A stretch of 64,000 nt of DNA, taken from NCBI RefSeq assembly GCF_014696065.1, contig NZ_JACJPL010000001.1, forward strand, positions 372,001 to 436,000, in the 5' to 3' direction. This DNA comes from Leptolyngbya sp. FACHB-261. GTDB taxonomy: Bacteria; Cyanobacteriota; Cyanobacteriia; FACHB-261. The translations under genes and the position numbers were made by a program. Numbering within the stretch: position 1 is the stretch's first letter; each line of letters begins with the position of its first letter. The notes under the pieces are model-generated. The model saw only the letters and a list, made by a program, of their open reading frames with translations, did not search any database and was not told the origin of the DNA. Below, in pieces: positions 1-64,000 of the stretch.

Positions 1-1258
1 GGTAGACCGTCTTGGTGTTGGGCGGCAGAGGTTGAGGCTTATCGCCTCCTGCCGTTCCTGTCAGCACACTGCGGTAGGCCCGAGCCCGCTGAGCGATCTG
101 CTCGGCTCGGTCTAGCGCATTGACAATTTTGCGGGCCCGAACAAAGTCGTAACTGCCAGAAGCCTGGCCGAAGTCGCTGAGCTTGTAGCCCGTGAAGGTG
201 CCCTTGAGCATGCCATTGACTAGAATTTCCGAGGCCACGCGGGGATCAGAGGCGAGAGTCGGATTATTAACCAGGTCCAGCTTTAGAAAGTCGGTGTACT
301 TCTGATAGTTCACGCGTCCTGTCAGTTGTACAAAGCCACGCCCCTTATAGCGTCTGCCATCACCTGGTTGCGTATTGCCTAAGTCGCTGCGGCCCTCATA
401 TTGGCTACCATCGGCGATCTCTTCCATCCAACGACCCAGGTGAGACTCGTGCTCGGCTGTGGCAATCACATAGGCAACGTAGTCGGGGTTAACGACGCTG
501 TACTTCGACAGCGACGCCAGAATAAACGGCAAGCTCAACCTGGCATAGGACTGCATCTGCTGGGGCACCTGAGCCAGCAAGACTTTGCCCAGCACATCCA
601 GTTCTTTAGGCTGGAGGACTGGGGGTTGGGGAGTTGGGTTGGGAGTAGGAGTTGGGGTGGGCTTCGGATCCGGCGTTGGTTGGGGTGTTGGTTGAGGTGG
701 AGTTTCGAAGGCTTTGAGGCGAGCCCGTACTGCCTGGCGCAGGGTGGGCAATTGGCTGTAGAGCCAATCACCAGGGCAAGCGGTCGCTACAAATTCCCGG
801 TGCCCAACGATCTGGTTCGGGTCTAAGCGGCAGCTCCGGCAGAGGTAGGCACAGAGACTAACGAGTTGGTCCCATTGAGCCTGGGGCATCTTGGCAACCA
901 TAAAGTTGCCTTCGTTCTCAATACCGGGCGACTCATTGCCAAGGGGCGTCCCCGCGTGAGCACCGCGCACCGATTTACCCTGCTGCGCAGCGGCCCAGGA
1001 GCCTTGCCGGCCTTCGAGCAGAAAGCCACCGGTGGAGTTGAGGAAGTTATGGCCCGAATCGAACCAGCCCTTGTTGTCTAAAGCGTCAGATTGAAGCTGG
1101 CGTGCAAATAGTTTCGCCCCATCTAACGTGCCACGTGAGGTGTTATTGGTGGCAGTGTGGTGGACGACGATGTATTTGGGCGTTGTCTGTGTGGAGGGAC
1201 CGTTAGGGGCACGGGCTCCCCACTCGGTTGCGGTGATAACCCGAAGGTCAAAGTCCAT
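1..1258 (-). CDS. Bifunctional cell-wall hydrolase: amidase (PGRP/Amidase_2) plus GH19-like domain, partial
   Basis: I translated the minus strand by hand; the frame is open from an ATG at 1258 to the window edge (419 codons, C-terminus missing). Residues 1-185 form an N-acetylmuramoyl-L-alanine amidase domain: HHTA at 33-36, GHRE at 152-155 and the ACPGDW segment near 160 supply the usual zinc ligands His, His and Cys. A Pro/Thr linker (about 187-215) follows. Residues 220-400 resemble a family-19 glycoside hydrolase, with AEHES near 268-272 (probable catalytic Glu 271) and RYKGRGFVQLTGR at 303-315. Known family roles are cutting the peptide-glycan amide bond and the glycan chain, so the protein probably cleaves peptidoglycan twice. 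No signal peptide is seen. An in-frame stop lies near 1333, so the N-terminus is complete; no good Shine-Dalgarno precedes the ATG. The lack of a signal and the domain mix recall endolysins, but no phage genes are nearby. Confidence 0.85.
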   Translation of the reverse strand, partial: MDFDLRVITATEWGARAPNGPSTQTTPKYIVVHHTATNNTSRGTLDGAKLFARQLQSDALDNKGWFDSGHNFLNSTGGFLLEGRQGSWAAAQQGKSVRGAHAGTPLGNESPGIENEGNFMVAKMPQAQWDQLVSLCAYLCRSCRLDPNQIVGHREFVATACPGDWLYSQLPTLRQAVRARLKAFETPPQPTPQPTPDPKPTPTPTPNPTPQPPVLQPKELDVLGKVLLAQVPQQMQSYARLSLPFILASLSKYSVVNPDYVAYVIATAEHESHLGRWMEEIADGSQYEGRSDLGNTQPGDGRRYKGRGFVQLTGRVNYQKYTDFLKLDLVNNPTLASDPRVASEILVNGMLKGTFTGYKLSDFGQASGSYDFVRARKIVNALDRAEQIAQRARAYRSVLTGTAGGDKPQPLPPNTKTVY

Positions 1259-1410
1259 GGGGCAGGAGCGGACAGGGTCTTCTACAGGGTGCCACGAATC
1301 ACTTTGCAGACAACAGGCTAGCCTAAGTTTCTAGCCGTATCGCACGATACTTTCAGTCCTCGCTAATACTCAGTCCCCAGCCTTCAATCTCTGACTCCAA
1401 CCTCTAGTCT

Positions 1411-2205
1411 CTAAAAAGTCCGAGCCGTGCGCACGCCTTGAGCAGCTTGTCGCACGGTCTGAGCACTATCGAGAAATTGCTCAATTGCGGCTAGCAGCAG
1501 CGTGCGGTTGGCCTCATTGCTGCGGTCTAATTCTGCCGATAACAGCTCTGCCGCTCGGCGATATGAGCGCTCTAGCCGCCGCAGTTCTGAATCGCCTGAG
1601 CGGGCATTGAGCGCGTTCAGTTGGGTCTGGATCTGGGTCAAAGCAGCCAGAGTTTCTACACTGACCACACCCAATGCGCTTGGAGCAACAGCAGTCGCAT
1701 TTGGAGTTGGTCCAGAAGTCACAGCATCGGGATTAGCAGCACCAGAATTCGTAGCACTAGGAGCTGTAATCGCAGGATTTGTAGTGCCAGGATTCACAGC
1801 ACCAGGATTGGTAGCACCAGGACTTAGAGCTTCAGGATTTGGAGCTTCCAGTGTACCTTGGGCTGGTCCTGTCTCCGGAATGCCTGTACAAGCATCAGGC
1901 GTCGTAGGGCTGAGCACGCCACTGGTACTAGCAGGGCCAACGGCTGCAATCACACTCTGCATGAGACACTCAGCCCGACCAACCAAGGTCTGATTAGCAC
2001 CACGGGAGCCAGTTGTAATCGCCCCAATTGAGATTTGTTCTCCAATTGGAATGCTAGTCAGGCTAGTGATATTGGTGCCACTGACATCAGACTGAGAGCC
2101 GCCCGTCTGTGCTGAACTGGCTGGAGCAGCAACGCCCTGACACAGGGCATAAAGTAGTAAGCCGGTGATCGTGCCCGCCTGTTGGCTCAAAAAACGGTCA
2201 AACAT
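1411..2205 (-). CDS. Exported low-complexity protein of unknown function
   Basis: Unrecognised protein of 264 residues. The N-terminus has a hydrophobic stretch (about residues 10-27) ending in an Ala-rich region, consistent with a signal peptide and export. The middle (about residues 118-170) is a degenerate array of Asn-Pro-Gly/Ala and Thr-Asn-Ser pentamer-like units, probably an extended linker. The last 85 residues are Leu/Ala/Arg-rich and predicted helical, possibly a coiled coil. Two consecutive ATGs occur at 2208 and 2205; the second is preferred because GGGAG lies six bases upstream of it and only three from the first. It sits between the cell-wall hydrolase and the barrel protein on the same strand, with about 150 bp on either side, so all three may be envelope genes. 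No function is claimed. Confidence 0.7.
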   Translation of the reverse strand: MFDRFLSQQAGTITGLLLYALCQGVAAPASSAQTGGSQSDVSGTNITSLTSIPIGEQISIGAITTGSRGANQTLVGRAECLMQSVIAAVGPASTSGVLSPTTPDACTGIPETGPAQGTLEAPNPEALSPGATNPGAVNPGTTNPAITAPSATNSGAANPDAVTSGPTPNATAVAPSALGVVSVETLAALTQIQTQLNALNARSGDSELRRLERSYRRAAELLSAELDRSNEANRTLLLAAIEQFLDSAQTVRQAAQGVRTARTF

Positions 2206-2284
2206 CATTCACTCCCAACTCCACTCCCCAATCCACTTCTAAGTGACTCATTCTCAAGCCATTCACTAGCAATTCACTCTCAAA

Positions 2285-2334
2285 CATTGTCAAGGCCAAG
2301 CACTGTCAAGGCAGAGATCAAAGCAGAGATTAAC
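2285..2334. repeat. Short intergenic tandem repeats (16-bp and 12-bp periods)
   Basis: Between the two exported-protein genes, CA(T/C)TGTCAAGGC occurs at 2285-2296 and 2301-2312 (period 16). It runs directly into GCAGAGATCAAA at 2311-2322 and GCAGAGATTAAC at 2323-2334 (period 12). These lie upstream of the 1411-2205 gene. Confidence 0.75.
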
Positions 2335-2364
2335 GGCACGCTACTAGACCAGTATTAGAGCGGC

Positions 2365-3678
2365 TTAGAACTGGAAGGACAGATTAGTCCCCAGCACAAA
2401 GCGAGCCCCATCTCCTGCCCCTAGAATGTCGCGAAAAGCAGGGGTAATGACCCAATTAAAGTCAGGGAATGGCGTGATCGAAAGGCCAGCCGCTAAATCC
2501 TGCCCGGTATACTCCACAATCGCGCTAACTGGCTGGATGACGCGAAAGGCCAGAGCCCCAAACACATTGACTGCACTATTTTTATTAATGATGTCTTCCT
2601 CGGTGCGGAAACGCCCGCCACCGGCCCCAATCGTCAATGCAACCCGACTTAAAACGCTATCGAGATCGGGCCGCACTCGGAAAATCTTGGTCACAGCACC
2701 GTAAACGCTAGAGCCCAAATCCGTGTCGCCATAGGTCACGAAGCCTTCCCAGCCCACGGCAACCGAGAAGTCATCATTGAAGCGACGAGACACCTTGGCA
2801 CTCAAACCACCTCGGCCAAAATCATCCACACTGAGCACAGCAAAGTTCAGCTCAAAAGCAACTTTGTTAGGGTCACCGTAACCTACACCCACGGCAAAGG
2901 CGCCATCATCTTCCTCGGCATAACGGGTGCGGTCTTGGTAGGTTGCAGCAACGTAGATCGTTCGACCTGAGGCACCAAAGCCAGAGGGAATGCCAATCGT
3001 GATCGCTGGCGAGCCTCGATAGATATCGCCAAACGTATTGGTTTCTTCGCTTAAAGTTTGCAGTTGAGCCCGTACCCGCTCGAAGCGTTGCGCGGTTGGC
3101 TCAGGTTCAGTTTGCAGTGGTTGCGCAGTTGGAGGCTGTTCAGTTGCGGGCTGGTCTATGCCTGGAGTTGTGGGCTGGTCTCGCGGCGCGGTCTGAGGTG
3201 ATGACTCAAGTGACGGGGGCCCCGCAGGCGCAGCTTGGGGCGGCTGCGGTTCTAAGGGATTTGCTTGGGCTCGCACGCCAAAATCAGCCAAGGCCCTGTT
3301 GGAGGAAGCCCCGCGTTGAGCTTGCAGCTGCGCAGGATTTCCTGGCTGCGCGGGCATAGGCATACCCACTCCCTCTACCAGTTCAGGTAGGCGATCGCTC
3401 GGCAGAAACCTCGCGCTGAGAACCGGGGCTGCAGTCACCTCAGACGCAGGCTCCTCAACCACCGGCATCCCCACGCCCTCCACCAAATCCGGTCCAACTG
3501 CAACTGCAGTGTTAAACCCTGCCTTGGCTTCAGCTTCTTTAGTGGTTTCTTGAGGGGTGGAAACAGTTTGGGCCTGTAGGGGCAAAGCCATCAGTAGCCC
3601 TAGGGACACGCTACCGGCCAAGCCAAGAACCTGAGACCAGATCTGCGACTTGAGATGGCCTTTTATAAAACGCAGCAT
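2365..3678 (-). CDS. Predicted outer-membrane beta-barrel-like protein with Pro-rich N-terminal region
   Basis: 437 residues, no family recognised. A signal peptide is evident (basic start, hydrophobic core about residues 17-33, ALPLQAQ cleavage-like end). Residues 38-205 are Pro/Ala/Gln-rich and probably disordered; within them the octapeptide LVEGVGMP occurs twice, near residues 65 and 100. From about residue 220 to the end, short alternating hydrophobic/polar strands with Gly and aromatic residues continue to a terminal Phe (FQF), typical of outer-membrane barrels. ATG start with GGGAG about ten bases upstream. Location is inferred to be the outer membrane or cell surface. It resembles in outline, but is not visibly the same as, the exported protein at 61409-62254. 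A transport or adhesion role is only a guess. Confidence 0.7.
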   Translation of the reverse strand: MLRFIKGHLKSQIWSQVLGLAGSVSLGLLMALPLQAQTVSTPQETTKEAEAKAGFNTAVAVGPDLVEGVGMPVVEEPASEVTAAPVLSARFLPSDRLPELVEGVGMPMPAQPGNPAQLQAQRGASSNRALADFGVRAQANPLEPQPPQAAPAGPPSLESSPQTAPRDQPTTPGIDQPATEQPPTAQPLQTEPEPTAQRFERVRAQLQTLSEETNTFGDIYRGSPAITIGIPSGFGASGRTIYVAATYQDRTRYAEEDDGAFAVGVGYGDPNKVAFELNFAVLSVDDFGRGGLSAKVSRRFNDDFSVAVGWEGFVTYGDTDLGSSVYGAVTKIFRVRPDLDSVLSRVALTIGAGGGRFRTEEDIINKNSAVNVFGALAFRVIQPVSAIVEYTGQDLAAGLSITPFPDFNWVITPAFRDILGAGDGARFVLGTNLSFQF

Positions 3679-3862
3679 CTGCCCAATTCTCCCAGGATAA
3701 CGACGAACTCACACCGAACAGGGGTCACCCCGAAACGAACACTCGAAACAAAGAACAGCTAACGATTTGACTCACTACACAGTTTGGTTATCGGTTTGCT
3801 TATCGGTCAAGCTCATGTCCACACTGCTTGGGCACATACATGACCGATATAGCTAAGCGCCG

Positions 3863-5209
3863 TTAGTCTGCCCCTAGATTAGCGTGCAATGCTTCGAAGT
3901 ACCTACGCGCACTTTGTTGAGGGGTAAAGTGCCTGAGCAGGTAGGTTCGGGCGGCCTGACCAAGGCGTCGTGACTCACTGGGATTGTGCATTAACGCGAG
4001 AATGTACTGGGCTAGGCTAGCCGCATCACCATTATCGAAGGCACGTCCACAACCGCTCATCTGCACCAATTCTCGTAGATAAGAACCGGGCTCACAAATG
4101 GCAGCAATCGGACGACCGGCGGCAAGCATGGCATAGAGTTTGCTGGGAACCACTGCCCCTTCCACCCCAGGAATTAGACTCACCACCGAAAGATCACCGC
4201 AGGTTAGCGAGTAGGGTAAGGCAGTTCGCTGCTGGTAGGGCAACCACAAACAGCGCCCCGAGTGGCATTGCTCAATCGCCTCGCGGACTCTCCCTGCTTT
4301 AGCCCCATCGCCGATAAAGACAAAGCGCACCGGCTCATCGGCCAAGAGCGCCATCGCTTCTAAAAGCGTTTCCAGGTCGTGACAGCGCCCCATGTTGCCG
4401 GAGTAGAGCACGGTGAACTCCCGCTCCAGCCCATGCAGCTGAGCAAACCAATTCTTAGTCTTGGGCAACGGTTTGATGTAGTCTGGGTCGGCCCAGTTAT
4501 GGATGGTTGTGATCCGCGGGCTGCACTCAGGGCAGCGTTGAATCAGCCGATCCCGCATCGCGGTATTTAACACAATGATGTTCTTGGCCTCGCGCCAAAC
4601 CTGGCGGTTCAGCCAGTGCCACAGTCTCACCAACCCGTGCTGCTCAGACACCACTCCCAGTTGCACGGCCACATCTGGGTAAAGGTCGTAAATCAAGATA
4701 GCGTAAGGTCGGTCACATAACCGATTAAGTAGCCAGCCCAGAATCGGCAAATAAGCAGGGGCAGAAGTCAGCAGCAATTGGCCCTGATAGCGCTGGTGCC
4801 GCAACAGATGGAGACCAGCCCGAATAAAGAACAGCAAGCCGTTGATCGTCTTGCCCCGAATGCGCTTGGGCGATAGCCGTGCTGCCCGAGTACGACGTAA
4901 TTTAACGCTGCCTGGTGCGTTGCGGACCAATTCTTCCTGAGCGGGAGCCCAGTCCTCATCGTAGGCATAGCCAGGTTGTCCCGCAAACACCCGCACCCGA
5001 ATGCCAAGCTTGGCTAACTCAAGTGCTAACTCATAGATCAGTTGTCCGGTTGCAGCAAAATCGGGTGGAAAAAACTGAGTAATGATGGTCAAGTTTTGCT
5101 GGATAGTCTTGGGCTGAGTTTGTGCCCAACGCTTATGAATCGAGGCAGTGGATTGCACTCCCTCACTGTCAGGGGCCTCAATGCACCCCTCCTCAGCCTT
5201 GAACTCCAT
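3863..5209 (-). CDS. GT4 glycosyltransferase, WcaI-like
   Basis: About 448 residues with a GT-B fold. The N-terminal Rossmann part carries TIITQFFPPDFAATGQL, the characteristic opening of colanic-acid WcaI-like transferases. The C-terminal part has the donor-binding stretch YSGNMGRCHDLETLLEA and VVPSKLYAMLAAGRPI in place of the canonical EX7E motif. It probably adds a sugar to a lipid-linked polysaccharide intermediate on the cytoplasmic face of the membrane. The frame is open up to 5284, but the ATG at 5209 is preferred because AAAGGAG lies eight bases upstream; the longer N-terminus has no such site. It is the last gene of the polysaccharide block, 173 bp after the preceding gene once the start is corrected, so it may have its own promoter. 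Confidence 0.85.
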   Translation of the reverse strand: MEFKAEEGCIEAPDSEGVQSTASIHKRWAQTQPKTIQQNLTIITQFFPPDFAATGQLIYELALELAKLGIRVRVFAGQPGYAYDEDWAPAQEELVRNAPGSVKLRRTRAARLSPKRIRGKTINGLLFFIRAGLHLLRHQRYQGQLLLTSAPAYLPILGWLLNRLCDRPYAILIYDLYPDVAVQLGVVSEQHGLVRLWHWLNRQVWREAKNIIVLNTAMRDRLIQRCPECSPRITTIHNWADPDYIKPLPKTKNWFAQLHGLEREFTVLYSGNMGRCHDLETLLEAMALLADEPVRFVFIGDGAKAGRVREAIEQCHSGRCLWLPYQQRTALPYSLTCGDLSVVSLIPGVEGAVVPSKLYAMLAAGRPIAAICEPGSYLRELVQMSGCGRAFDNGDAASLAQYILALMHNPSESRRLGQAARTYLLRHFTPQQSARRYFEALHANLGAD

Positions 5210-5382
5210 CCGAACCACTCCTTTGCGCACACTTTGGGTAGAAGCAAGCCCGTCATACTCAACCGGAAACATCCCGCTTGGCATGATTCAATCGTTACCA
5301 CTTCTCCCCTAGCTTGATCTCACTTTGCTGGGCAGTCTCCGAAATAAGATTACCCTTGAAGCATAAATTCTGTCTCTCCTAT

Positions 5383-6567
5383 CTATGTAGGGGTAAAGCG
5401 TTTTTCAACAATTTTGGTATAGATCTCAGCTAAATCGTGGGCAATAGTTTGCCAAGAATACTCGTTCTGCACCAGTTGCTTACCGTTTTCACCCAGCTTT
5501 TCTCGCAGCGCAGCAGAACTCAAAAGTTGGGCAAGGGCAGGCACCAATTGTTCTAGATTTCCATCTACAACCAGGCCCGCCTCCGCCTCGGCAATAGCAG
5601 GTGAGATCTGAATTCCAGGTGTAACGATCACTGGTAACCCCGCTGACATTGCCTCTGCAATTGCCACACCAAAGTTTTCTGAGAATGAAGGCAACACAAA
5701 TAAGTCAGAGCCCTGCAAAACTAAATCCTTCTCTGGACCTGCAACAAAGCCAGGCAGAGTTGTTCGCTTGACCAGATCAAGCTCACGCACCATTTTCTCT
5801 AGGTATTCTAGATAACTTGTCTCGCCTGAACCTGCCAAGATAAGATGGAAATCATAGTTTTTCTGAGCGAGTTGTGCTAGTGCTTGCAAAAGCAGATCGG
5901 GCCGCTTTTTGTGATGCAAACGCGAGAGAAATAGAACAATCGGGGTCTGCTGATCGATCCCGTAGCGCTGTCGCAACTGTTGCTTAGCTTCAGGGATAGG
6001 TTGAGTTGGATCAACTCCCAGAGGCACTGTAATCGTGGGAGAACGGATCCCTAAGCGGCGCACGTCCTGTGCTTCTCCTTCAGAAGTACAGTGAATTGCA
6101 GCCGCACAGTTGAGATTGTGTCGCTCAATCAAGGCCGTATAGATCTGCTTTTTTAACTGGCTTTGAGCCAAAGCCCAAGAAGTTAGTTGCCCCATTGTGC
6201 GGACCGTGTAGGGAATCCGTTGCCGTCGGGCAATGATACCAGCACAAGTCGGTGCGTAGGAAAAGAGATAGTGACTTTCGACAAGGTCGTAGTTGCGCAG
6301 ATTCTGCCAAAGCCAGCGGGTAAGGCCCGGCGAAATAATGAATTCTTTTAGACGTGGAGACAGAGGCGAAAAAAACCAGATCGGCACCTGTTCATACTCA
6401 ATCCGCTGCGCAAGGGGAACATCGAGTAAGTCTGGACCGTGATCATTGGTTGTCACAATCTCGGCCTCTACTCCTTGACCGCGAAGGGACCGAACTAGCT
6501 CCAGGACAACTCGGGATGGCCCTCCCAATAGTGGACTGATCGAGGGAATGACATGCAAAACTTTCAT
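5383..6567 (-). CDS. GT4 family glycosyltransferase
   Basis: 394 residues with a two-domain GT-B architecture. The N-terminus MKVLHVIPSISPLLGGPSR has the glycine-rich acceptor loop of retaining GT4 enzymes. Around residue 298 the ENFGVAIAEAMSAGLPVI segment provides the EX7E nucleotide-sugar-binding motif. LSRLHHKKRPDLLLQA is the typical start of the C-terminal Glycos_transf_1 domain. The sugar specificity cannot be read from sequence. It starts at an ATG ten bases after the upstream gene (6578-7729) ends, so it is likely co-transcribed and translated as part of the polysaccharide operon. Confidence 0.88.
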   Translation of the reverse strand: MKVLHVIPSISPLLGGPSRVVLELVRSLRGQGVEAEIVTTNDHGPDLLDVPLAQRIEYEQVPIWFFSPLSPRLKEFIISPGLTRWLWQNLRNYDLVESHYLFSYAPTCAGIIARRQRIPYTVRTMGQLTSWALAQSQLKKQIYTALIERHNLNCAAAIHCTSEGEAQDVRRLGIRSPTITVPLGVDPTQPIPEAKQQLRQRYGIDQQTPIVLFLSRLHHKKRPDLLLQALAQLAQKNYDFHLILAGSGETSYLEYLEKMVRELDLVKRTTLPGFVAGPEKDLVLQGSDLFVLPSFSENFGVAIAEAMSAGLPVIVTPGIQISPAIAEAEAGLVVDGNLEQLVPALAQLLSSAALREKLGENGKQLVQNEYSWQTIAHDLAEIYTKIVEKRFTPT

Positions 6568-6577
6568 CTAGGGCTTC

Positions 6578-7729
6578 TCAACCGAGATTTTGGAGCAACT
6601 CAGCCAGAGTTTTTTGAAATTGTTGCCAACCAAATCGCTCGATGACTTGCTGACGTAGCCATTCCGGCTGATAGATCCTGGGATTAGGATAGGTCCCCTG
6701 CAAAACGGTAGTCAGAGTTTGAGCCAGGGCCGGAACATCATCTGGATCGACTAGAACCCCTAAGTCCCCTTGGCAAAGTGCATCAGTCGCGCCATCTTGA
6801 TTCCCGCCCAAGGTTGGTTTACCACAGGCTAGAGCTTCCAGATAAACGATGCCGAATCCCTCACTTTTGCTGGGCATGGCAAAAACATCGCAAAGGTTGT
6901 AGTGGTCGCCCAATTCCTGATCAGGGACAAAGCCAGTGAGGGTCACGCAGTCTTGCAATTGTAGTTGGTCAACCAGTTGCTCAATACGAGGACGGTCGCT
7001 ACCTTGACCCACAAGCAAATAGTGAACGTCTGGAATTTGCTGACGAATTTCTGGCAACGCCTGCAAAATCTGGTCATAACCTTTGTAGCGTTCCGTCGCG
7101 TCAAGCCTTGCAACGGTTAAAATCACAGGCTGCTCTGCCTGTAAGCAATATCGTTTGAGCAGAGCTTCGGGTTTCGATTTAATCTGAAAGCGGTCAGAAT
7201 CAAAAGTATTGGGTAGCAGTACAACCCGTTCTGGGTCAAGATCCTGCTCTTGCAACAATCTCGTGCGGGTGTAGTCACTGACAGCCAGGATACGATCCGC
7301 TCCTTGTAGGCCACGTCTCAGAGCAGGCTTTTGAATATCCCAGGCATCAACACCGTGAGCAACAGCCCAATAAGGAGTTCCTGTCAGTTGCTTGAGCCAG
7401 TAAGCAACTACGGTGAAATTGAGATGGGTCGAGAGAATTAAGCTTGGACGTTGCCAAAGACCGTAGCTGGCAAGCTGGAAAGCAAAAGCTGGAGTTCTAA
7501 AGCGTAGAGGCCACTGACCAGAAAAATGAAACTGTGTTTGCTCCAGGAAGGGTAAATTTGATGGCTGAGCAGCGTCATGCTTCAGAAAAATGTCGTACTT
7601 GCAGTGAGGTCGAAGCTTTTGCAAAGCTTGGATTAGGAACGTTGAGTAAACTCGAATCCCTCCTTTACCGCCTTCAAAAAGATCAGGCACCCACAGGTGA
7701 ATTTGTGGAGGAATTTTATTTTGGGTCAT
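6578..7729 (-). CDS. GT4 family glycosyltransferase
   Basis: 383 residues, GT-B fold. Residues 1-30 contain GGKGGIRVYSTFLIQAL, the glycine-rich acceptor loop. AHGVDAW and SDYTRTRLL are typical mid-domain landmarks. The C-terminal domain begins with ILTVARLDATERYKGYDQI and has SEGFGIVYLEALACGKP, an intact EX7E. Known GT4 enzymes move a sugar from an NDP or GDP donor with retention of configuration; donor and acceptor are unknown here. AAGG lies six bases before the ATG. A 33-bp gap separates it from the upstream Wzy-like gene and ten bases from the next transferase, so it belongs to the same transcript. Confidence 0.88.
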   Translation of the reverse strand: MTQNKIPPQIHLWVPDLFEGGKGGIRVYSTFLIQALQKLRPHCKYDIFLKHDAAQPSNLPFLEQTQFHFSGQWPLRFRTPAFAFQLASYGLWQRPSLILSTHLNFTVVAYWLKQLTGTPYWAVAHGVDAWDIQKPALRRGLQGADRILAVSDYTRTRLLQEQDLDPERVVLLPNTFDSDRFQIKSKPEALLKRYCLQAEQPVILTVARLDATERYKGYDQILQALPEIRQQIPDVHYLLVGQGSDRPRIEQLVDQLQLQDCVTLTGFVPDQELGDHYNLCDVFAMPSKSEGFGIVYLEALACGKPTLGGNQDGATDALCQGDLGVLVDPDDVPALAQTLTTVLQGTYPNPRIYQPEWLRQQVIERFGWQQFQKTLAELLQNLG

Positions 7730-7762
7730 TAGCTACCTTGATGCATATTCTTGCGAGCACAG

Positions 7763-9088
7763 TTATGCATACATTGATGCATTAGCATCAGGCAATATAG
7801 ATGGTCTTAAGGCAAACAAGAGAGAGAGGAAGAGTGGCAGAACTGCGTAAAACTCAAATAAAATTATTGTGGAAGAAGCGAAGAAAAAGTAAGTCAAGAA
7901 CCCGATTCTTTGATGCAGTAAATTAGTGCTATGGTGCATGATCATCTCCTCCCCATTCACGAGCTGTGGAGATTTCCACACTAGATAAAATATCCTTACA
8001 GCTAAAAACAAGCCTAAAAGACCAAATTGGGACAACAAAGAAGCCCAAGTCGAATCGGCAAGAAAAAACGTGCTGCCATGAGCAGTACCAGATTGAACTG
8101 TTTGAATAATATTAGAGCCGAAGCCAAGATACTGACCGAATGACAGGGCTACTATGCCAACCTCACCAAGATAGCCTTGAATAATTTCGAGCCTACCACC
8201 GTAGGTTAGCGAGTTGGCACCACGAGCAGTTGTGGCATTAATCTGCTGCATGACAAGAAATGTAAAAACGGGCAGGAACAAAAGCAAAATCAAGACTAAC
8301 GGCTGGCTTCCACGAGAGCTAGAGGAATGGCTCATAGCCAGCACTAATTTCTCTATGATTAATAGGCAGATAACAGCAAGCGCTGCTCTTGAGTCAGTGA
8401 GAAAAATCCCTATAGAGCAAGCAAGCAATAAAATATAGCGCCCCTTATTCCAAGGCAGTATGTACAAATTGACGTAGAAGATAAGAGCTAAGAAAAGAGC
8501 CATTGAATTAGGCTCAGTAAAGGTTCCAACTGAGCGGATAATCCCACGACTCAGCCAGGACACACCGTTATTAGCAAAAGCACTTTGGCGTTGCAGAAGT
8601 GCATAGATAACTTGAATTACAGCAACAATATTGGTTGCCTCTAAAACTGCTCTCAGGTAGGACAGATTTAAGTGACGATGGCAAAACACTAAGATACTAA
8701 CAGTAAAAACAATTGGCCTTAACGACATCAAGATAGTAGACAGGCCCAGTTCACTCGTTACACTTCTTGCAATTGCCAGTCCCAAAACAGCAAAACAGAG
8801 AACGTAGCTAATATTTAAATCAGGAACCCAGAAATCATCTTTGCGTCGAGTAGAAGCAAAACTCAGGCTACCAATTAGCAAACATAGAGCAAATAAGTCC
8901 TTTAAGGTCTTTTGCCAAAATGGTACGAGAGAGATGTAGCTTGACAACTTATAATACTCAGGGTGCCAATGCCCATTCAAAGCATAGCTTGCTACTGGCC
9001 AGTAAGTTAGTGCAGAGCTAGCAACGATTAAAAACAGCAGTACATGTAGAATAACAGTAGTTCGACGAAGGGAAATGATATCTAACAT
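7763..9088 (-). CDS. O-antigen ligase/polymerase-like (Wzy/WaaL) membrane protein
   Basis: 441 residues, with roughly ten to twelve hydrophobic segments spread along the whole length. RSVGTFTEPNSMALFLAL, TDSRAALAVICLL and a long periplasmic-type loop with YGGRLEIIQGYLGE are landmarks shared by bacterial Wzy polymerases and O-antigen ligases. Such proteins polymerise or ligate lipid-linked repeat units at the periplasmic side. The frame is open to 9139, but the ATG at 9088 overlaps the stop of the upstream gene in a TGATG arrangement, which suggests translational coupling and fixes the start. Being the only multi-spanning enzyme of this kind in a locus that also has an ABC exporter, it could act as a ligase rather than a polymerase; sequence alone does not decide. 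Confidence 0.82.
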   Translation of the reverse strand: MLDIISLRRTTVILHVLLFLIVASSALTYWPVASYALNGHWHPEYYKLSSYISLVPFWQKTLKDLFALCLLIGSLSFASTRRKDDFWVPDLNISYVLCFAVLGLAIARSVTSELGLSTILMSLRPIVFTVSILVFCHRHLNLSYLRAVLEATNIVAVIQVIYALLQRQSAFANNGVSWLSRGIIRSVGTFTEPNSMALFLALIFYVNLYILPWNKGRYILLLACSIGIFLTDSRAALAVICLLIIEKLVLAMSHSSSSRGSQPLVLILLLFLPVFTFLVMQQINATTARGANSLTYGGRLEIIQGYLGEVGIVALSFGQYLGFGSNIIQTVQSGTAHGSTFFLADSTWASLLSQFGLLGLFLAVRIFYLVWKSPQLVNGEEMIMHHSTNLLHQRIGFLTYFFFASSTIILFEFYAVLPLFLSLLFALRPSILPDANASMYA

Positions 9089-10230
9089 CAGGCACGGCTT
9101 TGCAAGTACGGTAGCAAGGTTTGGATTACAACGGACCAATCGAGATGCTTATAGTAGTAAGCTTGGCTGTCTTGAGCAGAGCGATGCATTTCGGGAAGAC
9201 ACTCCAATGCAGTCAAGACACTCTGCTCGAAGGCAGAGTAGTTGCCATCCTCAACCAGTGAGACACTTGGTAACTGGCGCAGGAAAGGATCGGTCAGATT
9301 ACCATCCGTACCCACAACAGGTAAACCATGTTCTAGAGCTGACATGAGGGAGGTTCGTTTAGCACTCAGACCGAACTCGTGAGGCATCAGGAAGAGATTG
9401 GAGATTTGCAAGTAATGGGATAAGTCTCTTTGGCTTAGATACTTAAACCGCAATACGGAATTTTGATTAGCAGTTTGGACAGATTGTGCACTTCCTAACA
9501 GTAACCAAACAACAGAGTAAGTAGAATTCTTTAAACCTTGATCTAGCCTAAGCACCCAATCTTGCCAAACTGATCCACGACAACCGAACAAAGCGAGAAC
9601 AGCTTGGCTTTTCTCAATTCCTAGGCTCTGGCGCAATACTTCTCTTTGCTCTGTAGAGATTGACTCTAGGGGAATATTGCTAGGAATTGGCAAGTAGTGA
9701 AACTTTTGATCTGCTTGACTGAAGCGCTTCAGTCTTTGCAGATAAACTTCAGAGCCACAGAAGACGTGATGGCTACTACGAACTAAGTGCCTTAGAACAT
9801 ACTGCTGCCATATGCCCAACAGCCAGGTGCCTGGATACTTAATAAACCAGGAATAGGTTTCGTGAGCAATCAGGAGAGTTTGAAACCTCTGACTACACTG
9901 CTGCCAAAACCGAGCTAATTCTAAGTTGAATCCCTTAGGGGAGTAAAGCCAAGGCGTGTATTGCAGAATAACAGTTTGAATCTTTTCCGATTCTAGAAGA
10001 TCTAAAAGCTTATCTAGACCATTTTGAGACCAGTTATCAACATACGGCAGAATGTGAAACGGTTCAGTTGCAGAATCACAACCTTGCTCAACTAGCAACT
10101 TGGCTGATAAGCCAACTTCCCTATAAAGATGGCTAGCAAGGTTAACCGAGTAATCGCCAACCCCACAGACATGAGGTAAAGTTCTACCAGTTATAATTGC
10201 TGTCTTTGCAAATGCCCGAGACCTATTCAT
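9088..10230 (-). CDS. Glycosyltransferase, GT-B/GT4-like
   Basis: About 380 residues. The N-terminus has TGRTLPHVCGVGDYSVNLASHL, the glycine-containing acceptor loop of GT4 enzymes that act early on a lipid-linked chain, followed by LQYTPWLYSPKGFN and AHETYSWFIKYPG. In the C-terminal domain the EX7E region is degenerate (EFGLSAKRTSLMSALEHGLP), so donor binding may differ. The listed frame begins at a TTG (10233); the ATG three bases inside is the more likely start. The gene overlaps the 3' end of the upstream GT2 gene by about eight bases and shares its stop with the next start, so tight coupling is likely. Confidence 0.8.
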   Translation of the reverse strand: MNRSRAFAKTAIITGRTLPHVCGVGDYSVNLASHLYREVGLSAKLLVEQGCDSATEPFHILPYVDNWSQNGLDKLLDLLESEKIQTVILQYTPWLYSPKGFNLELARFWQQCSQRFQTLLIAHETYSWFIKYPGTWLLGIWQQYVLRHLVRSSHHVFCGSEVYLQRLKRFSQADQKFHYLPIPSNIPLESISTEQREVLRQSLGIEKSQAVLALFGCRGSVWQDWVLRLDQGLKNSTYSVVWLLLGSAQSVQTANQNSVLRFKYLSQRDLSHYLQISNLFLMPHEFGLSAKRTSLMSALEHGLPVVGTDGNLTDPFLRQLPSVSLVEDGNYSAFEQSVLTALECLPEMHRSAQDSQAYYYKHLDWSVVIQTLLPYLQSRA

Positions 10231-11155
10231 CAATCGTTATTCTTCTCGATAGTTGCCTTTTAACTTTCTGAAGTTGACACGAGACTATTGTTTTGGCTAG
10301 CACTTGCAAGCCATCCATACTTCCACTTAATTTCTTGCTGAGCAGGCTTCTCTCCTCGGGCAATACATCCAGTTTTAGAAGCTGTCCATAGCAAGAAAGC
10401 AATCTCTTGGTTAGTATTTTGCGAATGGCACTATCATTCGTCTGAGCGTTCTCTAAAGCCCAAATTGTTCCTCGTAAATGTTGTTCTCTCTGACGAACGG
10501 TGTACGACTCTGAATGCACCCTGAATCGCATTAAGTAGCGGGGCAGAAAACCGAATCGAACTCCTTTAAGAAGCAAGCTTGTAAAGAAGTGTAGATCAAA
10601 GGCCCCAAAAGCTTGAGGCGAAAATGGACCATACTTCTCCCACACAGAACGTCGTATTACACAAGCTTCTAACGGAATCGAATTCCATTTAATCAGGTTG
10701 TAGATGTCCGTATCATTCAGTATTCCGTTCTGTAAGTGATGTCTGCCATAACGTTCTGTCATCCGATGGCTTGCTTCTAGATCAATTTGCCCAGTTTGAT
10801 CCATAACATATTGATTGCAAAAAACAACCTCGCAAGTTGGATGAGCATTCATGAACTCCAGCATCGACTCTGCGTACTGACTCTCTAAGATATTGTCATC
10901 AGCGAGAAAAGCTAGATATTCACCTTGGCAAATATTGGCAGCCTCAGACCAGCAAGCGACAATACCGGGATCAGGAACTAGGCTTCTGTACTTAATCCAG
11001 CACCACTTAGGGTCAGAGAAATTAAAGCAGCTGCCTCCGTCACAAACTACAGGCTCAACCCGATAGGATTGGAAGGCGATAGAGTCCAAGCACTCAGCTA
11101 GGAAAGAATTTCTACCAAAGGTAGGGATGGCCACTGATAAACTTTGACTAGGCAT
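10223..11155 (-). CDS. GT2 family glycosyltransferase
   Basis: 310 residues with a GT-A fold. It opens with LSVAIPTFGRNSFLAECLDSI, followed by the nucleotide-binding VVCDGGS and the metal/donor DXD-like FLADDNILE near residue 90. The C-terminal 130 residues are helical with no membrane segment, so it is a soluble or peripheral inverting transferase. The start ATG overlaps the preceding stop (TAATG), consistent with coupled translation. A role in adding one sugar of the exported polysaccharide is inferred from context; donor and acceptor are unknown. Confidence 0.87.
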   Translation of the reverse strand: MPSQSLSVAIPTFGRNSFLAECLDSIAFQSYRVEPVVCDGGSCFNFSDPKWCWIKYRSLVPDPGIVACWSEAANICQGEYLAFLADDNILESQYAESMLEFMNAHPTCEVVFCNQYVMDQTGQIDLEASHRMTERYGRHHLQNGILNDTDIYNLIKWNSIPLEACVIRRSVWEKYGPFSPQAFGAFDLHFFTSLLLKGVRFGFLPRYLMRFRVHSESYTVRQREQHLRGTIWALENAQTNDSAIRKILTKRLLSCYGQLLKLDVLPEERSLLSKKLSGSMDGLQVLAKTIVSCQLQKVKRQLSRRITIDE

Positions 11156-12216
11156 TATGCTGAGAAATAAACTTCAAGAAACTGCCTTGCACGCCTGGTC
11201 GTTGTATTGCTTTCAATCCATTTAAACGTCGCAGTATAAAGTTTCTGATATTCGTCTTCTGTTATCGTATTAATCCTTTCCATCAGCTCAGTATAGCTAT
11301 GATAAATGATGCAATTTGATTCATTTAATCCATGAGGAGCACAAGTTGCTGGTTTTAGATCAAGATCCCTGAAGCAGAGAACGCAGCCGTTGGCTGCTAG
11401 CTCATAATGACGGAGACAGTCCCAGCCAGCACGCTTTGTAGTAATACCAAAACGTGCCTTGCTTAGATCCTCATAGTATTCCTTTTCAGAGGTAAAAGTA
11501 TGTTTATCCGAGCCAGTGGCTGAGAAAAATGCTCCATCAAGATAACTAGCAACTTCCAGATCAACAATATGAGTTGGAAATTGTTTTGTTTTGCTTTCTA
11601 TACCAGTTCGCCAAATTTTTTCCTCAGGAATAGAAAAACCAATAGGTATCGCGTTATTAGGAATAGGTATCCACTTGCGTAGCCAGCGTGGCAGAAACCG
11701 ATCCAGGCTGTAGGCAGCTCCCTCAGGCATTAGCTCTCGTTTGAAATACCTAGTTTTTGATGTAGGAGTAAGGTAAGTCCAAGGATAATTTTTAAGCCGC
11801 CAGCCTAAGGAGACAAAGGGGAAAAACGCTGGGGTGTCTTGCCCATCTAGTATTGCCAATTTTTCGGGAGAAACAATAGTAGACAACTGCCAAAGCAAGT
11901 CCCACTGATTGCAGATATCTGCAACCACAATAATATCGTAATTATCCAAGTCTTTATGCCAAAAGTAGCGAGACTCTGCAAGGCTGGGAATCTCTTCAAG
12001 AAGACCGTAAAGAGTGAATCCGTAACCGCGCAATTTGGACTGAATACCATCCGTCATTGGAGCATACATGCTGTCGTAACGGGGGACATCAACACAGTTG
12101 CTCCCTAAAAGCTTTCGTAGCCCATGAAATAGAGTCTCCGCTAAATAGTTAGACTGATTGCTGTGCAGAAATAAAACCTTAGTTTGACAAAAATTCTTTT
12201 CTGTTTCTCTAATCAT
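11155..12216 (-). CDS. Exostosin-like / GT-B-type putative glycosyltransferase
   Basis: 353 residues, not a standard GT4 or GT2. The N-terminal half carries KVLFLHSNQSNYLAETLFHGL and DNYDIIVVADICNQWDLLW, consistent with a Rossmann domain. The C-terminal half has SKARFGITTKRAGWDCLRHY followed by ELAANGCVLCFRDL, the pattern by which exostosin-like transferases place the donor-binding Glu (E-x-x-A-x-G-C). A transferase role is likely from this motif and from its position between two transferase genes (overlap of one base downstream, 12 bp gap upstream). A surveillance or modifying role is possible. Confidence in the fold is moderate; the substrate is unknown. Confidence 0.65.
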   Translation of the reverse strand: MIRETEKNFCQTKVLFLHSNQSNYLAETLFHGLRKLLGSNCVDVPRYDSMYAPMTDGIQSKLRGYGFTLYGLLEEIPSLAESRYFWHKDLDNYDIIVVADICNQWDLLWQLSTIVSPEKLAILDGQDTPAFFPFVSLGWRLKNYPWTYLTPTSKTRYFKRELMPEGAAYSLDRFLPRWLRKWIPIPNNAIPIGFSIPEEKIWRTGIESKTKQFPTHIVDLEVASYLDGAFFSATGSDKHTFTSEKEYYEDLSKARFGITTKRAGWDCLRHYELAANGCVLCFRDLDLKPATCAPHGLNESNCIIYHSYTELMERINTITEDEYQKLYTATFKWIESNTTTRRARQFLEVYFSA

Positions 12217-12228
12217 ATTTTGAGCTTT

Positions 12229-13422
12229 TTATCTAATGCGTCCCACTATTTCCCCTGCTCGGCTCCACCGCATTAGGTCACATAGAAAATCACGAGAACT
12301 CGACCAATGGTTCGGAAGTCTCTGCTCAACTTTCTTGCCAGTTAGCAAGTTGAGCCAATCTTGGCAGATAGTCTGTTGATTAAACCTCTTGCTAACGTAC
12401 TCTCTAGCTGAACGGCCATTCTGCTCAACCGCATCTATATTAGACAATCCATTTAGTATGCAGTCACCAAGCGACTCTATGGATCTTTGAGAGGTTAAGG
12501 AACCAAAAACCTTAGCGTACACTGTTTCTTTGAGTCCGCCTGCTGCAACTGAGAATACTGTTCGCTCACAGGCCTGTGCCTCAACTGCAGCAACGCAAAA
12601 GGTTTCAAGGCTATTCCAGGAAGGATTAACCATAACTGCCCAGGATTGAGCAATCTCCTCATGCAACTGTATAGGTGGTAATGCTCCCAGAAATTGAGGT
12701 TGGTAAGATTCCGATAGAGCATTGAGCCAGGGTTGAATTTTTTCTGTTTCAAAATTCAGTTCTGCAATTCCTAACGGACCAACTACAGCAGCACTACCCC
12801 TATGAATGCCAATATTGCCAGCGATTGCTAGTCGCAAATCAACTTTTTGTCTTACTAAATAAGACCATACCTGCATTACCTCTGTGAATCCTTTGGTTGG
12901 GGTAATAGCACCAATAAACAGCAGTTTTCTCTGGGTCTGAGCTTCTACAGGAGAAAAAACAGAGCAGTAAGAATTATAAATAACAGCTATCTTGTCTTGC
13001 CACCCCTTGAGCGCTCGGTAGATATTGGCATGATACATAGAAGGAACCACAATTTTGGCCCCCCCCTTTTGTAAAAAGCTGTGAATGAAGTTCCAAGAAG
13101 TTTGGTTTTGCAGCCAGAGAACAGTTTTTGCTAAAGCTTGATTGCCAAAAGTTATTGATGTATTGTTCCAGTGAGATTGATGGACAATTAGATGGTCATA
13201 CTGTGTAGCATCTACCTGCTTATGTTGAATACAAACAATGGTGTCACTATGTGGAACCTCTGAAGCCACGCTTAGAGACACATCCACGCCACTACTGGTT
13301 AAAAGAGACGCTAGCCTAACAATTGAGCCAATTGTTCCTGAACATGGAATGGTACCATCTACAATGCCATTAACTGCAGTGAGTTCAGGGTGAACAGTTG
13401 GTAGAGCAATCAGAATACGCAT
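12229..13422 (-). CDS. GT4 family glycosyltransferase
   Basis: 397 residues, GT-B fold. It begins MRILIALPTVHPE, with the glycine-containing acceptor loop replaced by CSGTIGSIVRLASLL. The C-terminal domain starts at LLFIGAITPTKGFTEVM and contains SLETFCVAAVEAQACERTV, an EX7E variant (E-T-F-C-V-A-A-V-E). The divergent acceptor half relative to neighbouring GT4 proteins suggests a different acceptor. Only three bases separate it from the upstream GT2 gene at 13426-14298, so both are almost certainly on one mRNA. Specific sugar unknown. Confidence 0.83.
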   Translation of the reverse strand: MRILIALPTVHPELTAVNGIVDGTIPCSGTIGSIVRLASLLTSSGVDVSLSVASEVPHSDTIVCIQHKQVDATQYDHLIVHQSHWNNTSITFGNQALAKTVLWLQNQTSWNFIHSFLQKGGAKIVVPSMYHANIYRALKGWQDKIAVIYNSYCSVFSPVEAQTQRKLLFIGAITPTKGFTEVMQVWSYLVRQKVDLRLAIAGNIGIHRGSAAVVGPLGIAELNFETEKIQPWLNALSESYQPQFLGALPPIQLHEEIAQSWAVMVNPSWNSLETFCVAAVEAQACERTVFSVAAGGLKETVYAKVFGSLTSQRSIESLGDCILNGLSNIDAVEQNGRSAREYVSKRFNQQTICQDWLNLLTGKKVEQRLPNHWSSSRDFLCDLMRWSRAGEIVGRIR

Positions 13423-13425
13423 AGG

Positions 13426-14298
13426 TTACGGTGCAGCCCGTTTATCTAATTTAGATTGCTGGCGCCGACTCAGGTATAGCCAAGTCAATGGAATTCCAAA
13501 TAGCAAATCAGCTAAGGACACAAGAGCAGATTTTGGACGGCGGTAATATAGCTTACGCAATAGATCAAAAGCATGAAACTTGTAGCTTTTTACTATAAAG
13601 ATAAAATCTCCCTTAGGCTTAAGCACTGTTTTATGCTTGCTAACATGATGAGCCCAGGCAGAACAGCGTTTAGGAATTCGAGTAACTGCGTCTCTTAAGG
13701 AAGTGAGCCGCACAGGATGAAAAACCCGTGCAGTTGAGACAAAAGTAATTGGAGTTATAGATGCTAGACGCAGCTTCAGGTCCTGGTCTTCGTGAGCGGC
13801 AAGGGGGTAACTAGGGTCAAAGCCTCCAACTGCTTCGAACAGAACTCGCTGAACTGCAATGTTAGCAGACCAAAAATAATCCCCGGTCAAGTTGACCGGA
13901 CATTCTGCTAAGTCTTGATTTGGATCTCCCTCTGGACATATTGCACCTTCCAGGGCTAGAGCAGCTCCGTTCAGGCTCTTTGAAAAAGCTTCCAGCCAAG
14001 TCGGTTCTGGTAAGCAATCATCATCAGTAAAGACTAGCCATTTACCTTGAGCGTACTTTGCTCCGTTGTTACGATTAGCAGCTGGCCCTTTGTGTGGACC
14101 CGTAACCCATTTAGCCCAAGGATAACGCTCTTGAATTAAAGCTTCAGCAGTGAAAGCTTGTCCATCATCAGTAACAATGACTTCATAGTAGGCTACTGGC
14201 AAAGTTTGGATCCCTGGCGCGAGACGATCTAGGCACTTGGTCAGTAAATTGTTGCGCTGGTAGGTTGGAATTACTACTGAAAAGAGCAAGCCAGCCAT
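13426..14298 (-). CDS. GT2 family glycosyltransferase
   Basis: 290 residues. The GT-A signature is clear: FSVVIPTYQRNNLLTKCLDRL at the start, VIVTDDG, the NRNNGAKYAQGKWLVF donor loop, and the metal-binding TDDDC near residue 93. PLAAHEDQDLKLRL (about residue 170) supplies the ED catalytic-base region typical of the family, and a short hydrophobic stretch near the C-terminus may give a membrane contact. The ATG overlaps the stop of the upstream gene by one base (TAATG). Inferred to add one residue of the surface polymer; specificity unknown. Confidence 0.87.
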   Translation of the reverse strand: MAGLLFSVVIPTYQRNNLLTKCLDRLAPGIQTLPVAYYEVIVTDDGQAFTAEALIQERYPWAKWVTGPHKGPAANRNNGAKYAQGKWLVFTDDDCLPEPTWLEAFSKSLNGAALALEGAICPEGDPNQDLAECPVNLTGDYFWSANIAVQRVLFEAVGGFDPSYPLAAHEDQDLKLRLASITPITFVSTARVFHPVRLTSLRDAVTRIPKRCSAWAHHVSKHKTVLKPKGDFIFIVKSYKFHAFDLLRKLYYRRPKSALVSLADLLFGIPLTWLYLSRRQQSKLDKRAAP

Positions 14299-15173
14299 TA
14301 TGCTTCCAATAGAGTGTGTAGGGCTCGTTTGAAGCGTCGAGCGATTGTCCGAGCTGAGCGGCTATTTTTGCGCTGCTGTTGACTCCAAGCTTTAACTTGT
14401 TCGTCCCATTCTGCTTTTTCTGCTTGGGTAAGGAAACTGTAGAAAATATCGTTGATTGGACGTGGCCTATCCATTGGTGTCCCAGCCCAATGAATCAGGT
14501 AAGGTTTTCGTTGAAGATCACTCCAGTAGGAATTATACTCACTTGGGTAATCACCGGCCCAAGTAGACTCCATCCTAATAGGAGGTAGCATGAGATTGGT
14601 AACAGAGACATTAGATAAAAACACTAGTAAGTTCAAACCGGGTTGATCAGGCAGTGGAGGCTGAACACAGGTTTTAACATACTCAGGCTGCATCGCTACT
14701 GACTTAAGTTGCTCAACCGAGTAGAGAGCAGAGTCGCAAGCAAACTGGCCCGAATTAAATACGTGCATCTGCCATGTCGTACTCTTTTTAGCAAATATCG
14801 CTTTAGAAGTTTCTGTATAAGTGTGGTTTGGATCGCGCCAGTGGCCACAGGAGGTAATAAATTCCAAATGCGATTCCAACACATCTTCAGGATTCTTCAA
14901 GAAGCAAACATCTGCATCGACAAATTGGTAATTTTCTACTGTTAAGCATTGATATTTACGCAGTGCTCGGTGGGCTTTCTGTTCTTCCAGCCAATCTAAA
15001 ATCTCAGGCATTACCCACCATTTGGAGCCCACTGGAAGTTCAAAAAGGTTGTTGTCATAAGGGATAACCCACAATGGAAGTTGGCAACCGGCTGCTCGTA
15101 AAGAGCGCTCCATTGCCAGGAAACGCAAACGGAATTTTGAATTCGCTAGAGAAATAATTTTGTCAAGTTTCAC
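14298..15173 (-). CDS. Putative GT-A nucleotide-sugar transferase (GT8/GT77-like), unclassified
   Basis: 291 residues, no common annotation recognised. Features that suggest a GT-A transferase are an N-terminal SKFRLRFLAMERSLRAAG segment resembling donor-domain starts, YQFVDADVCFLKNP with a D-A-D (DXD-type) metal motif near residue 87, FNSGQFAC, and a C-terminal LIHWAGTPMDRPRP that resembles the HxxG motif of retaining GT8-type enzymes. The start codon is GTG, in a GTGA overlap with the stop of the upstream gene. The C-terminal 40 residues are strongly basic, possibly a membrane-surface helix. A sugar transferase in this operon is likely; the exact family is uncertain. Confidence 0.6.
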   Translation of the reverse strand: MKLDKIISLANSKFRLRFLAMERSLRAAGCQLPLWVIPYDNNLFELPVGSKWWVMPEILDWLEEQKAHRALRKYQCLTVENYQFVDADVCFLKNPEDVLESHLEFITSCGHWRDPNHTYTETSKAIFAKKSTTWQMHVFNSGQFACDSALYSVEQLKSVAMQPEYVKTCVQPPLPDQPGLNLLVFLSNVSVTNLMLPPIRMESTWAGDYPSEYNSYWSDLQRKPYLIHWAGTPMDRPRPINDIFYSFLTQAEKAEWDEQVKAWSQQQRKNSRSARTIARRFKRALHTLLEA

Positions 15174-16291
15174 GAAACAATTCCTGCACAGGTTTTGATC
15201 ATTTCTAGGTAGTGTGGGAGTAGTTTCTCCCAGCTAAAGCGCTCATAGACACTTTTTTGACGCGAATAGCGCTTAGATTCTTGCTGATCTTCTAGCAACT
15301 GTTCTGAAATTGCTTGGGCTAAGTTTTCTGGCAAACTCAAGTCACGCAGACAGCCGTCCTCTCCCAAAACGAAACGTGTAATCTCACAATCGTGAGCTAT
15401 ACAAGGTAAACCATAGGACATTGCCTCTAAAAACACACGGCCAAATCCCTCTCCAAGAGAAGCAAGGATAAACAGGTCTGAAGCTCGATAATAATCAGCA
15501 ATTTGGTCGTACCGGACAGTTCTGACGTCAAAATTAGGTTTGTCTAACAGCCTATGCCCTAACTGTATTAGCTCAGGCGATTCTGTTTCCAACTGACCTA
15601 ATAAGAGAAGGTAAGGACGCGGCTCAGGTAATGAGGCAACTTCATGAATGACATAATCCATTCTCTTATGAGATTTGTTAATCGCACCTACCGAGAGGAG
15701 CACTGAGCGATTTTCAGGTAGCCTAAGCTCACCGCGTAAAGCGCATAGCTCAGCTGAATTCAGGGGCTTGTTAGGGGAATTTTTGATTCCGTAGGGGAGA
15801 AGGCTCTGCTTCTCTCGCGGTACTCCTATATCCAATGCCGCTTGTAAATGCGTAGGTGCAACTTGCTGAGCGTGGTCCATACGATGGATGTAGGATGGTG
15901 ATAAGGGGCCACCATTTGAGTATAGGAGCTTAAATTTTTGTCGAGCCAACCGCCGCCAATGCCAGAGTAGATTGCCTAGAGCACCATCACTGAAATAAAT
16001 AACATGGGGCCTACAGTCATAAATATGAGGTAGCAAACTCAAGAAAAATGAGCTTTGTTCAATAAAATGTCCATCTCTTCCAGCTGCTTTACCAAGCTGG
16101 GTAGCGGCCCAGCCATCCCGAGCTAGATTCCATAAAGCGACCTCTTTTGCTCCCAACTCGCCAGCTCCCTTAAAAAGGGTAATATCAAGAGATCCATCTG
16201 CCTGCAGCGCATCGAAACACTCCTGTGTAAAAGATTCAAATCCTCGCTTAACCTGACCTAGCCCTGGACAGGCTAGAAAAACTCGAATCAT
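15170..16291 (-). CDS. GT4 family glycosyltransferase
   Basis: 373 residues, GT-B. The N-terminal domain begins IRVFLACPGLGQVKRGFESF, an unusual acceptor loop that recalls cyanobacterial transferases named CapM/RfaB-like. The C-terminal domain begins VLLSVGAINKSHKRMDYVI and has LGEGFGRVFLEAMSYGLPCI with a full EX7E. The four-base overlap with the downstream GTG start and the 52-bp gap upstream keep it in the operon. Retaining sugar transfer is established for the family; donor and acceptor here are unknown. Confidence 0.85.
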   Translation of the reverse strand: MIRVFLACPGLGQVKRGFESFTQECFDALQADGSLDITLFKGAGELGAKEVALWNLARDGWAATQLGKAAGRDGHFIEQSSFFLSLLPHIYDCRPHVIYFSDGALGNLLWHWRRLARQKFKLLYSNGGPLSPSYIHRMDHAQQVAPTHLQAALDIGVPREKQSLLPYGIKNSPNKPLNSAELCALRGELRLPENRSVLLSVGAINKSHKRMDYVIHEVASLPEPRPYLLLLGQLETESPELIQLGHRLLDKPNFDVRTVRYDQIADYYRASDLFILASLGEGFGRVFLEAMSYGLPCIAHDCEITRFVLGEDGCLRDLSLPENLAQAISEQLLEDQQESKRYSRQKSVYERFSWEKLLPHYLEMIKTCAGIVS

Positions 16292-16343
16292 TTATAATTC
16301 TCGTTGCTAACGAAGAGGAGTGAGCAATAGAGATCTTGCATTT

Positions 16344-17366
16344 CTATCGAAATGAAGGAACTATTCGCTGAGCCAAAGCGCGTTTGATCAAACCAAGAAA
16401 GCGACGGTCCCTTAGTCCTTGGACTGGAAAATCAATCACAGCCTTCAACAAGTCACCAAGAAGGGTTTCTCTTGGCTTTAGCGACAACTCTTCCAATCTG
16501 TTGGAGTAGGCAATGAGGCTATGCAGCTCTCTTCGCTCATTTGGAGACAGAAAGGCTGCATACTCTTGGGCGATTTTGATCGCCTCTATTTTGACTGCTA
16601 TTCCAGCGCGTCTAGTTTTAGCATCATCATGGAATCGGTAGAAACAGATCGGCTCTTCATGGTTATAAACTGTCGGTTTGGCAAGAGCTATTCTGGCGTA
16701 CCAGTCCAAGTCCATACAGTAGTGCAAATCTTCCTGCAAGAAACCAATCTTTTCAGCAAAGCCTCTGGCGATGAATACAGACTGAGAAGGAATAATATAG
16801 TCTGTGCTATAGAAGAAACGTAGCAAACTCTTCAGTTTTAGATCTCTAACCCCAGTGCTATAGCTGATGGTAGCCTCTTCTAGAGAAAAGCCACTGTAAG
16901 CCTTCCAGCCAAAGATAAAATCAGCAATCGCCACATTTGAGCCAGCAAAAAGTGAAAGAGCTTTGGGCAGATAGCAGTCGCTAGAGTTCATCCAGGCAAT
17001 GTAATCCCCAGTACATCTCTCAAATCCCTTGTTGATAGCATGGGATTGGCCTCGGTCAGGTTCACTGACCCAATAGCTTAACCAAGGCGAATACTTCTTG
17101 ACGATTTCGGTAGAGTTGTCTGTACTGCCTCCATCAATAATGATGTACTCCAGGTTGGGATATCCTTGCAATAGAACAGAACGAATTGCTTCTTCTAAAA
17201 ACTGATCTTGATTGTAGCTAGGAGTAACGATACTAACACGAGGCCAGTCGGAACCATCTGGCCTTTTTTCTGGCAGTTTTGGGCTCTGCTCCGTCCACGG
17301 CCACCCAGCTTTACCTTCTAGCGGTGGCGGTAAATCTTTAATATCTAGTACGTTACCAACAGTCAT
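16344..17366 (-). CDS. GT2 family glycosyltransferase
   Basis: 340 residues with a 45-residue N-terminal extension before the GT-A domain. The domain carries PRVSIVTPSYNQDQFLEEAI, IIIDGGSTDNSTEIV, the SEPDRGQSHAINKGF donor loop and IAWMNSSDCYLP, where the DXD-like metal site is Ser-Ser-Asp. This pattern matches the large WcaA-like group found in O-antigen and capsule loci. Its ATG lies in an ATGA overlap with the stop of the upstream GT4 gene, so translation is probably coupled. The closest relative in the window by eye is the GT2 gene at 19793-20728. Confidence 0.87.
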   Translation of the reverse strand: MTVGNVLDIKDLPPPLEGKAGWPWTEQSPKLPEKRPDGSDWPRVSIVTPSYNQDQFLEEAIRSVLLQGYPNLEYIIIDGGSTDNSTEIVKKYSPWLSYWVSEPDRGQSHAINKGFERCTGDYIAWMNSSDCYLPKALSLFAGSNVAIADFIFGWKAYSGFSLEEATISYSTGVRDLKLKSLLRFFYSTDYIIPSQSVFIARGFAEKIGFLQEDLHYCMDLDWYARIALAKPTVYNHEEPICFYRFHDDAKTRRAGIAVKIEAIKIAQEYAAFLSPNERRELHSLIAYSNRLEELSLKPRETLLGDLLKAVIDFPVQGLRDRRFLGLIKRALAQRIVPSFR

Positions 17367-18463
17367 TTGTTACTTATTGCCTGATAAACAGCGAGAGTTT
17401 GAGCAGCGGTTTTCTCCCAACTAAACATTGTTGCTCTTTTCTCGCCCTTTGCAATTAGCTCATCGCGTTTCGTGGGGTTTTCAGATAAATCGATCAAAAT
17501 ATCAGCTAGGTCAGTTATTGAGTTGGGACCAAACAATATACCAGCATCACCGACGACCTCAGGAATACTGGAGCAGTTAGAAGCGACAACAGCTGTTCTG
17601 CATGACATAGCTTCTAAAGGCGGTATGCCAAAGCCTTCATACAGGGAAGGGTACACTAAAGCAAGACTACAGCGATAGAGCTTAGCCAAGTGTCTATCAT
17701 CAGCATAATTGTAGTGCTCGATAGCATGGGCCAAGTTTAGGGTGGCAACAAGTTGTTTCTCTTCATCATTAAACGCTGGACCGACCACACATAGCATCAG
17801 CTCAGGCCGAATACTTATAGCCTTTGCAAGGGCCATGAGTATGCGATCGAAATTTTTGTAGTTATATCGGCTACCAACATAAAGATAGTAGGGCCGAGTT
17901 GGCACAGCCTCAGTGCCGTAGGCCAGACTTACATTCATATCTGTAGCAAGATACGTGACTGTCACTCTGTCTTCTAACGCAGGGTATCGCTCAAGCAAGT
18001 CTTTTTTCGTATTTTCGGAGATACAGATAATTGCTTGTGCCGCTAGGACTGCTTGGCGTTTCTCCTCGATTTGGTGACCGTCAGGATCCGTTTGCTTTGC
18101 GAAAAGCTCGTGAATCATGTCATAAACAGTCACCACAATAGGGCGTTTGACTGTATCGAAGTTTTGTTGAGTTAGAAGCGAGTAGTAAGTTGGATGGAAA
18201 ACCTCGTATCTTCCAAAATTGGTTACACTTCTAAAGTAGTACTTCTCAAGCCAGTACGAGAGGCGACCAGGACGAAAGCCAAATCTTTTGTAGAAGAAAA
18301 CCTTGAGGTTTGGATGAGTTGGATAGTTAACCTCACGGTTCTGACAGGTCGTTAGAAGTGGAGTGTAGTCCTCTGGCAACCTACTAATTAGGTTGGCAAA
18401 GTACCGATTAACCCCTCCAGCAAATTGGATTGCGTAAATTTGACCGTCATAAAGAATACGCAT
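17363..18463 (-). CDS. GT4 glycosyltransferase, mannosyltransferase-type
   Basis: 366 residues. It begins MRILYDGQIYAIQFAGGVNRY with the GG(V/I) loop typical of the mannosyltransferase-like group (WbaZ/MtfB type), then ICISENTKKDLL and YLYVGSRYNYKNF. The C-terminal domain has YEGFGIPPLEAMSCRTAVV and SSIPEVVGDAGILF, an EX7E followed by the conserved donor loop. The adjacent gene at 18484-19770 has almost the same motif set and is probably a paralogue. The four-base overlap with the next gene and a 20-bp gap upstream put it inside the operon. A GDP-mannose-type donor is typical of the group but not proven here. Confidence 0.87.
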   Translation of the reverse strand: MRILYDGQIYAIQFAGGVNRYFANLISRLPEDYTPLLTTCQNREVNYPTHPNLKVFFYKRFGFRPGRLSYWLEKYYFRSVTNFGRYEVFHPTYYSLLTQQNFDTVKRPIVVTVYDMIHELFAKQTDPDGHQIEEKRQAVLAAQAIICISENTKKDLLERYPALEDRVTVTYLATDMNVSLAYGTEAVPTRPYYLYVGSRYNYKNFDRILMALAKAISIRPELMLCVVGPAFNDEEKQLVATLNLAHAIEHYNYADDRHLAKLYRCSLALVYPSLYEGFGIPPLEAMSCRTAVVASNCSSIPEVVGDAGILFGPNSITDLADILIDLSENPTKRDELIAKGEKRATMFSWEKTAAQTLAVYQAISNK

Positions 18464-18483
18464 TTGGGTAGTTCTTGTTTGGG

Positions 18484-19770
18484 CTAACTACTCAGTGCTA
18501 CCTTATAAGCCGCAATAGTTTCCTGAGTGCATCTTTTCCAGCTAAATTTCTTTGCTCGCTCTAGAGATTTTTTAGCCATAGATGCTCTGAGTGAGGAGTT
18601 GTTATAAACTTCAAGCAAGCTGTGGCACAAGGCGTCAGTGTCAGTTGGGGAAACCATGATACCTGCATCTCCAACTACTTCGGGTAAAGAAGAGGTATTT
18701 GAGGTGATGACCGGGATACCGCACTGCATTGCTTCTAAGGGAGGTAAGCCGAATCCCTCGTAAAAGGAAGGATAGACAAAAGCGAGAGCACCACTGTAGA
18801 GCGCTGCCAGGTCCTCATCTGCAACATAACCTGTTACAAAAATTCGGTCTTTCAGCTGGCTAGAACCCGCGATTTCACTAAAAATCTTGTCATAGTTCCA
18901 GCCTTTTGTACCCACGAGGACAAGGTTCAAATCTTTGATATTCTCTTGCAGAACTAGCTTTGTGAAAGACCGAATTGTGTGATCAATATTTTTGCGGGGC
19001 TCTAGAGTACTTAAGCTCAAGATGTAAGGAGTCTCTGGAATACCGTATCTCTTTAAAGAGATAAGAATCTGTTGGGAATCAGGGCAGGGATAAAAAAGAT
19101 CAGAGGCAGCTAAATGAGTCACGAATACTTTAGAGGGATCAATATCCTCACGATAATTACATAAATCCTGTTTAGTTGCATGGGAAATGCAAGTGACATA
19201 GCCGTCCGAATCTAGGCTACTTAAAATTCTTGTAAAAAGGCTTTCTACATCAGATTCAAAGAAATTTGGATACAGAACAGGAATCATATCGCAAATCGTC
19301 AAAAACTTCTTTGCTTGTTTTGTCTCTCTTATTTGCTTAGACAAAGGATAGAAAGGAGAATGAATTACATCCGCCCGATTTAGTTCTTCAGGGTGGATTC
19401 CCAAAGAGTATGGTGCAAGCAAGTTACTAGCAGAATGTGTAAACCTCCTTGCCACCCTTAGAGAAATCTTTTTAGGTAACGGCGCCTTGCCACCATTAAT
19501 TTCAGAATTGAAACTTGAAACGCAACCATCTAAAAAATTTTTGATTCTCGTAAGTCTCGGTAGAGAAAGAGAAATTTTTTTAAGTTTAGGGTTGGTTCTC
19601 AAATAGTCTAGAGAGGCAGCTAAATCACTGTCAGCACAGAAAGACAAGTCTAATTCCTTCGAATCAGCCAATCCATAAGCGATGTTCTCAGCAACTCGAA
19701 AGACTCCTGTGCGAGCACGTGGATTGAGATGGCCGGTTCCAAGAACTGATATATCGTAGATAATCTTCAT
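18484..19770 (-). CDS. GT4 glycosyltransferase, mannosyltransferase-type
   Basis: 428 residues, longer than its neighbour at 17363-18463 by an insertion in the N-terminal domain (about residues 50-130). It begins MKIIYDISVLGTGHLNPRAR and has the group landmarks CDMIPVLYP, CISHATKQDL and ILSLSTLEPRKNIDHTIRSF, then YEGFGLPPLEAMQCGIPVI with EX7E and SSLPEVVGDAGIMV. The shared C-terminal motifs with the downstream gene imply a duplication that changed the acceptor half. It lies 22 bp after the upstream GT2 gene. Local composition looks more AT-rich than the flanking conserved genes. Confidence 0.87.
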   Translation of the reverse strand: MKIIYDISVLGTGHLNPRARTGVFRVAENIAYGLADSKELDLSFCADSDLAASLDYLRTNPKLKKISLSLPRLTRIKNFLDGCVSSFNSEINGGKAPLPKKISLRVARRFTHSASNLLAPYSLGIHPEELNRADVIHSPFYPLSKQIRETKQAKKFLTICDMIPVLYPNFFESDVESLFTRILSSLDSDGYVTCISHATKQDLCNYREDIDPSKVFVTHLAASDLFYPCPDSQQILISLKRYGIPETPYILSLSTLEPRKNIDHTIRSFTKLVLQENIKDLNLVLVGTKGWNYDKIFSEIAGSSQLKDRIFVTGYVADEDLAALYSGALAFVYPSFYEGFGLPPLEAMQCGIPVITSNTSSLPEVVGDAGIMVSPTDTDALCHSLLEVYNNSSLRASMAKKSLERAKKFSWKRCTQETIAAYKVALSS

Positions 19771-19792
19771 GCTTTAAGTAGAAGAAACTACT

Positions 19793-20728
19793 TTAAGTAA
19801 AGTAGATGCGGATGCTTTCAACAGTATCTTGCCTAGTTCTCTTTGCTCTTCGATTATTAAACCACCATTTTATAAGAGAAAGAAAAATCTTCGGCGGAAC
19901 ATATTTTCGCCAGTACAAAAACGCAAGTAAGCTAGCCCATAGAAATACATCTGCAATGTGTTTGCCTTGATTCTGATCAGTTTGTTCGAGAGCTGTTATA
20001 TCTTGAGACTTAATATAGGCATAGCCTAAAATCCATCTATCAGGAACACTATTGAATTTTTGATGTAGCATATCGTTAATTTCGTGATGGACTGCTTCTC
20101 TTTGGCTAAGAGTTTTATTACTTGCATATAATCGCGATCCGGCAAGTTTTTTTCTAAGGTAGTAGAATTGGAAGTACTGACCGTAGCGAAGCCATAACTC
20201 ATAATCCATACAATATTGCAATGTGCTATCTAAAGTGCCTAGGTTCTCAACTAAACTTCTCCGAAAAAACACTGCCGGCTGGCACAAATAGCAAATTTCT
20301 ACTAAACGCTTATAGTCCCAAGGCTCAGTTGGATAAGCCCCTATAATCTGACCTTGCTCATCAATATGATCAGCGTCTCCGTATAAAGCTTGGACATCTG
20401 GATTTTTCTCAAATATCTCCCTTACTTCTTCAAAAGTATTTGGGTAGTAAACATCGTCAGAATTTATCCACGCGATGATATCCCCTGCCGTCATCAAGAT
20501 TCCTTTATTAACCGCATCAGCTTGGCCCTTATCGGGTTCTGATATCCACTTTATATGTTGATTGTAATGTTGCAGCACCCTTATTGTTTCATCTTTACTA
20601 CCCCCATCGCAAACTATGTACTCATATTCCTCTTTGGGAAGACGTTGATCTAAAACGCTCTGTATGGTTCTCTCAATGAATTGTCCTTGACAAAAAGAGG
20701 GGGTTATAACGCTGAATCGTAATCTCAT
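19793..20728 (-). CDS. GT2 family glycosyltransferase
   Basis: 311 residues. The WcaA-like GT-A domain is plain: FSVITPSFCQGQFIERTIQSV, YIVCDGGSKDETIRVL, SEPDKGQADAVNKGI and IAWINSDDVYYPNTF, with Ser-Asp-Asp as the metal site. YCMDYELWLRYGQYF marks the acceptor/catalytic region. The last 60 residues contain a hydrophobic helix and a basic tail, suggesting membrane association. It is 22 bp upstream of the next gene and 39 bp after the FkbM gene, so it is part of the same transcription unit. Sugar specificity unknown. Confidence 0.87.
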   Translation of the reverse strand: MRLRFSVITPSFCQGQFIERTIQSVLDQRLPKEEYEYIVCDGGSKDETIRVLQHYNQHIKWISEPDKGQADAVNKGILMTAGDIIAWINSDDVYYPNTFEEVREIFEKNPDVQALYGDADHIDEQGQIIGAYPTEPWDYKRLVEICYLCQPAVFFRRSLVENLGTLDSTLQYCMDYELWLRYGQYFQFYYLRKKLAGSRLYASNKTLSQREAVHHEINDMLHQKFNSVPDRWILGYAYIKSQDITALEQTDQNQGKHIADVFLWASLLAFLYWRKYVPPKIFLSLIKWWFNNRRAKRTRQDTVESIRIYFT

Positions 20729-20767
20729 ACATTTTTTCGATCGAGAGCACAGACCACCTTCAAAGTC

Positions 20768-21562
20768 TCAGTAATCTAACGCCCTGCTGCGAGTAAAAAT
20801 TCCATCGACTTGTAGTATTCGTCTATCATCCGGATTTTGAAGCTGATCGTAATTACCTCGATACTGAAATCCCAACTTCGTTATGAGCCGATACATTTCA
20901 TCAAAAAGCAATTGATCCTTATATAGCTTTTCAATAGATAATTCAATAATGAGAGTGCTTGCTCGATTAATTACACTCATGCCCCCTGAAATAACTCTGT
21001 CTTCAAATCCCTGTACATCTATTTTGACCAAAATTGGTTGAGGCAGGTCTAGACTACTTGCAATGTCATCTAACCGAAGAATCTTAACTTTTTGAGGTAT
21101 TACCTCTTTGGTATAGGGAAAGCATTCTTTATGTAAGTTTTCCATAGGCAGAAAAGAAGAGGATGGCGAGAATTCATTGGAATAAATATCTATTTCTCCC
21201 GACTCGTCTCCTAGAGCCACATTAAATACTCTGAACTGTGGAATGCCTTTTGCTTTAGCGAACAACTCCTCATAGCAATCTTTCAGAGGCTCAAATGAAT
21301 AGATTAATGCTTCAGGTAATGCTTCATGAATCTCTTGAGCGAATTGTCCTATGTTTGCTCCAATGTCGATTACTGTCTTGACCCCAGTAGACTTTAACCA
21401 TAGCTTTCTCTGCTCTGCTTCGAGCGTCAATCTATGCTGCTCAACGATTTGTTTATGTTGTTCGGCAATTTGCCTTTTTTGCTCCTCTGTTGGAAGGCGG
21501 TGCAACTCAAGGCCTAACCAATTCAAAGATTTTTGAATGAGAACTTTAGGTACCATCTTCAT
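20768..21562 (-). CDS. FkbM family SAM-dependent methyltransferase
   Basis: 264 residues. After a charged, helical N-terminal region (about residues 15-50) the class I methyltransferase core begins with TVIDIGANIGQFAQEI (SAM-binding motif I), then SFEPLKDCYEELF, and ILVKIDVQGFEDRVISG, the KIDVQG(F/Y)E signature of the FkbM family. These enzymes O-methylate sugars and other small molecules; between polysaccharide genes, O-methylation of the chain (possibly its terminus) is the likely role. Terminal methylation is a known chain-length signal in ABC-exported O antigens, and the next upstream gene is the exporter ATPase, which makes that idea worth testing. Length is normal for the family. Confidence 0.88.
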   Translation of the reverse strand: MKMVPKVLIQKSLNWLGLELHRLPTEEQKRQIAEQHKQIVEQHRLTLEAEQRKLWLKSTGVKTVIDIGANIGQFAQEIHEALPEALIYSFEPLKDCYEELFAKAKGIPQFRVFNVALGDESGEIDIYSNEFSPSSSFLPMENLHKECFPYTKEVIPQKVKILRLDDIASSLDLPQPILVKIDVQGFEDRVISGGMSVINRASTLIIELSIEKLYKDQLLFDEMYRLITKLGFQYRGNYDQLQNPDDRRILQVDGIFTRSRALDY

Positions 21563-21589
21563 TTGAAACTTGTAAACCTGTCCAATCGT

Positions 21590-22891
21590 TTAACTCTTTG
21601 CAAGCCTTCTAAATTCATTGTCCTCAATTTCACTCGAATCTGTATCATTGAGAGTAAGTGGCTCCTTCAAGCTTCTTAGGGTAAGCTCTAAGGAACCATA
21701 TCTCCACGACTGAGGCAAAACTCGCTTAGCAGTTCTTGAAGGTGTGCGAACAACCTCAAACTGAAGGCAATCTTCAACGCGATCGTAGTATCTCACATCG
21801 GGCAAAGTGAGATCTAAACTGATCGAATACGTACCAACTGCAAGCTGCTCTGTTGACAGAGTAAAAGAAATTCGATTTAGTCCAGACTTAAGCTCAACAA
21901 GTTTAGTTGGATCTAATGCTCCAAAGGAACCGTACCCTACAGGACTTCCCATACCATCTGAGAGGCGAAGGTCCAAGCTGACTTGTTTTGGCTCATTAGT
22001 AAACACTTCAACATCAATTCGAACCTTCGAGTCCAACAATTGGTTTATAAACTCTAACTGGCCTAGGACTAAAGTTGGATTACCGTCTACCTGTCTCTGA
22101 CGAGCGAAAGAGTTAGCAGAGGCATTTTGCAAATAGTTTTGTATTGCAGAAGTGGAGGTTTGATCTGATAGTAAAAGACCTTTCTGTAGAACTAGACAAC
22201 GCTCACACAACGTTTGGATCACACTCACATTGTGGCTGACAAACAGAACTGTTCGTCCCCCACTGCGAACTTCTTTCATCTTTCCTAAGCACTTCTTCTG
22301 AAAATCAGAATCGCCAACTGCTAGCACTTCATCTACGATCAAAATTTCTGGTTCTAGATGAGCTGCCACTCCAAAGGCAAGACGAACGTACATCCCAGAG
22401 GAATAATACTTAACCGGCGTATCTAAAAACTTCTCAACTTCTGCAAACGCCACAATTTCGTCCAGCTTGCGATCAATCTCCCACTTGCGCATGCCCAGAA
22501 TTGTGCCGTTCAGGTAGATATTTTCTCTCCCAGTCAGGTCTGGATGAAAGCCTGTGCCGACTTCTAACAGAGAGCCTACCCGCCCTCGGATTTCGGCAAA
22601 ACCACTAGTCGGCTCAGTAATGCGCGAGAGGATCTTCAGAAGCGTACTTTTGCCCGCACCATTGCGGCCAATAATGCCAACGATTTCGCCTTGCTTGACT
22701 TCAAACGAAACATCCTTCAGCGCCCAATACACCTCTTCTGGTGAGGGTTCACTAAAGGCCCGTTTTAGATAAGAAAACGGTGCAGCGAGTGAACTCACCA
22801 GAGCTTCCCGTTTGCCCTTGGGGATTTTCTGGGCTGCGCCAATGCGGTAGCGCTTGCTCAGATTTTCAACTCGAATAACCGTATCTGACAT
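21590..22891 (-). CDS. wzt: Polysaccharide ABC exporter ATP-binding subunit, Wzt type
   Basis: 433 residues from the ATG at 22891; the frame is open to 23047, but the extra N-terminus overlaps the permease gene and has no family character. The nucleotide-binding domain has GRNGAGKST (about residues 75-83), YYSSGMYVRLAF (signature, about 162-173) and PEILIVDEVLAVGD (Walker B). Residues beyond about 265 form an additional beta-rich domain, as in Wzt proteins whose C-terminal domain recognises the finished glycan. It works with the permease 24 bp upstream to move a lipid-linked polysaccharide to the periplasm. The C-terminal domain probably decides which polymer is exported. Confidence 0.92.
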   Translation of the reverse strand: MSDTVIRVENLSKRYRIGAAQKIPKGKREALVSSLAAPFSYLKRAFSEPSPEEVYWALKDVSFEVKQGEIVGIIGRNGAGKSTLLKILSRITEPTSGFAEIRGRVGSLLEVGTGFHPDLTGRENIYLNGTILGMRKWEIDRKLDEIVAFAEVEKFLDTPVKYYSSGMYVRLAFGVAAHLEPEILIVDEVLAVGDSDFQKKCLGKMKEVRSGGRTVLFVSHNVSVIQTLCERCLVLQKGLLLSDQTSTSAIQNYLQNASANSFARQRQVDGNPTLVLGQLEFINQLLDSKVRIDVEVFTNEPKQVSLDLRLSDGMGSPVGYGSFGALDPTKLVELKSGLNRISFTLSTEQLAVGTYSISLDLTLPDVRYYDRVEDCLQFEVVRTPSRTAKRVLPQSWRYGSLELTLRSLKEPLTLNDTDSSEIEDNEFRRLAKS

Positions 22892-22914
22892 ACTGCTCTG
22901 GTACTTAATTCCCC

Positions 22915-23796
22915 TTAAACCACATCCACAATCGTTCGTTCGGTGCGACGGAAGAAATATGCTCCAGTCACCAGCAACACCAAGACAAACACTGTGGAAA
23001 TCAATACCGCTAACCTTGGTGGCTCGCCTACCCCTAGCAGCGCCCAACGAAAGCCCTCAATCGCGCCCGTGGTTGGATTCAACCGATAGAGAAACTGCCA
23101 CCGCTCTGGAATCACATTGGTTGAGTAAGCCACAGGCGTCGCATACATCCATACCCGTAGCAAGTAGCCCATCATAAAACCGACATCACGGAAATACACG
23201 GTCAGTGCTGCCGACCACAAGCCCACACCCAATGCCGTCGCTGCCATCAGTGCTAAGAACAGTGGCATAGTCAACGCCCAAGGCGTTAATTGAATGCCAT
23301 AAAACACCATCATGCCCAGCAGAATAATCAGCGATGCGCCGAAATCAATGAGCCCTGACAACACACTGACCAGCGGCACCACTAATCTGGGGAAATACAC
23401 CTTAGAAATCAATTGGGCATTGCTCAGCAAACAATTAGCACTGCTACTCGTTGCCCGCATAAAGAAGTTCCACGGCAGTAGCCCACTGTAGGAAAAAAGT
23501 GGGTAGGGCAAGCCATCTGAAGGCAACTTGGCAACCACGCCAAAGATCAGGCTGAAAATCACCATATCCACGAGGGGCTGAAGCACAATCCACAGCGGTC
23601 CCAGGGCCATCTGCCGATAGCGTCCCTTCACCTCCCGCCACAGCAGAAAATAGATCAGATCTCGATAGTCCCAGAGTTCTTTGAGTTGAAGTGATCCCCA
23701 ACCCTGAGAAGCCTCGATTCGCAAAACCTGAGTGGTTGCTTCCCGCGACTTCGTCCCTCTTTTGATTCTCTGTTCTGCTGCTTCAGACAATTTCAA
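22915..23796 (-). CDS. wzm: Polysaccharide ABC exporter permease, Wzm type
   Basis: 293 residues with an amphipathic N-terminal region and about six membrane helices. The segment DYRDLIYFLLWREVKGRYRQ followed by LGPLWIVLQPLVDMVIFSLIF is diagnostic of ABC-2 permeases for O antigen and teichoic acid, and PVAYSTNVIPERWQ, RLNPTTGAIEGFRWALLG and the C-terminal basic end agree. It starts with TTG (23796) with GAGAGTG upstream; no in-frame ATG precedes the core. It is the first gene of the close-packed set; 254 bp separate it from the wzc-like gene, so a promoter in that gap may drive the whole downstream cluster. Confidence 0.92.
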   Translation of the reverse strand: MKLSEAAEQRIKRGTKSREATTQVLRIEASQGWGSLQLKELWDYRDLIYFLLWREVKGRYRQMALGPLWIVLQPLVDMVIFSLIFGVVAKLPSDGLPYPLFSYSGLLPWNFFMRATSSSANCLLSNAQLISKVYFPRLVVPLVSVLSGLIDFGASLIILLGMMVFYGIQLTPWALTMPLFLALMAATALGVGLWSAALTVYFRDVGFMMGYLLRVWMYATPVAYSTNVIPERWQFLYRLNPTTGAIEGFRWALLGVGEPPRLAVLISTVFVLVLLVTGAYFFRRTERTIVDVV

Positions 23797-24050
23797 AACA
23801 CTCTCTATAAAACTGGTTCAAATGAATCCCACGACAAAGCCCCCGCAGAAACCTATCAGGGGACAACATTGTTGTGCAGCGCATCTACTGTTGTCAGCGC
23901 TTCATTGTAGTCATTGATTACTGGTTTTCCCTGCCAGAGCTCTAGGCCCAGATCTAAGCCCTCCATAAGGGAGCGAGGGCCCGTCTGCTAGGGAGATATT
24001 ATTATGCTGATACATGGCTAATCTAGGCACAGCCGTAACAAGGGCTTTGA

Positions 24051-26495
24051 CTATTTTCTAAACAACCCTTTGCGGGCTGGGCTAGTGTTCAGGTTCTCCG
24101 GCACTGCTTCGCCGTAGTAGTGGTAGTAGTGCTGGTAATAATAGCGATCTCCTGACTCGTTCACCGAGTTGGCAACTACACCCAACACATTTACCTGGGC
24201 CAGCGATTCTGATACCTGTCGGGCCATGCCTCGGGTTACTTGGCCTAAGCGAGCTACTAGCACTACACCATCGGTCAAGGGCGCTAGCACCGCTGCATCC
24301 GTTAGCCCCAAGGCAGGCGGCGCGTCAATGATCACGTAGTCGTAGGCGTGGCGCATGTCTTCGAGCAGTTGGGCCATGCGTTGCGAATCGAGCAAACCCA
24401 CCGGATTGGGCGGCAAGGGGCCGGAGGTCATCACCTCTAAACCTGGCACCTCAGACGCCTGCACCCACTGCTGCCAGTCTTCCTCGCGTACTAGGGCACT
24501 GCTCAAACCCCGCACATTAGGCAAATCCAGGTAGCGATGGACGCTGGGACGGCGCAAATCGGCATCCACCAGCAGCACCCGTTGTCCCTGGTCAGCAATC
24601 ACCGAAGCTAAGCCGCAGCACAACGTTGATTTGCCTTCCTTCGGCATGGAGGAGGTCATAACAAAGGTGCGGACCGGGCGCTCCGAGGAGACAAAGCGCA
24701 GATTTGTGTACAACGAGCGCAACGCCTCCACATACAGAGAGCGATTGTAGTGAGCGGGCGAAGCGACGGCTCTAGCGTAGCTGGGCCTAGAAGGCGTTTG
24801 GGTAGCCGCTGAGGCGGTGTGCAGAGCCGAGCGAGCTTCCTGACGCCAGATCGCCAGGGCCGAGGCCACAGAGTAGGGCACCGATCCCAATAGTGGATGG
24901 GGCGTGGCGTTCTTAAGTTCTTCAACCGAGTGCAGCGTGTCGTCCATCTGGTGGCGCAACAGGGCGGCAGCGCTACCCAGAATCGTTCCAGCCATCACGC
25001 CCAGGATCAAGTTGCGAGTGTGGTTAGGCGCAAAGGGCTGCTCCGGCAGCACGGCTGGGCGAATTAGTTGCCAGGGGACACCCTCTTGTGCAGAGGAAAC
25101 CTGCAACTCCTGGCGCACAGTCAGCATTTTTCGCAGGGCTTCGGTTGCCACCTGCACATCACGATCTAGTTCGGTGTAACGGCTCAGCAGTTCAGGCATG
25201 TTCTGGAACTGCTGGCGCAGCCGCCCCTCTGCTGTGGTCAAGGCCGAGGTGCGCACCTCTAACACGCGAATGTTGTTTTCGGTCTCTATCAGCTGCTTTG
25301 CCAAGTCCAACCGGACCGAGTTCAGATTTTGCTGGGCGGACAGGGCGGGTCGGCTACCTGGGCTGGGCAGATTGGAGCCAAAGCCACCGCCACTTTGCTC
25401 AACGGCAACCCGACCGAACAGTTGATCGCCTAGAGTATTGCGGGCTTCTTGATTGAGCAAACCAATCACCTGCTGCCTCTGTCCCAATAGAGCCTGGACC
25501 TGGGGGTGGGAGTCCCGGAAGCGATTGCGGGCTTCGGCTAGTTTCAGCTCAGCCTCCTGGAGCTGATCGAGCAAGGCTTGATAACGGGTGGACTGGCTGA
25601 GCGCCGAAGCGGCTAGTGCTTCATCGGGTTGAAAGCCCAACCGATTTTGCAGGCTGGCGTAGAGGGTACGGGCTTCTTCAAGTTGAGTCTGAGCTTCCTG
25701 GCGACTTTGCTCAGTGCCGGTGATCGAGGTAGCGAGGCTACCGCTTTGTACTTGTGGGTCTACCAGGCTATAGGTTTGGCGGAAGGCTCGTAATTCCGCC
25801 TCAGCCTTGGCAACCTGTTGCTGCTGCTGGGGAATTTGGCTCTCGACAAACTTAATTGCCTGACCAATGTTTAGCCGTTGCTGTTGCCGCCCGTACTCCA
25901 GATAAATCTTTTGCAGCGTGTTCAGCACCAGATAAACTTCGGCGGGGTCTCCGCTTTCGTAGCGCAACTGGATGACCTGAGCTTCTGGCAGCTGTTGAAG
26001 CGTCAGCTGACCAGGCAGCGTTCCTGAGGGTGGGCTACCGGCGAAGTTAGGCAGCTCTGCCTGCAATCGTTCCTGTACCTGTGAGATCACCGAGGGGCTA
26101 GTCAAAACCTGCTTGAGTGTTTCAAAGTCATAGCCCCTTTTGACCTGTACGAGCGCATCTGTGGTCGGGTTGCCGCCCCCCGCTTCTGTGGGGATTGCTG
26201 GGTTCGCCAGCATGATTTCGCTGGTGGCAAAGTAACGCGGCGGTCGAGTCCAAGTCCAAGCTGCACAAAGGGCAGTCACACCCAAAAAGACGCTGAGGAA
26301 CCACCAGCGCCGCTTGAGCAAAATCTTGCCAAATTCCTGAGGGTTAAGCTCAGACTCGGAGTTGGGCAGAGAACGACGCACGCCGTCCTGCCGTCTGCGA
26401 TAGCCCTGGTCGCCGAGTAAGGTTTCCTGATAGCCCACTTCTGACCCTGATAAGCCACTGGCTGTGTTTCGAGATGGGCGCCAATCTTTAGTCAC
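24051..26495 (-). CDS. Polysaccharide co-polymerase / bacterial tyrosine autokinase, Wzc type
   Basis: 814 residues. An N-terminal Wzz domain is bounded by two membrane helices (about residues 64-82 and 492-515), with a long periplasmic coiled-coil region between. The cytoplasmic kinase has SSMPKEGKSTLCCG (Walker A, about 612-625), VLLVDADLRRPS (Walker A', about 635-646) and DYVIIDAPPALG (Walker B, about 723). The tail, near residue 788, is a Tyr cluster (YYYQHYYHYYGE) expected to be autophosphorylated. Known relatives set chain length and gate export. The start is GTG at 26495. No outer-membrane Wza-type partner or phosphatase gene lies in the window. Role inferred: chain-length control of the polysaccharide made by the downstream genes. 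Confidence 0.93.
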   Translation of the reverse strand: MTKDWRPSRNTASGLSGSEVGYQETLLGDQGYRRRQDGVRRSLPNSESELNPQEFGKILLKRRWWFLSVFLGVTALCAAWTWTRPPRYFATSEIMLANPAIPTEAGGGNPTTDALVQVKRGYDFETLKQVLTSPSVISQVQERLQAELPNFAGSPPSGTLPGQLTLQQLPEAQVIQLRYESGDPAEVYLVLNTLQKIYLEYGRQQQRLNIGQAIKFVESQIPQQQQQVAKAEAELRAFRQTYSLVDPQVQSGSLATSITGTEQSRQEAQTQLEEARTLYASLQNRLGFQPDEALAASALSQSTRYQALLDQLQEAELKLAEARNRFRDSHPQVQALLGQRQQVIGLLNQEARNTLGDQLFGRVAVEQSGGGFGSNLPSPGSRPALSAQQNLNSVRLDLAKQLIETENNIRVLEVRTSALTTAEGRLRQQFQNMPELLSRYTELDRDVQVATEALRKMLTVRQELQVSSAQEGVPWQLIRPAVLPEQPFAPNHTRNLILGVMAGTILGSAAALLRHQMDDTLHSVEELKNATPHPLLGSVPYSVASALAIWRQEARSALHTASAATQTPSRPSYARAVASPAHYNRSLYVEALRSLYTNLRFVSSERPVRTFVMTSSMPKEGKSTLCCGLASVIADQGQRVLLVDADLRRPSVHRYLDLPNVRGLSSALVREEDWQQWVQASEVPGLEVMTSGPLPPNPVGLLDSQRMAQLLEDMRHAYDYVIIDAPPALGLTDAAVLAPLTDGVVLVARLGQVTRGMARQVSESLAQVNVLGVVANSVNESGDRYYYQHYYHYYGEAVPENLNTSPARKGLFRK

Positions 26496-26519
26496 AGGTT
26501 TTAGTTACAGGTTTTAGTC
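26494..26519. repeat. 13-bp tandem repeat at the start of the wzc-like gene
   Basis: ACAGGTTTTAGTT (26494-26506) is followed by ACAGGTTTTAGTC (26507-26519), a near-perfect 13-bp duplication. It overlaps the GTG start codon (26493-26495, read on minus) and covers the position of the ribosome-binding site of the wzc-like gene. Confidence 0.8.
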
Positions 26520-27436
26520 AGACTTCAGTCGCAGATATTCTGTTCAGACAGTTTGGTTCAGACAAACGGATTCAGCCAGATGAATCCAGATTGTCCGGAC
26601 TGCCAACTTGAAAGCAGGAAGAAAAATCGCAGTAGGTTTTGCCCAAGGTTTTCAAGAGGACTATCGCTTGCAAGCTCTTGCAGGGAAGACTCCTGGCAAA
26701 GAAGCGATCTCAAGCCTGTGCCAATCTCGTGTGCCCCAATCTCGGTAGCTCAATCTCTCAAACGAACTCTCAAACGAAAAAGACAATCCGAAGGGCAGCT
26801 GTTCAGTCATACAGAGCCCCTCAGTTTCCCCTTCGGCAAGGCTCTGGGCAGTGAAAGCCAGTGCTCTTAACGGTCTGGGGTCAGTTTCTACACAAGTATA
26901 GAGCCCTTACTCAGTTCGTCAAGGCACCTACCAGTGGTTGCAGGGCAATTGGGTGAAAGAAGGCTTTGGTTTTGCTGGCTAGCTGAATTGTGCCAGGTTT
27001 GCCACTGCATTTGGAGGCCGCTACTGTCACTATCTCTAAATATCTGGAATATCTGGAGAAGCTAAGCGAGCAAGAGGAGGGCTGTCAGGTTACAGCCAAA
27101 TCGAAGGCCACAGGTTATAGATAGGGGCAGGCTAGCCGCATCTGGCTGTTGCTCCGTCTGCCACCCTGTAGAAAGGAAACAGGATGTGTAGAGTGGGAAG
27201 GGGTTGAGAATCTGCTGTCACAGCCCTAATTCTTGCGCTGTTTCTGTCCAAGATTCCGTTTTTGTCCGGATGGTGAGACGGGGAAGCGTGAACAACCTAA
27301 CGGTTACAGCCCCGATGATGATGCTCGCTTGACTTCAATGCAGCAGGGTTGTTGTCCATAAAGTTAAGTGCATCTCTGACCAGCATCCCTCAGGATGCTA
27401 CCTGCTCATCCCCTCATGAACGGAGCTTGTGACGAT
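26496..27436. other. Gene-free divergent intergenic region (about 0.9 kb)
   Basis: No convincing gene. It separates the leftward wzc-like gene from the rightward STAS gene and so must hold both promoters. Open frames on the plus strand near 26553-26870 lack a good start site and protein-like composition. Local structure includes the 13-bp repeat at its left end, a perfect 12-bp duplication at 26755-26778 and a small 6-bp hairpin at 27080-27097. GGTTACAGCC occurs at 27088-27097 and again near 27302. No -35/-10 pair was strong enough to assign. Confidence 0.6.
26755..26778. repeat. Perfect 12-bp tandem repeat
   Basis: CTCTCAAACGAA occurs twice head to tail at 26755-26766 and 26767-26778, in the gene-free region upstream of the wzc-like gene. 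A looser CAATCTC motif recurs three times just before it. Confidence 0.8.
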
Positions 27437-27823
27437 ATGGAGGAAAAAACTCAGATCACCCGTGACGGTCTGAGGGTACACGTGCTAAAACCGGTCGGTC
27501 GGTTAGATATTACATCTGCCTGGCAATTTCGCCTTAAGCTGCAGAATTGTATCGCAGAATACCAACACGTCGTACTTAACTTAGCTCAAGTTCAGTTCAT
27601 TGACAGCTCCGGTTTGACAGCCCTGGTAGCCGGTATACGGGATGCAGATAAAGTTAAGGGCAGTTTGCGCCTGTGCAATATCAACCCTGTGGCACGCTTG
27701 GTGTTTGAAGTAACGATGATGGACACCGTGTTTGAGATTTTTGATGATGAGGCGCAGGCTTTAGCTGCCAGTTTCCCCGTGGCAGTTGAGCGAGAGCAGC
27801 CATCCCCAAATCCAGCTGAGTAG
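27437..27823 (+). CDS. STAS-domain anti-sigma-factor antagonist-like protein
   Basis: 128 residues from the ATG at 27437; the frame is open from 27395, but GGAG lies about eleven bases before the chosen ATG and the domain begins only after it. The STAS fold is shown by PVGRLDITSAWQF and VVLNLAQVQFIDSSGLTALVAG, in which the DSSG motif (Asp56-Ser57-Ser58-Gly59) holds the Ser that a cognate kinase phosphorylates. Known relatives (SpoIIAA, RsbV) free a partner when dephosphorylated. The next gene encodes a receiver-linked PP2C-type phosphatase that could do this, so the two probably form a partner-switching pair. No kinase partner lies within the window. Confidence 0.87.
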   Translation: MEEKTQITRDGLRVHVLKPVGRLDITSAWQFRLKLQNCIAEYQHVVLNLAQVQFIDSSGLTALVAGIRDADKVKGSLRLCNINPVARLVFEVTMMDTVFEIFDDEAQALAASFPVAVEREQPSPNPAE

Positions 27824-27921
27824 CGCGTTTTTCAGAACCTGACTAGGCTGGATTAAAGCAATGGTTCTTTGTAGCCAAGTCGCACCTGTCATCTTCACAC
27901 CCATTGCGTAGGGTAATAGGC

Positions 27922-29676
27922 ATGGGCCAGTCGGATGAAAAGCTCAAGCTGATGGTGGTCGATGATGAGCCAGATAATCTCGATCTGCTCTACCGTACCT
28001 TTCGTCGGGATTTTGAGGTATTACGGGCGGATAGCGGTCAGACCGCTTTAGCTCAGCTAGAGCAGGTCGGTGAAGTGGCGGTGATCATCTCCGATCAGCG
28101 CATGCCAGAGATGGGAGGCATCGAGTTTCTCAGCCGCACCGTTGAGCAGTTTCCCGACACGCTGCGCATTGTCCTCACCGGCTATACCGATGTGGAAGAT
28201 TTGGTGGAGGCGATCAACACCGGCAAGGTATTCAAGTACATCACCAAGCCCTGGGACCCAGAAGAACTGCGTGTGGTCGTTCGTCAAGCTGCCGAAACTT
28301 ACCGCGTCCTCAAGCAGCGCACCGAGGAACTCAACCGGGCTCTGCAACGGGAATTTTTGCTCAATGCGATCACCACTGCGATTCGAGAGTCGCTGGATGT
28401 CAGTAGCATTCTGAAAACGCTGGTTGAGATCGTTGGGCGAACGTTTGGGGCCAGCTGTTGTGTTCTGCGTCTGGTCGAGTTGCAGCCCCAAGGTGGAGTC
28501 CGCTTGAGCGCAGAGGCGTTTGAGTATCGCAAGCCTAAGTTGTTAGAAGCGGCAGAGCCGGAAATAGCAAACCTAGAATCAGCCAACTCAGAAACCAGCC
28601 CCGAAACCAGCTCAGAAGAGCCCGGCGGTTGTGAAGCTTTAGCGCAGGCTGCTGCGACCACGCTGCTCACTCAGTTAGACGCTTCCAGCCCTTTGCCCCA
28701 ACAGCTTTCGGTACCCTTGATCCATCGAACGATGCTGCTGGCAGTGCTCTCGATTTATCAAATGGATCTGCCCCGGTCCTGGCGAGCCGAAGATACGCAG
28801 CTCATTGAGGTAGTGGCACAGCAAGCCGCTCTGGCCCTGTCTCAAGCCAGGCTTTATCAACAGACGCAAGCACAGGCGCAACAACTGCACTCTGAGTTGG
28901 AAGTTGCGCGTCAGATCCAGTCCAATCTGCTGCGTCAGACCTGGCCAGAAATTCCCGGTTTGCGCATTCAGGCTTGTTGCTATCCGGCCCAGGCAGTCGG
29001 CGGCGATTTTTTTGAGGTGTTTGTTCACCCTGAAGGTGACGTCTGGCTGGCAGTAGGCGACGTAGCGGGCAAAGGCGTTCCAGCAGCTCTGTTCATGGCC
29101 AGTCTGCTGTCGGTGCTGCGCCGCGAAGTTTCTCAGGCTGATGCAGGTTCGCCGGATGTAGTTCTGCACACGCTTAACGAATGTTTGGCTGAAGATCTGA
29201 TTGGCAATAACCGCTTTATCACCATGCTCCTGGCTCGCTACACGCCAGAAACCCGTGAGCTAACCTACGCCAGCGCAGGACATGTCTACCCCCTGCTGTG
29301 GTCCCAGGCTGACCTGAATGGGCAGGGCAAGCCCCGCTACCTCAAGGCAAGGGGTCTACCTTTGGGCATTCTGCCTGTGTGGCGAGGAACGGGCGAAACT
29401 TTGACCCTAGAGCCTGGACAGACGCTACTGTTACTGAGTGATGGCGTGACTGAGGCCTCAGTGCAGGGAACCCCACTACGAGAAGCCTTTGCCGCTTCTG
29501 CCCTAGACGGGCAGGGCATTGGGCAGGGCGTTCTGTTGGAACAAGACGGCCTCTGGCACTTGCTGCGCAACCTGGCTGCCGGTGCCTTCGATCTCAATCG
29601 TCTGCTCGACCAGGTACAGGCGCAAGCAGGACCGCAGGAGGACGACCAGACTCTGCTGTCGCTAGAGATTATCTAG
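27922..29676 (+). CDS. Receiver-linked SpoIIE/RsbU-type serine phosphatase
   Basis: About 584 residues. Residues 8-125 are a response-regulator receiver: VVDDEPDN, phospho-acceptor Asp58 in IISDQRMPEMGG, Thr86 and KP at 109-110. Residues about 150-320 look like a GAF-type sensor domain, interrupted by an acidic Ser/Glu-rich stretch. Residues about 325-584 are a PP2C-type (SpoIIE) phosphatase with AVGGDFFEVF, AVGDVAGKGVPAALFMA, YASAGHVYPLLW and LLLLSDGVTEAS, which contain the metal-binding Asp residues. The listed frame begins with TTG; the ATG at 27922, eight bases after AGGG, is preferred. The phosphatase probably dephosphorylates the STAS protein 98 bp upstream in response to a two-component kinase not seen here. 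Confidence 0.9.
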   Translation: MGQSDEKLKLMVVDDEPDNLDLLYRTFRRDFEVLRADSGQTALAQLEQVGEVAVIISDQRMPEMGGIEFLSRTVEQFPDTLRIVLTGYTDVEDLVEAINTGKVFKYITKPWDPEELRVVVRQAAETYRVLKQRTEELNRALQREFLLNAITTAIRESLDVSSILKTLVEIVGRTFGASCCVLRLVELQPQGGVRLSAEAFEYRKPKLLEAAEPEIANLESANSETSPETSSEEPGGCEALAQAAATTLLTQLDASSPLPQQLSVPLIHRTMLLAVLSIYQMDLPRSWRAEDTQLIEVVAQQAALALSQARLYQQTQAQAQQLHSELEVARQIQSNLLRQTWPEIPGLRIQACCYPAQAVGGDFFEVFVHPEGDVWLAVGDVAGKGVPAALFMASLLSVLRREVSQADAGSPDVVLHTLNECLAEDLIGNNRFITMLLARYTPETRELTYASAGHVYPLLWSQADLNGQGKPRYLKARGLPLGILPVWRGTGETLTLEPGQTLLLLSDGVTEASVQGTPLREAFAASALDGQGIGQGVLLEQDGLWHLLRNLAAGAFDLNRLLDQVQAQAGPQEDDQTLLSLEII

Positions 29677-29709
29677 GGACTTTCACAGGTAGGCTCTGGT
29701 AGCTCTGGC

Positions 29710-29739
29710 TGACTGCGTTTCTGGTTGACTGCGTTTCTG
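29710..29739. repeat. 16-bp-period tandem repeat
   Basis: TGACTGCGTTTCTG occurs at 29710-29723 and again at 29726-29739, just after the phosphatase gene and about 80 bp before the RuBisCO-activase-like start. GCTCTGG is also doubled immediately upstream. Confidence 0.75.
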
Positions 29740-29816
29740 CCTGGGCGCTCTGCCGTGGACAGATATCGCTAAGATGCGAGGGAGCCCGCATACGCATTGA
29801 ACCTGCATTGGTAACC

Positions 29817-30809
29817 ATGGATTACTACATTCCTGACCGCTTCCGCGATAGGGTTGCTCTGCACATCGCCAAGAATTTTGTTGAGTTGCCCAAGGTCCAG
29901 CCTGCCCTAATTTTGGGCGTGCATGGCGCTAAAGGTGAAGGCAAATCCTTCATGGTGGAGCGCATTTTAGAAGAAATGCGCGCCTTGACGATTCATATTG
30001 CGGCTGGTGAACTGGAAAGCCCAGACGCGGGTGAACCGGGTCGCATGATCCGCGTGCGCTACCTTGAGGCAGCAGAATTAGTACAGGTCCGGGGCAAAGT
30101 TGCGGTACTCGTGATCCACGATATCGACGCAGGTGCGGGTCGTTGGGCAGGCGCAACCCAATACACCGTTAACACGCAGATCGTCACAGCCACGCTGATG
30201 GCGATTGCCGATAACCCGACCAGGGTGCAACTGCCTGGTAGTTACTCGTCTGAGCCAACAGCACGGGTGCCGATTATTGTGACTGGCAACGACTTTTCAA
30301 CTCTTTATGCACCACTGACCCGAGACGGTCGGATGACCAAGTTCCTCTGGCAACCGGCGACGGAAGAGCGACGGGAAATTGTGCGGCAGTTATTTAGTGA
30401 AGACCGCATCGCTCAGGCCGAGGTAGATCGCTTGGTGGCTCACTTCCCTGATCGGCCCGTAGATTTCTTTGGTGCGATCCGTTCGCGGCTTTACGATGAC
30501 CAACTGCTCTCCCAACTTAAGAACTGGGGTCTGGAGAACATCAACCTCAAGCTTGTGAACAATGATGGTAAGCCTCCAGTCTTTGACCCGCCCAGGCTAA
30601 CGCTGGATCTGTTGGTGCATTGGGGCGAGCAGATCGAGCAAGAGCAGAGTGCAATTGACAGTGGTCTATCCAGTGAGTACATGGGGCTCAACCACAGTTC
30701 AAGACAGGAGCAACCGAGACAGGAGTCAAACTCAGGTCAGAACTCAAACCGTGGTGCTTCTCGCTCCCTGGAGTACGGCTACGACCGGCCCCGCTTTGGT
30801 GAGCGGTAA
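29817..30809 (+). CDS. rca: RuBisCO-activase-like AAA+ ATPase (Rca), no SSU-like C-terminal domain
   Basis: 330 residues. The AAA+ core resembles cyanobacterial RuBisCO activases: N-terminal YYIPDRFRDRVALHIAKNF, P-loop GAKGEGKS at residues 37-44, GELESPDAGEPGRMIRVRY, Walker B VLVIHDIDAGAGRW (Asp102 and Asp104), TQYTVNTQIV, LPGSYSSEP and VPIIVTGNDFSTLYAPL with the sensor Asn. Known Rca proteins use ATP to release inhibitory sugar phosphates from RuBisCO. Many cyanobacterial forms carry a C-terminal RbcS-like domain; here the core ends near residue 275 and a 55-residue Ser/Gln/Asn-rich tail follows. The frame begins at a TTG three codons earlier; the ATG at 29817 is preferred. A propeller lipoprotein gene starts 12 bp downstream; no rbcL, rbcX or rbcS is nearby. 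Confidence 0.88.
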   Translation: MDYYIPDRFRDRVALHIAKNFVELPKVQPALILGVHGAKGEGKSFMVERILEEMRALTIHIAAGELESPDAGEPGRMIRVRYLEAAELVQVRGKVAVLVIHDIDAGAGRWAGATQYTVNTQIVTATLMAIADNPTRVQLPGSYSSEPTARVPIIVTGNDFSTLYAPLTRDGRMTKFLWQPATEERREIVRQLFSEDRIAQAEVDRLVAHFPDRPVDFFGAIRSRLYDDQLLSQLKNWGLENINLKLVNNDGKPPVFDPPRLTLDLLVHWGEQIEQEQSAIDSGLSSEYMGLNHSSRQEQPRQESNSGQNSNRGASRSLEYGYDRPRFGER

Positions 30810-30821
30810 GTTAGGCGAACG

Positions 30822-31397
30822 GTGAAGCGAGTAGATTCACTCAAGCGCCTGAAGCCTTTCTCCTGGTGGATGGCAGTGCTGCTGGGTTTAACCGGCTGCA
30901 TTGGTGGCCCAGTGCGACAAACACCAGGGGTTGATCTCTTTGGTCGGGGGCTGAATAGTCAGCTAGGCGATGAAATGCCTGCCTTCAATTACGACGGCAG
31001 CCTCCTGGCCTTTACCTCTGACCGGAACGGCAGACGGGACATCTATTTGTATGACGTGCGCCAGCGACGGCTGTTGCCCTTGCCCGGTTTGAACTATCCG
31101 GACTCTGTGCAGGAGCAACCGTCGTTGAGCGGCGACGGGCGCTATTTAGCCTATGTCTCAGAGCAGCGCGGCAAAGCCGATATTTTTGTCTATGACCGGG
31201 CTAGCCAGGAGGCTCGGCTGATTACAGGTGACTTTATCGGCTCCGTTGCCCAACCCAGTCTCAGCGGTGACGGGCGTTTGCTCAGCTTTGAGACGAACCG
31301 TAGAGGCCAGTGGGATGTAGAAATTTTCGACCTGGGCAACTTAGATCCAGGAGTACAGCCCAAACCAGTTCGCTCTGCACCTAAGGAATCACCCTAA
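30822..31397 (+). CDS. PD40/TolB-like beta-propeller lipoprotein
   Basis: 191 residues with a GTG start. The hydrophobic N-terminal segment (about 13-25) ends in LTGC, a lipobox with Cys26, so it is probably anchored as a lipoprotein. Residues 45-175 contain three WD40-like PD40 blades: FNYDGSLLAFTSDRNGRRDIYL, SLSGDGRYLAYVSEQRGKADIFV and SLSGDGRLLSFETNRRGQWDVEIF, as in TolB-type propellers. Three blades cannot close a six- or seven-blade ring, so it may be a shortened form or may oligomerise. It begins 12 bp after the RuBisCO-activase-like gene and looks co-transcribed with it, although a cytoplasmic carbon-fixation role for an exported protein is not obvious. The exact function is unknown. 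Confidence 0.8.
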   Translation: MKRVDSLKRLKPFSWWMAVLLGLTGCIGGPVRQTPGVDLFGRGLNSQLGDEMPAFNYDGSLLAFTSDRNGRRDIYLYDVRQRRLLPLPGLNYPDSVQEQPSLSGDGRYLAYVSEQRGKADIFVYDRASQEARLITGDFIGSVAQPSLSGDGRLLSFETNRRGQWDVEIFDLGNLDPGVQPKPVRSAPKESP

Positions 31398-31660
31398 TAG
31401 ACAGAGATAGATGGAGGCTCTAGCCTGAAACGCAACTCTTATTATTAGGCAGGTCATTAGGCAGATAGCGTTGCAGCACTGCCAAGCCTAGTGGCAAAAA
31501 GCTGAACCCCCAGCGTCGTCCAAACCCAGGAAAAGCGGCTTGCGACCACAAGCGGAAAGTCCTACAGTTTTAGGCCGGTTATCCCTTTGGATTTGAAATG
31601 GGGATGTCTTAGACTGAAGCTTCTGTCAAATTTGATAACGATGCCAGGAGGGTTACGGTT

Positions 31661-33646
31661 ATGAGGGTCCGAAACGTGCAAGGTCTCTCCCAGAGCGAGC
31701 AACGCAACAGCCAAAATCCAGCAGAGCCCGGCAGTGCTCTGATGATTTCTCGTCCGAAGCCCACCTGGACAGTCCTTGAAAGCGAAGAGCTATATCGGAT
31801 CAGCGGCTGGGGAGAGCCTTACTTCAGCATCAACCACGCTGGACATGTCACCGTCTCGCCGCAGGGCGACCGGGGAGGCTCCCTAGATCTGTATGAGTTA
31901 GTCAATGATCTGGCTGCCCGCAATTTGGGCTTGCCCCTGTTGATTCGCTTCTCAGATATTCTTGAAGACCGCATCGAGCGTCTGAACGCTTGCTTTGCCC
32001 GTGCCATTGCTCGCTACAACTACGATGGCGTCTATCGCGGCGTCTTCCCGGTTAAGGTTAACCAGCAGCGCCATATTATCGAAGCGATTGTTCGCTTTGG
32101 CAAAGCTCACCAATACGGTTTAGAAGCTGGAGCGAAACCAGAACTGCTGATCGCGCTTGCCACCCTGAAAACACCCGGCGCGCTGCTAATCTGCAATGGT
32201 TACAAAGACCGCGAGTATATCGAGACAGCTCTGTTAGCGCGTCGCTTGGGCCATAACACCATCATCGTGGCTGAGCAGCTTAGCGAAGTGCGGTTGATCA
32301 TTGAAACAGCGCGTCGTTTAGGGGTTGAGCCAGTAATTGGGGTACGCGCCAAACTCAGCACCAGAGGTATCAACCGTTGGGGCAGTTCCACCGGCGACCG
32401 CGCTAAATTTGGTTTAACGGTGCCTGAAATTATTGAAGCCGTAGAGCAGTTGCGCGAAGCTAATATGCTGAATGCATTGCAACTGATGCACTTTCATATC
32501 GGCTCCCAAATTTCTGCGATTGCCACGATCAAAGAAGCGATTCGTGAAGCCTCTCAGATTTACGTGAATCTTGCCAAGCTGGGTGCAAATATGCGCTACC
32601 TGGATGTTGGTGGGGGCTTAGGTGTGGATTATGACGGCTCTCAAACTAACTTCCACGCTTCCAAGAACTACAACATGCAGAACTACGCCAATGACGTAGT
32701 CGCTGAGGTCAAAGAAGCTTGTCAAGATGAAGAGCTGCCAGTACCGACGCTAATCAGCGAAAGTGGTCGTGCTATTGCTTCCCACCAATCGGTATTGGTG
32801 TTCGACGTGCTGGGTGTCAGCGAAGTCAAAGCGGCTGAACCCGAACCCGCAGGGGAAGACGATCACTTGGTGATTCGTAATCTCTACGACACCTATTTGT
32901 CGATCAATCGCGACAATTTCCAGGAAGCTTACAACGACGCTTTTCAGTTCAAAGAAGAGGCCGTTAGTTTGTTCTCGTTTGGCTATTTGAGCCTGCAAGA
33001 ACGGGCCCGTGCTGAGCGATTGTTCTGGGAGTGCTGCAAGCGCATTCAGAAGATTGTGCGAGAACTGGATTATGTGCCCGATGATTTGGAGGATCTAGAG
33101 AAGATCCTGGCATCGATTTATTACTGCAACCTCTCGGTGTTTCAGTCGGCTCCTGACAGCTGGGCGATCGATCAGCTGTTTCCAATCATGCCAATTCATC
33201 GTTTGGATGAAGAGCCAACCGAGCGGGGCACACTTGCCGATTTAACCTGCGATAGTGATGGCAAAATCGATCAATTCATCGACCTGCGCGATGTGAAGCC
33301 TCTGCTGGAGTTGCACAAGTGGCGCGAGGGCGAACCCTATTACCTGGGCATGTTCTTGAACGGAGCCTACCAGGAAATCATGGGCAATCTGCACAACTTG
33401 TTTGGCGACACCAACGCCGTGCATATTCATTTGGCGCCCGACGGCTACCGCATTGAGCATGTAGTTAAAGGCGACTCCATGAAAGAAGTGCTGGGATATG
33501 TCCAATACGACAGCGAGGACATGATCGAGAGTGTGCGGCAAGAAACGGAGCGTGCCCTCAAGGAAAAGCGCATCACCCTGCAGGAGTCGCAAATGCTGCT
33601 GCAAAACTACGAGCGCACCCTGAGCCGCTACACCTATCTGGCTTAG
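31661..33646 (+). CDS. speA: Biosynthetic arginine decarboxylase
   Basis: 661 residues, normal length for the SpeA family. The pyridoxal-phosphate site is GVFPVKVNQQRH with Lys132, and the substrate/cofactor loops GGGLGVDYDGS, ISESGRAIASHQ and the C-terminal HLAPDGYRIEH region are all present. The enzyme removes CO2 from arginine to give agmatine, the first step of putrescine and spermidine synthesis in most cyanobacteria. AGGAGG lies nine bases before the ATG. It stands alone: 263 bp from the upstream gene and followed by a long palindrome at 33734-33766, so it is likely monocistronic. Regulatory sites in the upstream gap could not be identified. Confidence 0.95.
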   Translation: MRVRNVQGLSQSEQRNSQNPAEPGSALMISRPKPTWTVLESEELYRISGWGEPYFSINHAGHVTVSPQGDRGGSLDLYELVNDLAARNLGLPLLIRFSDILEDRIERLNACFARAIARYNYDGVYRGVFPVKVNQQRHIIEAIVRFGKAHQYGLEAGAKPELLIALATLKTPGALLICNGYKDREYIETALLARRLGHNTIIVAEQLSEVRLIIETARRLGVEPVIGVRAKLSTRGINRWGSSTGDRAKFGLTVPEIIEAVEQLREANMLNALQLMHFHIGSQISAIATIKEAIREASQIYVNLAKLGANMRYLDVGGGLGVDYDGSQTNFHASKNYNMQNYANDVVAEVKEACQDEELPVPTLISESGRAIASHQSVLVFDVLGVSEVKAAEPEPAGEDDHLVIRNLYDTYLSINRDNFQEAYNDAFQFKEEAVSLFSFGYLSLQERARAERLFWECCKRIQKIVRELDYVPDDLEDLEKILASIYYCNLSVFQSAPDSWAIDQLFPIMPIHRLDEEPTERGTLADLTCDSDGKIDQFIDLRDVKPLLELHKWREGEPYYLGMFLNGAYQEIMGNLHNLFGDTNAVHIHLAPDGYRIEHVVKGDSMKEVLGYVQYDSEDMIESVRQETERALKEKRITLQESQMLLQNYERTLSRYTYLA

Positions 33647-33733
33647 CTGGACTTGCATGGGCTGGGCTTAGATTAACTGAGGCCAGCCAGGAGTTGAGTA
33701 GAAAAGCTGAACGGAAAAGTTAAACAGAAAACC

Positions 33734-33766
33734 GTAATAGGGGCGCAGGTCTTGCGCCCCTATTAC
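33734..33766 (+). repeat. Perfect 14-bp palindrome downstream of speA
   Basis: GTAATAGGGGCGCA (33734-33747) and TGCGCCCCTATTAC (33753-33766) are exact reverse complements with a five-base loop. It could end speA transcription, but no T-run follows on either side. The symmetry and G/C-rich core also fit a dispersed REP-like or MITE-like palindrome. Confidence 0.8.
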
Positions 33767-33819
33767 AATTTGGGAACACAACGACGACGTGACTTTACAA
33801 AAAAAACTGGGAGGTTCTG

Positions 33820-34530
33820 ATGGCGAATCTTGATCTTGCAGAACCAGATGTCTTTCAGGGGCAATTCGGCACCTTCACGCTGACGCAGGCGGATCGTTTG
33901 GGTGTGAAAGTTTATCGTGGGGCCCTAGCAGTAGCAGCTGCAAGCTTTGCCTTGGGAACCGTGGCTGTGCTCACTCAGGGTCCAACCCCGGACGTCCTCA
34001 CTCTACTGACTGGACTATTTGCGCTGTTCTCTATTGCCTTGGGGGTGTCGCTATGGACCATTCATATTTACCTGGCTCCCCTACATCGACTACTGCAAGT
34101 GTGTTGGGGCATCGGCTGTACAGCAGCATTGGGGGTTGCCCTGGCCTGGCCTGAGCCGCTCTTGTTGACAATTTATAATCGCCCGCTCACCTTGTTAGGC
34201 GTTGGTTTTCTGTTTGTCGCCTTAACCGGGATCTACTTCAAAGAGGCCTTTTGTTTTGCGCGACTAGAAACTAAAGTGCTAACGCCACTGGTGCCTGTCT
34301 TATTGTTGGGGCACTTGGTGGGCATTCTGCCGCTAGCTTGGGAGCAAGCCTTACTTGGGATATGGGCTGTGTTATTCGGGGTATTCGCACTGCGTAAGGT
34401 GTTTCAGGAAATCCCCCCGGACGTCGGGGACAAAACGGTCTACGAGTATTTACGTCAACGCCAGCAACAGCAACATCAAGAACAAAGCGAGCACGTCACG
34501 CCTGAGCAAACCTCGGAGCAATCAGTGTAG
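33820..34530 (+). CDS. DUF2301 family integral membrane protein
   Basis: 236 residues with about six hydrophobic helices between residues 28 and 190, then a Gln/Glu-rich cytoplasmic tail (about residues 205-236). The region YFKEAFCFARLETK and the flanking helices match DUF2301-type membrane proteins found in cyanobacteria and plastid-related genomes; that identification is from memory. The biochemical role is not known. GGGAGG precedes the ATG by about ten bases. It stands between the palindrome after speA and an inverted repeat at 34533-34565, so it is probably transcribed on its own. Confidence 0.7.
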   Translation: MANLDLAEPDVFQGQFGTFTLTQADRLGVKVYRGALAVAAASFALGTVAVLTQGPTPDVLTLLTGLFALFSIALGVSLWTIHIYLAPLHRLLQVCWGIGCTAALGVALAWPEPLLLTIYNRPLTLLGVGFLFVALTGIYFKEAFCFARLETKVLTPLVPVLLLGHLVGILPLAWEQALLGIWAVLFGVFALRKVFQEIPPDVGDKTVYEYLRQRQQQQHQEQSEHVTPEQTSEQSV

Positions 34531-34532
34531 AG

Positions 34533-34565
34533 ATTGAGTTAGAGATAGCAAATCTGTAACTCAAT
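34533..34565 (+). terminator. Hairpin after the DUF2301 gene
   Basis: ATTGAGTTA (34533-34541) pairs with TAACTCAAT (34557-34565), and AGAT/ATCT extends the stem inward after one mismatch. It begins three bases after the stop codon. There is no T-run, so intrinsic termination is plausible but unproven; it could also stabilise the 3' end. Confidence 0.5.
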
Positions 34566-34741
34566 GTATAGACGCTGATGTAGGAGGGACAAAAGCGAAA
34601 CAAGAGTGTTCAGAAACACCCTTTTGCAGCGCCCAGGGCTACTATAAATCTCCCTTGAGTAGAGTATCTGGAGCTGCTCCTATGCAGTATGTTGATCAGC
34701 TAGTGAAGATAACTTCACGAAACATAAGCTAGGAGAGAAAC

Positions 34742-34918
34742 ATGAACTGGAAAACCCTTTGCCTGATCGCTGGTCTAGCAGCCACCGTATCCCTAACCGC
34801 TTGTGCCTCCGGTACTGATGGCGGTGCTGGTGGTACAGGGGGTACGGGTGGTACGGGTGCTGGCGATGCAGCTAGCCCTGTAGCACCAGTTGAAACCCCC
34901 GCGGCTTCCCCCACCTGA
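34742..34918 (+). CDS. Small Gly/Thr-rich lipoprotein (58 residues)
   Basis: A 58-residue protein found by hand. A basic start (MNWK), a hydrophobic stretch (about residues 5-18) and LTAC give a clean lipobox with Cys21 as the lipidated residue. The mature part is Gly/Thr-rich (about residues 24-43, GGTGGTGGT) and ends in a Pro/Ala/Val tail. AGGAGAGAAAC stands directly upstream of the ATG, a good ribosome-binding site. No family is recognised; such small lipoproteins are usually exported envelope proteins. It is not obviously co-transcribed with neighbours and is followed by a partial inverted repeat at 35027-35047. Confidence 0.72.
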   Translation: MNWKTLCLIAGLAATVSLTACASGTDGGAGGTGGTGGTGAGDAASPVAPVETPAASPT

Positions 34919-35026
34919 TTTTGGTTAGCCTCAAAGCTTTCCGACAGTTTTAGCCAAGGCTGAAACTGAGTAGAAGGTTTAATGTTTTAGCCTAAGTTCA
35001 GGTAGCTTGCAGGCCATATCAGAATT

Positions 35027-35047
35027 GCTCCTCACACAGTGAGCAGC
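35027..35047 (+). terminator. Weak hairpin with short T-run
   Basis: GCTCCTCAC (35027-35035), loop ACA, GTGAGCAGC (35039-35047): a 9-bp stem with one mismatch, followed by TTTGG. Plausible end of the small lipoprotein transcript, but it lies about 110 bp downstream. Confidence 0.4.
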
Positions 35048-35077
35048 TTTGGTAGCCAATCTAGTTATCGCTAAGCT

Positions 35078-35128
35078 ACTGGCTCTGATCACTGGCTCTA
35101 GATCACTGGCTCTAGACCACTGGCTGAG
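35078..35128. repeat. 14-bp-period tandem repeat
   Basis: ACTGGCTCTGATC (35078-35090), ACTGGCTCTAGATC (35091-35104), ACTGGCTCTAGACC (35105-35118) and ACTGGCTGAG (35119-35128) run head to tail: three and a half degenerate units in non-coding DNA. Confidence 0.85.
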
Positions 35129-35280
35129 GTTAAGGGGATCAGGATTCAGGCAGCCACTTGCCAGGCTCGTACAGGGGTTTCATGCCCCAGGGCCCCCCTG
35201 AAGTTTGTTGAGATTTGAGTGTTGGCATCAACTGTCCGGCTTAGTTTGGCTTTAGTTTGGCATCTTAGGTATTCAGGCTT

Positions 35281-35970
35281 TTAGACAGTAGCAGTGGCAC
35301 CCACTAACGCACTGCATAGCTTTTGCGAGTTGCTCACCCAGCCAAAAACGCCTCCCTGCATTTTCACCATGTTGATAGCGGCTTGGTGGTTACCTTGATC
35401 AAAGGCACCGCAGCAGTCTTCTAGCAGTAGGCAGTAGTAGCCTATGTCGTTGGCAACGCGCATGGTGGTGTGCACACAGACATCTGTAGTTACTCCAGAA
35501 AACAGCAGGTGGCTAATGCCGCGGTTGCGCAGAATCAGGTCTAAGTCAGTTTGGTAAAAGCTGCCTTTACCCGGCTTATCCAGAACAATTTCGCCAGCAA
35601 CAGGCTGCAACTCGTCAATAATGGCATGACCTTTTTCACCCCGCACCAAAATCCGACCCATTGGCCCTGGATCGCCAATGCCCGCACCGACCCGGCGAGA
35701 ACGCTCAATTTTGTTGGGTGGACAGTCAGAGAGATCGGGGCGGTGGCCCTCGCGGGTGTGAATGACAGTGATCGGCGTTTCGCGCACAGCTGCCAGCACC
35801 TTTTGGATGGGCTCAATTGGACGACGGGTCATGGTGATGTCATAGCCCATCAAATCGCCGTAGCCCCCATAGGCACAGAAGTCGTTCTGCATGTCGATCA
35901 CAAGGAGAGCAGTTTTCTCCAGCGGCAGATCCAGAGGATAAGCTTCGGCAGGGACGCTGATGATGGGCAT
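35281..35970 (-). CDS. Isochorismatase-family cysteine hydrolase, biuret-hydrolase (BiuH)-like
   Basis: About 229 residues. The catalytic triad of the family is visible: Asp in LLVIDMQNDF, Lys in DKPGKGSFYQT and nucleophile Cys in SGVTTDVCVHTTMR. HTREGHRPDLSDCPPNK, RRVGAGIGDPGPMGRILVRG and LLLEDCCGAFDQGNH are very close, as I recall them, to the biuret amidohydrolase of triazine-degrading bacteria. The known reaction is biuret plus water to allophanate and ammonia. The identity is therefore plausible but rests on memory; RutB-like ureidoacrylate hydrolases or another amide are alternatives. The frame is open to 36045; the ATG at 35970 is preferred because AAGG precedes it by seven bases. No allophanate hydrolase gene is nearby. 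Confidence 0.8.
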   Translation of the reverse strand: MPIISVPAEAYPLDLPLEKTALLVIDMQNDFCAYGGYGDLMGYDITMTRRPIEPIQKVLAAVRETPITVIHTREGHRPDLSDCPPNKIERSRRVGAGIGDPGPMGRILVRGEKGHAIIDELQPVAGEIVLDKPGKGSFYQTDLDLILRNRGISHLLFSGVTTDVCVHTTMRVANDIGYYCLLLEDCCGAFDQGNHQAAINMVKMQGGVFGWVSNSQKLCSALVGATATV

Positions 35971-36121
35971 GGCAAAACCTTGCACAGAACACTTCGCCAG
36001 CACTTTAGCGGCAGTTGGGGTCTGTGAACTGTAGCTACGGGTCACAGAATCACAACTTTTTAGAGAGTTCTATTTAGAGGATTCAGTGCGAGCAGGGCGC
36101 TGTAAGCAGTTGAATCCTACG

Positions 36122-36160
36122 GTTTAGACCTGAAGTTTGGACATCCAGTTTAGACATTCA
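36122..36160. repeat. 13-bp tandem repeat, three units
   Basis: GTTTAGACCTGAA (36122-36134), GTTTGGACATCCA (36135-36147) and GTTTAGACATTCA (36148-36160) form a degenerate array of exactly 13-bp period. It spans the P450 stop codon (TAA at 36150-36152 on minus). Confidence 0.85.
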
Positions 36161-37505
36161 AGGGCTGCACCTGAGCCAAGAGTTGGGTCTGAATTTTGGA
36201 GGGCTGGCGTACTGGTCTCAGCGTGTTGTACTCAGGCGTGACTGTCCAGTCGTAATGCCGTAACAGCGTTGAGAGGACAATTTTCATTTCCATTTGAGCA
36301 AACTCAAAACCCAGACAACCGTGGGGGCCACTGCCAAAGCCGACCAAGGCACCGGGGTGCTTTTTGTCTTCTTCCCGAGGCGGTGCAAAACGGTCTGGAT
36401 CAAAGCGATCTGGGTCAGCATAGAGCTCTGGCAGACGATGGGTGAGCATCGGGGAGATATCAACATACCAACCAGCCGGAATCAGGTAGCCCCCATACTC
36501 AATGTCTTTGATCACACCGCGCGGAATGCCATAGACCGGCGGGTAGAGCCGCTCAGCTTCTTTGAGCACGTTAGTCAGCTCGGTGAGTTGCTTAAGGTGA
36601 GACAGCTCTAAGGGACCATTACCGACAACCCGATTCTGCTCAGCCCGTAGCCGTTCGCGCCACTCCGGATGAGCCCCCAGTTCAAACAAGGTCCAGCTCA
36701 GTAAGGTGGCTGTGGTTTCGTGCCCTGCGAAGAGCAAGAGCAAAGCCTGGTCCAATATCTCCGCTTCACTCAGTCGATTGCCCTCCTCATCAACTGCCGC
36801 CAGCAATAGCCCCAGGACATCGCGTGGCACTTCTAAGTGGCCAGAAGCTTGGCGCTGGGCAATGGTTTGGCGCAGGAAAGCTTGGAGTTGGCGTTTAGCT
36901 CGCTGAGAGCGACGGTGGAGGGTGAAGGGCAGCTCCAGACGCAGCAGAGCCAACCGCCCGAGCATCAATTCCGTAAACCATCGACTGGTTTGCTCAACCT
37001 CAACTTCTGTTTGGCTACCCAAAAATAGGCGGCTGGCAACGATCAGCGTCAGTTTGCGGAAATCGGCAGTCAGAGGTATTGTGCCCCGAGCCCCCCAACC
37101 CTGGAGAAAGCCCTGTACAAGGCTCTGAACGGTGTCGAAATAACTAGCAATTGCTCGACCATGAAAGGCAGGGTACATCAGCCGTCGGCTAGCGCGATGG
37201 TCTTCCCCATCCTGCAAGAGCAAGCTCCGACCAAACATAGGCTCCAAAAAGCCCCAGCCCAGATTTGATGAAACATGGTCAGCCTGCTCCATTAGCACTA
37301 GACGGTTAGCATCAGGGCCAATCAGAAAAGCCAGGTTCAGGCCCAGAACGCGGGTTTTGAAAACGGGACCGTAGCGCTCGAAATGTTGCCAGTAGTAAAG
37401 TTCTTCGTCCCGAAATAGCGACAGGGTTTGGCCCAGAAAAGGTAGACCATAATCGCCGGGCATGGCGTCTGCTGGTTTCAGCCGTGGCTTGATTTGAACA
37501 GTCAT
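36150..37505 (-). CDS. Cytochrome P450, CYP120-like
   Basis: About 451 residues with all P450 landmarks: I-helix LLLFAGHETTATLLSW with the oxygen-activating Thr pair, ExxR in LKEAERLYPPV, and heme loop GFGSGPHGCLGFEFAQ with axial Cys near residue 396. The soluble, membrane-anchor-free form and overall layout suit CYP120 of cyanobacteria, where a retinoic-acid hydroxylase is known. The substrate here is unproven. The frame starts at GTG; the ATG three codons inside has AAGGTG upstream and is chosen. No ferredoxin or reductase gene is adjacent. The cysteine hydrolase lies 179 bp downstream on the same strand. Confidence 0.9.
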   Translation of the reverse strand: MTVQIKPRLKPADAMPGDYGLPFLGQTLSLFRDEELYYWQHFERYGPVFKTRVLGLNLAFLIGPDANRLVLMEQADHVSSNLGWGFLEPMFGRSLLLQDGEDHRASRRLMYPAFHGRAIASYFDTVQSLVQGFLQGWGARGTIPLTADFRKLTLIVASRLFLGSQTEVEVEQTSRWFTELMLGRLALLRLELPFTLHRRSQRAKRQLQAFLRQTIAQRQASGHLEVPRDVLGLLLAAVDEEGNRLSEAEILDQALLLLFAGHETTATLLSWTLFELGAHPEWRERLRAEQNRVVGNGPLELSHLKQLTELTNVLKEAERLYPPVYGIPRGVIKDIEYGGYLIPAGWYVDISPMLTHRLPELYADPDRFDPDRFAPPREEDKKHPGALVGFGSGPHGCLGFEFAQMEMKIVLSTLLRHYDWTVTPEYNTLRPVRQPSKIQTQLLAQVQPLNV

Positions 37506-37514
37506 GCCTCGCAC

Positions 37515-37963
37515 CTTGCCTTCACAAGCACAATCCTGATTCTAGGGTGGCATATTTCGCCAGGCAGGGAGGAGGATGGAGAGCGAGTTCTTGTACTCTT
37601 TAGCAGTGCCTTAGAGAGAGGAAATCATGCTTAGCTGAAACGCAAAAGCAATAGTAAATCACTAGATTTTGATAAGAAATCTAAGAAATCTTGGACAACA
37701 AACCGTCGATTAAAAATTGCAGAGCTTGAATATTCTTCAGCTTGAATTATTTATAGAGCTTATAAAGCACTGTAGAAGTGGAGAAACCAAACCCACTGTG
37801 AGCAATATCATATGAGCGATATCTTATTATAAGCGGCATCTCGTAAAGCAGTAAGGCAATCGGGACCGGGCTGAGTGCTGAGAGAAGCCCTATCAGTTTT
37901 ACCTCAGGCTGGAGCTTCTACGGTACTCTTGTTGAGAAGCATCTTTACTCACCGGAAATTCCC
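37515..37963. other. AT-rich divergent intergenic region with several short repeats
   Basis: No gene seen. It separates the leftward P450 from the rightward 86-residue protein and must contain both promoters. Three unrelated local repeats occur: AAGAAATCT twice at 37674-37691 (period 9); AGAGCTTGAATATTCTT, CAGCTTGAATTATTTAT and a third partial copy at 37721-37771 (period 17); and GAGCAATATCATAT/GAGCGATATCTTAT at 37800-37827 (period 14). AT content is clearly higher by eye than in flanking genes. Confidence 0.65.
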
Positions 37964-38224
37964 ATGTCTTTCATCAAGGTCGGCAGCCGCATCCTCAATA
38001 CGCAGGCAATCGCTTGGGTCGAGCTAGAGGCAGTCGACAACGACGGAGAGACCAAGACCAGCGGCGTGAGGGTTTACTTTATTGCGCCTAGCGGCCATTT
38101 TGATGCAGAGGGGGGCATGGAGGAGATTGAGGGATTCATTGGTCCCGAGGACTTTTTCTTTCGTGGCCAAGAAGCAGAAGCCCTGCGGCAGTATTTCACA
38201 GGAACTGCACTCGATCTTGTCTAA
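37964..38224 (+). CDS. Hypothetical 86-residue protein
   Basis: No family recognised. It is soluble, acidic and without signal peptide or membrane segment. The N-terminus MSFIKVGSRILNTQAIAWVE looks like a compact beta-rich fold, and FRGQEAEALRQYFTG near the end is helical. Start ATG at 37964 is the only good one. A strong stem-loop at 38276-38314 shared with the converging Old Yellow Enzyme gene ends the unit. The long AT-rich upstream region suggests a regulated single-gene unit. It resembles small domains of unknown function common in cyanobacteria, but I cannot name one. Confidence 0.65.
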   Translation: MSFIKVGSRILNTQAIAWVELEAVDNDGETKTSGVRVYFIAPSGHFDAEGGMEEIEGFIGPEDFFFRGQEAEALRQYFTGTALDLV

Positions 38225-38275
38225 GCTCGTCCAGAATTTTATTGAATCTCTCACTGATCTTCTCACGGATCAAAT

Positions 38276-38314
38276 AAGGCAGGCTTACTGAGAAAATCTA
38301 CAGTAGCCTGCCTT
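38276..38314 (+). terminator. Bidirectional intrinsic terminator
   Basis: AAGGCAGGC plus TACTG (38276-38290, with one bulged T) pair with CAGTA plus GCCTGCCTT (38301-38314). The loop is ten bases, and TT follows on the plus side. It sits between converging genes and can end both. Confidence 0.75.
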
Positions 38315-38358
38315 TTGAGTTGATGGTTTAGGTTAAGGGTTGAGTTGGAACTACGGTA

Positions 38359-39471
38359 CTAAACCACTGCGAGATCTTTGAGGAAGGGGTAGTCGATGTA
38401 GCCCTTTTCATCACCACCATAGAAGCTTGAGGGATCCGGCTCATTTAAGGGCGCATCGAGACGGAAGCGCTCTGGGAGATCGGGATTAGCGATAAACAGT
38501 TTTCCGAAGGACACCAGATCAGCATCGCCTCGGGATAAAGCTGCCTCGGCCAGTTCCTTAGTGTAGGCCCAATTCACCATCAAGAGGCCTTTGAAGATCG
38601 GGCGGAAGTAGGATGTGGGCAAAGATGTGCCGCCGTGCTTAATATCTTGCTCGCTGGTTTCAAGCAGGTGCAGGTAGGCTAAACCAAACCGGTTAAGGGC
38701 TTCTGCAGCATAACTAAATGTGGCTTGCGGATTGGAATCGGACATATCGTTAAACGTGCTGGTCGGTGAGAGGCGCACGCCAACGCGATTGCCACCCCAA
38801 ACGCCGACCACCGCTTCAGTCACTTCCAGTAACAAACGCGCTCGATTTTCCACGGAACCACCATATTCATCGGTGCGGTGGTTGGTTCTATCCCGCAAGA
38901 ATTGATCGATCAGGTAGCCGTTGGCGCCATGAATTTCAACGCCATCGAATCCAGCTGCCAGAGCGTTAGCAGCACCTTGACGAAACTGTCCGACAATACC
39001 GGGAATTTCAGCGGTCTCTAAAGCCCGAGGAGTCACATAGGGCTGAGGACCGGTGAAAGTGTAAACCGTGCCTTCAGGTGCGATGGCGCTAGGCGCAACC
39101 GGCAAGGCTCCATCCGGCTGGAACGAAGGGTGAGAAATGCGCCCTACATGCCACAGTTGCAGAAAAATGCGACCGCCCTGCGCATGCACAGCATCAGTAA
39201 TCGTTCGCCAACCGGCGACCTGTTCTGCTGAGTGAATGCCAGGAGTATAGGGATAGCCTTGGCCCTCAGGAGTGACCTGAGACGCTTCAGTAATAATCAA
39301 TCCAGCCGAAGCCCGTTGAGTGTAGTAGGTCACATTCATCGGCCCCGGCACATTACCAGCTCCAGCCCGGTTGCGGGTTAAGGGAGCCATGACGATCCGG
39401 TTAGGCAGCGTGTAGGCACCAAGCTGGATGGGCGAGAATAGACTGACACTGGCTTGGGTGGCTTCGCTCAT
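38359..39471 (-). CDS. Old Yellow Enzyme-type alkene reductase (NemA-like)
   Basis: 370 residues, typical family length. Beta/alpha-barrel landmarks are LFSPIQLGAYTLPNRIVMAP at the start, HGANGYLIDQFLRD around residue 180 (His and Asn that bind the substrate) and GGSVENRARLLLEV. FMN-dependent reduction of activated alkenes by NAD(P)H is the known reaction; targets include enones and nitro compounds. It diverges from the arsR-araC pair 106 bp away, with an inverted repeat between, so it is probably repressed or activated by one of them in response to an electrophile. No membrane segment or signal. Confidence 0.92.
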   Translation of the reverse strand: MSEATQASVSLFSPIQLGAYTLPNRIVMAPLTRNRAGAGNVPGPMNVTYYTQRASAGLIITEASQVTPEGQGYPYTPGIHSAEQVAGWRTITDAVHAQGGRIFLQLWHVGRISHPSFQPDGALPVAPSAIAPEGTVYTFTGPQPYVTPRALETAEIPGIVGQFRQGAANALAAGFDGVEIHGANGYLIDQFLRDRTNHRTDEYGGSVENRARLLLEVTEAVVGVWGGNRVGVRLSPTSTFNDMSDSNPQATFSYAAEALNRFGLAYLHLLETSEQDIKHGGTSLPTSYFRPIFKGLLMVNWAYTKELAEAALSRGDADLVSFGKLFIANPDLPERFRLDAPLNEPDPSSFYGGDEKGYIDYPFLKDLAVV

Positions 39472-39519
39472 TGTTTCTCTCCTGGGCTAAGGGCAGGGCT
39501 GCGAACTCATGTGTTCTAT

Positions 39520-39539
39520 AGTTCGTTAAATATCGAACT
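39520..39539. promoter_or_regulatory. Inverted-repeat operator candidate between OYE and arsR genes
   Basis: AGTTCG (39520-39525) and CGAACT (39534-39539) are exact inverted repeats separated by eight AT-rich bases. The site is 48 bp upstream of the OYE start and 38 bp upstream of the arsR start, so one bound regulator could affect both genes. No direct evidence of binding. Confidence 0.5.
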
Positions 39540-39577
39540 GTCAGCACTGTAGCATCTCAGATAGTTAGAATGCAAAC

Positions 39578-39889
39578 ATGAGGCTCCTTTTTCATCCTGC
39601 CAGGGAGGATATCTCTCTGGCTGCTGTGCTCTACGCCCTAAGCGACCCTTGCCGAATCAAGATTGTCAGAGCTTTGGCAACTGGTGGTGAGGAGCAGCCC
39701 TGTGGCTCTTTTGGCATTCCGATTGCCAAGTCCACTCTGTCCCATCACTTCAAAGTGCTGCGCGAGGCGGGTATTCTGCATACCCGCACCGAAGGACGAG
39801 AGCATCTCAACTCATTGCGCCGTCAAGATCTCGATGCGCGCTTTCCAGGTTTATTGGATGCAGTGATGCAAGCCTCTGAGCCGTTATGA
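39578..39889 (+). CDS. ArsR-family winged-helix repressor
   Basis: 103 residues. The winged-helix core is clear: LYALSDPCRIKIVRALATGG (helix 1-2), AKSTLSHHFKVLREAGILH (recognition helix) and RTEGREHLNSLRRQDLDARF (wing). ArsR-type repressors release DNA on binding a ligand or on Cys modification. Only one Cys lies in the linker region (EEQPCGSFG) and one in SDPCRIK, so a redox or electrophile sensor is possible, but no metal-site motif is visible. The stop overlaps the next ATG (ATGA), so the AraC protein is translationally coupled. The divergent OYE gene is a likely target. Confidence 0.88.
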   Translation: MRLLFHPAREDISLAAVLYALSDPCRIKIVRALATGGEEQPCGSFGIPIAKSTLSHHFKVLREAGILHTRTEGREHLNSLRRQDLDARFPGLLDAVMQASEPL

Positions 39890-40734
39890 GTGCTGCCGCC
39901 TCTGAACGGGAGCAAGTCAAATTCTGGCGCACCCCAGACCTCGGCAATCTGGAACTGATGCGTGCGACTTACATTACGCACTCGTTTCCCCGACACTCCC
40001 ACGACAGTTTCGGCATTGGCATCATCGAGCAGGGGGCGCTGCGATTTAACTGTGAGGACAAGGCTCACATCATTCCGGCGGGTAATCTGATTCTGATTAA
40101 TCCGGGACAGGTTCATCACGGCCACGCCGCAACAGCGTCAGGTTGGACGTACCGGATTATCTATCCAGAGGCAACTTTATTGCAGCAGGCTCTGTCTGAA
40201 CTCAATGAGCGACGCTGCGAGCTGCCTTATTTTCCCAACGCGGATATCCACGACCACAACTTGGCGCAACTGCTATTGAGACTGCACCAGACTCTAGAGA
40301 CTCCGACGACCCTATTGGAACGTGAGTCTCGTCTGGTGTTGACCCTGACGCAATTAATCGCTCGGCATGCGGGCGAGCGCCCGACTTGGCAGATTGGACG
40401 CGAGCAACAGGCAGTGCGTTGGGTGCGGCAGTATTTGGAGGCTCACTATGCGGAGAACGTTTCACTGCAACAGCTAGCCCAGCTCACCCAGCTCAAACCC
40501 CTGCGCCTACTCCGGGTCTTTCGCCAAGAGGTTGGCCTACCGCCCCACGCCTATCTCACCCAGGTAAGGGTCTTGAGAGCCAAGGCACTGTTGGCTCTAA
40601 ATTGGCCGATTGCCCAAGTTGCTCTGGCAACTGGTTTCACTGATCAAAGCCATTTGAATCGGCACTTTAAGCGCTTAGTTGGCACAACACCCCGGCAATA
40701 TTGGTTGGGCTGCAAAAACGTACAAGACAGCTAA
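39886..40734 (+). CDS. AraC-family transcriptional regulator with cupin sensor domain
   Basis: 282 residues. The N-terminal half is a cupin-type sensor: FPRHSHDSFGIGIIEQGALRF, then AGNLILINPGQVHHGHA. The C-terminal 100 residues are the double helix-turn-helix of AraC proteins: VSLQQLAQLTQLKPLRLLRVF and IAQVALATGFTDQSHLNRHFK with the conserved FTDQSHLNR. The ATG overlaps the arsR stop. This cupin/AraC type often lies beside amino-acid exporter genes, and here azlCD follow after a short remnant, so it probably activates them. Ligand unknown. Confidence 0.9.
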   Translation: MSAAASEREQVKFWRTPDLGNLELMRATYITHSFPRHSHDSFGIGIIEQGALRFNCEDKAHIIPAGNLILINPGQVHHGHAATASGWTYRIIYPEATLLQQALSELNERRCELPYFPNADIHDHNLAQLLLRLHQTLETPTTLLERESRLVLTLTQLIARHAGERPTWQIGREQQAVRWVRQYLEAHYAENVSLQQLAQLTQLKPLRLLRVFRQEVGLPPHAYLTQVRVLRAKALLALNWPIAQVALATGFTDQSHLNRHFKRLVGTTPRQYWLGCKNVQDS

Positions 40735-40784
40735 AAGTTAACTTCCTATGCTGCAAATATCTCGTCAGCAGCAGGGAGTTGAGT

Positions 40785-40970
40785 ATGACCAAGGCCCATA
40801 CACAGGCAGTTACATGCGGCTATCGTCCCGGTGCCATTGGTAAAGTCGCACAGTTGCACGGAACTGACTACGCTGAATATCGAGGTTTAGGCTCACAATT
40901 CGAGGCACAAGTTGTCACTGAATTGGGCAAGTTTTGCAGCCGATTTGAGCTTGGCCAGGATGGCTTTTAG
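40785..40970 (+). pseudogene. Truncated N-terminal remnant of a GNAT acetyltransferase
   Basis: A 61-residue frame begins at an ATG with GGGAG six bases upstream. Its GYRPGAIGKVAQLHGTDYAE and FEAQVVTELGKF segments match the N-terminal alpha/beta part of GNAT acetyltransferases, as I remember that family, but it stops just after DGF, where functional homologues usually continue with a Trp and another 100 or so residues. The same frame beyond the stop (LLDPADYASV) is short and the azlC gene starts 83 bp later, so the acetyl-CoA-binding part is gone. The retained ribosome-binding site means the short peptide might still be translated. Probably a decayed member of the araC-GNAT-azlCD unit. Confidence 0.6.
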
Positions 40971-41053
40971 CTGCTGGATCCGGCTGACTACGCCTCGGTT
41001 TAGCCTAGAGCATTAGCTTTGGAAATTTAAGTTGTATTGTTCTGTTTTGAATC

Positions 41054-41782
41054 ATGATGCATCCGCCTTCTAAACCTTCACCCCGTTCAGAGTTTTTGGC
41101 AGGCTGTCAAGCGACGTTTCCTCTCATTGTCGGGGCCATTCCCTTTGGCCTGATCTTTGGCGCGTTGGCGGCTAGCAGTGGCTTGTCCTGGCTCGGTACA
41201 GTGGCAATGTCTGCCATTGTTTTTGCGGGAGCATCTCAGTTTATCGCTCTGGGTTTGCTGGCTACTGGAACCCACTGGTTAATCATCGTACTGACCACAT
41301 TTGTGGTGAATTTACGGCATTTACTCTACTCTGTAGCCCTGGTTCCCCACGTTAAATCGTTGCCGTCACGCTGGAAGTTACCGCTGGGTTTCTGGCTCAC
41401 TGATGAGACTTTTGCTGTGGTTATCAACCGCTACAACCAGCCAGACGATTCACCTTACAAGCATTGGTATCATCTGGGTTCAGCTTTATTTATGTATTCA
41501 AACTGGCAACTTTGCACCTGGCTAGGCTTAACGGTAGGTCGAATGCTGCCCGATGCCACTACTTGGGGCTTAGATTTTGCCATGTCAGTAACCTTTATTG
41601 GCATGGTCATTCCTTATCTCATAAATAGACCAATGCTTGCTACAAGCCTGGTCGCAGGTGGGGTTGCCTTAGCAACTTATTCACTGCCCAACAAACTGGG
41701 ATTAATTTTGGCTTCTCTAGCTGGAATTGGGGCTGGGATTGGGGCTGAGCGATGGAGTGAAGCTGAGCCTAAGCGAACTTGA
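41054..41782 (+). CDS. azlC: AzlC-family branched-chain amino acid exporter subunit
   Basis: 242 residues, with at least five hydrophobic helices. The N-terminal signature [26 protein letters not shown] and the [10 protein letters not shown] segment identify AzlC/YgaZ. Together with AzlD it exports branched-chain amino acids or analogues such as azaleucine in known systems. An ATG pair (41054 and 41057) makes the exact start ambiguous. The small partner starts 16 bp downstream. The upstream araC gene and GNAT remnant suggest a control unit with it. Confidence 0.92.
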
Positions 41783-41798
41783 TTTGAGGATCAATTTT

Positions 41799-42131
41799 AT
41801 GAACGAAGTTTATGTGATTGGCGGCATGGCTTTGGTGACTTTTGCCATTCGCTACACCATGTTTGCCCTCAGTGGTCGTCTCCAATTCTCTGAGCCTTTT
41901 ATCAAAGCCCTGCGCTATGTACCACCGGCCGTTCTTACTGCCATTGTTGTGCCTGCCGTGGTGATACCGACCGGTTCAGACCTGCAATTAAGCTACACCA
42001 ATGCTCGTTTAATCGCTGCTTTAATCGCCTGTGCCGTTAGTTGGTTCAGCCAGAACTTATTGCTGACGATTGTAGTGGGAATGATGGCTTTTTTAGGCTG
42101 GCAATGGCTTTTGCTCACTGGGCTGGTTTGA
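41799..42131 (+). CDS. azlD: AzlD-family small membrane subunit of amino acid exporter
   Basis: 110 residues with three or four hydrophobic helices. VIGGMALVTFAIRYTMFALSGR and ALRYVPPAVLTAIVVPAV are the AzlD signatures. The frame is open from 41727 inside azlC, but the ATG at 41799 has GAGG nine bases upstream and gives a standard length. Its final 39 bases overlap, tail to tail, the 3' end of the GT1 gene on the other strand (42093-42131), an unusual arrangement. Functions with AzlC in amino-acid export. Confidence 0.9.
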   Translation: MNEVYVIGGMALVTFAIRYTMFALSGRLQFSEPFIKALRYVPPAVLTAIVVPAVVIPTGSDLQLSYTNARLIAALIACAVSWFSQNLLLTIVVGMMAFLGWQWLLLTGLV

Positions 42132-43418
42132 GGTTGCTCGACCGGCTAGATAAGCTTCGAGCGCGTCACAGGCTTTGTGTGCTCCGTTCTCAGCCTGGAT
42201 CTGGCACCCAATTTCGGCTGCCCGTTGGCTGTATCGCGGCTCATTCAAGAGTTGATTGAGTTCGACTGCAACTCGCGAGGCTGTGTAAGCTTGGCGGGCT
42301 AGGCTGCGAGCTATCCCCAAGCGGCTGACCCGAGCTGCATTGTCTGGCTGATCATGGCTGTAGGGCACCACGAGCATAGGTCGGCCTGAGCGCATGGCTT
42401 GGGCAGTGGTGCCAACGCCACCCTGATGCACAATGGCAGCAGCTTGCGGAAATAGCTCAGAGTAGGGCGCGTAGTCAAACACGGCAATATTTTTCGACTG
42501 CACTGATGGCAACACATCGGGTCCATTGTTGCCGACCAGCAAAACGGCTCGACGGCCCAATTGCTCGGCTGCTGTTGCGCTCTCAATGTAAAATTTGCCG
42601 GGATCCAGCACCGCAGATGAACCCAGAGTAAACACAATCGGTGCAGGGCCAGCAGCTAAGAATTCAGCCAGATCTGGAGCAAGGCCACCAGCACCGTGAC
42701 GGTCGTAAAACGCAAAGCCAGTCACACAAGTATGGGGTGGCCAGTCAGGTTGGGGAGCCCCGAGCAGTTCTGAGAATAAAGCCAGCACCAAATCAGGTGA
42801 GTGTTGCCCCTCAAACAAAGGGTCAGTTTTGAGGGGCGGCAGACCCAATTCAGCTCGTAGCTGGCGAATTGGATCTGTCCAAGTGTGAAACCTTAGCTTT
42901 CCTAGTTTGAGCAGGGGTCGGTTGAACCAGGGCGGTAACCCCCGCAGCGAAAGATTGCCTTGTGAAGTAGGCAGAATTGACGGGTCGTAGGCTGAGGTGA
43001 ATGAAATTGGGGCCAAAACACTCGACACCCAGGGCAAACCCCGTTTCTCCGCGAGCAAGCGCGCACCCCAAGTTAGCGGGTGGGTTACTACTAAATCGGC
43101 ACCATTTTGCAGGGCCGACTTCATATCTTCATAGCTGTCTCTGAGGTGGGGCAAAAACAGTTCGCGCACGACATACTCAGTGCCTCGCTGAGCATCCATG
43201 CTGCGCTTGAACCACTCTCGGCTTTGCTCACCCTCTGGCGAGATATTGGGCCGCATCGGGTGAAATTCAAGGCCCTCGGCCTCAATTTTGGTGCGGTAAA
43301 ACTCGGTAGTGACGATTATAGGTTGATGCCCACGCGCCTTTAATTCCAGAGCAATCGCAAGGTAAGGATGCAGATCCCCGAATGAGCCAACTGTAGCCAG
43401 AACGATGCGCCGACCCAC
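42093..43418 (-). CDS. GT1-type glycosyltransferase (UGT/sterol-glucosyltransferase-like)
   Basis: 441 residues. The N-terminal GT-B half begins RIVLATVGSFGDLHPYLAIALEL, typical of macrolide/sterol glycosyltransferases. The C-terminal donor half has IVFTLGSSAV, then AAIVHQGGVGTTAQAMRSGRP with the HxGxGT signature and VVPYSHDQPDNAARV, where Asp-Gln binds the sugar. The target may be a sterol-like, hopanoid or pigment aglycone; sequence does not say. The start is GTG at 43418. The C-terminal 15 residues are encoded antisense to azlD and look unstructured. The Uma2 gene lies 165 bp upstream on the same strand. Confidence 0.88.
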   Translation of the reverse strand: MGRRIVLATVGSFGDLHPYLAIALELKARGHQPIIVTTEFYRTKIEAEGLEFHPMRPNISPEGEQSREWFKRSMDAQRGTEYVVRELFLPHLRDSYEDMKSALQNGADLVVTHPLTWGARLLAEKRGLPWVSSVLAPISFTSAYDPSILPTSQGNLSLRGLPPWFNRPLLKLGKLRFHTWTDPIRQLRAELGLPPLKTDPLFEGQHSPDLVLALFSELLGAPQPDWPPHTCVTGFAFYDRHGAGGLAPDLAEFLAAGPAPIVFTLGSSAVLDPGKFYIESATAAEQLGRRAVLLVGNNGPDVLPSVQSKNIAVFDYAPYSELFPQAAAIVHQGGVGTTAQAMRSGRPMLVVPYSHDQPDNAARVSRLGIARSLARQAYTASRVAVELNQLLNEPRYSQRAAEIGCQIQAENGAHKACDALEAYLAGRATSNQPSEQKPLPA

Positions 43419-43583
43419 CTTGATTGCCCCCGCGAAAACTGACAGAACTTACTGTAAGCGGGAGGACAGATTTAAACGACTATCGCCTGACAGATAAAAC
43501 GCTATCCCACTGGATCCACTCATTATTTGACATGTATGGACCAGCTTGAGTAGAGCTAGCTGGCTCACCCAAAAAGTCGAATC

Positions 43584-44162
43584 CTAAGCCAGAATTTGAT
43601 TGAGATCCAGCACAAATTCGGGCAGTACATCTTCGCCAGATAACGTCTTAGGAGCTTGCAAGATTTCTACATCTTGCCTAGGACGATAGATTTCAACTTG
43701 TTGATTTTGAAGATCGATCAGCCAACCAAGCCGAGTGCCATTGGCAATATATTCTTCCATCTTGGAGCGCAAGTTTCTGAGAACGTCTGTAGGAGAGCAG
43801 AGTTCCACAACGAAGTCAGGGCAGAGAGGCGGAAATTTTGCCCATTGCGCAGGTGCCAAGGCTTCCCATTGCTCTCGTTGAATCCAGGCAGCATCAGGAG
43901 AACGGTCAGCACCATTGGGTAGCTTGAAGGCGGTTGAGGAATCAAATACAAAACCGAGCTGAGTCTGGCGGTTCCATAGCGAGAGTTGAAAGTTTAGATC
44001 GGCATTGCGTAGCCCAGATTCACCCCCTGTTGGCGGCATAATAATCAACTCCCCCTGAGCAGTCCGCTCCAGCCGCAAGTCTCGATTGGCCAAGCACAAG
44101 TGATAGAACTGCTCATCCGTCAGCTTGAGGTCGGGCGGGATATTCAGCAATAGGGCGTTCAT
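43584..44162 (-). CDS. Uma2-family putative restriction-like nuclease (DUF820)
   Basis: About 192 residues. PD-(D/E)xK-type features are ADRSPDAAWI, CPDFVVELCSPTD and KMEEYIANGTRLGWLID, the pattern of the abundant cyanobacterial Uma2 family. The family's biochemical function is not established, although a nuclease fold is predicted. The frame starts at GTG (44168); the ATG at 44162 is equally plausible and is used. Genomes of this group often carry dozens of copies, so it says little about the neighbours. No toxin or antitoxin partner seen. Confidence 0.85.
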   Translation of the reverse strand: MNALLLNIPPDLKLTDEQFYHLCLANRDLRLERTAQGELIIMPPTGGESGLRNADLNFQLSLWNRQTQLGFVFDSSTAFKLPNGADRSPDAAWIQREQWEALAPAQWAKFPPLCPDFVVELCSPTDVLRNLRSKMEEYIANGTRLGWLIDLQNQQVEIYRPRQDVEILQAPKTLSGEDVLPEFVLDLNQILA

Positions 44163-44267
44163 GGGCACATAAGCTGAGAGCGACCGGATGATTTATTATC
44201 GCCTACAGCTCATGAGCTTAAGAGTTGATATATCTCGCAGTTCCCGAGCATTGGTGGTGACAATGAA

Positions 44268-45431
44268 ATGTCGTTTTTCCGGTGGACGACCTTTCTAGGG
44301 CTTGCAAGAATATGTTGCATGGAATTAATTACTGCAGCTGCCGTTCAAATGAGATCAGAAATGAGATCAGAACTCTCACCCTCCCGCACCGAAATGGAGC
44401 AGGCGTTCTATCACAAAGACGCCAGTTATGATGGTGTGTTTTTCGTGGCTGTGCGGACTACCGGCATTTTCTGTCGTCCTTCTTGTCCCTCCCGCCCCAA
44501 GCTCGAAAATGTTGAATTCTTTTCGACCCTTCGCGAAGCCATCTTTGCCAGCTATCGCCCGTGCAAACGGTGTCATCCAATGGAGGTCTATGGGGCGTTG
44601 CCGGATTGGGTAGTGTCGTTAACCCAGCAGGTAGAAGCCGCTCCCAATGCCAAAATTACAGCGGCAGAGTTACGAGCAATAGGGATTAGCCCTGAACGTG
44701 CCCGACGCTGGTTTCGAGAGCACTATGGCATGACTTTTGCCGAGTGGTGCCGTGGTCGGCGATTAGCAGATGCCTTTACCCGAATCCGCGAGGGCACACC
44801 GCTTGCTGATGTAGTTTTTGCCAATGGTTATGAATCCCATAGTGGCTTCAGGGAAGCCTTTGGCAAGACATTTGGTGTCTCTCCAGGTCAAAGTCAAACC
44901 AGTGACTACATCGCTGCACAAATTTTAGAAACGCCTCTCGGCGCTTTATTGGTTGGTGCTGTTAGCGAAGGCGTTTGTTTAATTGAATATACAGATCGGC
45001 GCATGTTGGAACATAATTACGCCACTATTCGCAAGCGTTTTGGTCATCCAGTGCTGCCTGTTACTAACGAGCAGATTGAACATTTGCGCGATGAATTAAC
45101 TCGCTATTTTGCAGGCACACTTACTAAATTTACGGTGCCTCTGGTTCCGCAAGGAACTGCTTTTCAAGAACGAGTTTGGTCGGAGCTACAACGCATTCCC
45201 TATGGCCAAACCATCGCCTATGATCAGCTAGCGCGTCGAATTGAGCAACCAACGGCGGTTCGAGCGGTAGCCAGGGCTAATGGTATGAATCGAATCAATA
45301 TTCTGATTCCATGTCACCGGGTGATCGGCAAGGATGGGCAGCTGACAGGTTATGGCGGTGGTCTTTGGCGCAAGCGATTGCTGTTGGAACTAGAGCGCAC
45401 TGGAAAATTGCCAGGAATCGAGGCAGTTTAA
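44268..45431 (+). CDS. ada: Ada-type adaptive-response regulator / O6-alkylguanine-DNA alkyltransferase
   Basis: Up to 387 residues; several in-frame ATGs exist (44268, 44319, 44349, 44394) and the true start is uncertain. The N-terminal Ada domain has TTGIFCRPSCPSRPK and PCKRCHP, giving four zinc-binding Cys, one of which accepts methyl groups from phosphotriesters. An AraC-like segment follows (about residues 130-205, AFTRIREGTPLADVVFANGY, HSGFREAFGKTFGVSP). The C-terminal alkyltransferase has NILIPCHRVIG with the catalytic Cys, plus YGQTIAYDQLA and RAVARANGMN. Known role: repair of alkylated DNA and activation of the repair regulon. A 12-bp in-frame duplication at 44349-44372 doubles MRSE. 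Confidence 0.92.
   Translation: MSFFRWTTFLGLARICCMELITAAAVQMRSEMRSELSPSRTEMEQAFYHKDASYDGVFFVAVRTTGIFCRPSCPSRPKLENVEFFSTLREAIFASYRPCKRCHPMEVYGALPDWVVSLTQQVEAAPNAKITAAELRAIGISPERARRWFREHYGMTFAEWCRGRRLADAFTRIREGTPLADVVFANGYESHSGFREAFGKTFGVSPGQSQTSDYIAAQILETPLGALLVGAVSEGVCLIEYTDRRMLEHNYATIRKRFGHPVLPVTNEQIEHLRDELTRYFAGTLTKFTVPLVPQGTAFQERVWSELQRIPYGQTIAYDQLARRIEQPTAVRAVARANGMNRINILIPCHRVIGKDGQLTGYGGGLWRKRLLLELERTGKLPGIEAV
44349..44372. repeat. Perfect 12-bp tandem duplication in the 5' part of ada
   Basis: ATGAGATCAGAA occurs at 44349-44360 and again at 44361-44372, giving MRSE-MRSE in the ada frame. It is the same scale as the non-coding repeats elsewhere in the window. Confidence 0.85.
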
Positions 45432-45450
45432 TTCTTCCGTAAATTCGACA

Positions 45451-46311
45451 ATGAAACCAATTGACTTAGCGCGGCTGTTTCTACTCGCTGCGCTGTGGGG
45501 TGGCTCGTATTTGTTCATCAGGGTTGCAGCGCCTGTGTTAGGGATCTTTCTCACCATGAGCCTGCGGGTTCTCTTAGCGGCATCCGCCTTGAGCCTATAT
45601 GGAGCGTTTATTCAACAGCTTCCCAATTTCAGAAAACGCTGGCGAGCTTATCTTTTGTTGGGTTTGCTGAACAATGTCATCCCATTTATCTTGATTGCAG
45701 TTGCTGTCGTTAACTTAAATGCATCTATTGCCGCAACCCTCAATGCAACGACGCCTTTGTTCACAGCCATAGTCGCAGCCCTCTGGATTAAAGAGCCATT
45801 GAACTGGCAAAAAGTTGTAGGGCTCCTACTCGGAATCTCAGGCGTTGCCATCCTAGTTGGTTGGAGCCCATTACTGCTCTCGCCATCAGTGATCTTAGGT
45901 GGGATTTTTGCGCTCGTGGCAGCGTTTTCCTACGGCATCGCAGCAGTATATGCTCGTCGCACTTTCTTAAATAACAAACCAACTGATACCGCAACAGGTC
46001 AACTGATCGGCTCTAGCGTTCTACTGCTCCCTGCCCTATTGATTTCTGCGCCCAGCACTATCCCATCGGCTGCGATTATTCTTGCTGTTGTGGCACTAGC
46101 GCTGGCCTGTACTTCTCTAGCCTATCTACTCTATTTCCAACTGATCTCCAGCGCAGGCGCGACCCGTGCTGCAACGGTCACGTTTCTCATTCCTGCGTTC
46201 AGTATTCTATTCGGCAAAGTGTTTCTAGCTGAGCCTATTAACTCAGGTTTAATCATCGGATTAATCATGATTTTGCTCAGCGTTTGGCTAGTCACTGCTA
46301 GCAAGAGCTAG
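45451..46311 (+). CDS. EamA/DMT-superfamily transporter
   Basis: 286 residues with about ten hydrophobic helices in two EamA halves. AALWGGSYLFIRVAAPVLG at the start, NAIL-type NLNASIAATLNATTPLFTAI, and the second half with SAGATRAATVTFLIPAFSIL are the two repeat motifs. Members of the family export metabolites such as amino acids or nucleotides; substrate not determined. The start follows the ada stop by 19 bp, so the two may be co-transcribed, but this need not mean a shared function. Confidence 0.88.
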   Translation: MKPIDLARLFLLAALWGGSYLFIRVAAPVLGIFLTMSLRVLLAASALSLYGAFIQQLPNFRKRWRAYLLLGLLNNVIPFILIAVAVVNLNASIAATLNATTPLFTAIVAALWIKEPLNWQKVVGLLLGISGVAILVGWSPLLLSPSVILGGIFALVAAFSYGIAAVYARRTFLNNKPTDTATGQLIGSSVLLLPALLISAPSTIPSAAIILAVVALALACTSLAYLLYFQLISSAGATRAATVTFLIPAFSILFGKVFLAEPINSGLIIGLIMILLSVWLVTASKS

Positions 46312-46384
46312 AAGAATAGCTCGCACCATTGCTCTAATTCTCCAAAAGCTCTTATTTTTAGCCCAAGATTTTCCCCCAGAATTT

Positions 46385-47338
46385 CTAGCCCAGCAAAAAT
46401 GGTTCTACGCAAGCACGGAATTGCTCCGGCACTTCAAGGTGTGGGAACGAGCGACCTGGCAAAATTTCCAGCGTTGCATCCGGTCTCAATTGCCGCAAAA
46501 CTTCCGCACCTCCGAGCGGGGTGATCAGATTGTCGCGCCCCCAAACCAGCAGCACTGGCCCAGCAAACGCCTGCCAATCGTCCTGCAAAGGCAAATTCAT
46601 TATGCCGCTCAAAAATGAGCGGACCGTGTAGAGCGCTCCTGGCTGATGAGTAGAGGCATCATAGTGCTCGACCAAGGCATCCGTGGTGAAGCTCTCGCTG
46701 TAGAGCGTGTTGCGCGTGATCCAATCGATCGCGGGTGGCGATGTCAGCGTGTAGTAAAACGACTGTGACAGAATCGGCAGACTCAGCAGGTTATAAACCG
46801 TGTCTTGCACCAGTTCCGGCACCCGGCTCACCGTAGACGAAGCAATCGGTGCAATCGCCACCAAGCGTGTGAACCGTTGAGGCTGGAGTTGAGCCGCCCG
46901 CAAGGCAAAGGCAACCCCCAGTGAACTGGCGATCACCGCAACCGGCTCCGCGATCACATCATTGACAAAATCCACTAGCAGCTCGGCGTAGAGCTTGCCT
47001 GTGTACTGGAGATTGGGCCGTTCCGAATGGCCCCAACCCAGCAGATCCAGAGCATAGACCGAGAAGTTCTGGCTAAACTGCGCAATGACCTCTCGAAACT
47101 CAAATGAAGAGGCACCGCCACCGATCGCATGCACCAGCAGCAGTGGTGGCCCCTCGCCCTTGTGGCTATAGCTAATGCGAAAACCACGCCAGAAATAAAC
47201 CTCTGATCGGCCCGGCAGCTCGTTATGCAGAGATACCGTACGGCTTTCGACCAAAGCATTCAGGGTAGACAGCACCACCAGCAGCGTCAGGGTCGTAAGG
47301 CTACTGAGAAACAGAAGGCGGATCCAGCGTTGGGGCAT
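46385..47338 (-). CDS. Alpha/beta-hydrolase with N-terminal membrane anchor
   Basis: 317 residues. A hydrophobic helix (about residues 8-24) anchors or exports the protein. The core has the oxyanion-site LLLVHAIGGGASSFEF, LDLLGWGHSERP, nucleophile Ser139 in IASSLGVAF (Sm-x-Ser-x-Gly), a probable Asp near residue 262 (VWGRDNLITP) and His near 298 (SFPHLEVPE). The family covers esterases, lipases, epoxide hydrolases and others, so no substrate is assigned. The gene starts about 90 bp from the divergent cbiT gene. Normal length for the class plus the anchor. Confidence 0.85.
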   Translation of the reverse strand: MPQRWIRLLFLSSLTTLTLLVVLSTLNALVESRTVSLHNELPGRSEVYFWRGFRISYSHKGEGPPLLLVHAIGGGASSFEFREVIAQFSQNFSVYALDLLGWGHSERPNLQYTGKLYAELLVDFVNDVIAEPVAVIASSLGVAFALRAAQLQPQRFTRLVAIAPIASSTVSRVPELVQDTVYNLLSLPILSQSFYYTLTSPPAIDWITRNTLYSESFTTDALVEHYDASTHQPGALYTVRSFLSGIMNLPLQDDWQAFAGPVLLVWGRDNLITPLGGAEVLRQLRPDATLEILPGRSFPHLEVPEQFRACVEPFLLG

Positions 47339-47426
47339 CAGTTTGGGCGGAAACGGGGGGCACTCGGCTCTACTCTCTATAATGACGATGGTTCGCCCTC
47401 TGTACCGTTAAGCAACGGTTTTTTCC

Positions 47427-48029
47427 GTGCCTGCCAAGCCGTGGCCCTATGTAACCCCAGGCATTCCAGACGAGTTATTTGAGCGGCTTCCGGGCATTCC
47501 CATGAGCCAGCGCGAGATTCGCTTGCTTCTGCTCTCGCACTTGCGGCTCTGTCCTGACTCAGTGCTTTGGGACATCGGGGCGGGCACCGGCACCATCCCT
47601 GTAGAAACGGGTCTACTGTGTCCCAATGGCAAAATTATTGCCATCGAACGCGATAGTGACGTTGCAGACTTGGTTCGTCGCAATTGCCAAAAGTTTGGCG
47701 TCAGCAATGTTCAGGTCATTGAGGGCAGTGCCCCAGAGTGCTTGGTTGGTCTGCCGCAAGCCCCCGACCGGGTATGCCTGGAAGGAGGCCGCGACCTGCG
47801 CGAAATTTTGGCTGCCGTTTGGCCCCGGTTGCGCAAGCAGGGCCGAGTGGTGGCTACCGCCTCCACCCTGGAGAGTCTATACGCCATTTCCGAGAGCCTC
47901 TCCGAGTTGCAGGCCCGCAACATTGAGGTTGTGCAATCCGCCGTAAATCGCCTGGAGACCCGTGGTAGCCGGCAGCTCTTCGCTGCGATAGACCCAATCT
48001 TTGTACTCAGCGGCGAGAAGTTTGGTTAA
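47427..48029 (+). CDS. cbiT: Precorrin-6Y C15-methyltransferase / decarboxylase, CbiT type
   Basis: 200 residues, a class I SAM-dependent methyltransferase. SAM motif I is LWDIGAGTGTIPVETGL (about residues 48-63); IIAIERDSD follows, and CLEGGRDLREILAAV and VVATASTLESL are typical of CbiT. In the anaerobic or aerobic corrin pathway CbiT methylates C15 and decarboxylates the acetate side chain, on the way to cobalamin. In some genomes cbiT is fused to cbiE; here it stands alone. The start is GTG. No other corrin gene is in the window. Confidence 0.88.
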   Translation: MPAKPWPYVTPGIPDELFERLPGIPMSQREIRLLLLSHLRLCPDSVLWDIGAGTGTIPVETGLLCPNGKIIAIERDSDVADLVRRNCQKFGVSNVQVIEGSAPECLVGLPQAPDRVCLEGGRDLREILAAVWPRLRKQGRVVATASTLESLYAISESLSELQARNIEVVQSAVNRLETRGSRQLFAAIDPIFVLSGEKFG

Positions 48030-48051
48030 GCGCTGGCTGGTTTTGATTGGC

Positions 48052-49140
48052 CTATTTCTGGAAGACTTTGGCGGAGCTGATCACCTCCCGCAGTAGCTGA
48101 GCCACTTGCTGGGCACTGTCAGGTACTGCAAGGCCTAGTGCCTGTTTGCCCATGTATTGCCGTTTGGCTGGGTCAGCGAGCAAGTCCAGAACCACCCGTT
48201 GCAGTTTCTCAGGGGTCAGGTCGGTTTGCTGAAATAGCAGCGCTGCACCTGCGGCTTCAAACACCTGCGCGTTGTAGGTCTGGTGGTCGTCAGCGGCAAA
48301 GGGAAAGGGAATCAACACCGAGGGCAAACCACACAACGCCAGTTCGGTCAGCGTGCCTGCACCCGAGCGACTGACCACCAAATCAGCATCCCGCATCAGG
48401 CTGGGCATATTGTCGTAAAACGGCTGCTGCTGATAGTGAGGATGCACCGGAGCCTGAGCAACATCCGGGTCACTGGCACCAGTTTGATGAATGATTCGAG
48501 CCCCCGCCTCTAGCCAAGCCGGAGCACAGGCTCGCACCAGCTGATTGAGAGCGACAGCGCCCTGCGAACCACCTACCACTAAAATCACGGGTCCCTCGGC
48601 TGTGCGCTCCGAACCGGCTGCAATTAACCGGTTGAAATCAGAACGCACGGGTGTGCCAACTGTGCGAGTTTGGGTGCGAGGCAGATAGGATTCAGCTTCT
48701 TTGAAACCTAGTGCCATCACCGTACACCAGGGCCCTAGCCAACGGGTCACCTTGCCAGGGATGGCATTGGACTCGTGAAAAACAGCGGGCAGACCCAACC
48801 AGCGAGCTGCTAATACAGAGGGTGCGGCAATGTAGCCACCAGTTGTGAACACACCGCAGAACTTGCCTTGTTGCAAGAGACGGCGCGTTTGGAGCACAGC
48901 TCGGGCCGCGAGCACCAATGTTTTGGCCTGAGCCACAGGTGAGCGGCTCTGGAAACCGCCCATATTGAGCTTGTGCAAAGGGTAATGCCCCGCGACTAGA
49001 TCAACCTCTAGGCGGTCGGGAACCCCTAGCCATTCAATGGCAAAGTCAGGCGCTAGTTGTTCAGCAACGGCGAGGGCCGGAAACAGGTGTCCGCCAGTGC
49101 CACTGGCCGCAATCAGAAGACGGGGCGCGGTAGAGCCCAT
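48052..49140 (-). CDS. murG: UDP-GlcNAc: undecaprenyl-PP-MurNAc-pentapeptide transferase
   Basis: About 362 residues, the lipid II-forming enzyme of peptidoglycan synthesis, working at the inner face of the plasma membrane. The GT28 signature LLIAASGTGGHLFPALAVAE, GVFTTGGYIAAPSVLAA, VFHESNAIPGKVTRWL, LVVGGSQGAVALNQ and RSGAGTLTELALCGLPSVL are all intact. The frame opens at TTG (49155), which has a GAGGGG site upstream, but the ATG at 49140 gives the usual length before the glycine loop and is preferred; the choice is uncertain. It diverges from the exported-protein gene at 49268 with about 130 bp between. Confidence 0.94.
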   Translation of the reverse strand: MGSTAPRLLIAASGTGGHLFPALAVAEQLAPDFAIEWLGVPDRLEVDLVAGHYPLHKLNMGGFQSRSPVAQAKTLVLAARAVLQTRRLLQQGKFCGVFTTGGYIAAPSVLAARWLGLPAVFHESNAIPGKVTRWLGPWCTVMALGFKEAESYLPRTQTRTVGTPVRSDFNRLIAAGSERTAEGPVILVVGGSQGAVALNQLVRACAPAWLEAGARIIHQTGASDPDVAQAPVHPHYQQQPFYDNMPSLMRDADLVVSRSGAGTLTELALCGLPSVLIPFPFAADDHQTYNAQVFEAAGAALLFQQTDLTPEKLQRVVLDLLADPAKRQYMGKQALGLAVPDSAQQVAQLLREVISSAKVFQK

Positions 49141-49267
49141 AAACGAGCGAGACAAAAGAGCTGCCCCTCAAGATAATCAAAAAACTGGCCTTAGCTATAC
49201 ACTGTGCCACTAGTGCAGGTGCTTCCATAGAGGAAGCTTCATCCGTGCGCCTGTCGGTCTCCCCCCC

Positions 49268-50467
49268 ATGCGAAAGTCCTTGCTGCCTTCCAAATCTCTA
49301 TTTTTGCTGCTGCTGGCAACCTGTCTGAGTAGCTTTGGCACCCTACTGAACGCCCAGACGGCCCAAGCAGAAAGCCCTGAAACTGCCCCGCCCGAACTCT
49401 CGCGCACCATTGCAGAGCTAGATGCAGCGGCTAATCGGCGGGATATCAACGCCGTCATGCGCTTCTACAGTCCCAACTTCAGCGACGCGGATGGTTTAAA
49501 CCGGCAGAGCTTGCAACAAGCGATTCAGAATATCTGGCAACGCTACGGCCAGTTGTCTTACAAGACCCAGCTTGAGTCTTGGGAGCGTCAGGGAGACCGC
49601 TACATTGCTCAAGTCAAAACTCAAATCATTGGTGTGCAAACCCAAAACGGCGCCCCGGTCAATCTGCAAGCGACCCTGAGTGCTCGTCAGAATTTCCAGA
49701 TCGCAGTGGCAGTTCCAAACCCAATTCCAAACTCGGCTCCAAACCCAGCACCCAATTCAGTCCCAAATCGAGCCCCGAACCCAGCCAGCAGGGCAACCCC
49801 AAATCGGGCTCCAAGCCCAGCCAGTAGAGCAACCCCAAATCGGGCTCCCAACCCAGCCAGCAGGCCAACCTCGAACCCAGCACCTAATTCGCCTAACCCA
49901 GCGCCCAATGCGGCTACTCCCAGTACCGCTAATCTAGGCAGCAGTGCTAGCCCAGCGCTCCAGATTGCCCAGCAAGAGGTTTTGGCTGAGCGCTCCCAGG
50001 TCACTTCTGGCACCAATCCACCCAAGCTAGAAGTCAGCTTGCCAGAGCGAGTCGGAGTTGGCCAGGAATACAGTCTAGATGCCCTGGTGACCGAGCCACT
50101 AGGCGACTCACTGCTCTTGGGCACAGCTCTGGAGGAGACGGTCAGCGCGGCCAATTACTTCAATAACCGCCCGGTGACTCTGGAGCTACTGAGCGCAGGT
50201 GGGGTATTCAAAGTGGGTCAGGCGCCCCGGCAACAGGGCAGCCGTTGGGTTTCGGTCATCGTTGTCAGTGATGGTGGGCTAACCCAGGTCAGTCAACGCC
50301 TGCGGGTGGTCAGTGAACAGAGTGCGACAGTCCCGACACTGAGTCCGGCAGTGAGTGCGGTTAGTGAAGCCCCTGCACTTGCCCCTACACCCACGGTGGT
50401 CGCCCCTGTTGAGCAGAGTTTTGAAGCGTTTTTCTCAGCTCAGCCATTTGCCCAACCCCATCTCTAA
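49268..50467 (+). CDS. Exported protein with NTF2/SnoaL-like domain and Pro-rich repeat region
   Basis: 399 residues. Signal peptide (about 1-27, core SLFLLLLATCLSSFG). Residues 40-130 contain ELSRTIAELDAAANRRDINAV and MRFYSPNFSDADGLNRQSLQ, the pattern of NTF2/SnoaL-like small domains. Residues about 150-215 are a Pro/Asn/Arg/Ala array produced by 36-bp tandem repeats (49761-49876). The part from about 250 to 365 is beta-rich, with a duplicated VTEPLGDSLLLG-like strand region, and may be a small cell-surface domain. The Pro-rich part could span the peptidoglycan. No catalytic motif seen. Confidence 0.75.
   Translation: MRKSLLPSKSLFLLLLATCLSSFGTLLNAQTAQAESPETAPPELSRTIAELDAAANRRDINAVMRFYSPNFSDADGLNRQSLQQAIQNIWQRYGQLSYKTQLESWERQGDRYIAQVKTQIIGVQTQNGAPVNLQATLSARQNFQIAVAVPNPIPNSAPNPAPNSVPNRAPNPASRATPNRAPSPASRATPNRAPNPASRPTSNPAPNSPNPAPNAATPSTANLGSSASPALQIAQQEVLAERSQVTSGTNPPKLEVSLPERVGVGQEYSLDALVTEPLGDSLLLGTALEETVSAANYFNNRPVTLELLSAGGVFKVGQAPRQQGSRWVSVIVVSDGGLTQVSQRLRVVSEQSATVPTLSPAVSAVSEAPALAPTPTVVAPVEQSFEAFFSAQPFAQPHL
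49761..49876. repeat. 36-bp in-frame tandem repeat coding for ASRATPNRAP-type units
   Basis: A 36-bp unit runs at 49781-49816, 49817-49852 and 49853-49876 (partial), with a further half-unit at 49761-49780. It encodes a 12-residue Ala-Ser-Arg-Ala-Thr-Pro-Asn-Arg-Ala-Pro-(N/S)-Pro unit. The period is a multiple of three, so copy-number change keeps the frame. Confidence 0.85.
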
Positions 50468-50584
50468 ATACCAGCCTCAGCAAGGGCCGAAACTGGTTCG
50501 CACTGGCATAAGGCTGCTGTGGAGCGAAGCTGAGCCACTATAATCGTTCCAATTTGATCAGCCCCCTGTGGGCCGCGGCTCTCC

Positions 50585-51493
50585 ATGCATTCCGATCCCG
50601 TTTCGACCTTTGCGGCCAATTCTCTTGAAAGCGTCAGTGGCTCCCTGCCACAGGTCAGGCTCAAGAGCGAACGCAGCCGCTTGTTGCTGGTGCTGCCGGA
50701 GCCTGACTCCGGTTCTGGCCAGGAGAGCCGCCCGGAGGGGTTGACTTGGGAGGAAGTGCTCCAGCAGCTAGAGCAACGCTTGAAGGGCGGAGAACGCTTC
50801 TGGCAACCAGAATCGCTGGTTTACCTGCGAGCCGGGGACCGGCTCCTAGATCTGCGGCAACTGCAAGATGTAGCGGCAGGGTTGGAGTGCTATCGCTTAC
50901 GCCTGCGTTGGGTCGAGACTCGGCGTAAATCTACGGCGCTAGCTGCCATCAATGCGGGCTATTCAGTCGAGCAATTGGGACCTCACGATCACCTGAGTGG
51001 GCCTAAGACTGAAGATTCTTTAGCTCAGGCCGAGCCTTTGTATTTACAGATGACCGTGCGCTCAGGCGTTGAAATTCGCCATCCGGGCACAGTGGTGATT
51101 TTGGGGGATGTCAATCCGGGCGGCGAAGTAGTTGCCGACGGCGACATTTTGGTTTGGGGACGCTTGCGCGGCTTGGCCCATGCCGGTGCAGCAGGCAATT
51201 TTCACTCGGTCATTCTGGCCTTGCAGATGGCCCCTACCCTGCTGCGCATCAGTGACCGGCTGGCTCGAGTGCCAGAGGGCGCCTCTGGAGAATATCAACC
51301 GGAAGTAGCTTACATTGCTGGCGGACCAACCGGCAGTATCCACATTGCCCACGCTGCTGACTTTGTGCGGCAGGAATTGCCTCGGCTAGAGCGAGAGAAC
51401 CCTGCCACTCGGCTCAGTGGTCCGCCAACATTGGCCGCTTTATGGTCAGCTCTAGACCGGATGGATACCGGTCGTCCCGGCTTGACAGGGTAA
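50585..51493 (+). CDS. minC: Septum-site inhibitor MinC
   Basis: 302 residues. The C-terminal right-handed beta-helix is unmistakable: VRSGVEIRHPGTVVILGDVN, PGGEVVADGDILVWGRLRGL and AHAGAAGN. The N-terminal region (about residues 20-130) is the FtsZ-antagonist domain, here with a variable Gly/Ser-rich start. MinC is placed at the poles by MinD and blocks FtsZ rings. It is followed 54 bp later by minD. The first part is poorly conserved, as in other cyanobacteria. Confidence 0.93.
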   Translation: MHSDPVSTFAANSLESVSGSLPQVRLKSERSRLLLVLPEPDSGSGQESRPEGLTWEEVLQQLEQRLKGGERFWQPESLVYLRAGDRLLDLRQLQDVAAGLECYRLRLRWVETRRKSTALAAINAGYSVEQLGPHDHLSGPKTEDSLAQAEPLYLQMTVRSGVEIRHPGTVVILGDVNPGGEVVADGDILVWGRLRGLAHAGAAGNFHSVILALQMAPTLLRISDRLARVPEGASGEYQPEVAYIAGGPTGSIHIAHAADFVRQELPRLERENPATRLSGPPTLAALWSALDRMDTGRPGLTG

Positions 51494-51547
51494 GATGGTC
51501 AACCGATTGAAACTGCCGATTGAAATTGTGGGTGGAGGGGAAGGCGC

Positions 51548-52354
51548 ATGGGCCGTGTCGTTGTAGTGACCTCGGGTAAGGGAGGTGTTGGCAAGACCAC
51601 CTGCACCGCAAACTTGGGCATGGCCCTGGCTCGGCTGGGGCGCAAGGTAGTGGTGCTGGATGCAGACTTTGGTCTACGTAACTTGGATCTACTGCTGGGC
51701 TTGGAGAACCGGGTAGTCTACACCGCGATGGAAGTCATTGCCGGTGAGTGCCGTCTAGAACAGGCTTTGGTTCGTGACAAGCGACAGACGAACTTGGCCT
51801 TGTTAGCAGCTCCCCAAACCCGGAACAAAAGTGCTGTCACCAGCGACCAGATGAGACAGTTGGTGGAAGCCCTGAGCCCAAAACATGACTACGTGCTGGT
51901 CGACTGCCCAGCAGGAATCGAGCAGGGCTTCCAGAACGCGATTGCCGGTGCGGAAGAAGCAATTATCGTGTCTACGCCGGAAATGGCTGCTGTACGCGAC
52001 GCCGATCGAGTCGTGGGTTTGCTGGAAGCCAATCGGATCGGCAAAATGGGCCTGATTGTCAACCGGATTCGACCCGGTATGGTTCAAGCCAATGACATGA
52101 TGTCAGTACAGGACATGTTAGAAATCCTGTCAATTCAATTGTTGGGTGTAGTGCCAGAGGATGAGCAGGTGATTGTCTCAACCAACCGAGGTGAGCCCCT
52201 AGTCCTAGCTGACCGGCCCTCTCTCGCAGGGAGTGCTTTTGGCCATGCCGCTCAACGCCTGGAAGGCAAGCAGGTAGAGTTCATTGACCTGGATGCCAAC
52301 AACGACACAGTCTTCCAGCGGCTAATCCGCTTTCTGCGTGGCTCCCGTACGTAA
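51548..52354 (+). CDS. minD: Septum-site ATPase MinD
   Basis: 268 residues. The deviant Walker A is [16 protein letters not shown] (Lys11 and Lys16), with [20 protein letters not shown] (Walker A') and [14 protein letters not shown] (Walker B). The last residues ([14 protein letters not shown]) form the amphipathic membrane-targeting helix. ATP-bound MinD dimerises on the membrane and recruits MinC; MinE stimulates ATP hydrolysis. GGAGGG lies eight bases upstream of the ATG, a strong site. It lies 54 bp from minC and 20 bp from minE, all in one operon. Confidence 0.97.
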
Positions 52355-52374
52355 TCCCTACCTGTCCTCCGGCC

Positions 52375-52662
52375 ATGATTATTGAACTTCTTGAAAGGCT
52401 CTTTCGCAACCCTGGCCAGAATAGCCGGGATCAGGCCAAGCAACGGCTCAAGTTGATCCTGGCCCATGACCGGGCTGACCTGACCCCCCAAACCCTCGAA
52501 GAGATGCGTCGCGAGATTCTAGAGGTGGTGTCAAAGTACGTCGAGTTAGATGCTCAGGGGTTGGAATTTTCCCTGGAGAGCAACCATCAAACTACGGCTC
52601 TGATTGCCAACCTGCCCATTCGGCGCGTGCGCGCCAGTTCTGCTCCCGTCGAGAACTCTTGA
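52375..52662 (+). CDS. minE: Division topological specificity factor MinE
   Basis: 95 residues, standard size. The N-terminal membrane-targeting and MinD-binding helix ([29 protein letters not shown]) precedes the dimerisation domain ([27 protein letters not shown]). MinE sets the oscillation or gradient of MinD and so keeps the mid-cell free. It follows minD by 20 bp. No strong ribosome-binding site is seen before the ATG, which may mean coupling to minD translation. Confidence 0.95.
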
Positions 52663-52693
52663 AGATCTAAGCAACCGTCTGAGTGATTGATTC

Positions 52694-53977
52694 ATGCTGA
52701 GTTCGCGACACTGGCTACACCTGGATTGGGAAAAACTGCGCCGTCAGTGGCGAGACGTGGACTTGCTGCTGCTACTGTTTCCCATTGCCTTGACAGTTCT
52801 GGGTAGTGCTGAGATCCACAGCAGCCTGACTAATGTCACGACAGGGAACTTCCACTCCTATTGGCTGCAGCACTTAATCACTGGGGCAATCGGTTTGGGG
52901 GCTGCTCTGCTGATTATGCGCTCCGCCTACAACCAACTGCTGTCGTGGCATTGGATTCTGTACGGGATCTCAAACCTACTGCTGGTCTTGGTGGACTTGG
53001 TCGGCGAGACCGAAGGCGGGGCTCAGAGTTGGTTAGGGGTTGGTGGTTTTAATATTCAGCCTTCGGAATTTGCCAAGCTCTCGGTGATTATCAGCTTGGC
53101 TGCAGTGATCCACCGCATGCCCATTCGTTCGCCTCAGCAGATGGGAATTGCCATCTCCGTGGTCATCCTGCCCTGGATCTTGATCTTTATTCAGCCTGAC
53201 TTGGGCACTGCCCTCGTGTTTGGGGCGATCACGATTGTCATGCTCTACTGGGGCGGCGCCAAATTAGGCTGGCTCACCCTATTAGTTTCTCCTTTACCCT
53301 CGGCGATTCTATTCGGCGTCCTGGTCGATAAGGGCTTGTGGCCATTGTGGTTGATCTGGGTTGCAGCGATGGGGGCAACAGCATGGCAATCCTTGCCTTG
53401 GCCTCGCATTGGCACCCTGATTGCTGTGGGAGTCAACTTGATCTCAGGCGGCTTGGGCAAGTTTTTCTGGAATCTACTCCAGCCTTACCAGCAAATTCGT
53501 CTGACTATTTTCACCGACCCCAGCCAGGACCCACTCGATAGCGGCTACCACCTGATCCAGTCCAGAATCGCGATTGGCGCTGGCGAGTTGTGGGGACGTG
53601 GCCTAATGCAGGGCACCCAGACTCAGTTGAACTTCATTCCGGAGCAACACACCGACTTTATTTTCTCGGCAGTGGGTGAGGAGTTGGGCTTCATCGGGGC
53701 GCTAGCCGTGTTAGTCGCCTTTTGGCTCATTAGCTGGCGGCTAATCATCGTTGCTCAAAATGCCCGCGAGGACTTTGGCTCGCTGCTCGCGATTGGCGTG
53801 TTTGCCATGATCTTGTTTCAGGTCCTAGTCAACATCGGCATGACGATTGGTTTGGCACCCGTGACTGGTCTGCCCCTGCCCTGGGTCAGCTATGGGCGCT
53901 CTGCCTTGCTCACTAACTTTTTGGCAATTGGCCTGGTTGAGTCTGTCGCTACCCAGCGCCGCCGTCTCAAGTTCTAA
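52694..53977 (+). CDS. rodA: RodA/SEDS peptidoglycan glycosyltransferase
   Basis: 427 residues with about ten membrane helices. The SEDS landmarks are FNIQPSEFAKLSVIISLA, FIQPDLGTALVFG, RLTIFTDPSQDPLDSGYHLIQS, IAIGAGELWGRGLMQGTQTQLN and PEQHTDFIFSAVGEELGFIG. RodA polymerises lipid II into glycan strands for side-wall growth with a class b PBP. It begins 31 bp after minE, so division-site selection and elongation genes are together here. No mreB or pbp2 gene is in the window. Start ATG is the only reasonable one. Confidence 0.95.
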   Translation: MLSSRHWLHLDWEKLRRQWRDVDLLLLLFPIALTVLGSAEIHSSLTNVTTGNFHSYWLQHLITGAIGLGAALLIMRSAYNQLLSWHWILYGISNLLLVLVDLVGETEGGAQSWLGVGGFNIQPSEFAKLSVIISLAAVIHRMPIRSPQQMGIAISVVILPWILIFIQPDLGTALVFGAITIVMLYWGGAKLGWLTLLVSPLPSAILFGVLVDKGLWPLWLIWVAAMGATAWQSLPWPRIGTLIAVGVNLISGGLGKFFWNLLQPYQQIRLTIFTDPSQDPLDSGYHLIQSRIAIGAGELWGRGLMQGTQTQLNFIPEQHTDFIFSAVGEELGFIGALAVLVAFWLISWRLIIVAQNAREDFGSLLAIGVFAMILFQVLVNIGMTIGLAPVTGLPLPWVSYGRSALLTNFLAIGLVESVATQRRRLKF

Positions 53978-54041
53978 GTCAGCCCAGCCTCTAACTCAGC
54001 TGCCTCCAACTTAGAAGGAAGCCTGTTAGAGGCTCTCTCTG

Positions 54042-54063
54042 CACTCTCCCCCTCTGGAGAGTG
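54042..54063 (+). terminator. Hairpin after rodA
   Basis: CACTCTCC (54042-54049), six-base loop, GGAGAGTG (54056-54063): a perfect 8-bp stem about 65 bp after the rodA stop, without a T-run. Plausible end of the min-rodA transcript, not certain. Confidence 0.45.
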
Positions 54064-54252
54064 TGGTATCTATGTTTTGCAGCGCCACGCTGGGCTGTAT
54101 GAGTAGCTCGGTTGGCATCATAGATAAGTTGCAGTGGTCGAGCCCACCAAGATTAGGGGCATTGGGTGCGGCTCGGTTTTGATCATTTTTGCCTGGAGGC
54201 CACCTTCTCTCAAATTGGGCCAGTGGGCCTGCGCAAACAGAACCGGCAAGCC

Positions 54253-57200
54253 ATGAAACTGGACCGCTCCCTGCTTCGTATCCCCTCTCCTAAAGCCGCC
54301 TTTCGAACTGCTAGTGCTCAAGGTCGGGCAAAACGATGGCTGCAATGGCTGAATCTGCGCCCCGAAGAGAGCGAACGGACCCTCTTGATGTTCGGTTTCT
54401 ACACTGCCACCTCGATCGGTGTGTTGTGGCTAGAGGCCAGTAGTGTTGCGCTGTTTCTGGCAGATTATGGAGCGCAAACCCTACCGCTGATTTACATTGC
54501 CGGGGCGCTAATCGCCACTGCCTTGGGGTGGCTGTACGCCCAGTTGCAGCGGTCATTACCCTTGCGTCAGTTATTGGTCGGCGTCGCCTTTGCCCTGGCA
54601 ATGCCGCTGTTTCTGTTTCGGCTGGGCCTGGGAATCGCCAGTTGGACCGTGGTGGTCGTGTTCATCATTCGACTGTGGTTAGAGGCAGTCTACGTCCTCA
54701 ACGACCTCAATAACTCGATTGCCGCCAATCAGCTTTTCAATATCCGTGAACTTAAGCGCACCTTTCCCCTGATCAGCAGCGGTGTACTAGTCGCAGACGT
54801 TCTAAGCGGCTTCTCTTTGCCCCTGGTTCTGCATTGGGTCGGCATCCAGAATGTGCTGCTGCTGGCCTGCGTCATGATGGGCATTGGAGCTGTGCTGCTC
54901 CTGCGACTCTGCCAGCGCTACCGCAGCAGCTTTCCAGAGGCCCCTCGCCGCGCCGCAGCCTCTGAGGCCGAAGAGCCAGCCACCCGACGACTGCAAGGAC
55001 CGTTGAGGCGCTACGCCCGCCTGCTATTTGGGTTCTTTGTGCTGTCCCAGGGTCTGTACTTGCTGGTCGATTTCCAGTTCCTCAATCAGTTGCAGCAAAC
55101 TCTGGGGCAAGAAGAGCAGATCGCGCAGTTCTTGGGACTTTTCGGTGGCGTTTTAGGGCTCCTAGAGCTGACCACGCAGTGGTTTATTGCCAGCCGTTTG
55201 ATCGAACGGTTGGGCGTGTTCATCGTGATGATGGTGCTACCTGGCAGCGTCCTGCTAATTCTGACCGCGGTAATCGCAGGCGCAGGCCTAGTAGACCTGT
55301 TCCAGGGGCTGGTTGCTCTTAAGTTTTGCGACGAGTTGTTCCGCTATACCCTGCTGGCAGGTGCTGTGCCGGTCCTGTTTCAAGCGATCCCCGAACGGGT
55401 GCAGGCTCAGGTACAAGCGCTGGTGCGGGGGGTCGCCGACCCCCTGGCAACGGGCCTTGCTGGCGCCTCAATAGGAGGGCTGGTGTGGCTCTTGGCCCGT
55501 TGGAACTGGAGTCAGCAAGCCACTGGGCGCTTTTTTGCCTTGCTGGTTGTAGCGGTTGCAGTGACCTGGCTAGCGGTAATTTGGTTGCTGCGTAATGACT
55601 ATGTGCGCCTGCTGGTGCTGAGTGCTGAGCGAGGACAGCTCAGTGGCATCCAAGCCGACTTGCGCTCGCTCAAACGGGCGTTAGTCGAAGCCTTAGCGCG
55701 GCCTGGAACGGAGGCAGACAAGCGCTCTTGCATCGAACTGCTCACGCAAATCGACGCCAATAGTATCAGCGAGGTGCTGGCTCCCCGCTTGCCAGAATTG
55801 CCACCTCGATTGCAGCAGCTAAGTTTAGAACTAATGCTTGCTCATCCCAATCCTCGCAGTCTTAGCGCTAACCGAGAGCAAGTTCGGAGGCTCAAGGACC
55901 AGCTTGATGCCAACCAACAGCCCGAGGTGCTAGCGGCAGCATTGCGCTACTTATGGCTCACAGAAATCAATCCAGATCTGCGCCCCCTCGAAATCCATCT
56001 CAAGCCGACCGAGAACCCAGCGATTCGCAGCACGGTTGCGTCTCTGATGCTACGGAGCGGCACAGCTGAGCAGATTAGTCTGGGCACACAGACACTGCGA
56101 CAAATGCTGACTCACGCTTCTGAGCAGGAGCGGCTTTTGGCTTGCCGAGTCCTAGGGGATGCTGCTGTTTTTCAGCCTCTAAAGGCTACAGTGCCAAAAC
56201 TGCTCAAAGACCCTTCTGTGAGCGTGCGTTCTGCCCTGCTCGAAGCTATCGCGGATGCCCATGCGCAGGACTACTATCCTTCCTTGCTGCGGGGCCTCTC
56301 CTACACTTCTACGCAGTCCGCGGCGCGGGTTGGTATGGTGCGGCTTGGCGATGAAATCTTACCGGCCCTGAGCCAGTTTGCTGAGGACCGACGACTCGCA
56401 GAGCCAATTCGCCTTCGAGCTTGGGCAGTGATTGGTGAGCTAGATACAGCCGAGGCAGTTGCTTATCTGACCGAGCGGCTGCGCGTCGCTTGGGGAGAAT
56501 ACGGCTGCTTGCGCCTGCGCCGGACCCTTTTGAAAATCTTGCTGCGCATTCCTCGGGAGGCAGGCATTGATGGTGCCGTTGAGCGGCTAGGCCGTCGAGG
56601 CATTGAGGCACTGATCGACCAAGAGCTATTGTTGGTCACCCAGATTTATGCCGCCAACCTAGACTTGGGCTTGAGCCATGCTGCCCCACAGGATCCCACT
56701 GAGCAGGGGCCTGCTGATCTACTAGCTCGGGCATTAGATGGGATTTTGAGCGACAGCCAGGAACGGCTATTTCTGACACTGCGGCTACTGTATCCCGCTC
56801 GGGCAATTCAGGCGGCAGCGTTCGATATCCAATCAACGTCGGGGGCTGGGCTGGCCCGAGGGCTGGAGATTTTGGACAATACGCTGGATCTGCCTCGCAA
56901 ACGGGCGTTACTCACTGTCTTTGACCGTTGCTCAGAAGGCGAGAAACTGGATAGCTTGCGCGATTTGGCTCCCTACCGTAGCCTGGCTGCCCCAGAACGT
57001 CTGCGCCAACTAATTGAGTTGCGGGCCTTCTTATCAGATTGGGCGGTAGCCTGTTGCTTTCACCTAGCTCGAGACCAACGCTGGACTGTACCCGTGAAGT
57101 CTACGCTAGCCTGTTTACGCCATCCCACAGGCTATGTGCGCGAAGCTGTACTGAGCTATCTAGCCATGGCCAGTCCACGCACCCTGCAAGCCCTCCTGCC

Positions 57201-57324
57201 ACGCCTCTATCCAGATCCAGATCAGATTGTCAATGCCCAAGTTCAAAGTTTAATGAATTCCCCTCACCTGGCTGCGCCCAACAACGGCCAGACCGGAGAA
57301 GCCCCTCATGTTAACCAGCGTTGA
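54253..57324 (+). CDS. ATP/ADP-translocase-like (NTT) membrane protein fused to a helical-repeat domain
   Basis: About 1,023 residues. Residues about 35-445 are a 10-12-helix transporter whose segments (RTLLMFGFYTATSIGVLWLE, FIIRLWLEAVYVLNDLNNSI, NIRELKRTFPLISSGVLVAD, FCDELFRYTLLAGAVPVLFQ) follow the Tlc/NTT nucleotide-transporter pattern. From about 445 to the end it is a large soluble, alpha-helical, Leu/Arg-rich region with repeated short helical units (e.g. KDPSVSVRSALLEAIADA, RHPTGYVREAVLSYLA) typical of HEAT-like solenoids. Such fusions are known in cyanobacteria but not understood. The frame opens at GTG (54166); the ATG at 54253 is preferred because the sequence before it lacks family character. 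It overlaps the cNMP-binding gene by 17 bases. Confidence 0.82.
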   Translation: MKLDRSLLRIPSPKAAFRTASAQGRAKRWLQWLNLRPEESERTLLMFGFYTATSIGVLWLEASSVALFLADYGAQTLPLIYIAGALIATALGWLYAQLQRSLPLRQLLVGVAFALAMPLFLFRLGLGIASWTVVVVFIIRLWLEAVYVLNDLNNSIAANQLFNIRELKRTFPLISSGVLVADVLSGFSLPLVLHWVGIQNVLLLACVMMGIGAVLLLRLCQRYRSSFPEAPRRAAASEAEEPATRRLQGPLRRYARLLFGFFVLSQGLYLLVDFQFLNQLQQTLGQEEQIAQFLGLFGGVLGLLELTTQWFIASRLIERLGVFIVMMVLPGSVLLILTAVIAGAGLVDLFQGLVALKFCDELFRYTLLAGAVPVLFQAIPERVQAQVQALVRGVADPLATGLAGASIGGLVWLLARWNWSQQATGRFFALLVVAVAVTWLAVIWLLRNDYVRLLVLSAERGQLSGIQADLRSLKRALVEALARPGTEADKRSCIELLTQIDANSISEVLAPRLPELPPRLQQLSLELMLAHPNPRSLSANREQVRRLKDQLDANQQPEVLAAALRYLWLTEINPDLRPLEIHLKPTENPAIRSTVASLMLRSGTAEQISLGTQTLRQMLTHASEQERLLACRVLGDAAVFQPLKATVPKLLKDPSVSVRSALLEAIADAHAQDYYPSLLRGLSYTSTQSAARVGMVRLGDEILPALSQFAEDRRLAEPIRLRAWAVIGELDTAEAVAYLTERLRVAWGEYGCLRLRRTLLKILLRIPREAGIDGAVERLGRRGIEALIDQELLLVTQIYAANLDLGLSHAAPQDPTEQGPADLLARALDGILSDSQERLFLTLRLLYPARAIQAAAFDIQSTSGAGLARGLEILDNTLDLPRKRALLTVFDRCSEGEKLDSLRDLAPYRSLAAPERLRQLIELRAFLSDWAVACCFHLARDQRWTVPVKSTLACLRHPTGYVREAVLSYLAMASPRTLQALLPRLYPDPDQIVNAQVQSLMNSPHLAAPNNGQTGEAPHVNQR

Positions 57325-57784
57325 TCGCCTACTCTTCGTCCGCCAAGTGCCTGTTTTTCAGGAATTACGCGATGACTTTCTGGTTCGACTAGCCTCGATC
57401 ATGGACGAAGTCACCTATCCACCCCAGCACACGATTTTTACTGAGGGCCAGGAAGGCCAAGCACTATTTATCGTAGTTCAGGGCCAAGTTCGGGTACATC
57501 TGCGGCAACAGGAGCTAGCCCAACTTGCTCAGGGAGCCTGCTTTGGCGAGATGTCCCTGTTTGACTCCGAACCCCGCTCAGCCTCAGTCACCACGCTGGA
57601 ATCCTGCACTTGCCTAGTGTTGACGCAGCAACAGCTCTACGAGGCCATTGACGAAACACCAGGCATTGCAGTCAACATTATTCGCTTGCTCTCACGCCGC
57701 ATTCGTGACCTCAACCAGAAGCTAAACCCTGTACTACAGGGCCAAGTCACACAGGATGTTGGCACGGAAGTGGCTGCCCGCTAG
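57308..57784 (+). CDS. Cyclic-nucleotide-binding domain protein
   Basis: 158 residues, essentially a stand-alone cNMP-binding domain. The phosphate-binding cassette is ACFGEMSLFDSEPRSASVTTLE with the Arg that contacts the cyclic phosphate, and the preceding TIFTEGQEGQALFIVVQGQV is the barrel start. A helical C-terminus follows and there is no helix-turn-helix, so it is not a Crp-type regulator. The ATG lies inside the end of the transporter gene, 17 bases before its stop, giving a shared transcript and possible coupling. It may sense cAMP or cGMP, or bind the helical-repeat domain to control transport; this is inference. Confidence 0.87.
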   Translation: MLTSVDRLLFVRQVPVFQELRDDFLVRLASIMDEVTYPPQHTIFTEGQEGQALFIVVQGQVRVHLRQQELAQLAQGACFGEMSLFDSEPRSASVTTLESCTCLVLTQQQLYEAIDETPGIAVNIIRLLSRRIRDLNQKLNPVLQGQVTQDVGTEVAAR

Positions 57785-57790
57785 TGCCTA

Positions 57791-57811
57791 CAGACTTCGG
57801 TTCTAAGTCTG
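57791..57811 (+). terminator. Hairpin after the cNMP-binding gene
   Basis: CAGACTT (57791-57797), loop CGGTTCT, AAGTCTG (57805-57811), then ATTTTATG. A 7-bp stem plus T-run seven bases after the stop codon: a reasonable intrinsic terminator. Confidence 0.6.
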
Positions 57812-57827
57812 ATTTTATGAAGGCAAT

Positions 57828-58193
57828 TCAGCGAATAGGAACTAACACTGCGGCACCCGCACCACCGCCAGTCTGTCCCCGCAACAGCAGGTCTTGCTTC
57901 GAGTCCCCACCCACCGGAATCTGTACACAGGTTCCACCACTGTTGGCTTGAGTACCTGCGGGAGGTATGGGATTCGTTGTTGTTGATTGAGCGACGTCAG
58001 GAGGCGCTACTGCGCATTCACTAGCACTTTGGTCGCGAATGGTAAATTCGCCTCGTCTAAGATTACGAGGGCTCGCCAAGTCGGAGACGTTTTGGCTCCT
58101 AGATTGGGTGCCTAAATCAGCAGCTGACTGTGCGAATGCAGGTGTCGCCAACAAGCCGCCGAGCACAAAGGCCCAGAAGAGAGTCTTAGGCAT
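57828..58193 (-). CDS. Small exported protein of unknown function
   Basis: 121 residues. A typical signal peptide is present (MPKTLFWAFVLGGLLATPAFA, with cleavage probably after AFA), so it is exported. The mature part is low in hydrophobicity, Ser/Asn/Gln/Thr-rich, and contains two Cys (SECAVAPP and GGTCVQIP) that may form a disulfide bond. No family is recognised. It lies tail to tail with the cNMP-binding gene, 44 bp apart. The upstream region to the TerB-like gene includes a 13-bp repeat. Confidence 0.75.
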   Translation of the reverse strand: MPKTLFWAFVLGGLLATPAFAQSAADLGTQSRSQNVSDLASPRNLRRGEFTIRDQSASECAVAPPDVAQSTTTNPIPPAGTQANSGGTCVQIPVGGDSKQDLLLRGQTGGGAGAAVLVPIR

Positions 58194-58330
58194 AGCTTCA
58201 CCAAACTAACAACAGGAGATGAGGTTGAAACCATTCAAGCAAATCTGTCAAGACTTGCATCGCTCCAGGGATACGTTTATGTCTTGAGAACCCAATATTG
58301 CCTGGGTCTAAGGTCGTCGGACCCATTTAA

Positions 58331-58382
58331 ATCTAGAGCTTGAACCTAGAGCTTAAATCTGGAGCTGAGTTTGAAGCTAAGT
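58331..58382. repeat. 13-bp degenerate tandem repeat, four units
   Basis: ATCTAGAGCTTGA (58331-58343), ACCTAGAGCTTAA (58344-58356), ATCTGGAGCTGAG (58357-58369) and TTTGAAGCTAAGT (58370-58382) keep an exact 13-bp period. They lie between the TerB-like gene and the small exported protein, both on the minus strand, so downstream of the former and upstream of the latter. Confidence 0.85.
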
Positions 58383-58404
58383 TTTATGACGCTCGCGAGC
58401 AGCA

Positions 58405-58884
58405 CTAGCCTTTGATGAACCGGCTCAAGCGCTGAACCAGACCATCAAGCCCGCCGCCACCGACCTCCCGTTCAGCCTCAGTCTCGATCGCTTTCACCAT
58501 GTCGGCTGGCAGTCCCAATAACCGAACCAGGCGCTGATAGGCAACTTCCTCATCGGGGTTAACCTTCGGCTCGTCTGGGGTGCGGGCGCTGGCTCGAATT
58601 ACCTCGTAGCCTAACTTCAGCACAATTTGACGGTCTTCTAGGTTAGGGATCAGAGGAATCAGCTCATCTAGCGGAATGTTCTGATCTAGATAATCCTGAA
58701 GCTCTTGCTTCAACTTAGCCTGCTGCGTTTCAGAAGTCGCGAACAATTTTGCGAAGCGGTCGATCAGCAAACGCACTTCATCTGGCTCTAGCTGTCCATC
58801 AGACCAGGCCATTGCGGTTACAGCCCGCAGTAAATTCATCTGGCGAGGCGTGATCGGTGGCGGTGGCGGTGGTTGAATGCTCAT
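58405..58884 (-). CDS. TerB-like tellurite-resistance-domain protein
   Basis: About 159 residues, soluble. The helical TerB-like core has PRQMNLLRAVTAMAWSDGQ, LEPDEVRLLIDRF, and then an acidic helix-rich C-terminal part (EPKVNPDEEVAYQRLV, VRLLGLPADMVKAIETEA). A Pro-run (about residues 4-9) precedes it. The AWSDG...DEVR pattern is typical of TerB domains, for which metal binding (Asp/Glu) and membrane-associated stress roles have been proposed. No ter-gene neighbours are present. The listed frame begins with TTG; the ATG at 58884 is preferred. Gene-specific function unknown. Confidence 0.8.
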   Translation of the reverse strand: MSIQPPPPPPITPRQMNLLRAVTAMAWSDGQLEPDEVRLLIDRFAKLFATSETQQAKLKQELQDYLDQNIPLDELIPLIPNLEDRQIVLKLGYEVIRASARTPDEPKVNPDEEVAYQRLVRLLGLPADMVKAIETEAEREVGGGGLDGLVQRLSRFIKG

Positions 58885-59147
58885 AATTGCCAACTGAGTA
58901 GAGAATCACCATCGGCTTTACCCATACCATAAGTCGCCCAGGGCCACGACAGATGCATAGGTTTGCTACAGCTTTCTCAGGTTTCTGCGCTGTTCACTCT
59001 TGGTTTTGAGCTTGATTCTGAGTTTTGTCTTAAGTTGCTCTAACCAGCTTTCGCTTAAGTTTTTGCCGGGCTCCACTCAGTTTGGTCCGGCTCTGTCCTG
59101 CGGTGGAAAGCAGCGGAGGCGACAGCGTTTTAGGGTTGAGATAACGC

Positions 59148-60785
59148 ATGATGTCCGATGTGAACAACACCTCTGCTCAGACCGAATCCCTTATTCGCCC
59201 CATTGCTGCCTCTGCCCTGGCTGGCTTCGCCTTCGTTGGCGACAGTGTTGTGGCGCTCGACCGCTATTCTGGCTCCCTAATCTCGATTGAGCCCGCCACA
59301 GGAGCAACCACAGTTCTCAACCCCTACCCGCAACAACGGCTATCGGGTGCAAGGGGACTGGCTTACAGTGGCGGTCTGGTCTGGATTAGTCAAGAGCGCA
59401 CTGTTTATCAAAGCAGCCTCACTAAAAAAGGGCGGCTGGGCCCCCTAGAACCTCTGCTCAGCTTGCCCGAGCCTGTAGAGGGTGTTGCTGTCGATGGTGA
59501 CCGCATCTATCTAACCTGTCGCTACAGCAGTCGCATTCTGATTTTTGACCGAGCCCTAGGCAAACAGGTCGGCGAGTTTTATGCCCCTGGTGTTGGCGAA
59601 GAAAATCTCTACGTCCACAACCACAGCCTCTATGGTCCTGCCCTTTGGGTCTGTGACAGCCTAGAGCAAACGGTGTACTGCCTGGATCTGCAGACAGGCG
59701 ACCTCCGCTTCAACCTACTAACGCCCTTTGAGCAACCTTCTGGCCTGGCGTTCCTGGGGGATGAGCTTTACGTCGCATATGCAGGCGATGAGCGCTACAT
59801 TCGCGAGAGCCCTAACGATGAAGATCCGTTTCAGGTGGCAGTCCGAGATCAGACTTTTATTCACTCACTCTCCTTCAAGCACTTTGTTGAAGAGCGCTAT
59901 ACCTTATCTGGTGGCTATCGAGTTGAGCTGACCTACCTCGAAGAAATAGATCCTTTAGAGCCAGTCACTCTGGAGGATCTAACCTGGAAAATTGCCCTGC
60001 CCGACAATACCCACCGGCAGAAGGTTTGTCAGGTTGAGCCCGTGGGTATGCCTTTCACTGAGGAAGTACACGGCACCCAACGCATGGCTGTGTTCCACTT
60101 TGATCGCCTAGAACCAGGTGAGGTGCGGCTATTCGGCTGGCGAGCGGTATTAGAGGTGCGAGGCATTAAGTACAACCTCAGATTCGAAGATGTTGAGGAT
60201 GCGGGTGAGTTGCCGGCCGAACTGCGAGAGCAATATCTGGTCGATGACGATGACCTAGCAATGGACACCGAAAGTGTTCGCCAAGCTGCAGTGGAAGCCA
60301 TTGGCAGCGAAACCAACCTACTACGGCAGATGCTAGGCATCCGCAATTACGTATACGACCATCTCAGCTATCGAGTCACGCCCTACATTGACGCACCCGA
60401 TTCGGTTTTAGAGCGGGGCAGCGGCTCTTGCGGTGAGTATGTCGGTGTTCTGCTGGCTCTGGCCCGACTGAACGGCATCGCCTGTCGTACCGTAGGCCGC
60501 TATAAGTGTCCACCCCATCCTGATTTGCGCGGCGTGCCCCTGATCCCGGAGTACAACCACGTCTGGATCGAGTTCTATATTCCTGATTTCGGCTGGGTAC
60601 CAATGGAGTCTAACCCGGACGACACTGGCGATAGTCCTTATCCCCGTCGCTTCTTTATGGGTCTACCCTGGCTCCATGTCGAAATTGGGCGGGGCATTTC
60701 TTTCGAGACGATTAGTGCACGTGATTATTCGATTGGCGAACTTGCCATCAACCACGTTCGTTTCCGCGTGCTGGACGAGCTGTAG
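59148..60785 (+). CDS. Beta-propeller-like N-terminal domain fused to transglutaminase-like domain
   Basis: 545 residues. Residues about 20-225 are a repeated four-strand pattern (VVALDRYSGSLISIEPATGA, LVWISQERTVYQSSL, DRIYLTCRYSSRILIFDRAL, LWVCDSLEQTVYCLDLQTG) as in NHL/PQQ-type propellers. A beta-sandwich-like middle (about 235-350) follows. Residues about 385-500 are a transglutaminase core with GSGSCGEYVGVLLALAR (catalytic Cys near 427), IPEYNHVWIEFYIP (His near 469) and MESNPDD (Asp near 490). No signal peptide, so it is predicted cytoplasmic. Possible activities are transglutamination or proteolysis/deamidation. The unit ends at a strong terminator (60814-60841). The fusion is uncommon. 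Confidence 0.83.
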   Translation: MMSDVNNTSAQTESLIRPIAASALAGFAFVGDSVVALDRYSGSLISIEPATGATTVLNPYPQQRLSGARGLAYSGGLVWISQERTVYQSSLTKKGRLGPLEPLLSLPEPVEGVAVDGDRIYLTCRYSSRILIFDRALGKQVGEFYAPGVGEENLYVHNHSLYGPALWVCDSLEQTVYCLDLQTGDLRFNLLTPFEQPSGLAFLGDELYVAYAGDERYIRESPNDEDPFQVAVRDQTFIHSLSFKHFVEERYTLSGGYRVELTYLEEIDPLEPVTLEDLTWKIALPDNTHRQKVCQVEPVGMPFTEEVHGTQRMAVFHFDRLEPGEVRLFGWRAVLEVRGIKYNLRFEDVEDAGELPAELREQYLVDDDDLAMDTESVRQAAVEAIGSETNLLRQMLGIRNYVYDHLSYRVTPYIDAPDSVLERGSGSCGEYVGVLLALARLNGIACRTVGRYKCPPHPDLRGVPLIPEYNHVWIEFYIPDFGWVPMESNPDDTGDSPYPRRFFMGLPWLHVEIGRGISFETISARDYSIGELAINHVRFRVLDEL

Positions 60786-60813
60786 TAGTTACGACAACTC
60801 AGATGAGACCTTC

Positions 60814-60841
60814 ACCTGATTCTTACAGAATCAGGTTTTTT
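60814..60841 (+). terminator. Intrinsic terminator after the propeller-transglutaminase gene
   Basis: ACCTGATTCT (60814-60823) and AGAATCAGGT (60827-60836) form a perfect 10-bp stem around a 3-base loop, followed by a run of six T (60836-60841). This is the clearest rho-independent terminator in the window, 28 bp after the stop codon. Confidence 0.92.
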
Positions 60842-61408
60842 GTTAGCAACCTGCTGTCTAGCGCAGCCTAGCTTTGGCCAAATAGATAACAATCATCTCT
60901 AGATCTAGCTAATAATCTGTAGCCGCTACCTGGAATAACATGGCGGCTGTCCCTCAAACTTGACTTGCCTCTGCTTAGCAGAGCCCGAGCCACTGCTTAG
61001 CCTTAACCTTTTTTCTAGTAGTTCTCTGAAATACCTATAACGTCTGCCGCAACGTTTTCTCGTCTGACTGAATAGGGGATTGCCTAAAACGCAGGCTTTG
61101 ATGGGAGCATGAATTTTGGAAGCTTCAAGCACTCAAGGCCTTTGTGCCTCCGCGACAGCAAAATCGAGCCTAAATTCACACTGAATCCGAATCTAAAGCT
61201 AATTGCTTCCGATAAAGTTCAAGCGCCTTGCCAAAGCAGTATGGGCTTGAATTTTTCCGTGAGCCTAAGAACGCAAACTCCTTTTTCTCTAGAAGTCATG
61301 ACTAACGGCACTATAATCACCCTGACTAGATACTGCTAAGGATGGATGATTAATTACTAAGCTTCGTCATAAGGTCCTGATGTCGTTAGTGCCAGAAAGA
61401 GTGTTGAA
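60842..61408. other. Gene-free region upstream of the barrel-like gene
   Basis: Nothing convincing seen. Short open frames on both strands (plus 61109-61339 and minus 60926-61132) lack good starts and protein-like composition. The sequence is AT-richer than neighbouring genes. It must contain the promoter of the 61409 gene; no sure -35/-10 pair is apparent. Confidence 0.55.
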
Positions 61409-62254
61409 ATGAGGAGTATAAGCCCTCTAGCATATGTAGGCCTGCTTGGATTAGGAGTTTTAGGGAGTGGAGTACCTGCACTGGCAGAACAGGCACCTTT
61501 AGCAAATGTGCAAGCAGTAAGCTCTACTGCTGAAGCAGGCGCTTTATCGACAATGTCCTCAGCTTCAACCTCTGCCCATGACTTGCAGAGATCAGCGGAG
61601 CCCGCACATACCAGCTTTACAACTTCTCAAGTTGAGGAAGAAGTTCAGCTTGCTCAGACTCCAACTACCTCACCGGATCCGGCATTTAGTCAGCCCACTA
61701 CGCCTGCTCCGGTTGAGCCAGCTCCAACCGACCAAAGCCCTACCCTACAAACCCCGATCGAGCAGACGCCTGCCCCTGCCGAGCAAGCCCCTCTGGAGCA
61801 GACACCTGCGCCCAGCTCAACAGGACAAACTCTTGATATCCGACGGGCACCTACCAGCCCTAACTACATTGGCGTTGGTGGTAGTCTCGGTCTAATCGAA
61901 GACGCCTATGGAGACTTCGGTGCCTTCTCCGCAATCAGCAAGTTTCGCATCACGTCCATCTTTAGAGGTGCGGATGTCTCAGTGCGCCCCTCGATCATAG
62001 TCGGCAGCGATGTCACCATCCTTGCGCCTTTCACCATAGATCTAGTGGGCATCAGCCCCGACCTACCTGCCACCGTCATTCCCTATGTTGGTCCTGGTGT
62101 AACCTTCACGACTGACGACGACGCCTTTTACTTCACACTGACCGGCGGCTTAGACTTTCCCATCGGCCAGTTCACTGCCAACGCAGCCCTCAACATCGGC
62201 TTCCTAGACGATGTTGCCTTGGGCTTCCAGTTGGGCATTGGCTACAATTTCTAG
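61409..62254 (+). CDS. Exported protein with Pro-rich spacer and barrel-like C-terminus
   Basis: 281 residues. Signal peptide (hydrophobic about residues 8-23, GVPALAEQ cleavage-like). Residues about 65-140 are Pro/Gln/Ala/Thr-rich with repeated EQ(A/T)P units. From about 150 to the end, alternating strands (NYIGVGGSLGLIED, AFSAISKFRITSIFRG, VSVRPSIIVGSDVTILAPF, YFTLTGGLDFPIGQFTANAA) with a terminal Phe (GYNF) indicate a small outer-membrane-type barrel of about eight strands. The function is unknown. Its outline (signal, Pro-rich spacer, barrel) parallels the protein at 2365-3678 without clear sequence match. ATG start at 61409. Confidence 0.75.
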   Translation: MRSISPLAYVGLLGLGVLGSGVPALAEQAPLANVQAVSSTAEAGALSTMSSASTSAHDLQRSAEPAHTSFTTSQVEEEVQLAQTPTTSPDPAFSQPTTPAPVEPAPTDQSPTLQTPIEQTPAPAEQAPLEQTPAPSSTGQTLDIRRAPTSPNYIGVGGSLGLIEDAYGDFGAFSAISKFRITSIFRGADVSVRPSIIVGSDVTILAPFTIDLVGISPDLPATVIPYVGPGVTFTTDDDAFYFTLTGGLDFPIGQFTANAALNIGFLDDVALGFQLGIGYNF

Positions 62255-62340
62255 TCCCATCTCTGGCCTTAGTTAGACAGCCTTAATTGGGCCACAGCTA
62301 GGTTAAGGGCCTCACAGGGGGCATAACTTAACTAGATCTA

Positions 62341-62565
62341 CTAGTCGTTCAGGTCCTGCTCGGCGGTTTCGAGCACTTGCAGAACTCGCTCTCGCAGGAC
62401 CTGAGCTGCTCCTGCGTCTCCTTGTTCTTCTAACTGGTCAATTGCCTTTCCCAACCAGATCTTGCGCTCTTGGATCGTGCCCTTATGTCGCACTACCAAC
62501 CGCAACCAGTGATTGACCAAATCCTCCAAGTAGGCCTGACGGCCGCGCAGTTGCTCTAGACGCAT
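62341..62565 (-). CDS. Small helical protein of unknown function
   Basis: About 74 residues. The frame is open to 62610, but that start is only five bases from a long hairpin, which would bury its ribosome-binding site; the ATG at 62565 has AGGGTGG about eleven bases upstream and begins the conserved-looking helical part (MRLEQLRGRQAYLEDLVNHW). Predicted mostly helical, charged, with a C-terminal acidic tail; no signal or membrane segment. No family recognised, although proteins of this kind are common in cyanobacteria. It is the next gene downstream of the helicase. Confidence 0.6.
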   Translation of the reverse strand: MRLEQLRGRQAYLEDLVNHWLRLVVRHKGTIQERKIWLGKAIDQLEEQGDAGAAQVLRERVLQVLETAEQDLND

Positions 62566-62614
62566 AGTTGTTGAATCCACCCTGTTATCCCAGCCCGTAC
62601 CTCTAATCATAAGA

Positions 62615-62662
62615 AAATAATCCTCCGCCCCGAAGGTTGCTCTTCAGGGCGGAGGATTATTT
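62615..62662 (-). terminator. Long hairpin (16-bp perfect stem) after the DEAD-box helicase gene
   Basis: AAATAATCCTCCGCCC (62615-62630) and GGGCGGAGGATTATTT (62647-62662) are exact reverse complements. A further 4-bp inner stem (62632-62635 with 62642-62645) adds to it. Read on the minus strand the 3' side ends in TTATTTTCTT, suitable for intrinsic termination of the helicase transcript 46 bp after its stop codon. Confidence 0.85.
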
Positions 62663-62708
62663 AGGAGTCAGATACAGTAGTACCGTATCTTAAGAACGAA
62701 TCTTAATC

Positions 62709-64000
62709 TTAGGAACGACGGCTCACTCTCGGCACAGGGCGAGACGAACGCGGACGTCCACCTTCGCTGCCACCATTGGAGCGTTGCTCTGGCTCTAGTT
62801 CATCAGCTAAAGCCATGTCTCCCGGCTTGCGATTGCCATCGTAGGCCAACTGTAATGCAGCTGCCGCAATTGCCTGGACATCGTAACCATCGCCACCCAA
62901 CTGGGCCACGAGGGGCAAGAAAGAAGCTAGCCGTTCTCCAGATAGAGCCTCCTGGATACGGGTCTTGAATTTCTCCAAGTTCTTGGCTTCTACTTCTGCA
63001 CGCGTCGGCAGTGATAGCACCTCTAGGGTCTGGCCAACGTGACGCTCAATCGCCCGCAGCTTGTAACGCTCAAAAGAGGTGACCAAGGTGATGGCACGCC
63101 CTTCACGCCCAGCTCGGCCTGTACGACCGATGCGGTGAACATAACTCTCAAGGCTATCTGGCAAGTCGTAGTTAACGACGTGGGTCAGCGTATCGATATC
63201 AAGCCCGCGAGCTGCAATGTCTGTTGCCACAATCCAGCGGACCTGTGAGGAACGGAACCTGCTAAGCAGCCGCTCACGCTGGCTCTGGCTCAAGTTGCCG
63301 TGATACTCATCTACGCTGTGCCCAGCGGCCTGAAGCGTGCTCGTGAGTTCAGCTGCCGCTTGGCGTGTGCGCACAAAGATAATCGCAGCTTCTGGATCTT
63401 CTACCTCCAGAATTGGCAGCAGCGCCCTAGACTTGGGCACGTTGCGGGGCAGTTGATAGGCTACCTGAGTAATGCGGACAGGGGCATCTTTAGGAGTCTG
63501 CACCCTTACATTCACCGGCTCTTTCAAGTAGCGGCGAATGAGTTGCTGCATACCATTGTTGAGCGTGGCCGAGAAGAAGGCCGTTTGGCGGGCATCTGGC
63601 ACCTGAGACAAGATCCGCTCAACATCTGGCAAGAAGCCCATATTGAGCATCTCGTCAGCTTCGTCCAGCACCAGCATGCGGACACCGTTCAAGCGCAGGC
63701 TACCACGCTCTAGCAAGTCAAGAACCCGGCCGGGTGTCCCGACAACTACCTGAACCCCGCGCTCTAGACGCTGGAGCTGGCGTTCAATCGACTGCCCCCC
63801 GTAAACCGGCAGAACCCGCACACGAGATTCTGTGCGAAAGCTATGTAAAGCTTGGGCAACCTGAATCGCTAATTCGCGAGTCGGTGTCAAAATTAAAGCT
63901 TGGACATCTGGGTTATTTTGCTCCAGACGGTGCAACAAAGGCAGTCCAAATGCGGCAGTTTTACCAGTACCGGTTTGAGCCTGGCCAACGACATCACGCC
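62709..64000 (-). CDS. DEAD-box RNA helicase (CrhR-like), N-terminus off window
   Basis: About 430 residues visible; the frame is open through the window edge (the N-terminal Q motif is not seen). Motif I AQTGTGKT (20 codons from the edge), Ia PTRELA, Ib TPGR, II VLDEADEM, III FFSATL, IV IIFVRTRQ, V ATDIAARGLDID and VI HRIGRTGRAGREG are all present. ATP-dependent RNA unwinding is the known activity; CrhR/DeaD proteins act in cold and redox stress. The C-terminal 45 residues are Arg/Ser/Gly-rich and basic, a probable RNA-binding tail. A long hairpin follows the gene. A TTG inside the domain (63938) is not the real start. Confidence 0.95.
   Translation of the reverse strand, partial: RDVVGQAQTGTGKTAAFGLPLLHRLEQNNPDVQALILTPTRELAIQVAQALHSFRTESRVRVLPVYGGQSIERQLQRLERGVQVVVGTPGRVLDLLERGSLRLNGVRMLVLDEADEMLNMGFLPDVERILSQVPDARQTAFFSATLNNGMQQLIRRYLKEPVNVRVQTPKDAPVRITQVAYQLPRNVPKSRALLPILEVEDPEAAIIFVRTRQAAAELTSTLQAAGHSVDEYHGNLSQSQRERLLSRFRSSQVRWIVATDIAARGLDIDTLTHVVNYDLPDSLESYVHRIGRTGRAGREGRAITLVTSFERYKLRAIERHVGQTLEVLSLPTRAEVEAKNLEKFKTRIQEALSGERLASFLPLVAQLGGDGYDVQAIAAAALQLAYDGNRKPGDMALADELEPEQRSNGGSEGGRPRSSRPVPRVSRRS

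Follow-up and report, generated by a model that had tools for sequence, protein, structure and literature searches.

The NTT-HEAT gene and the gene for a stand-alone cyclic-nucleotide (cNMP)-binding protein, hereafter the sensor, form a near-obligate pair in cyanobacteria, occurring together far beyond chance, and we see an even chance that the two encode one membrane complex, a cAMP-gated carrier whose substrate is something other than ATP/ADP. The architecture was already described in 2017, together with a proposal of cAMP control, and the locus described here is a further member of that group. New here are the near-obligate pairing, the invariant phosphate-binding cassette, the conserved N-terminal helices of the sensor, the loss of the nucleotide-binding lysines from the carrier, and the loss of the cassette arginine in a clade of fused paralogues. 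The advance is evidence that the two genes cannot be separated functionally and that the carrier is unlikely to move ATP/ADP.

Layout and surroundings of the gene pair

The window (the whole stretch of DNA analysed, 64,000 nucleotides) lies within a cyanobacterial genome of 6.9 Mb. The NTT-HEAT gene (54253..57324, + strand) is an ATG-start open reading frame of 1023 aa, characterized through its AF2 fold and VIA structural comparison; an alternative in-frame GTG is present at 54166, yet conservation begins only near residue 30. The sensor gene (57308..57784, +) encodes 158 aa, and its putative ribosome-binding site, GGAG, is located within the NTT-HEAT gene, 9 nt ahead of the ATG. The two genes share 17 bp (57308..57324, +), just as the earlier note on this DNA had described. 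As a conserved translational-coupling device this overlap was rejected: it is not generally conserved, most linked relatives having intergenic distances of 3-1087 bp and the full range running from -17 to 1087 bp. Because the gene 3' of the pair is on the opposite strand, NTT-HEAT and the sensor likely form a two-gene unit. A hairpin between rodA and the pair (54039..54066, +) is a possible terminator or boundary and another, terminator-like with a T-rich tail, follows the sensor gene (57791..57811, +), both being only suggestive, as the hairpin scan yielded no more matches than shuffled sequence.

Upstream of the pair, the window carries minC-minD-minE-rodA, with rodA in the position held elsewhere by infC. 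The usual order in relatives is infC (named from sequence), NTT-HEAT, sensor, with infC directly upstream of NTT-HEAT in most of them (L101-L139); in family f7, infC is still with NTT-HEAT and the sensor gene has relocated. Several further features of the surroundings were recorded. A TerB-like protein is encoded near the pair (58405-58893, -), its PF05099/DUF533 match falling just below the cut-off, and a CNBD-TerB-like fusion in another genome (G213, L080) is a possible second link between sensor and TerB domains. A 545-aa protein with NHL-repeat and transglutaminase-core regions is encoded at 59148-60785 (+). Moreover, GC content drops to 0.40-0.49 at positions 8000-24000 of the window, compared with 0.51-0.58 in the rest, and this stretch may have been acquired or be distinct in some other way.

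Membrane half, solenoid and substrate residues of the carrier

The AF2 model of NTT-HEAT, built from 48 sequences (pLDDT 86.7), comprises twelve transmembrane (TM) helices followed by about thirty shorter helices reaching residue 1002. The former make up a 12-TM MFS/NTT half (residues 37-459; 54361..55629, +), and the latter a HEAT-repeat solenoid (residues 470-1002; 55660..57258, +). Single-sequence Pfam searching detects HEAT repeats only (HEAT_2), and in the Pfam/NCBIfam single-sequence search PF03219 (TLC) gave no match in the window protein at E<=10; the same family matches 19/48 orthologues at E<=1. A profile of the orthologues' membrane half matched exactly two proteins of solved structure, AtNTT1 (7e-10) and Chlamydia pneumoniae NTT1 (CpNTT1; 3e-7), and hhalign gave 95.9% for NTT-HEAT against AtNTT1. 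In VIA alignment, the carrier matched AtNTT1 (9j3l) with Z 36.0 and rmsd 2.9 over 409 residues and CpNTT1 with Z 32.5; overall, the AtNTT1/CpNTT1 matches scored 36.0, 35.0 and 32.5, versus 26.6 or less for the next MFS carriers. Given these profile and fold matches, the predicted membrane half clearly has the NTT fold. The Tlc/NTT-type half joined to a HEAT-like solenoid that the earlier note had proposed thus holds for both parts, with the solenoid shortened from about 580 residues to about 535. Two variant loci belong here. One (L063, in G284) is a broken NTT-HEAT of 895 aa without its end, whose missing C-terminal 117 residues lie 0.5 Mb away (G284:C1:2572497-2572853). The other (L160; G011:C1:898405-899700) is an NTT-like protein of 530 aa that stands alone and has no HEAT repeats, resembling the reverted form in Major et al.

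In AtNTT1, ADP binding probably depends on K155, ATP binding on K527 and translocation on E245 (PMC3306366); with E385 the conserved charges number four (PMC10654386). Three alignments (hmmsearch, hhalign and joint MAFFT) agree on the columns of K155, E385 and K527, with hmmsearch covering K155 via the Chlamydia chain only. The positions refer to an AtNTT1 sequence that matches the PDB chain across the compared stretch, its numbering being off by one. The column of the ADP-binding lysine, K155, is occupied by Tyr81 (54493..54495, +), a tyrosine in 57/57 orthologues, and that of the ATP-binding lysine, K527, by Thr400 (55450..55452, +), where orthologues have T (38), S (9), C (4) and others, neither K nor R being among the residues listed. 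At the E385 column stands Asp273 (55069..55071, +), with D or E in 57/57, and the E245 column falls on D151 or E144 of the carrier, varying with the alignment. Likewise, the fused paralogues sampled from cyanobacteria and Sericytochromatia have Y/F at K155, L/V/Q at K527 and an acid at E385. Replacement of both lysines suggests that the carrier probably moves something other than ATP/ADP; the NTT-HEAT clade appears to have retained the carrier machinery and not the nucleotide clamp. The label 'nucleotide-translocase-like', given to this locus at first reading, therefore stands for the fold and is weakened where function is concerned, the two nucleotide-binding lysines of AtNTT1 being absent.

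Loss of the substrate lysines would also suit a non-transporting receptor or scaffold, in which the NTT half would anchor the protein in the membrane or sense a solute and the HEAT arm would present the cNMP protein or other partners; the large conserved solenoid and the retention of a regulatory partner in nearly all good assemblies point the same way. We nevertheless consider this unlikely, because many TM-half residues are invariant, among them the ANQLFNIRE-KR motif between TM4 and TM5, W59 and Q388, and because mean identity among orthologues is similar in the TM half (53%) and the solenoid (55%), as one would expect of a carrier core that remains in use.

The sensor and its co-inheritance with the carrier

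The sensor matches PF00027 (7e-22) and nothing else credible in Pfam; it terminates after helix C, and the Pfam search found no helix-turn-helix (HTH) match in it. Its AF2 model (pLDDT 82.1) shows N-terminal helices, a beta-roll, helix B (107-116) and a 29-residue helix C (119-147), and VIA places it at Z 16-19 to PKG, CRP and HCN/CNG domains. The phosphate-binding cassette FGEMSLFDSEPRSA spans residues 79-92 (57542..57583, +), with Arg90 at 57575-57577, and its FGE...RSA residues (F79, G80, E81, R90, S91, A92) are invariant in 57/57 sensors. The initial description of a free cyclic-nucleotide-binding domain with no DNA-binding part is thereby borne out, and the arginine, whose absence from relatives would have spoken against the earlier note's reading of a docked sensor, is present in every sensor compared. 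Mean pairwise identity within the sensor is 84% in the N-terminal helices, 84% in the cassette, 65% in the beta-roll and 76% in helices B-C; conservation of the N-terminal helices equal to that of the cassette makes them a candidate partner surface. Class III cyclases (PF00211) are encoded in 58/58 pair-bearing genomes, with five matches in the host genome. This is a check passed and not strong support, as such cyclases are common in cyanobacteria.

Fused NTT-HEAT-cNBD paralogues exist in 11 cyanobacteria and also in Sericytochromatia; a contig search with two of the Sericytochromatia fusions as queries returned only those two. The cyanobacterial fusions (L070-L072, L074, L147-L153) have degenerate phosphate-binding cassettes: the arginine is lost in 10/11 and kept in L147. 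Of the readable Sericytochromatia fusions, 4/4 keep it. The missing arginine of the cyanobacterial fusions points to the split pair as the cNMP-competent form in these cyanobacteria.

Among 292 genomes of the phylum, the 58 that have NTT-HEAT (E<1e-180) are precisely those that have the sensor (E<1e-45). Among 388 genomes of the class, with NTT-HEAT taken at E<1e-100 and counts made by hand from tables, NTT-HEAT is present in 208 and the sensor in 205: 198 have both, 10 NTT-HEAT only, 7 the sensor only and 173 neither (phi 0.91). The two surveys overlap, and their Fisher P values ignore phylogeny, which inflates them. All 10 genomes with NTT-HEAT only are assemblies of at least 370 contigs, and 6/7 with the sensor only belong to one genus; in a tree that included two members of this genus, their protein is a diverged paralogue grouping with a CNBD-TerB protein. 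A true sensor without NTT-HEAT in genus f18 g25 was rejected on the tree, where it looks like a diverged paralogue. Set aside as well was the mirror-tree correlation (r 0.89), a value explained by shared species history.

Within the 58 genomes, the genes lie within 1.1 kb of each other in 33, 2.6 kb apart in one, 10-12 kb apart in two, and are unlinked in 22. The unlinked pairs come mostly from one family (f7, which would be Nostocaceae-like by gene content), and both genes are kept even when megabases apart. Conversely, both are absent together within genera g14 and g18, and in G022 all that is left of NTT-HEAT is a 62-residue relic, the sensor being missing. The pairing that the earlier note had proposed to look for by genome survey is thus conserved, also without linkage. 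In G482, of the same class as the window, a 1132-aa open reading frame joins NTT-HEAT and sensor in-frame, although the assembly is fragmented and 90%-complete, so that a one-base error may lie behind the fusion; in its sister G446 the genes are separate and overlap by 17 bp, as they do in the window.

Co-inheritance is also expected of two proteins of the same pathway that never touch, and the pair could be co-expressed and physically independent, with the sensor acting on another target within a shared physiological programme such as motility or cell differentiation. Conservation is higher in the sensor than in the carrier (mean identity 72% versus 53%), so that the sensor could have further partners, and in Nostocaceae-like genomes its gene lies beside cobyrinate-synthase-like and UPF0182-like genes. 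This reading is quite unlikely, since the two genes are kept together even when unlinked, are lost together, and have repeatedly been fused to encode a single polypeptide.

As for distribution, hetR, a marker of filamentous lineages, was found (PF03574) in 36/42 pair-bearing versus 11/36 pair-lacking genomes, in a hand-chosen sample where the association is confounded by descent. The pair thus occurs mostly in hetR-bearing lineages, in line with the section III-V distribution of the 2017 paper. Furthermore, Anabaena alr2986 ('HEAT repeat-containing PBS lyase'), which is listed as filament-only and adjoins a HetR-bound site (PMC2821919, PMC4192349), could be an NTT-HEAT gene.

A proposed cNMP-gated carrier and known systems

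In the proposed complex, the NTT-fold half would be an MFS-type carrier of 12 helices, a number that would leave the HEAT solenoid, at the C-terminus, on the cytoplasmic side. The sensor would be a receptor for cAMP (less likely cGMP), comparable to the N-terminal half of a CRP-like protein without the DNA-binding domain, and would dock on the solenoid, probably via its strongly conserved N-terminal helices. A ligand-driven shift of the sensor's B/C helices might then be relayed through the solenoid, opening or closing the carrier. What the analysis shows directly is co-inheritance, two predicted folds, an intact cassette, the absence of two nucleotide-binding lysines and the presence of cyclases; the complex itself, its ligand and gating, the topology and the substrate are inferred. 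More tentatively, and with rather less than even confidence, we suggest a cNMP-gated secondary carrier of filamentous-type cyanobacteria in which a HEAT-bound cAMP receptor controls an NTT-fold carrier for a non-nucleotide solute, with a sister clade in which fusion of the sensor was followed by loss of cNMP binding. Cyclic nucleotides gate channels, kinases and transcription factors, and to our knowledge an MFS-type carrier gated by cNMP has yet to be established; the carrier-sensor pair, widespread and near-obligate in cyanobacteria, offers a defined system for testing one.

Major, Embley & Williams (2017) reported NTT-HEAT genes in cyanobacteria that have a cNBD either downstream or in fusion, with linkage in 'some cases' and a distribution mainly in section III-V, and they proposed, without a functional test, cAMP control of ATP uptake (PMC5381601). 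The main text makes no mention of substrate residues, of co-retention without linkage or of arginine loss in the fused clade (PMC5381601), and in the literature searched we found no functional study of any NTT-HEAT protein. An ATP/ADP (or other nucleotide) carrier tuned to energy status by cAMP, as in that published proposal (PMC5381601), has in its favour that AtNTT1 and CpNTT1 are the best fold matches, exceeding other MFS proteins by 6-9 Z units, and that the acid at the E385 column is kept, but it is decidedly improbable, as K155 and K527, needed in AtNTT1 (PMC3306366), are absent in the NTT-HEAT proteins examined and the host organisms are free-living and produce their own ATP. Annotation of NTT-HEAT as a nucleotide transporter is thus unsupported at the known binding residues, as are, there, the ideas resting on it, such as ATP sharing with heterocysts and a link to plastid ATP transport.

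Returning to the cAMP-gated carrier for another substrate, its parts can be set against three groups of known systems. The locus belongs to the set of Major et al., with an NTT half, a C-terminal HEAT region and a cNBD gene directly downstream, the alternative in that clade being a fused cNBD; architecture, gene order and phylum are the same, and the architecture shows no difference. With AtNTT1 and CpNTT1 (PDB 9j3l, 9j3n), the carrier has in common its membrane-half fold (VIA Z 36.0, 32.5) and the acid at E385, and differs from them in the replacement of K155 and K527, a HEAT extension of about 535 residues, a cNMP partner, and an identity of 14-16%. Finally, the sensor shares the cNMP fold, an intact cassette and a long C helix with CRP/FNR, the PKG/PKA regulatory domains and the CNBDs of CNG/HCN channels, whereas, unlike these, it is a free-standing protein of 158 aa with no HTH, kinase or channel and with strongly conserved N-terminal helices.
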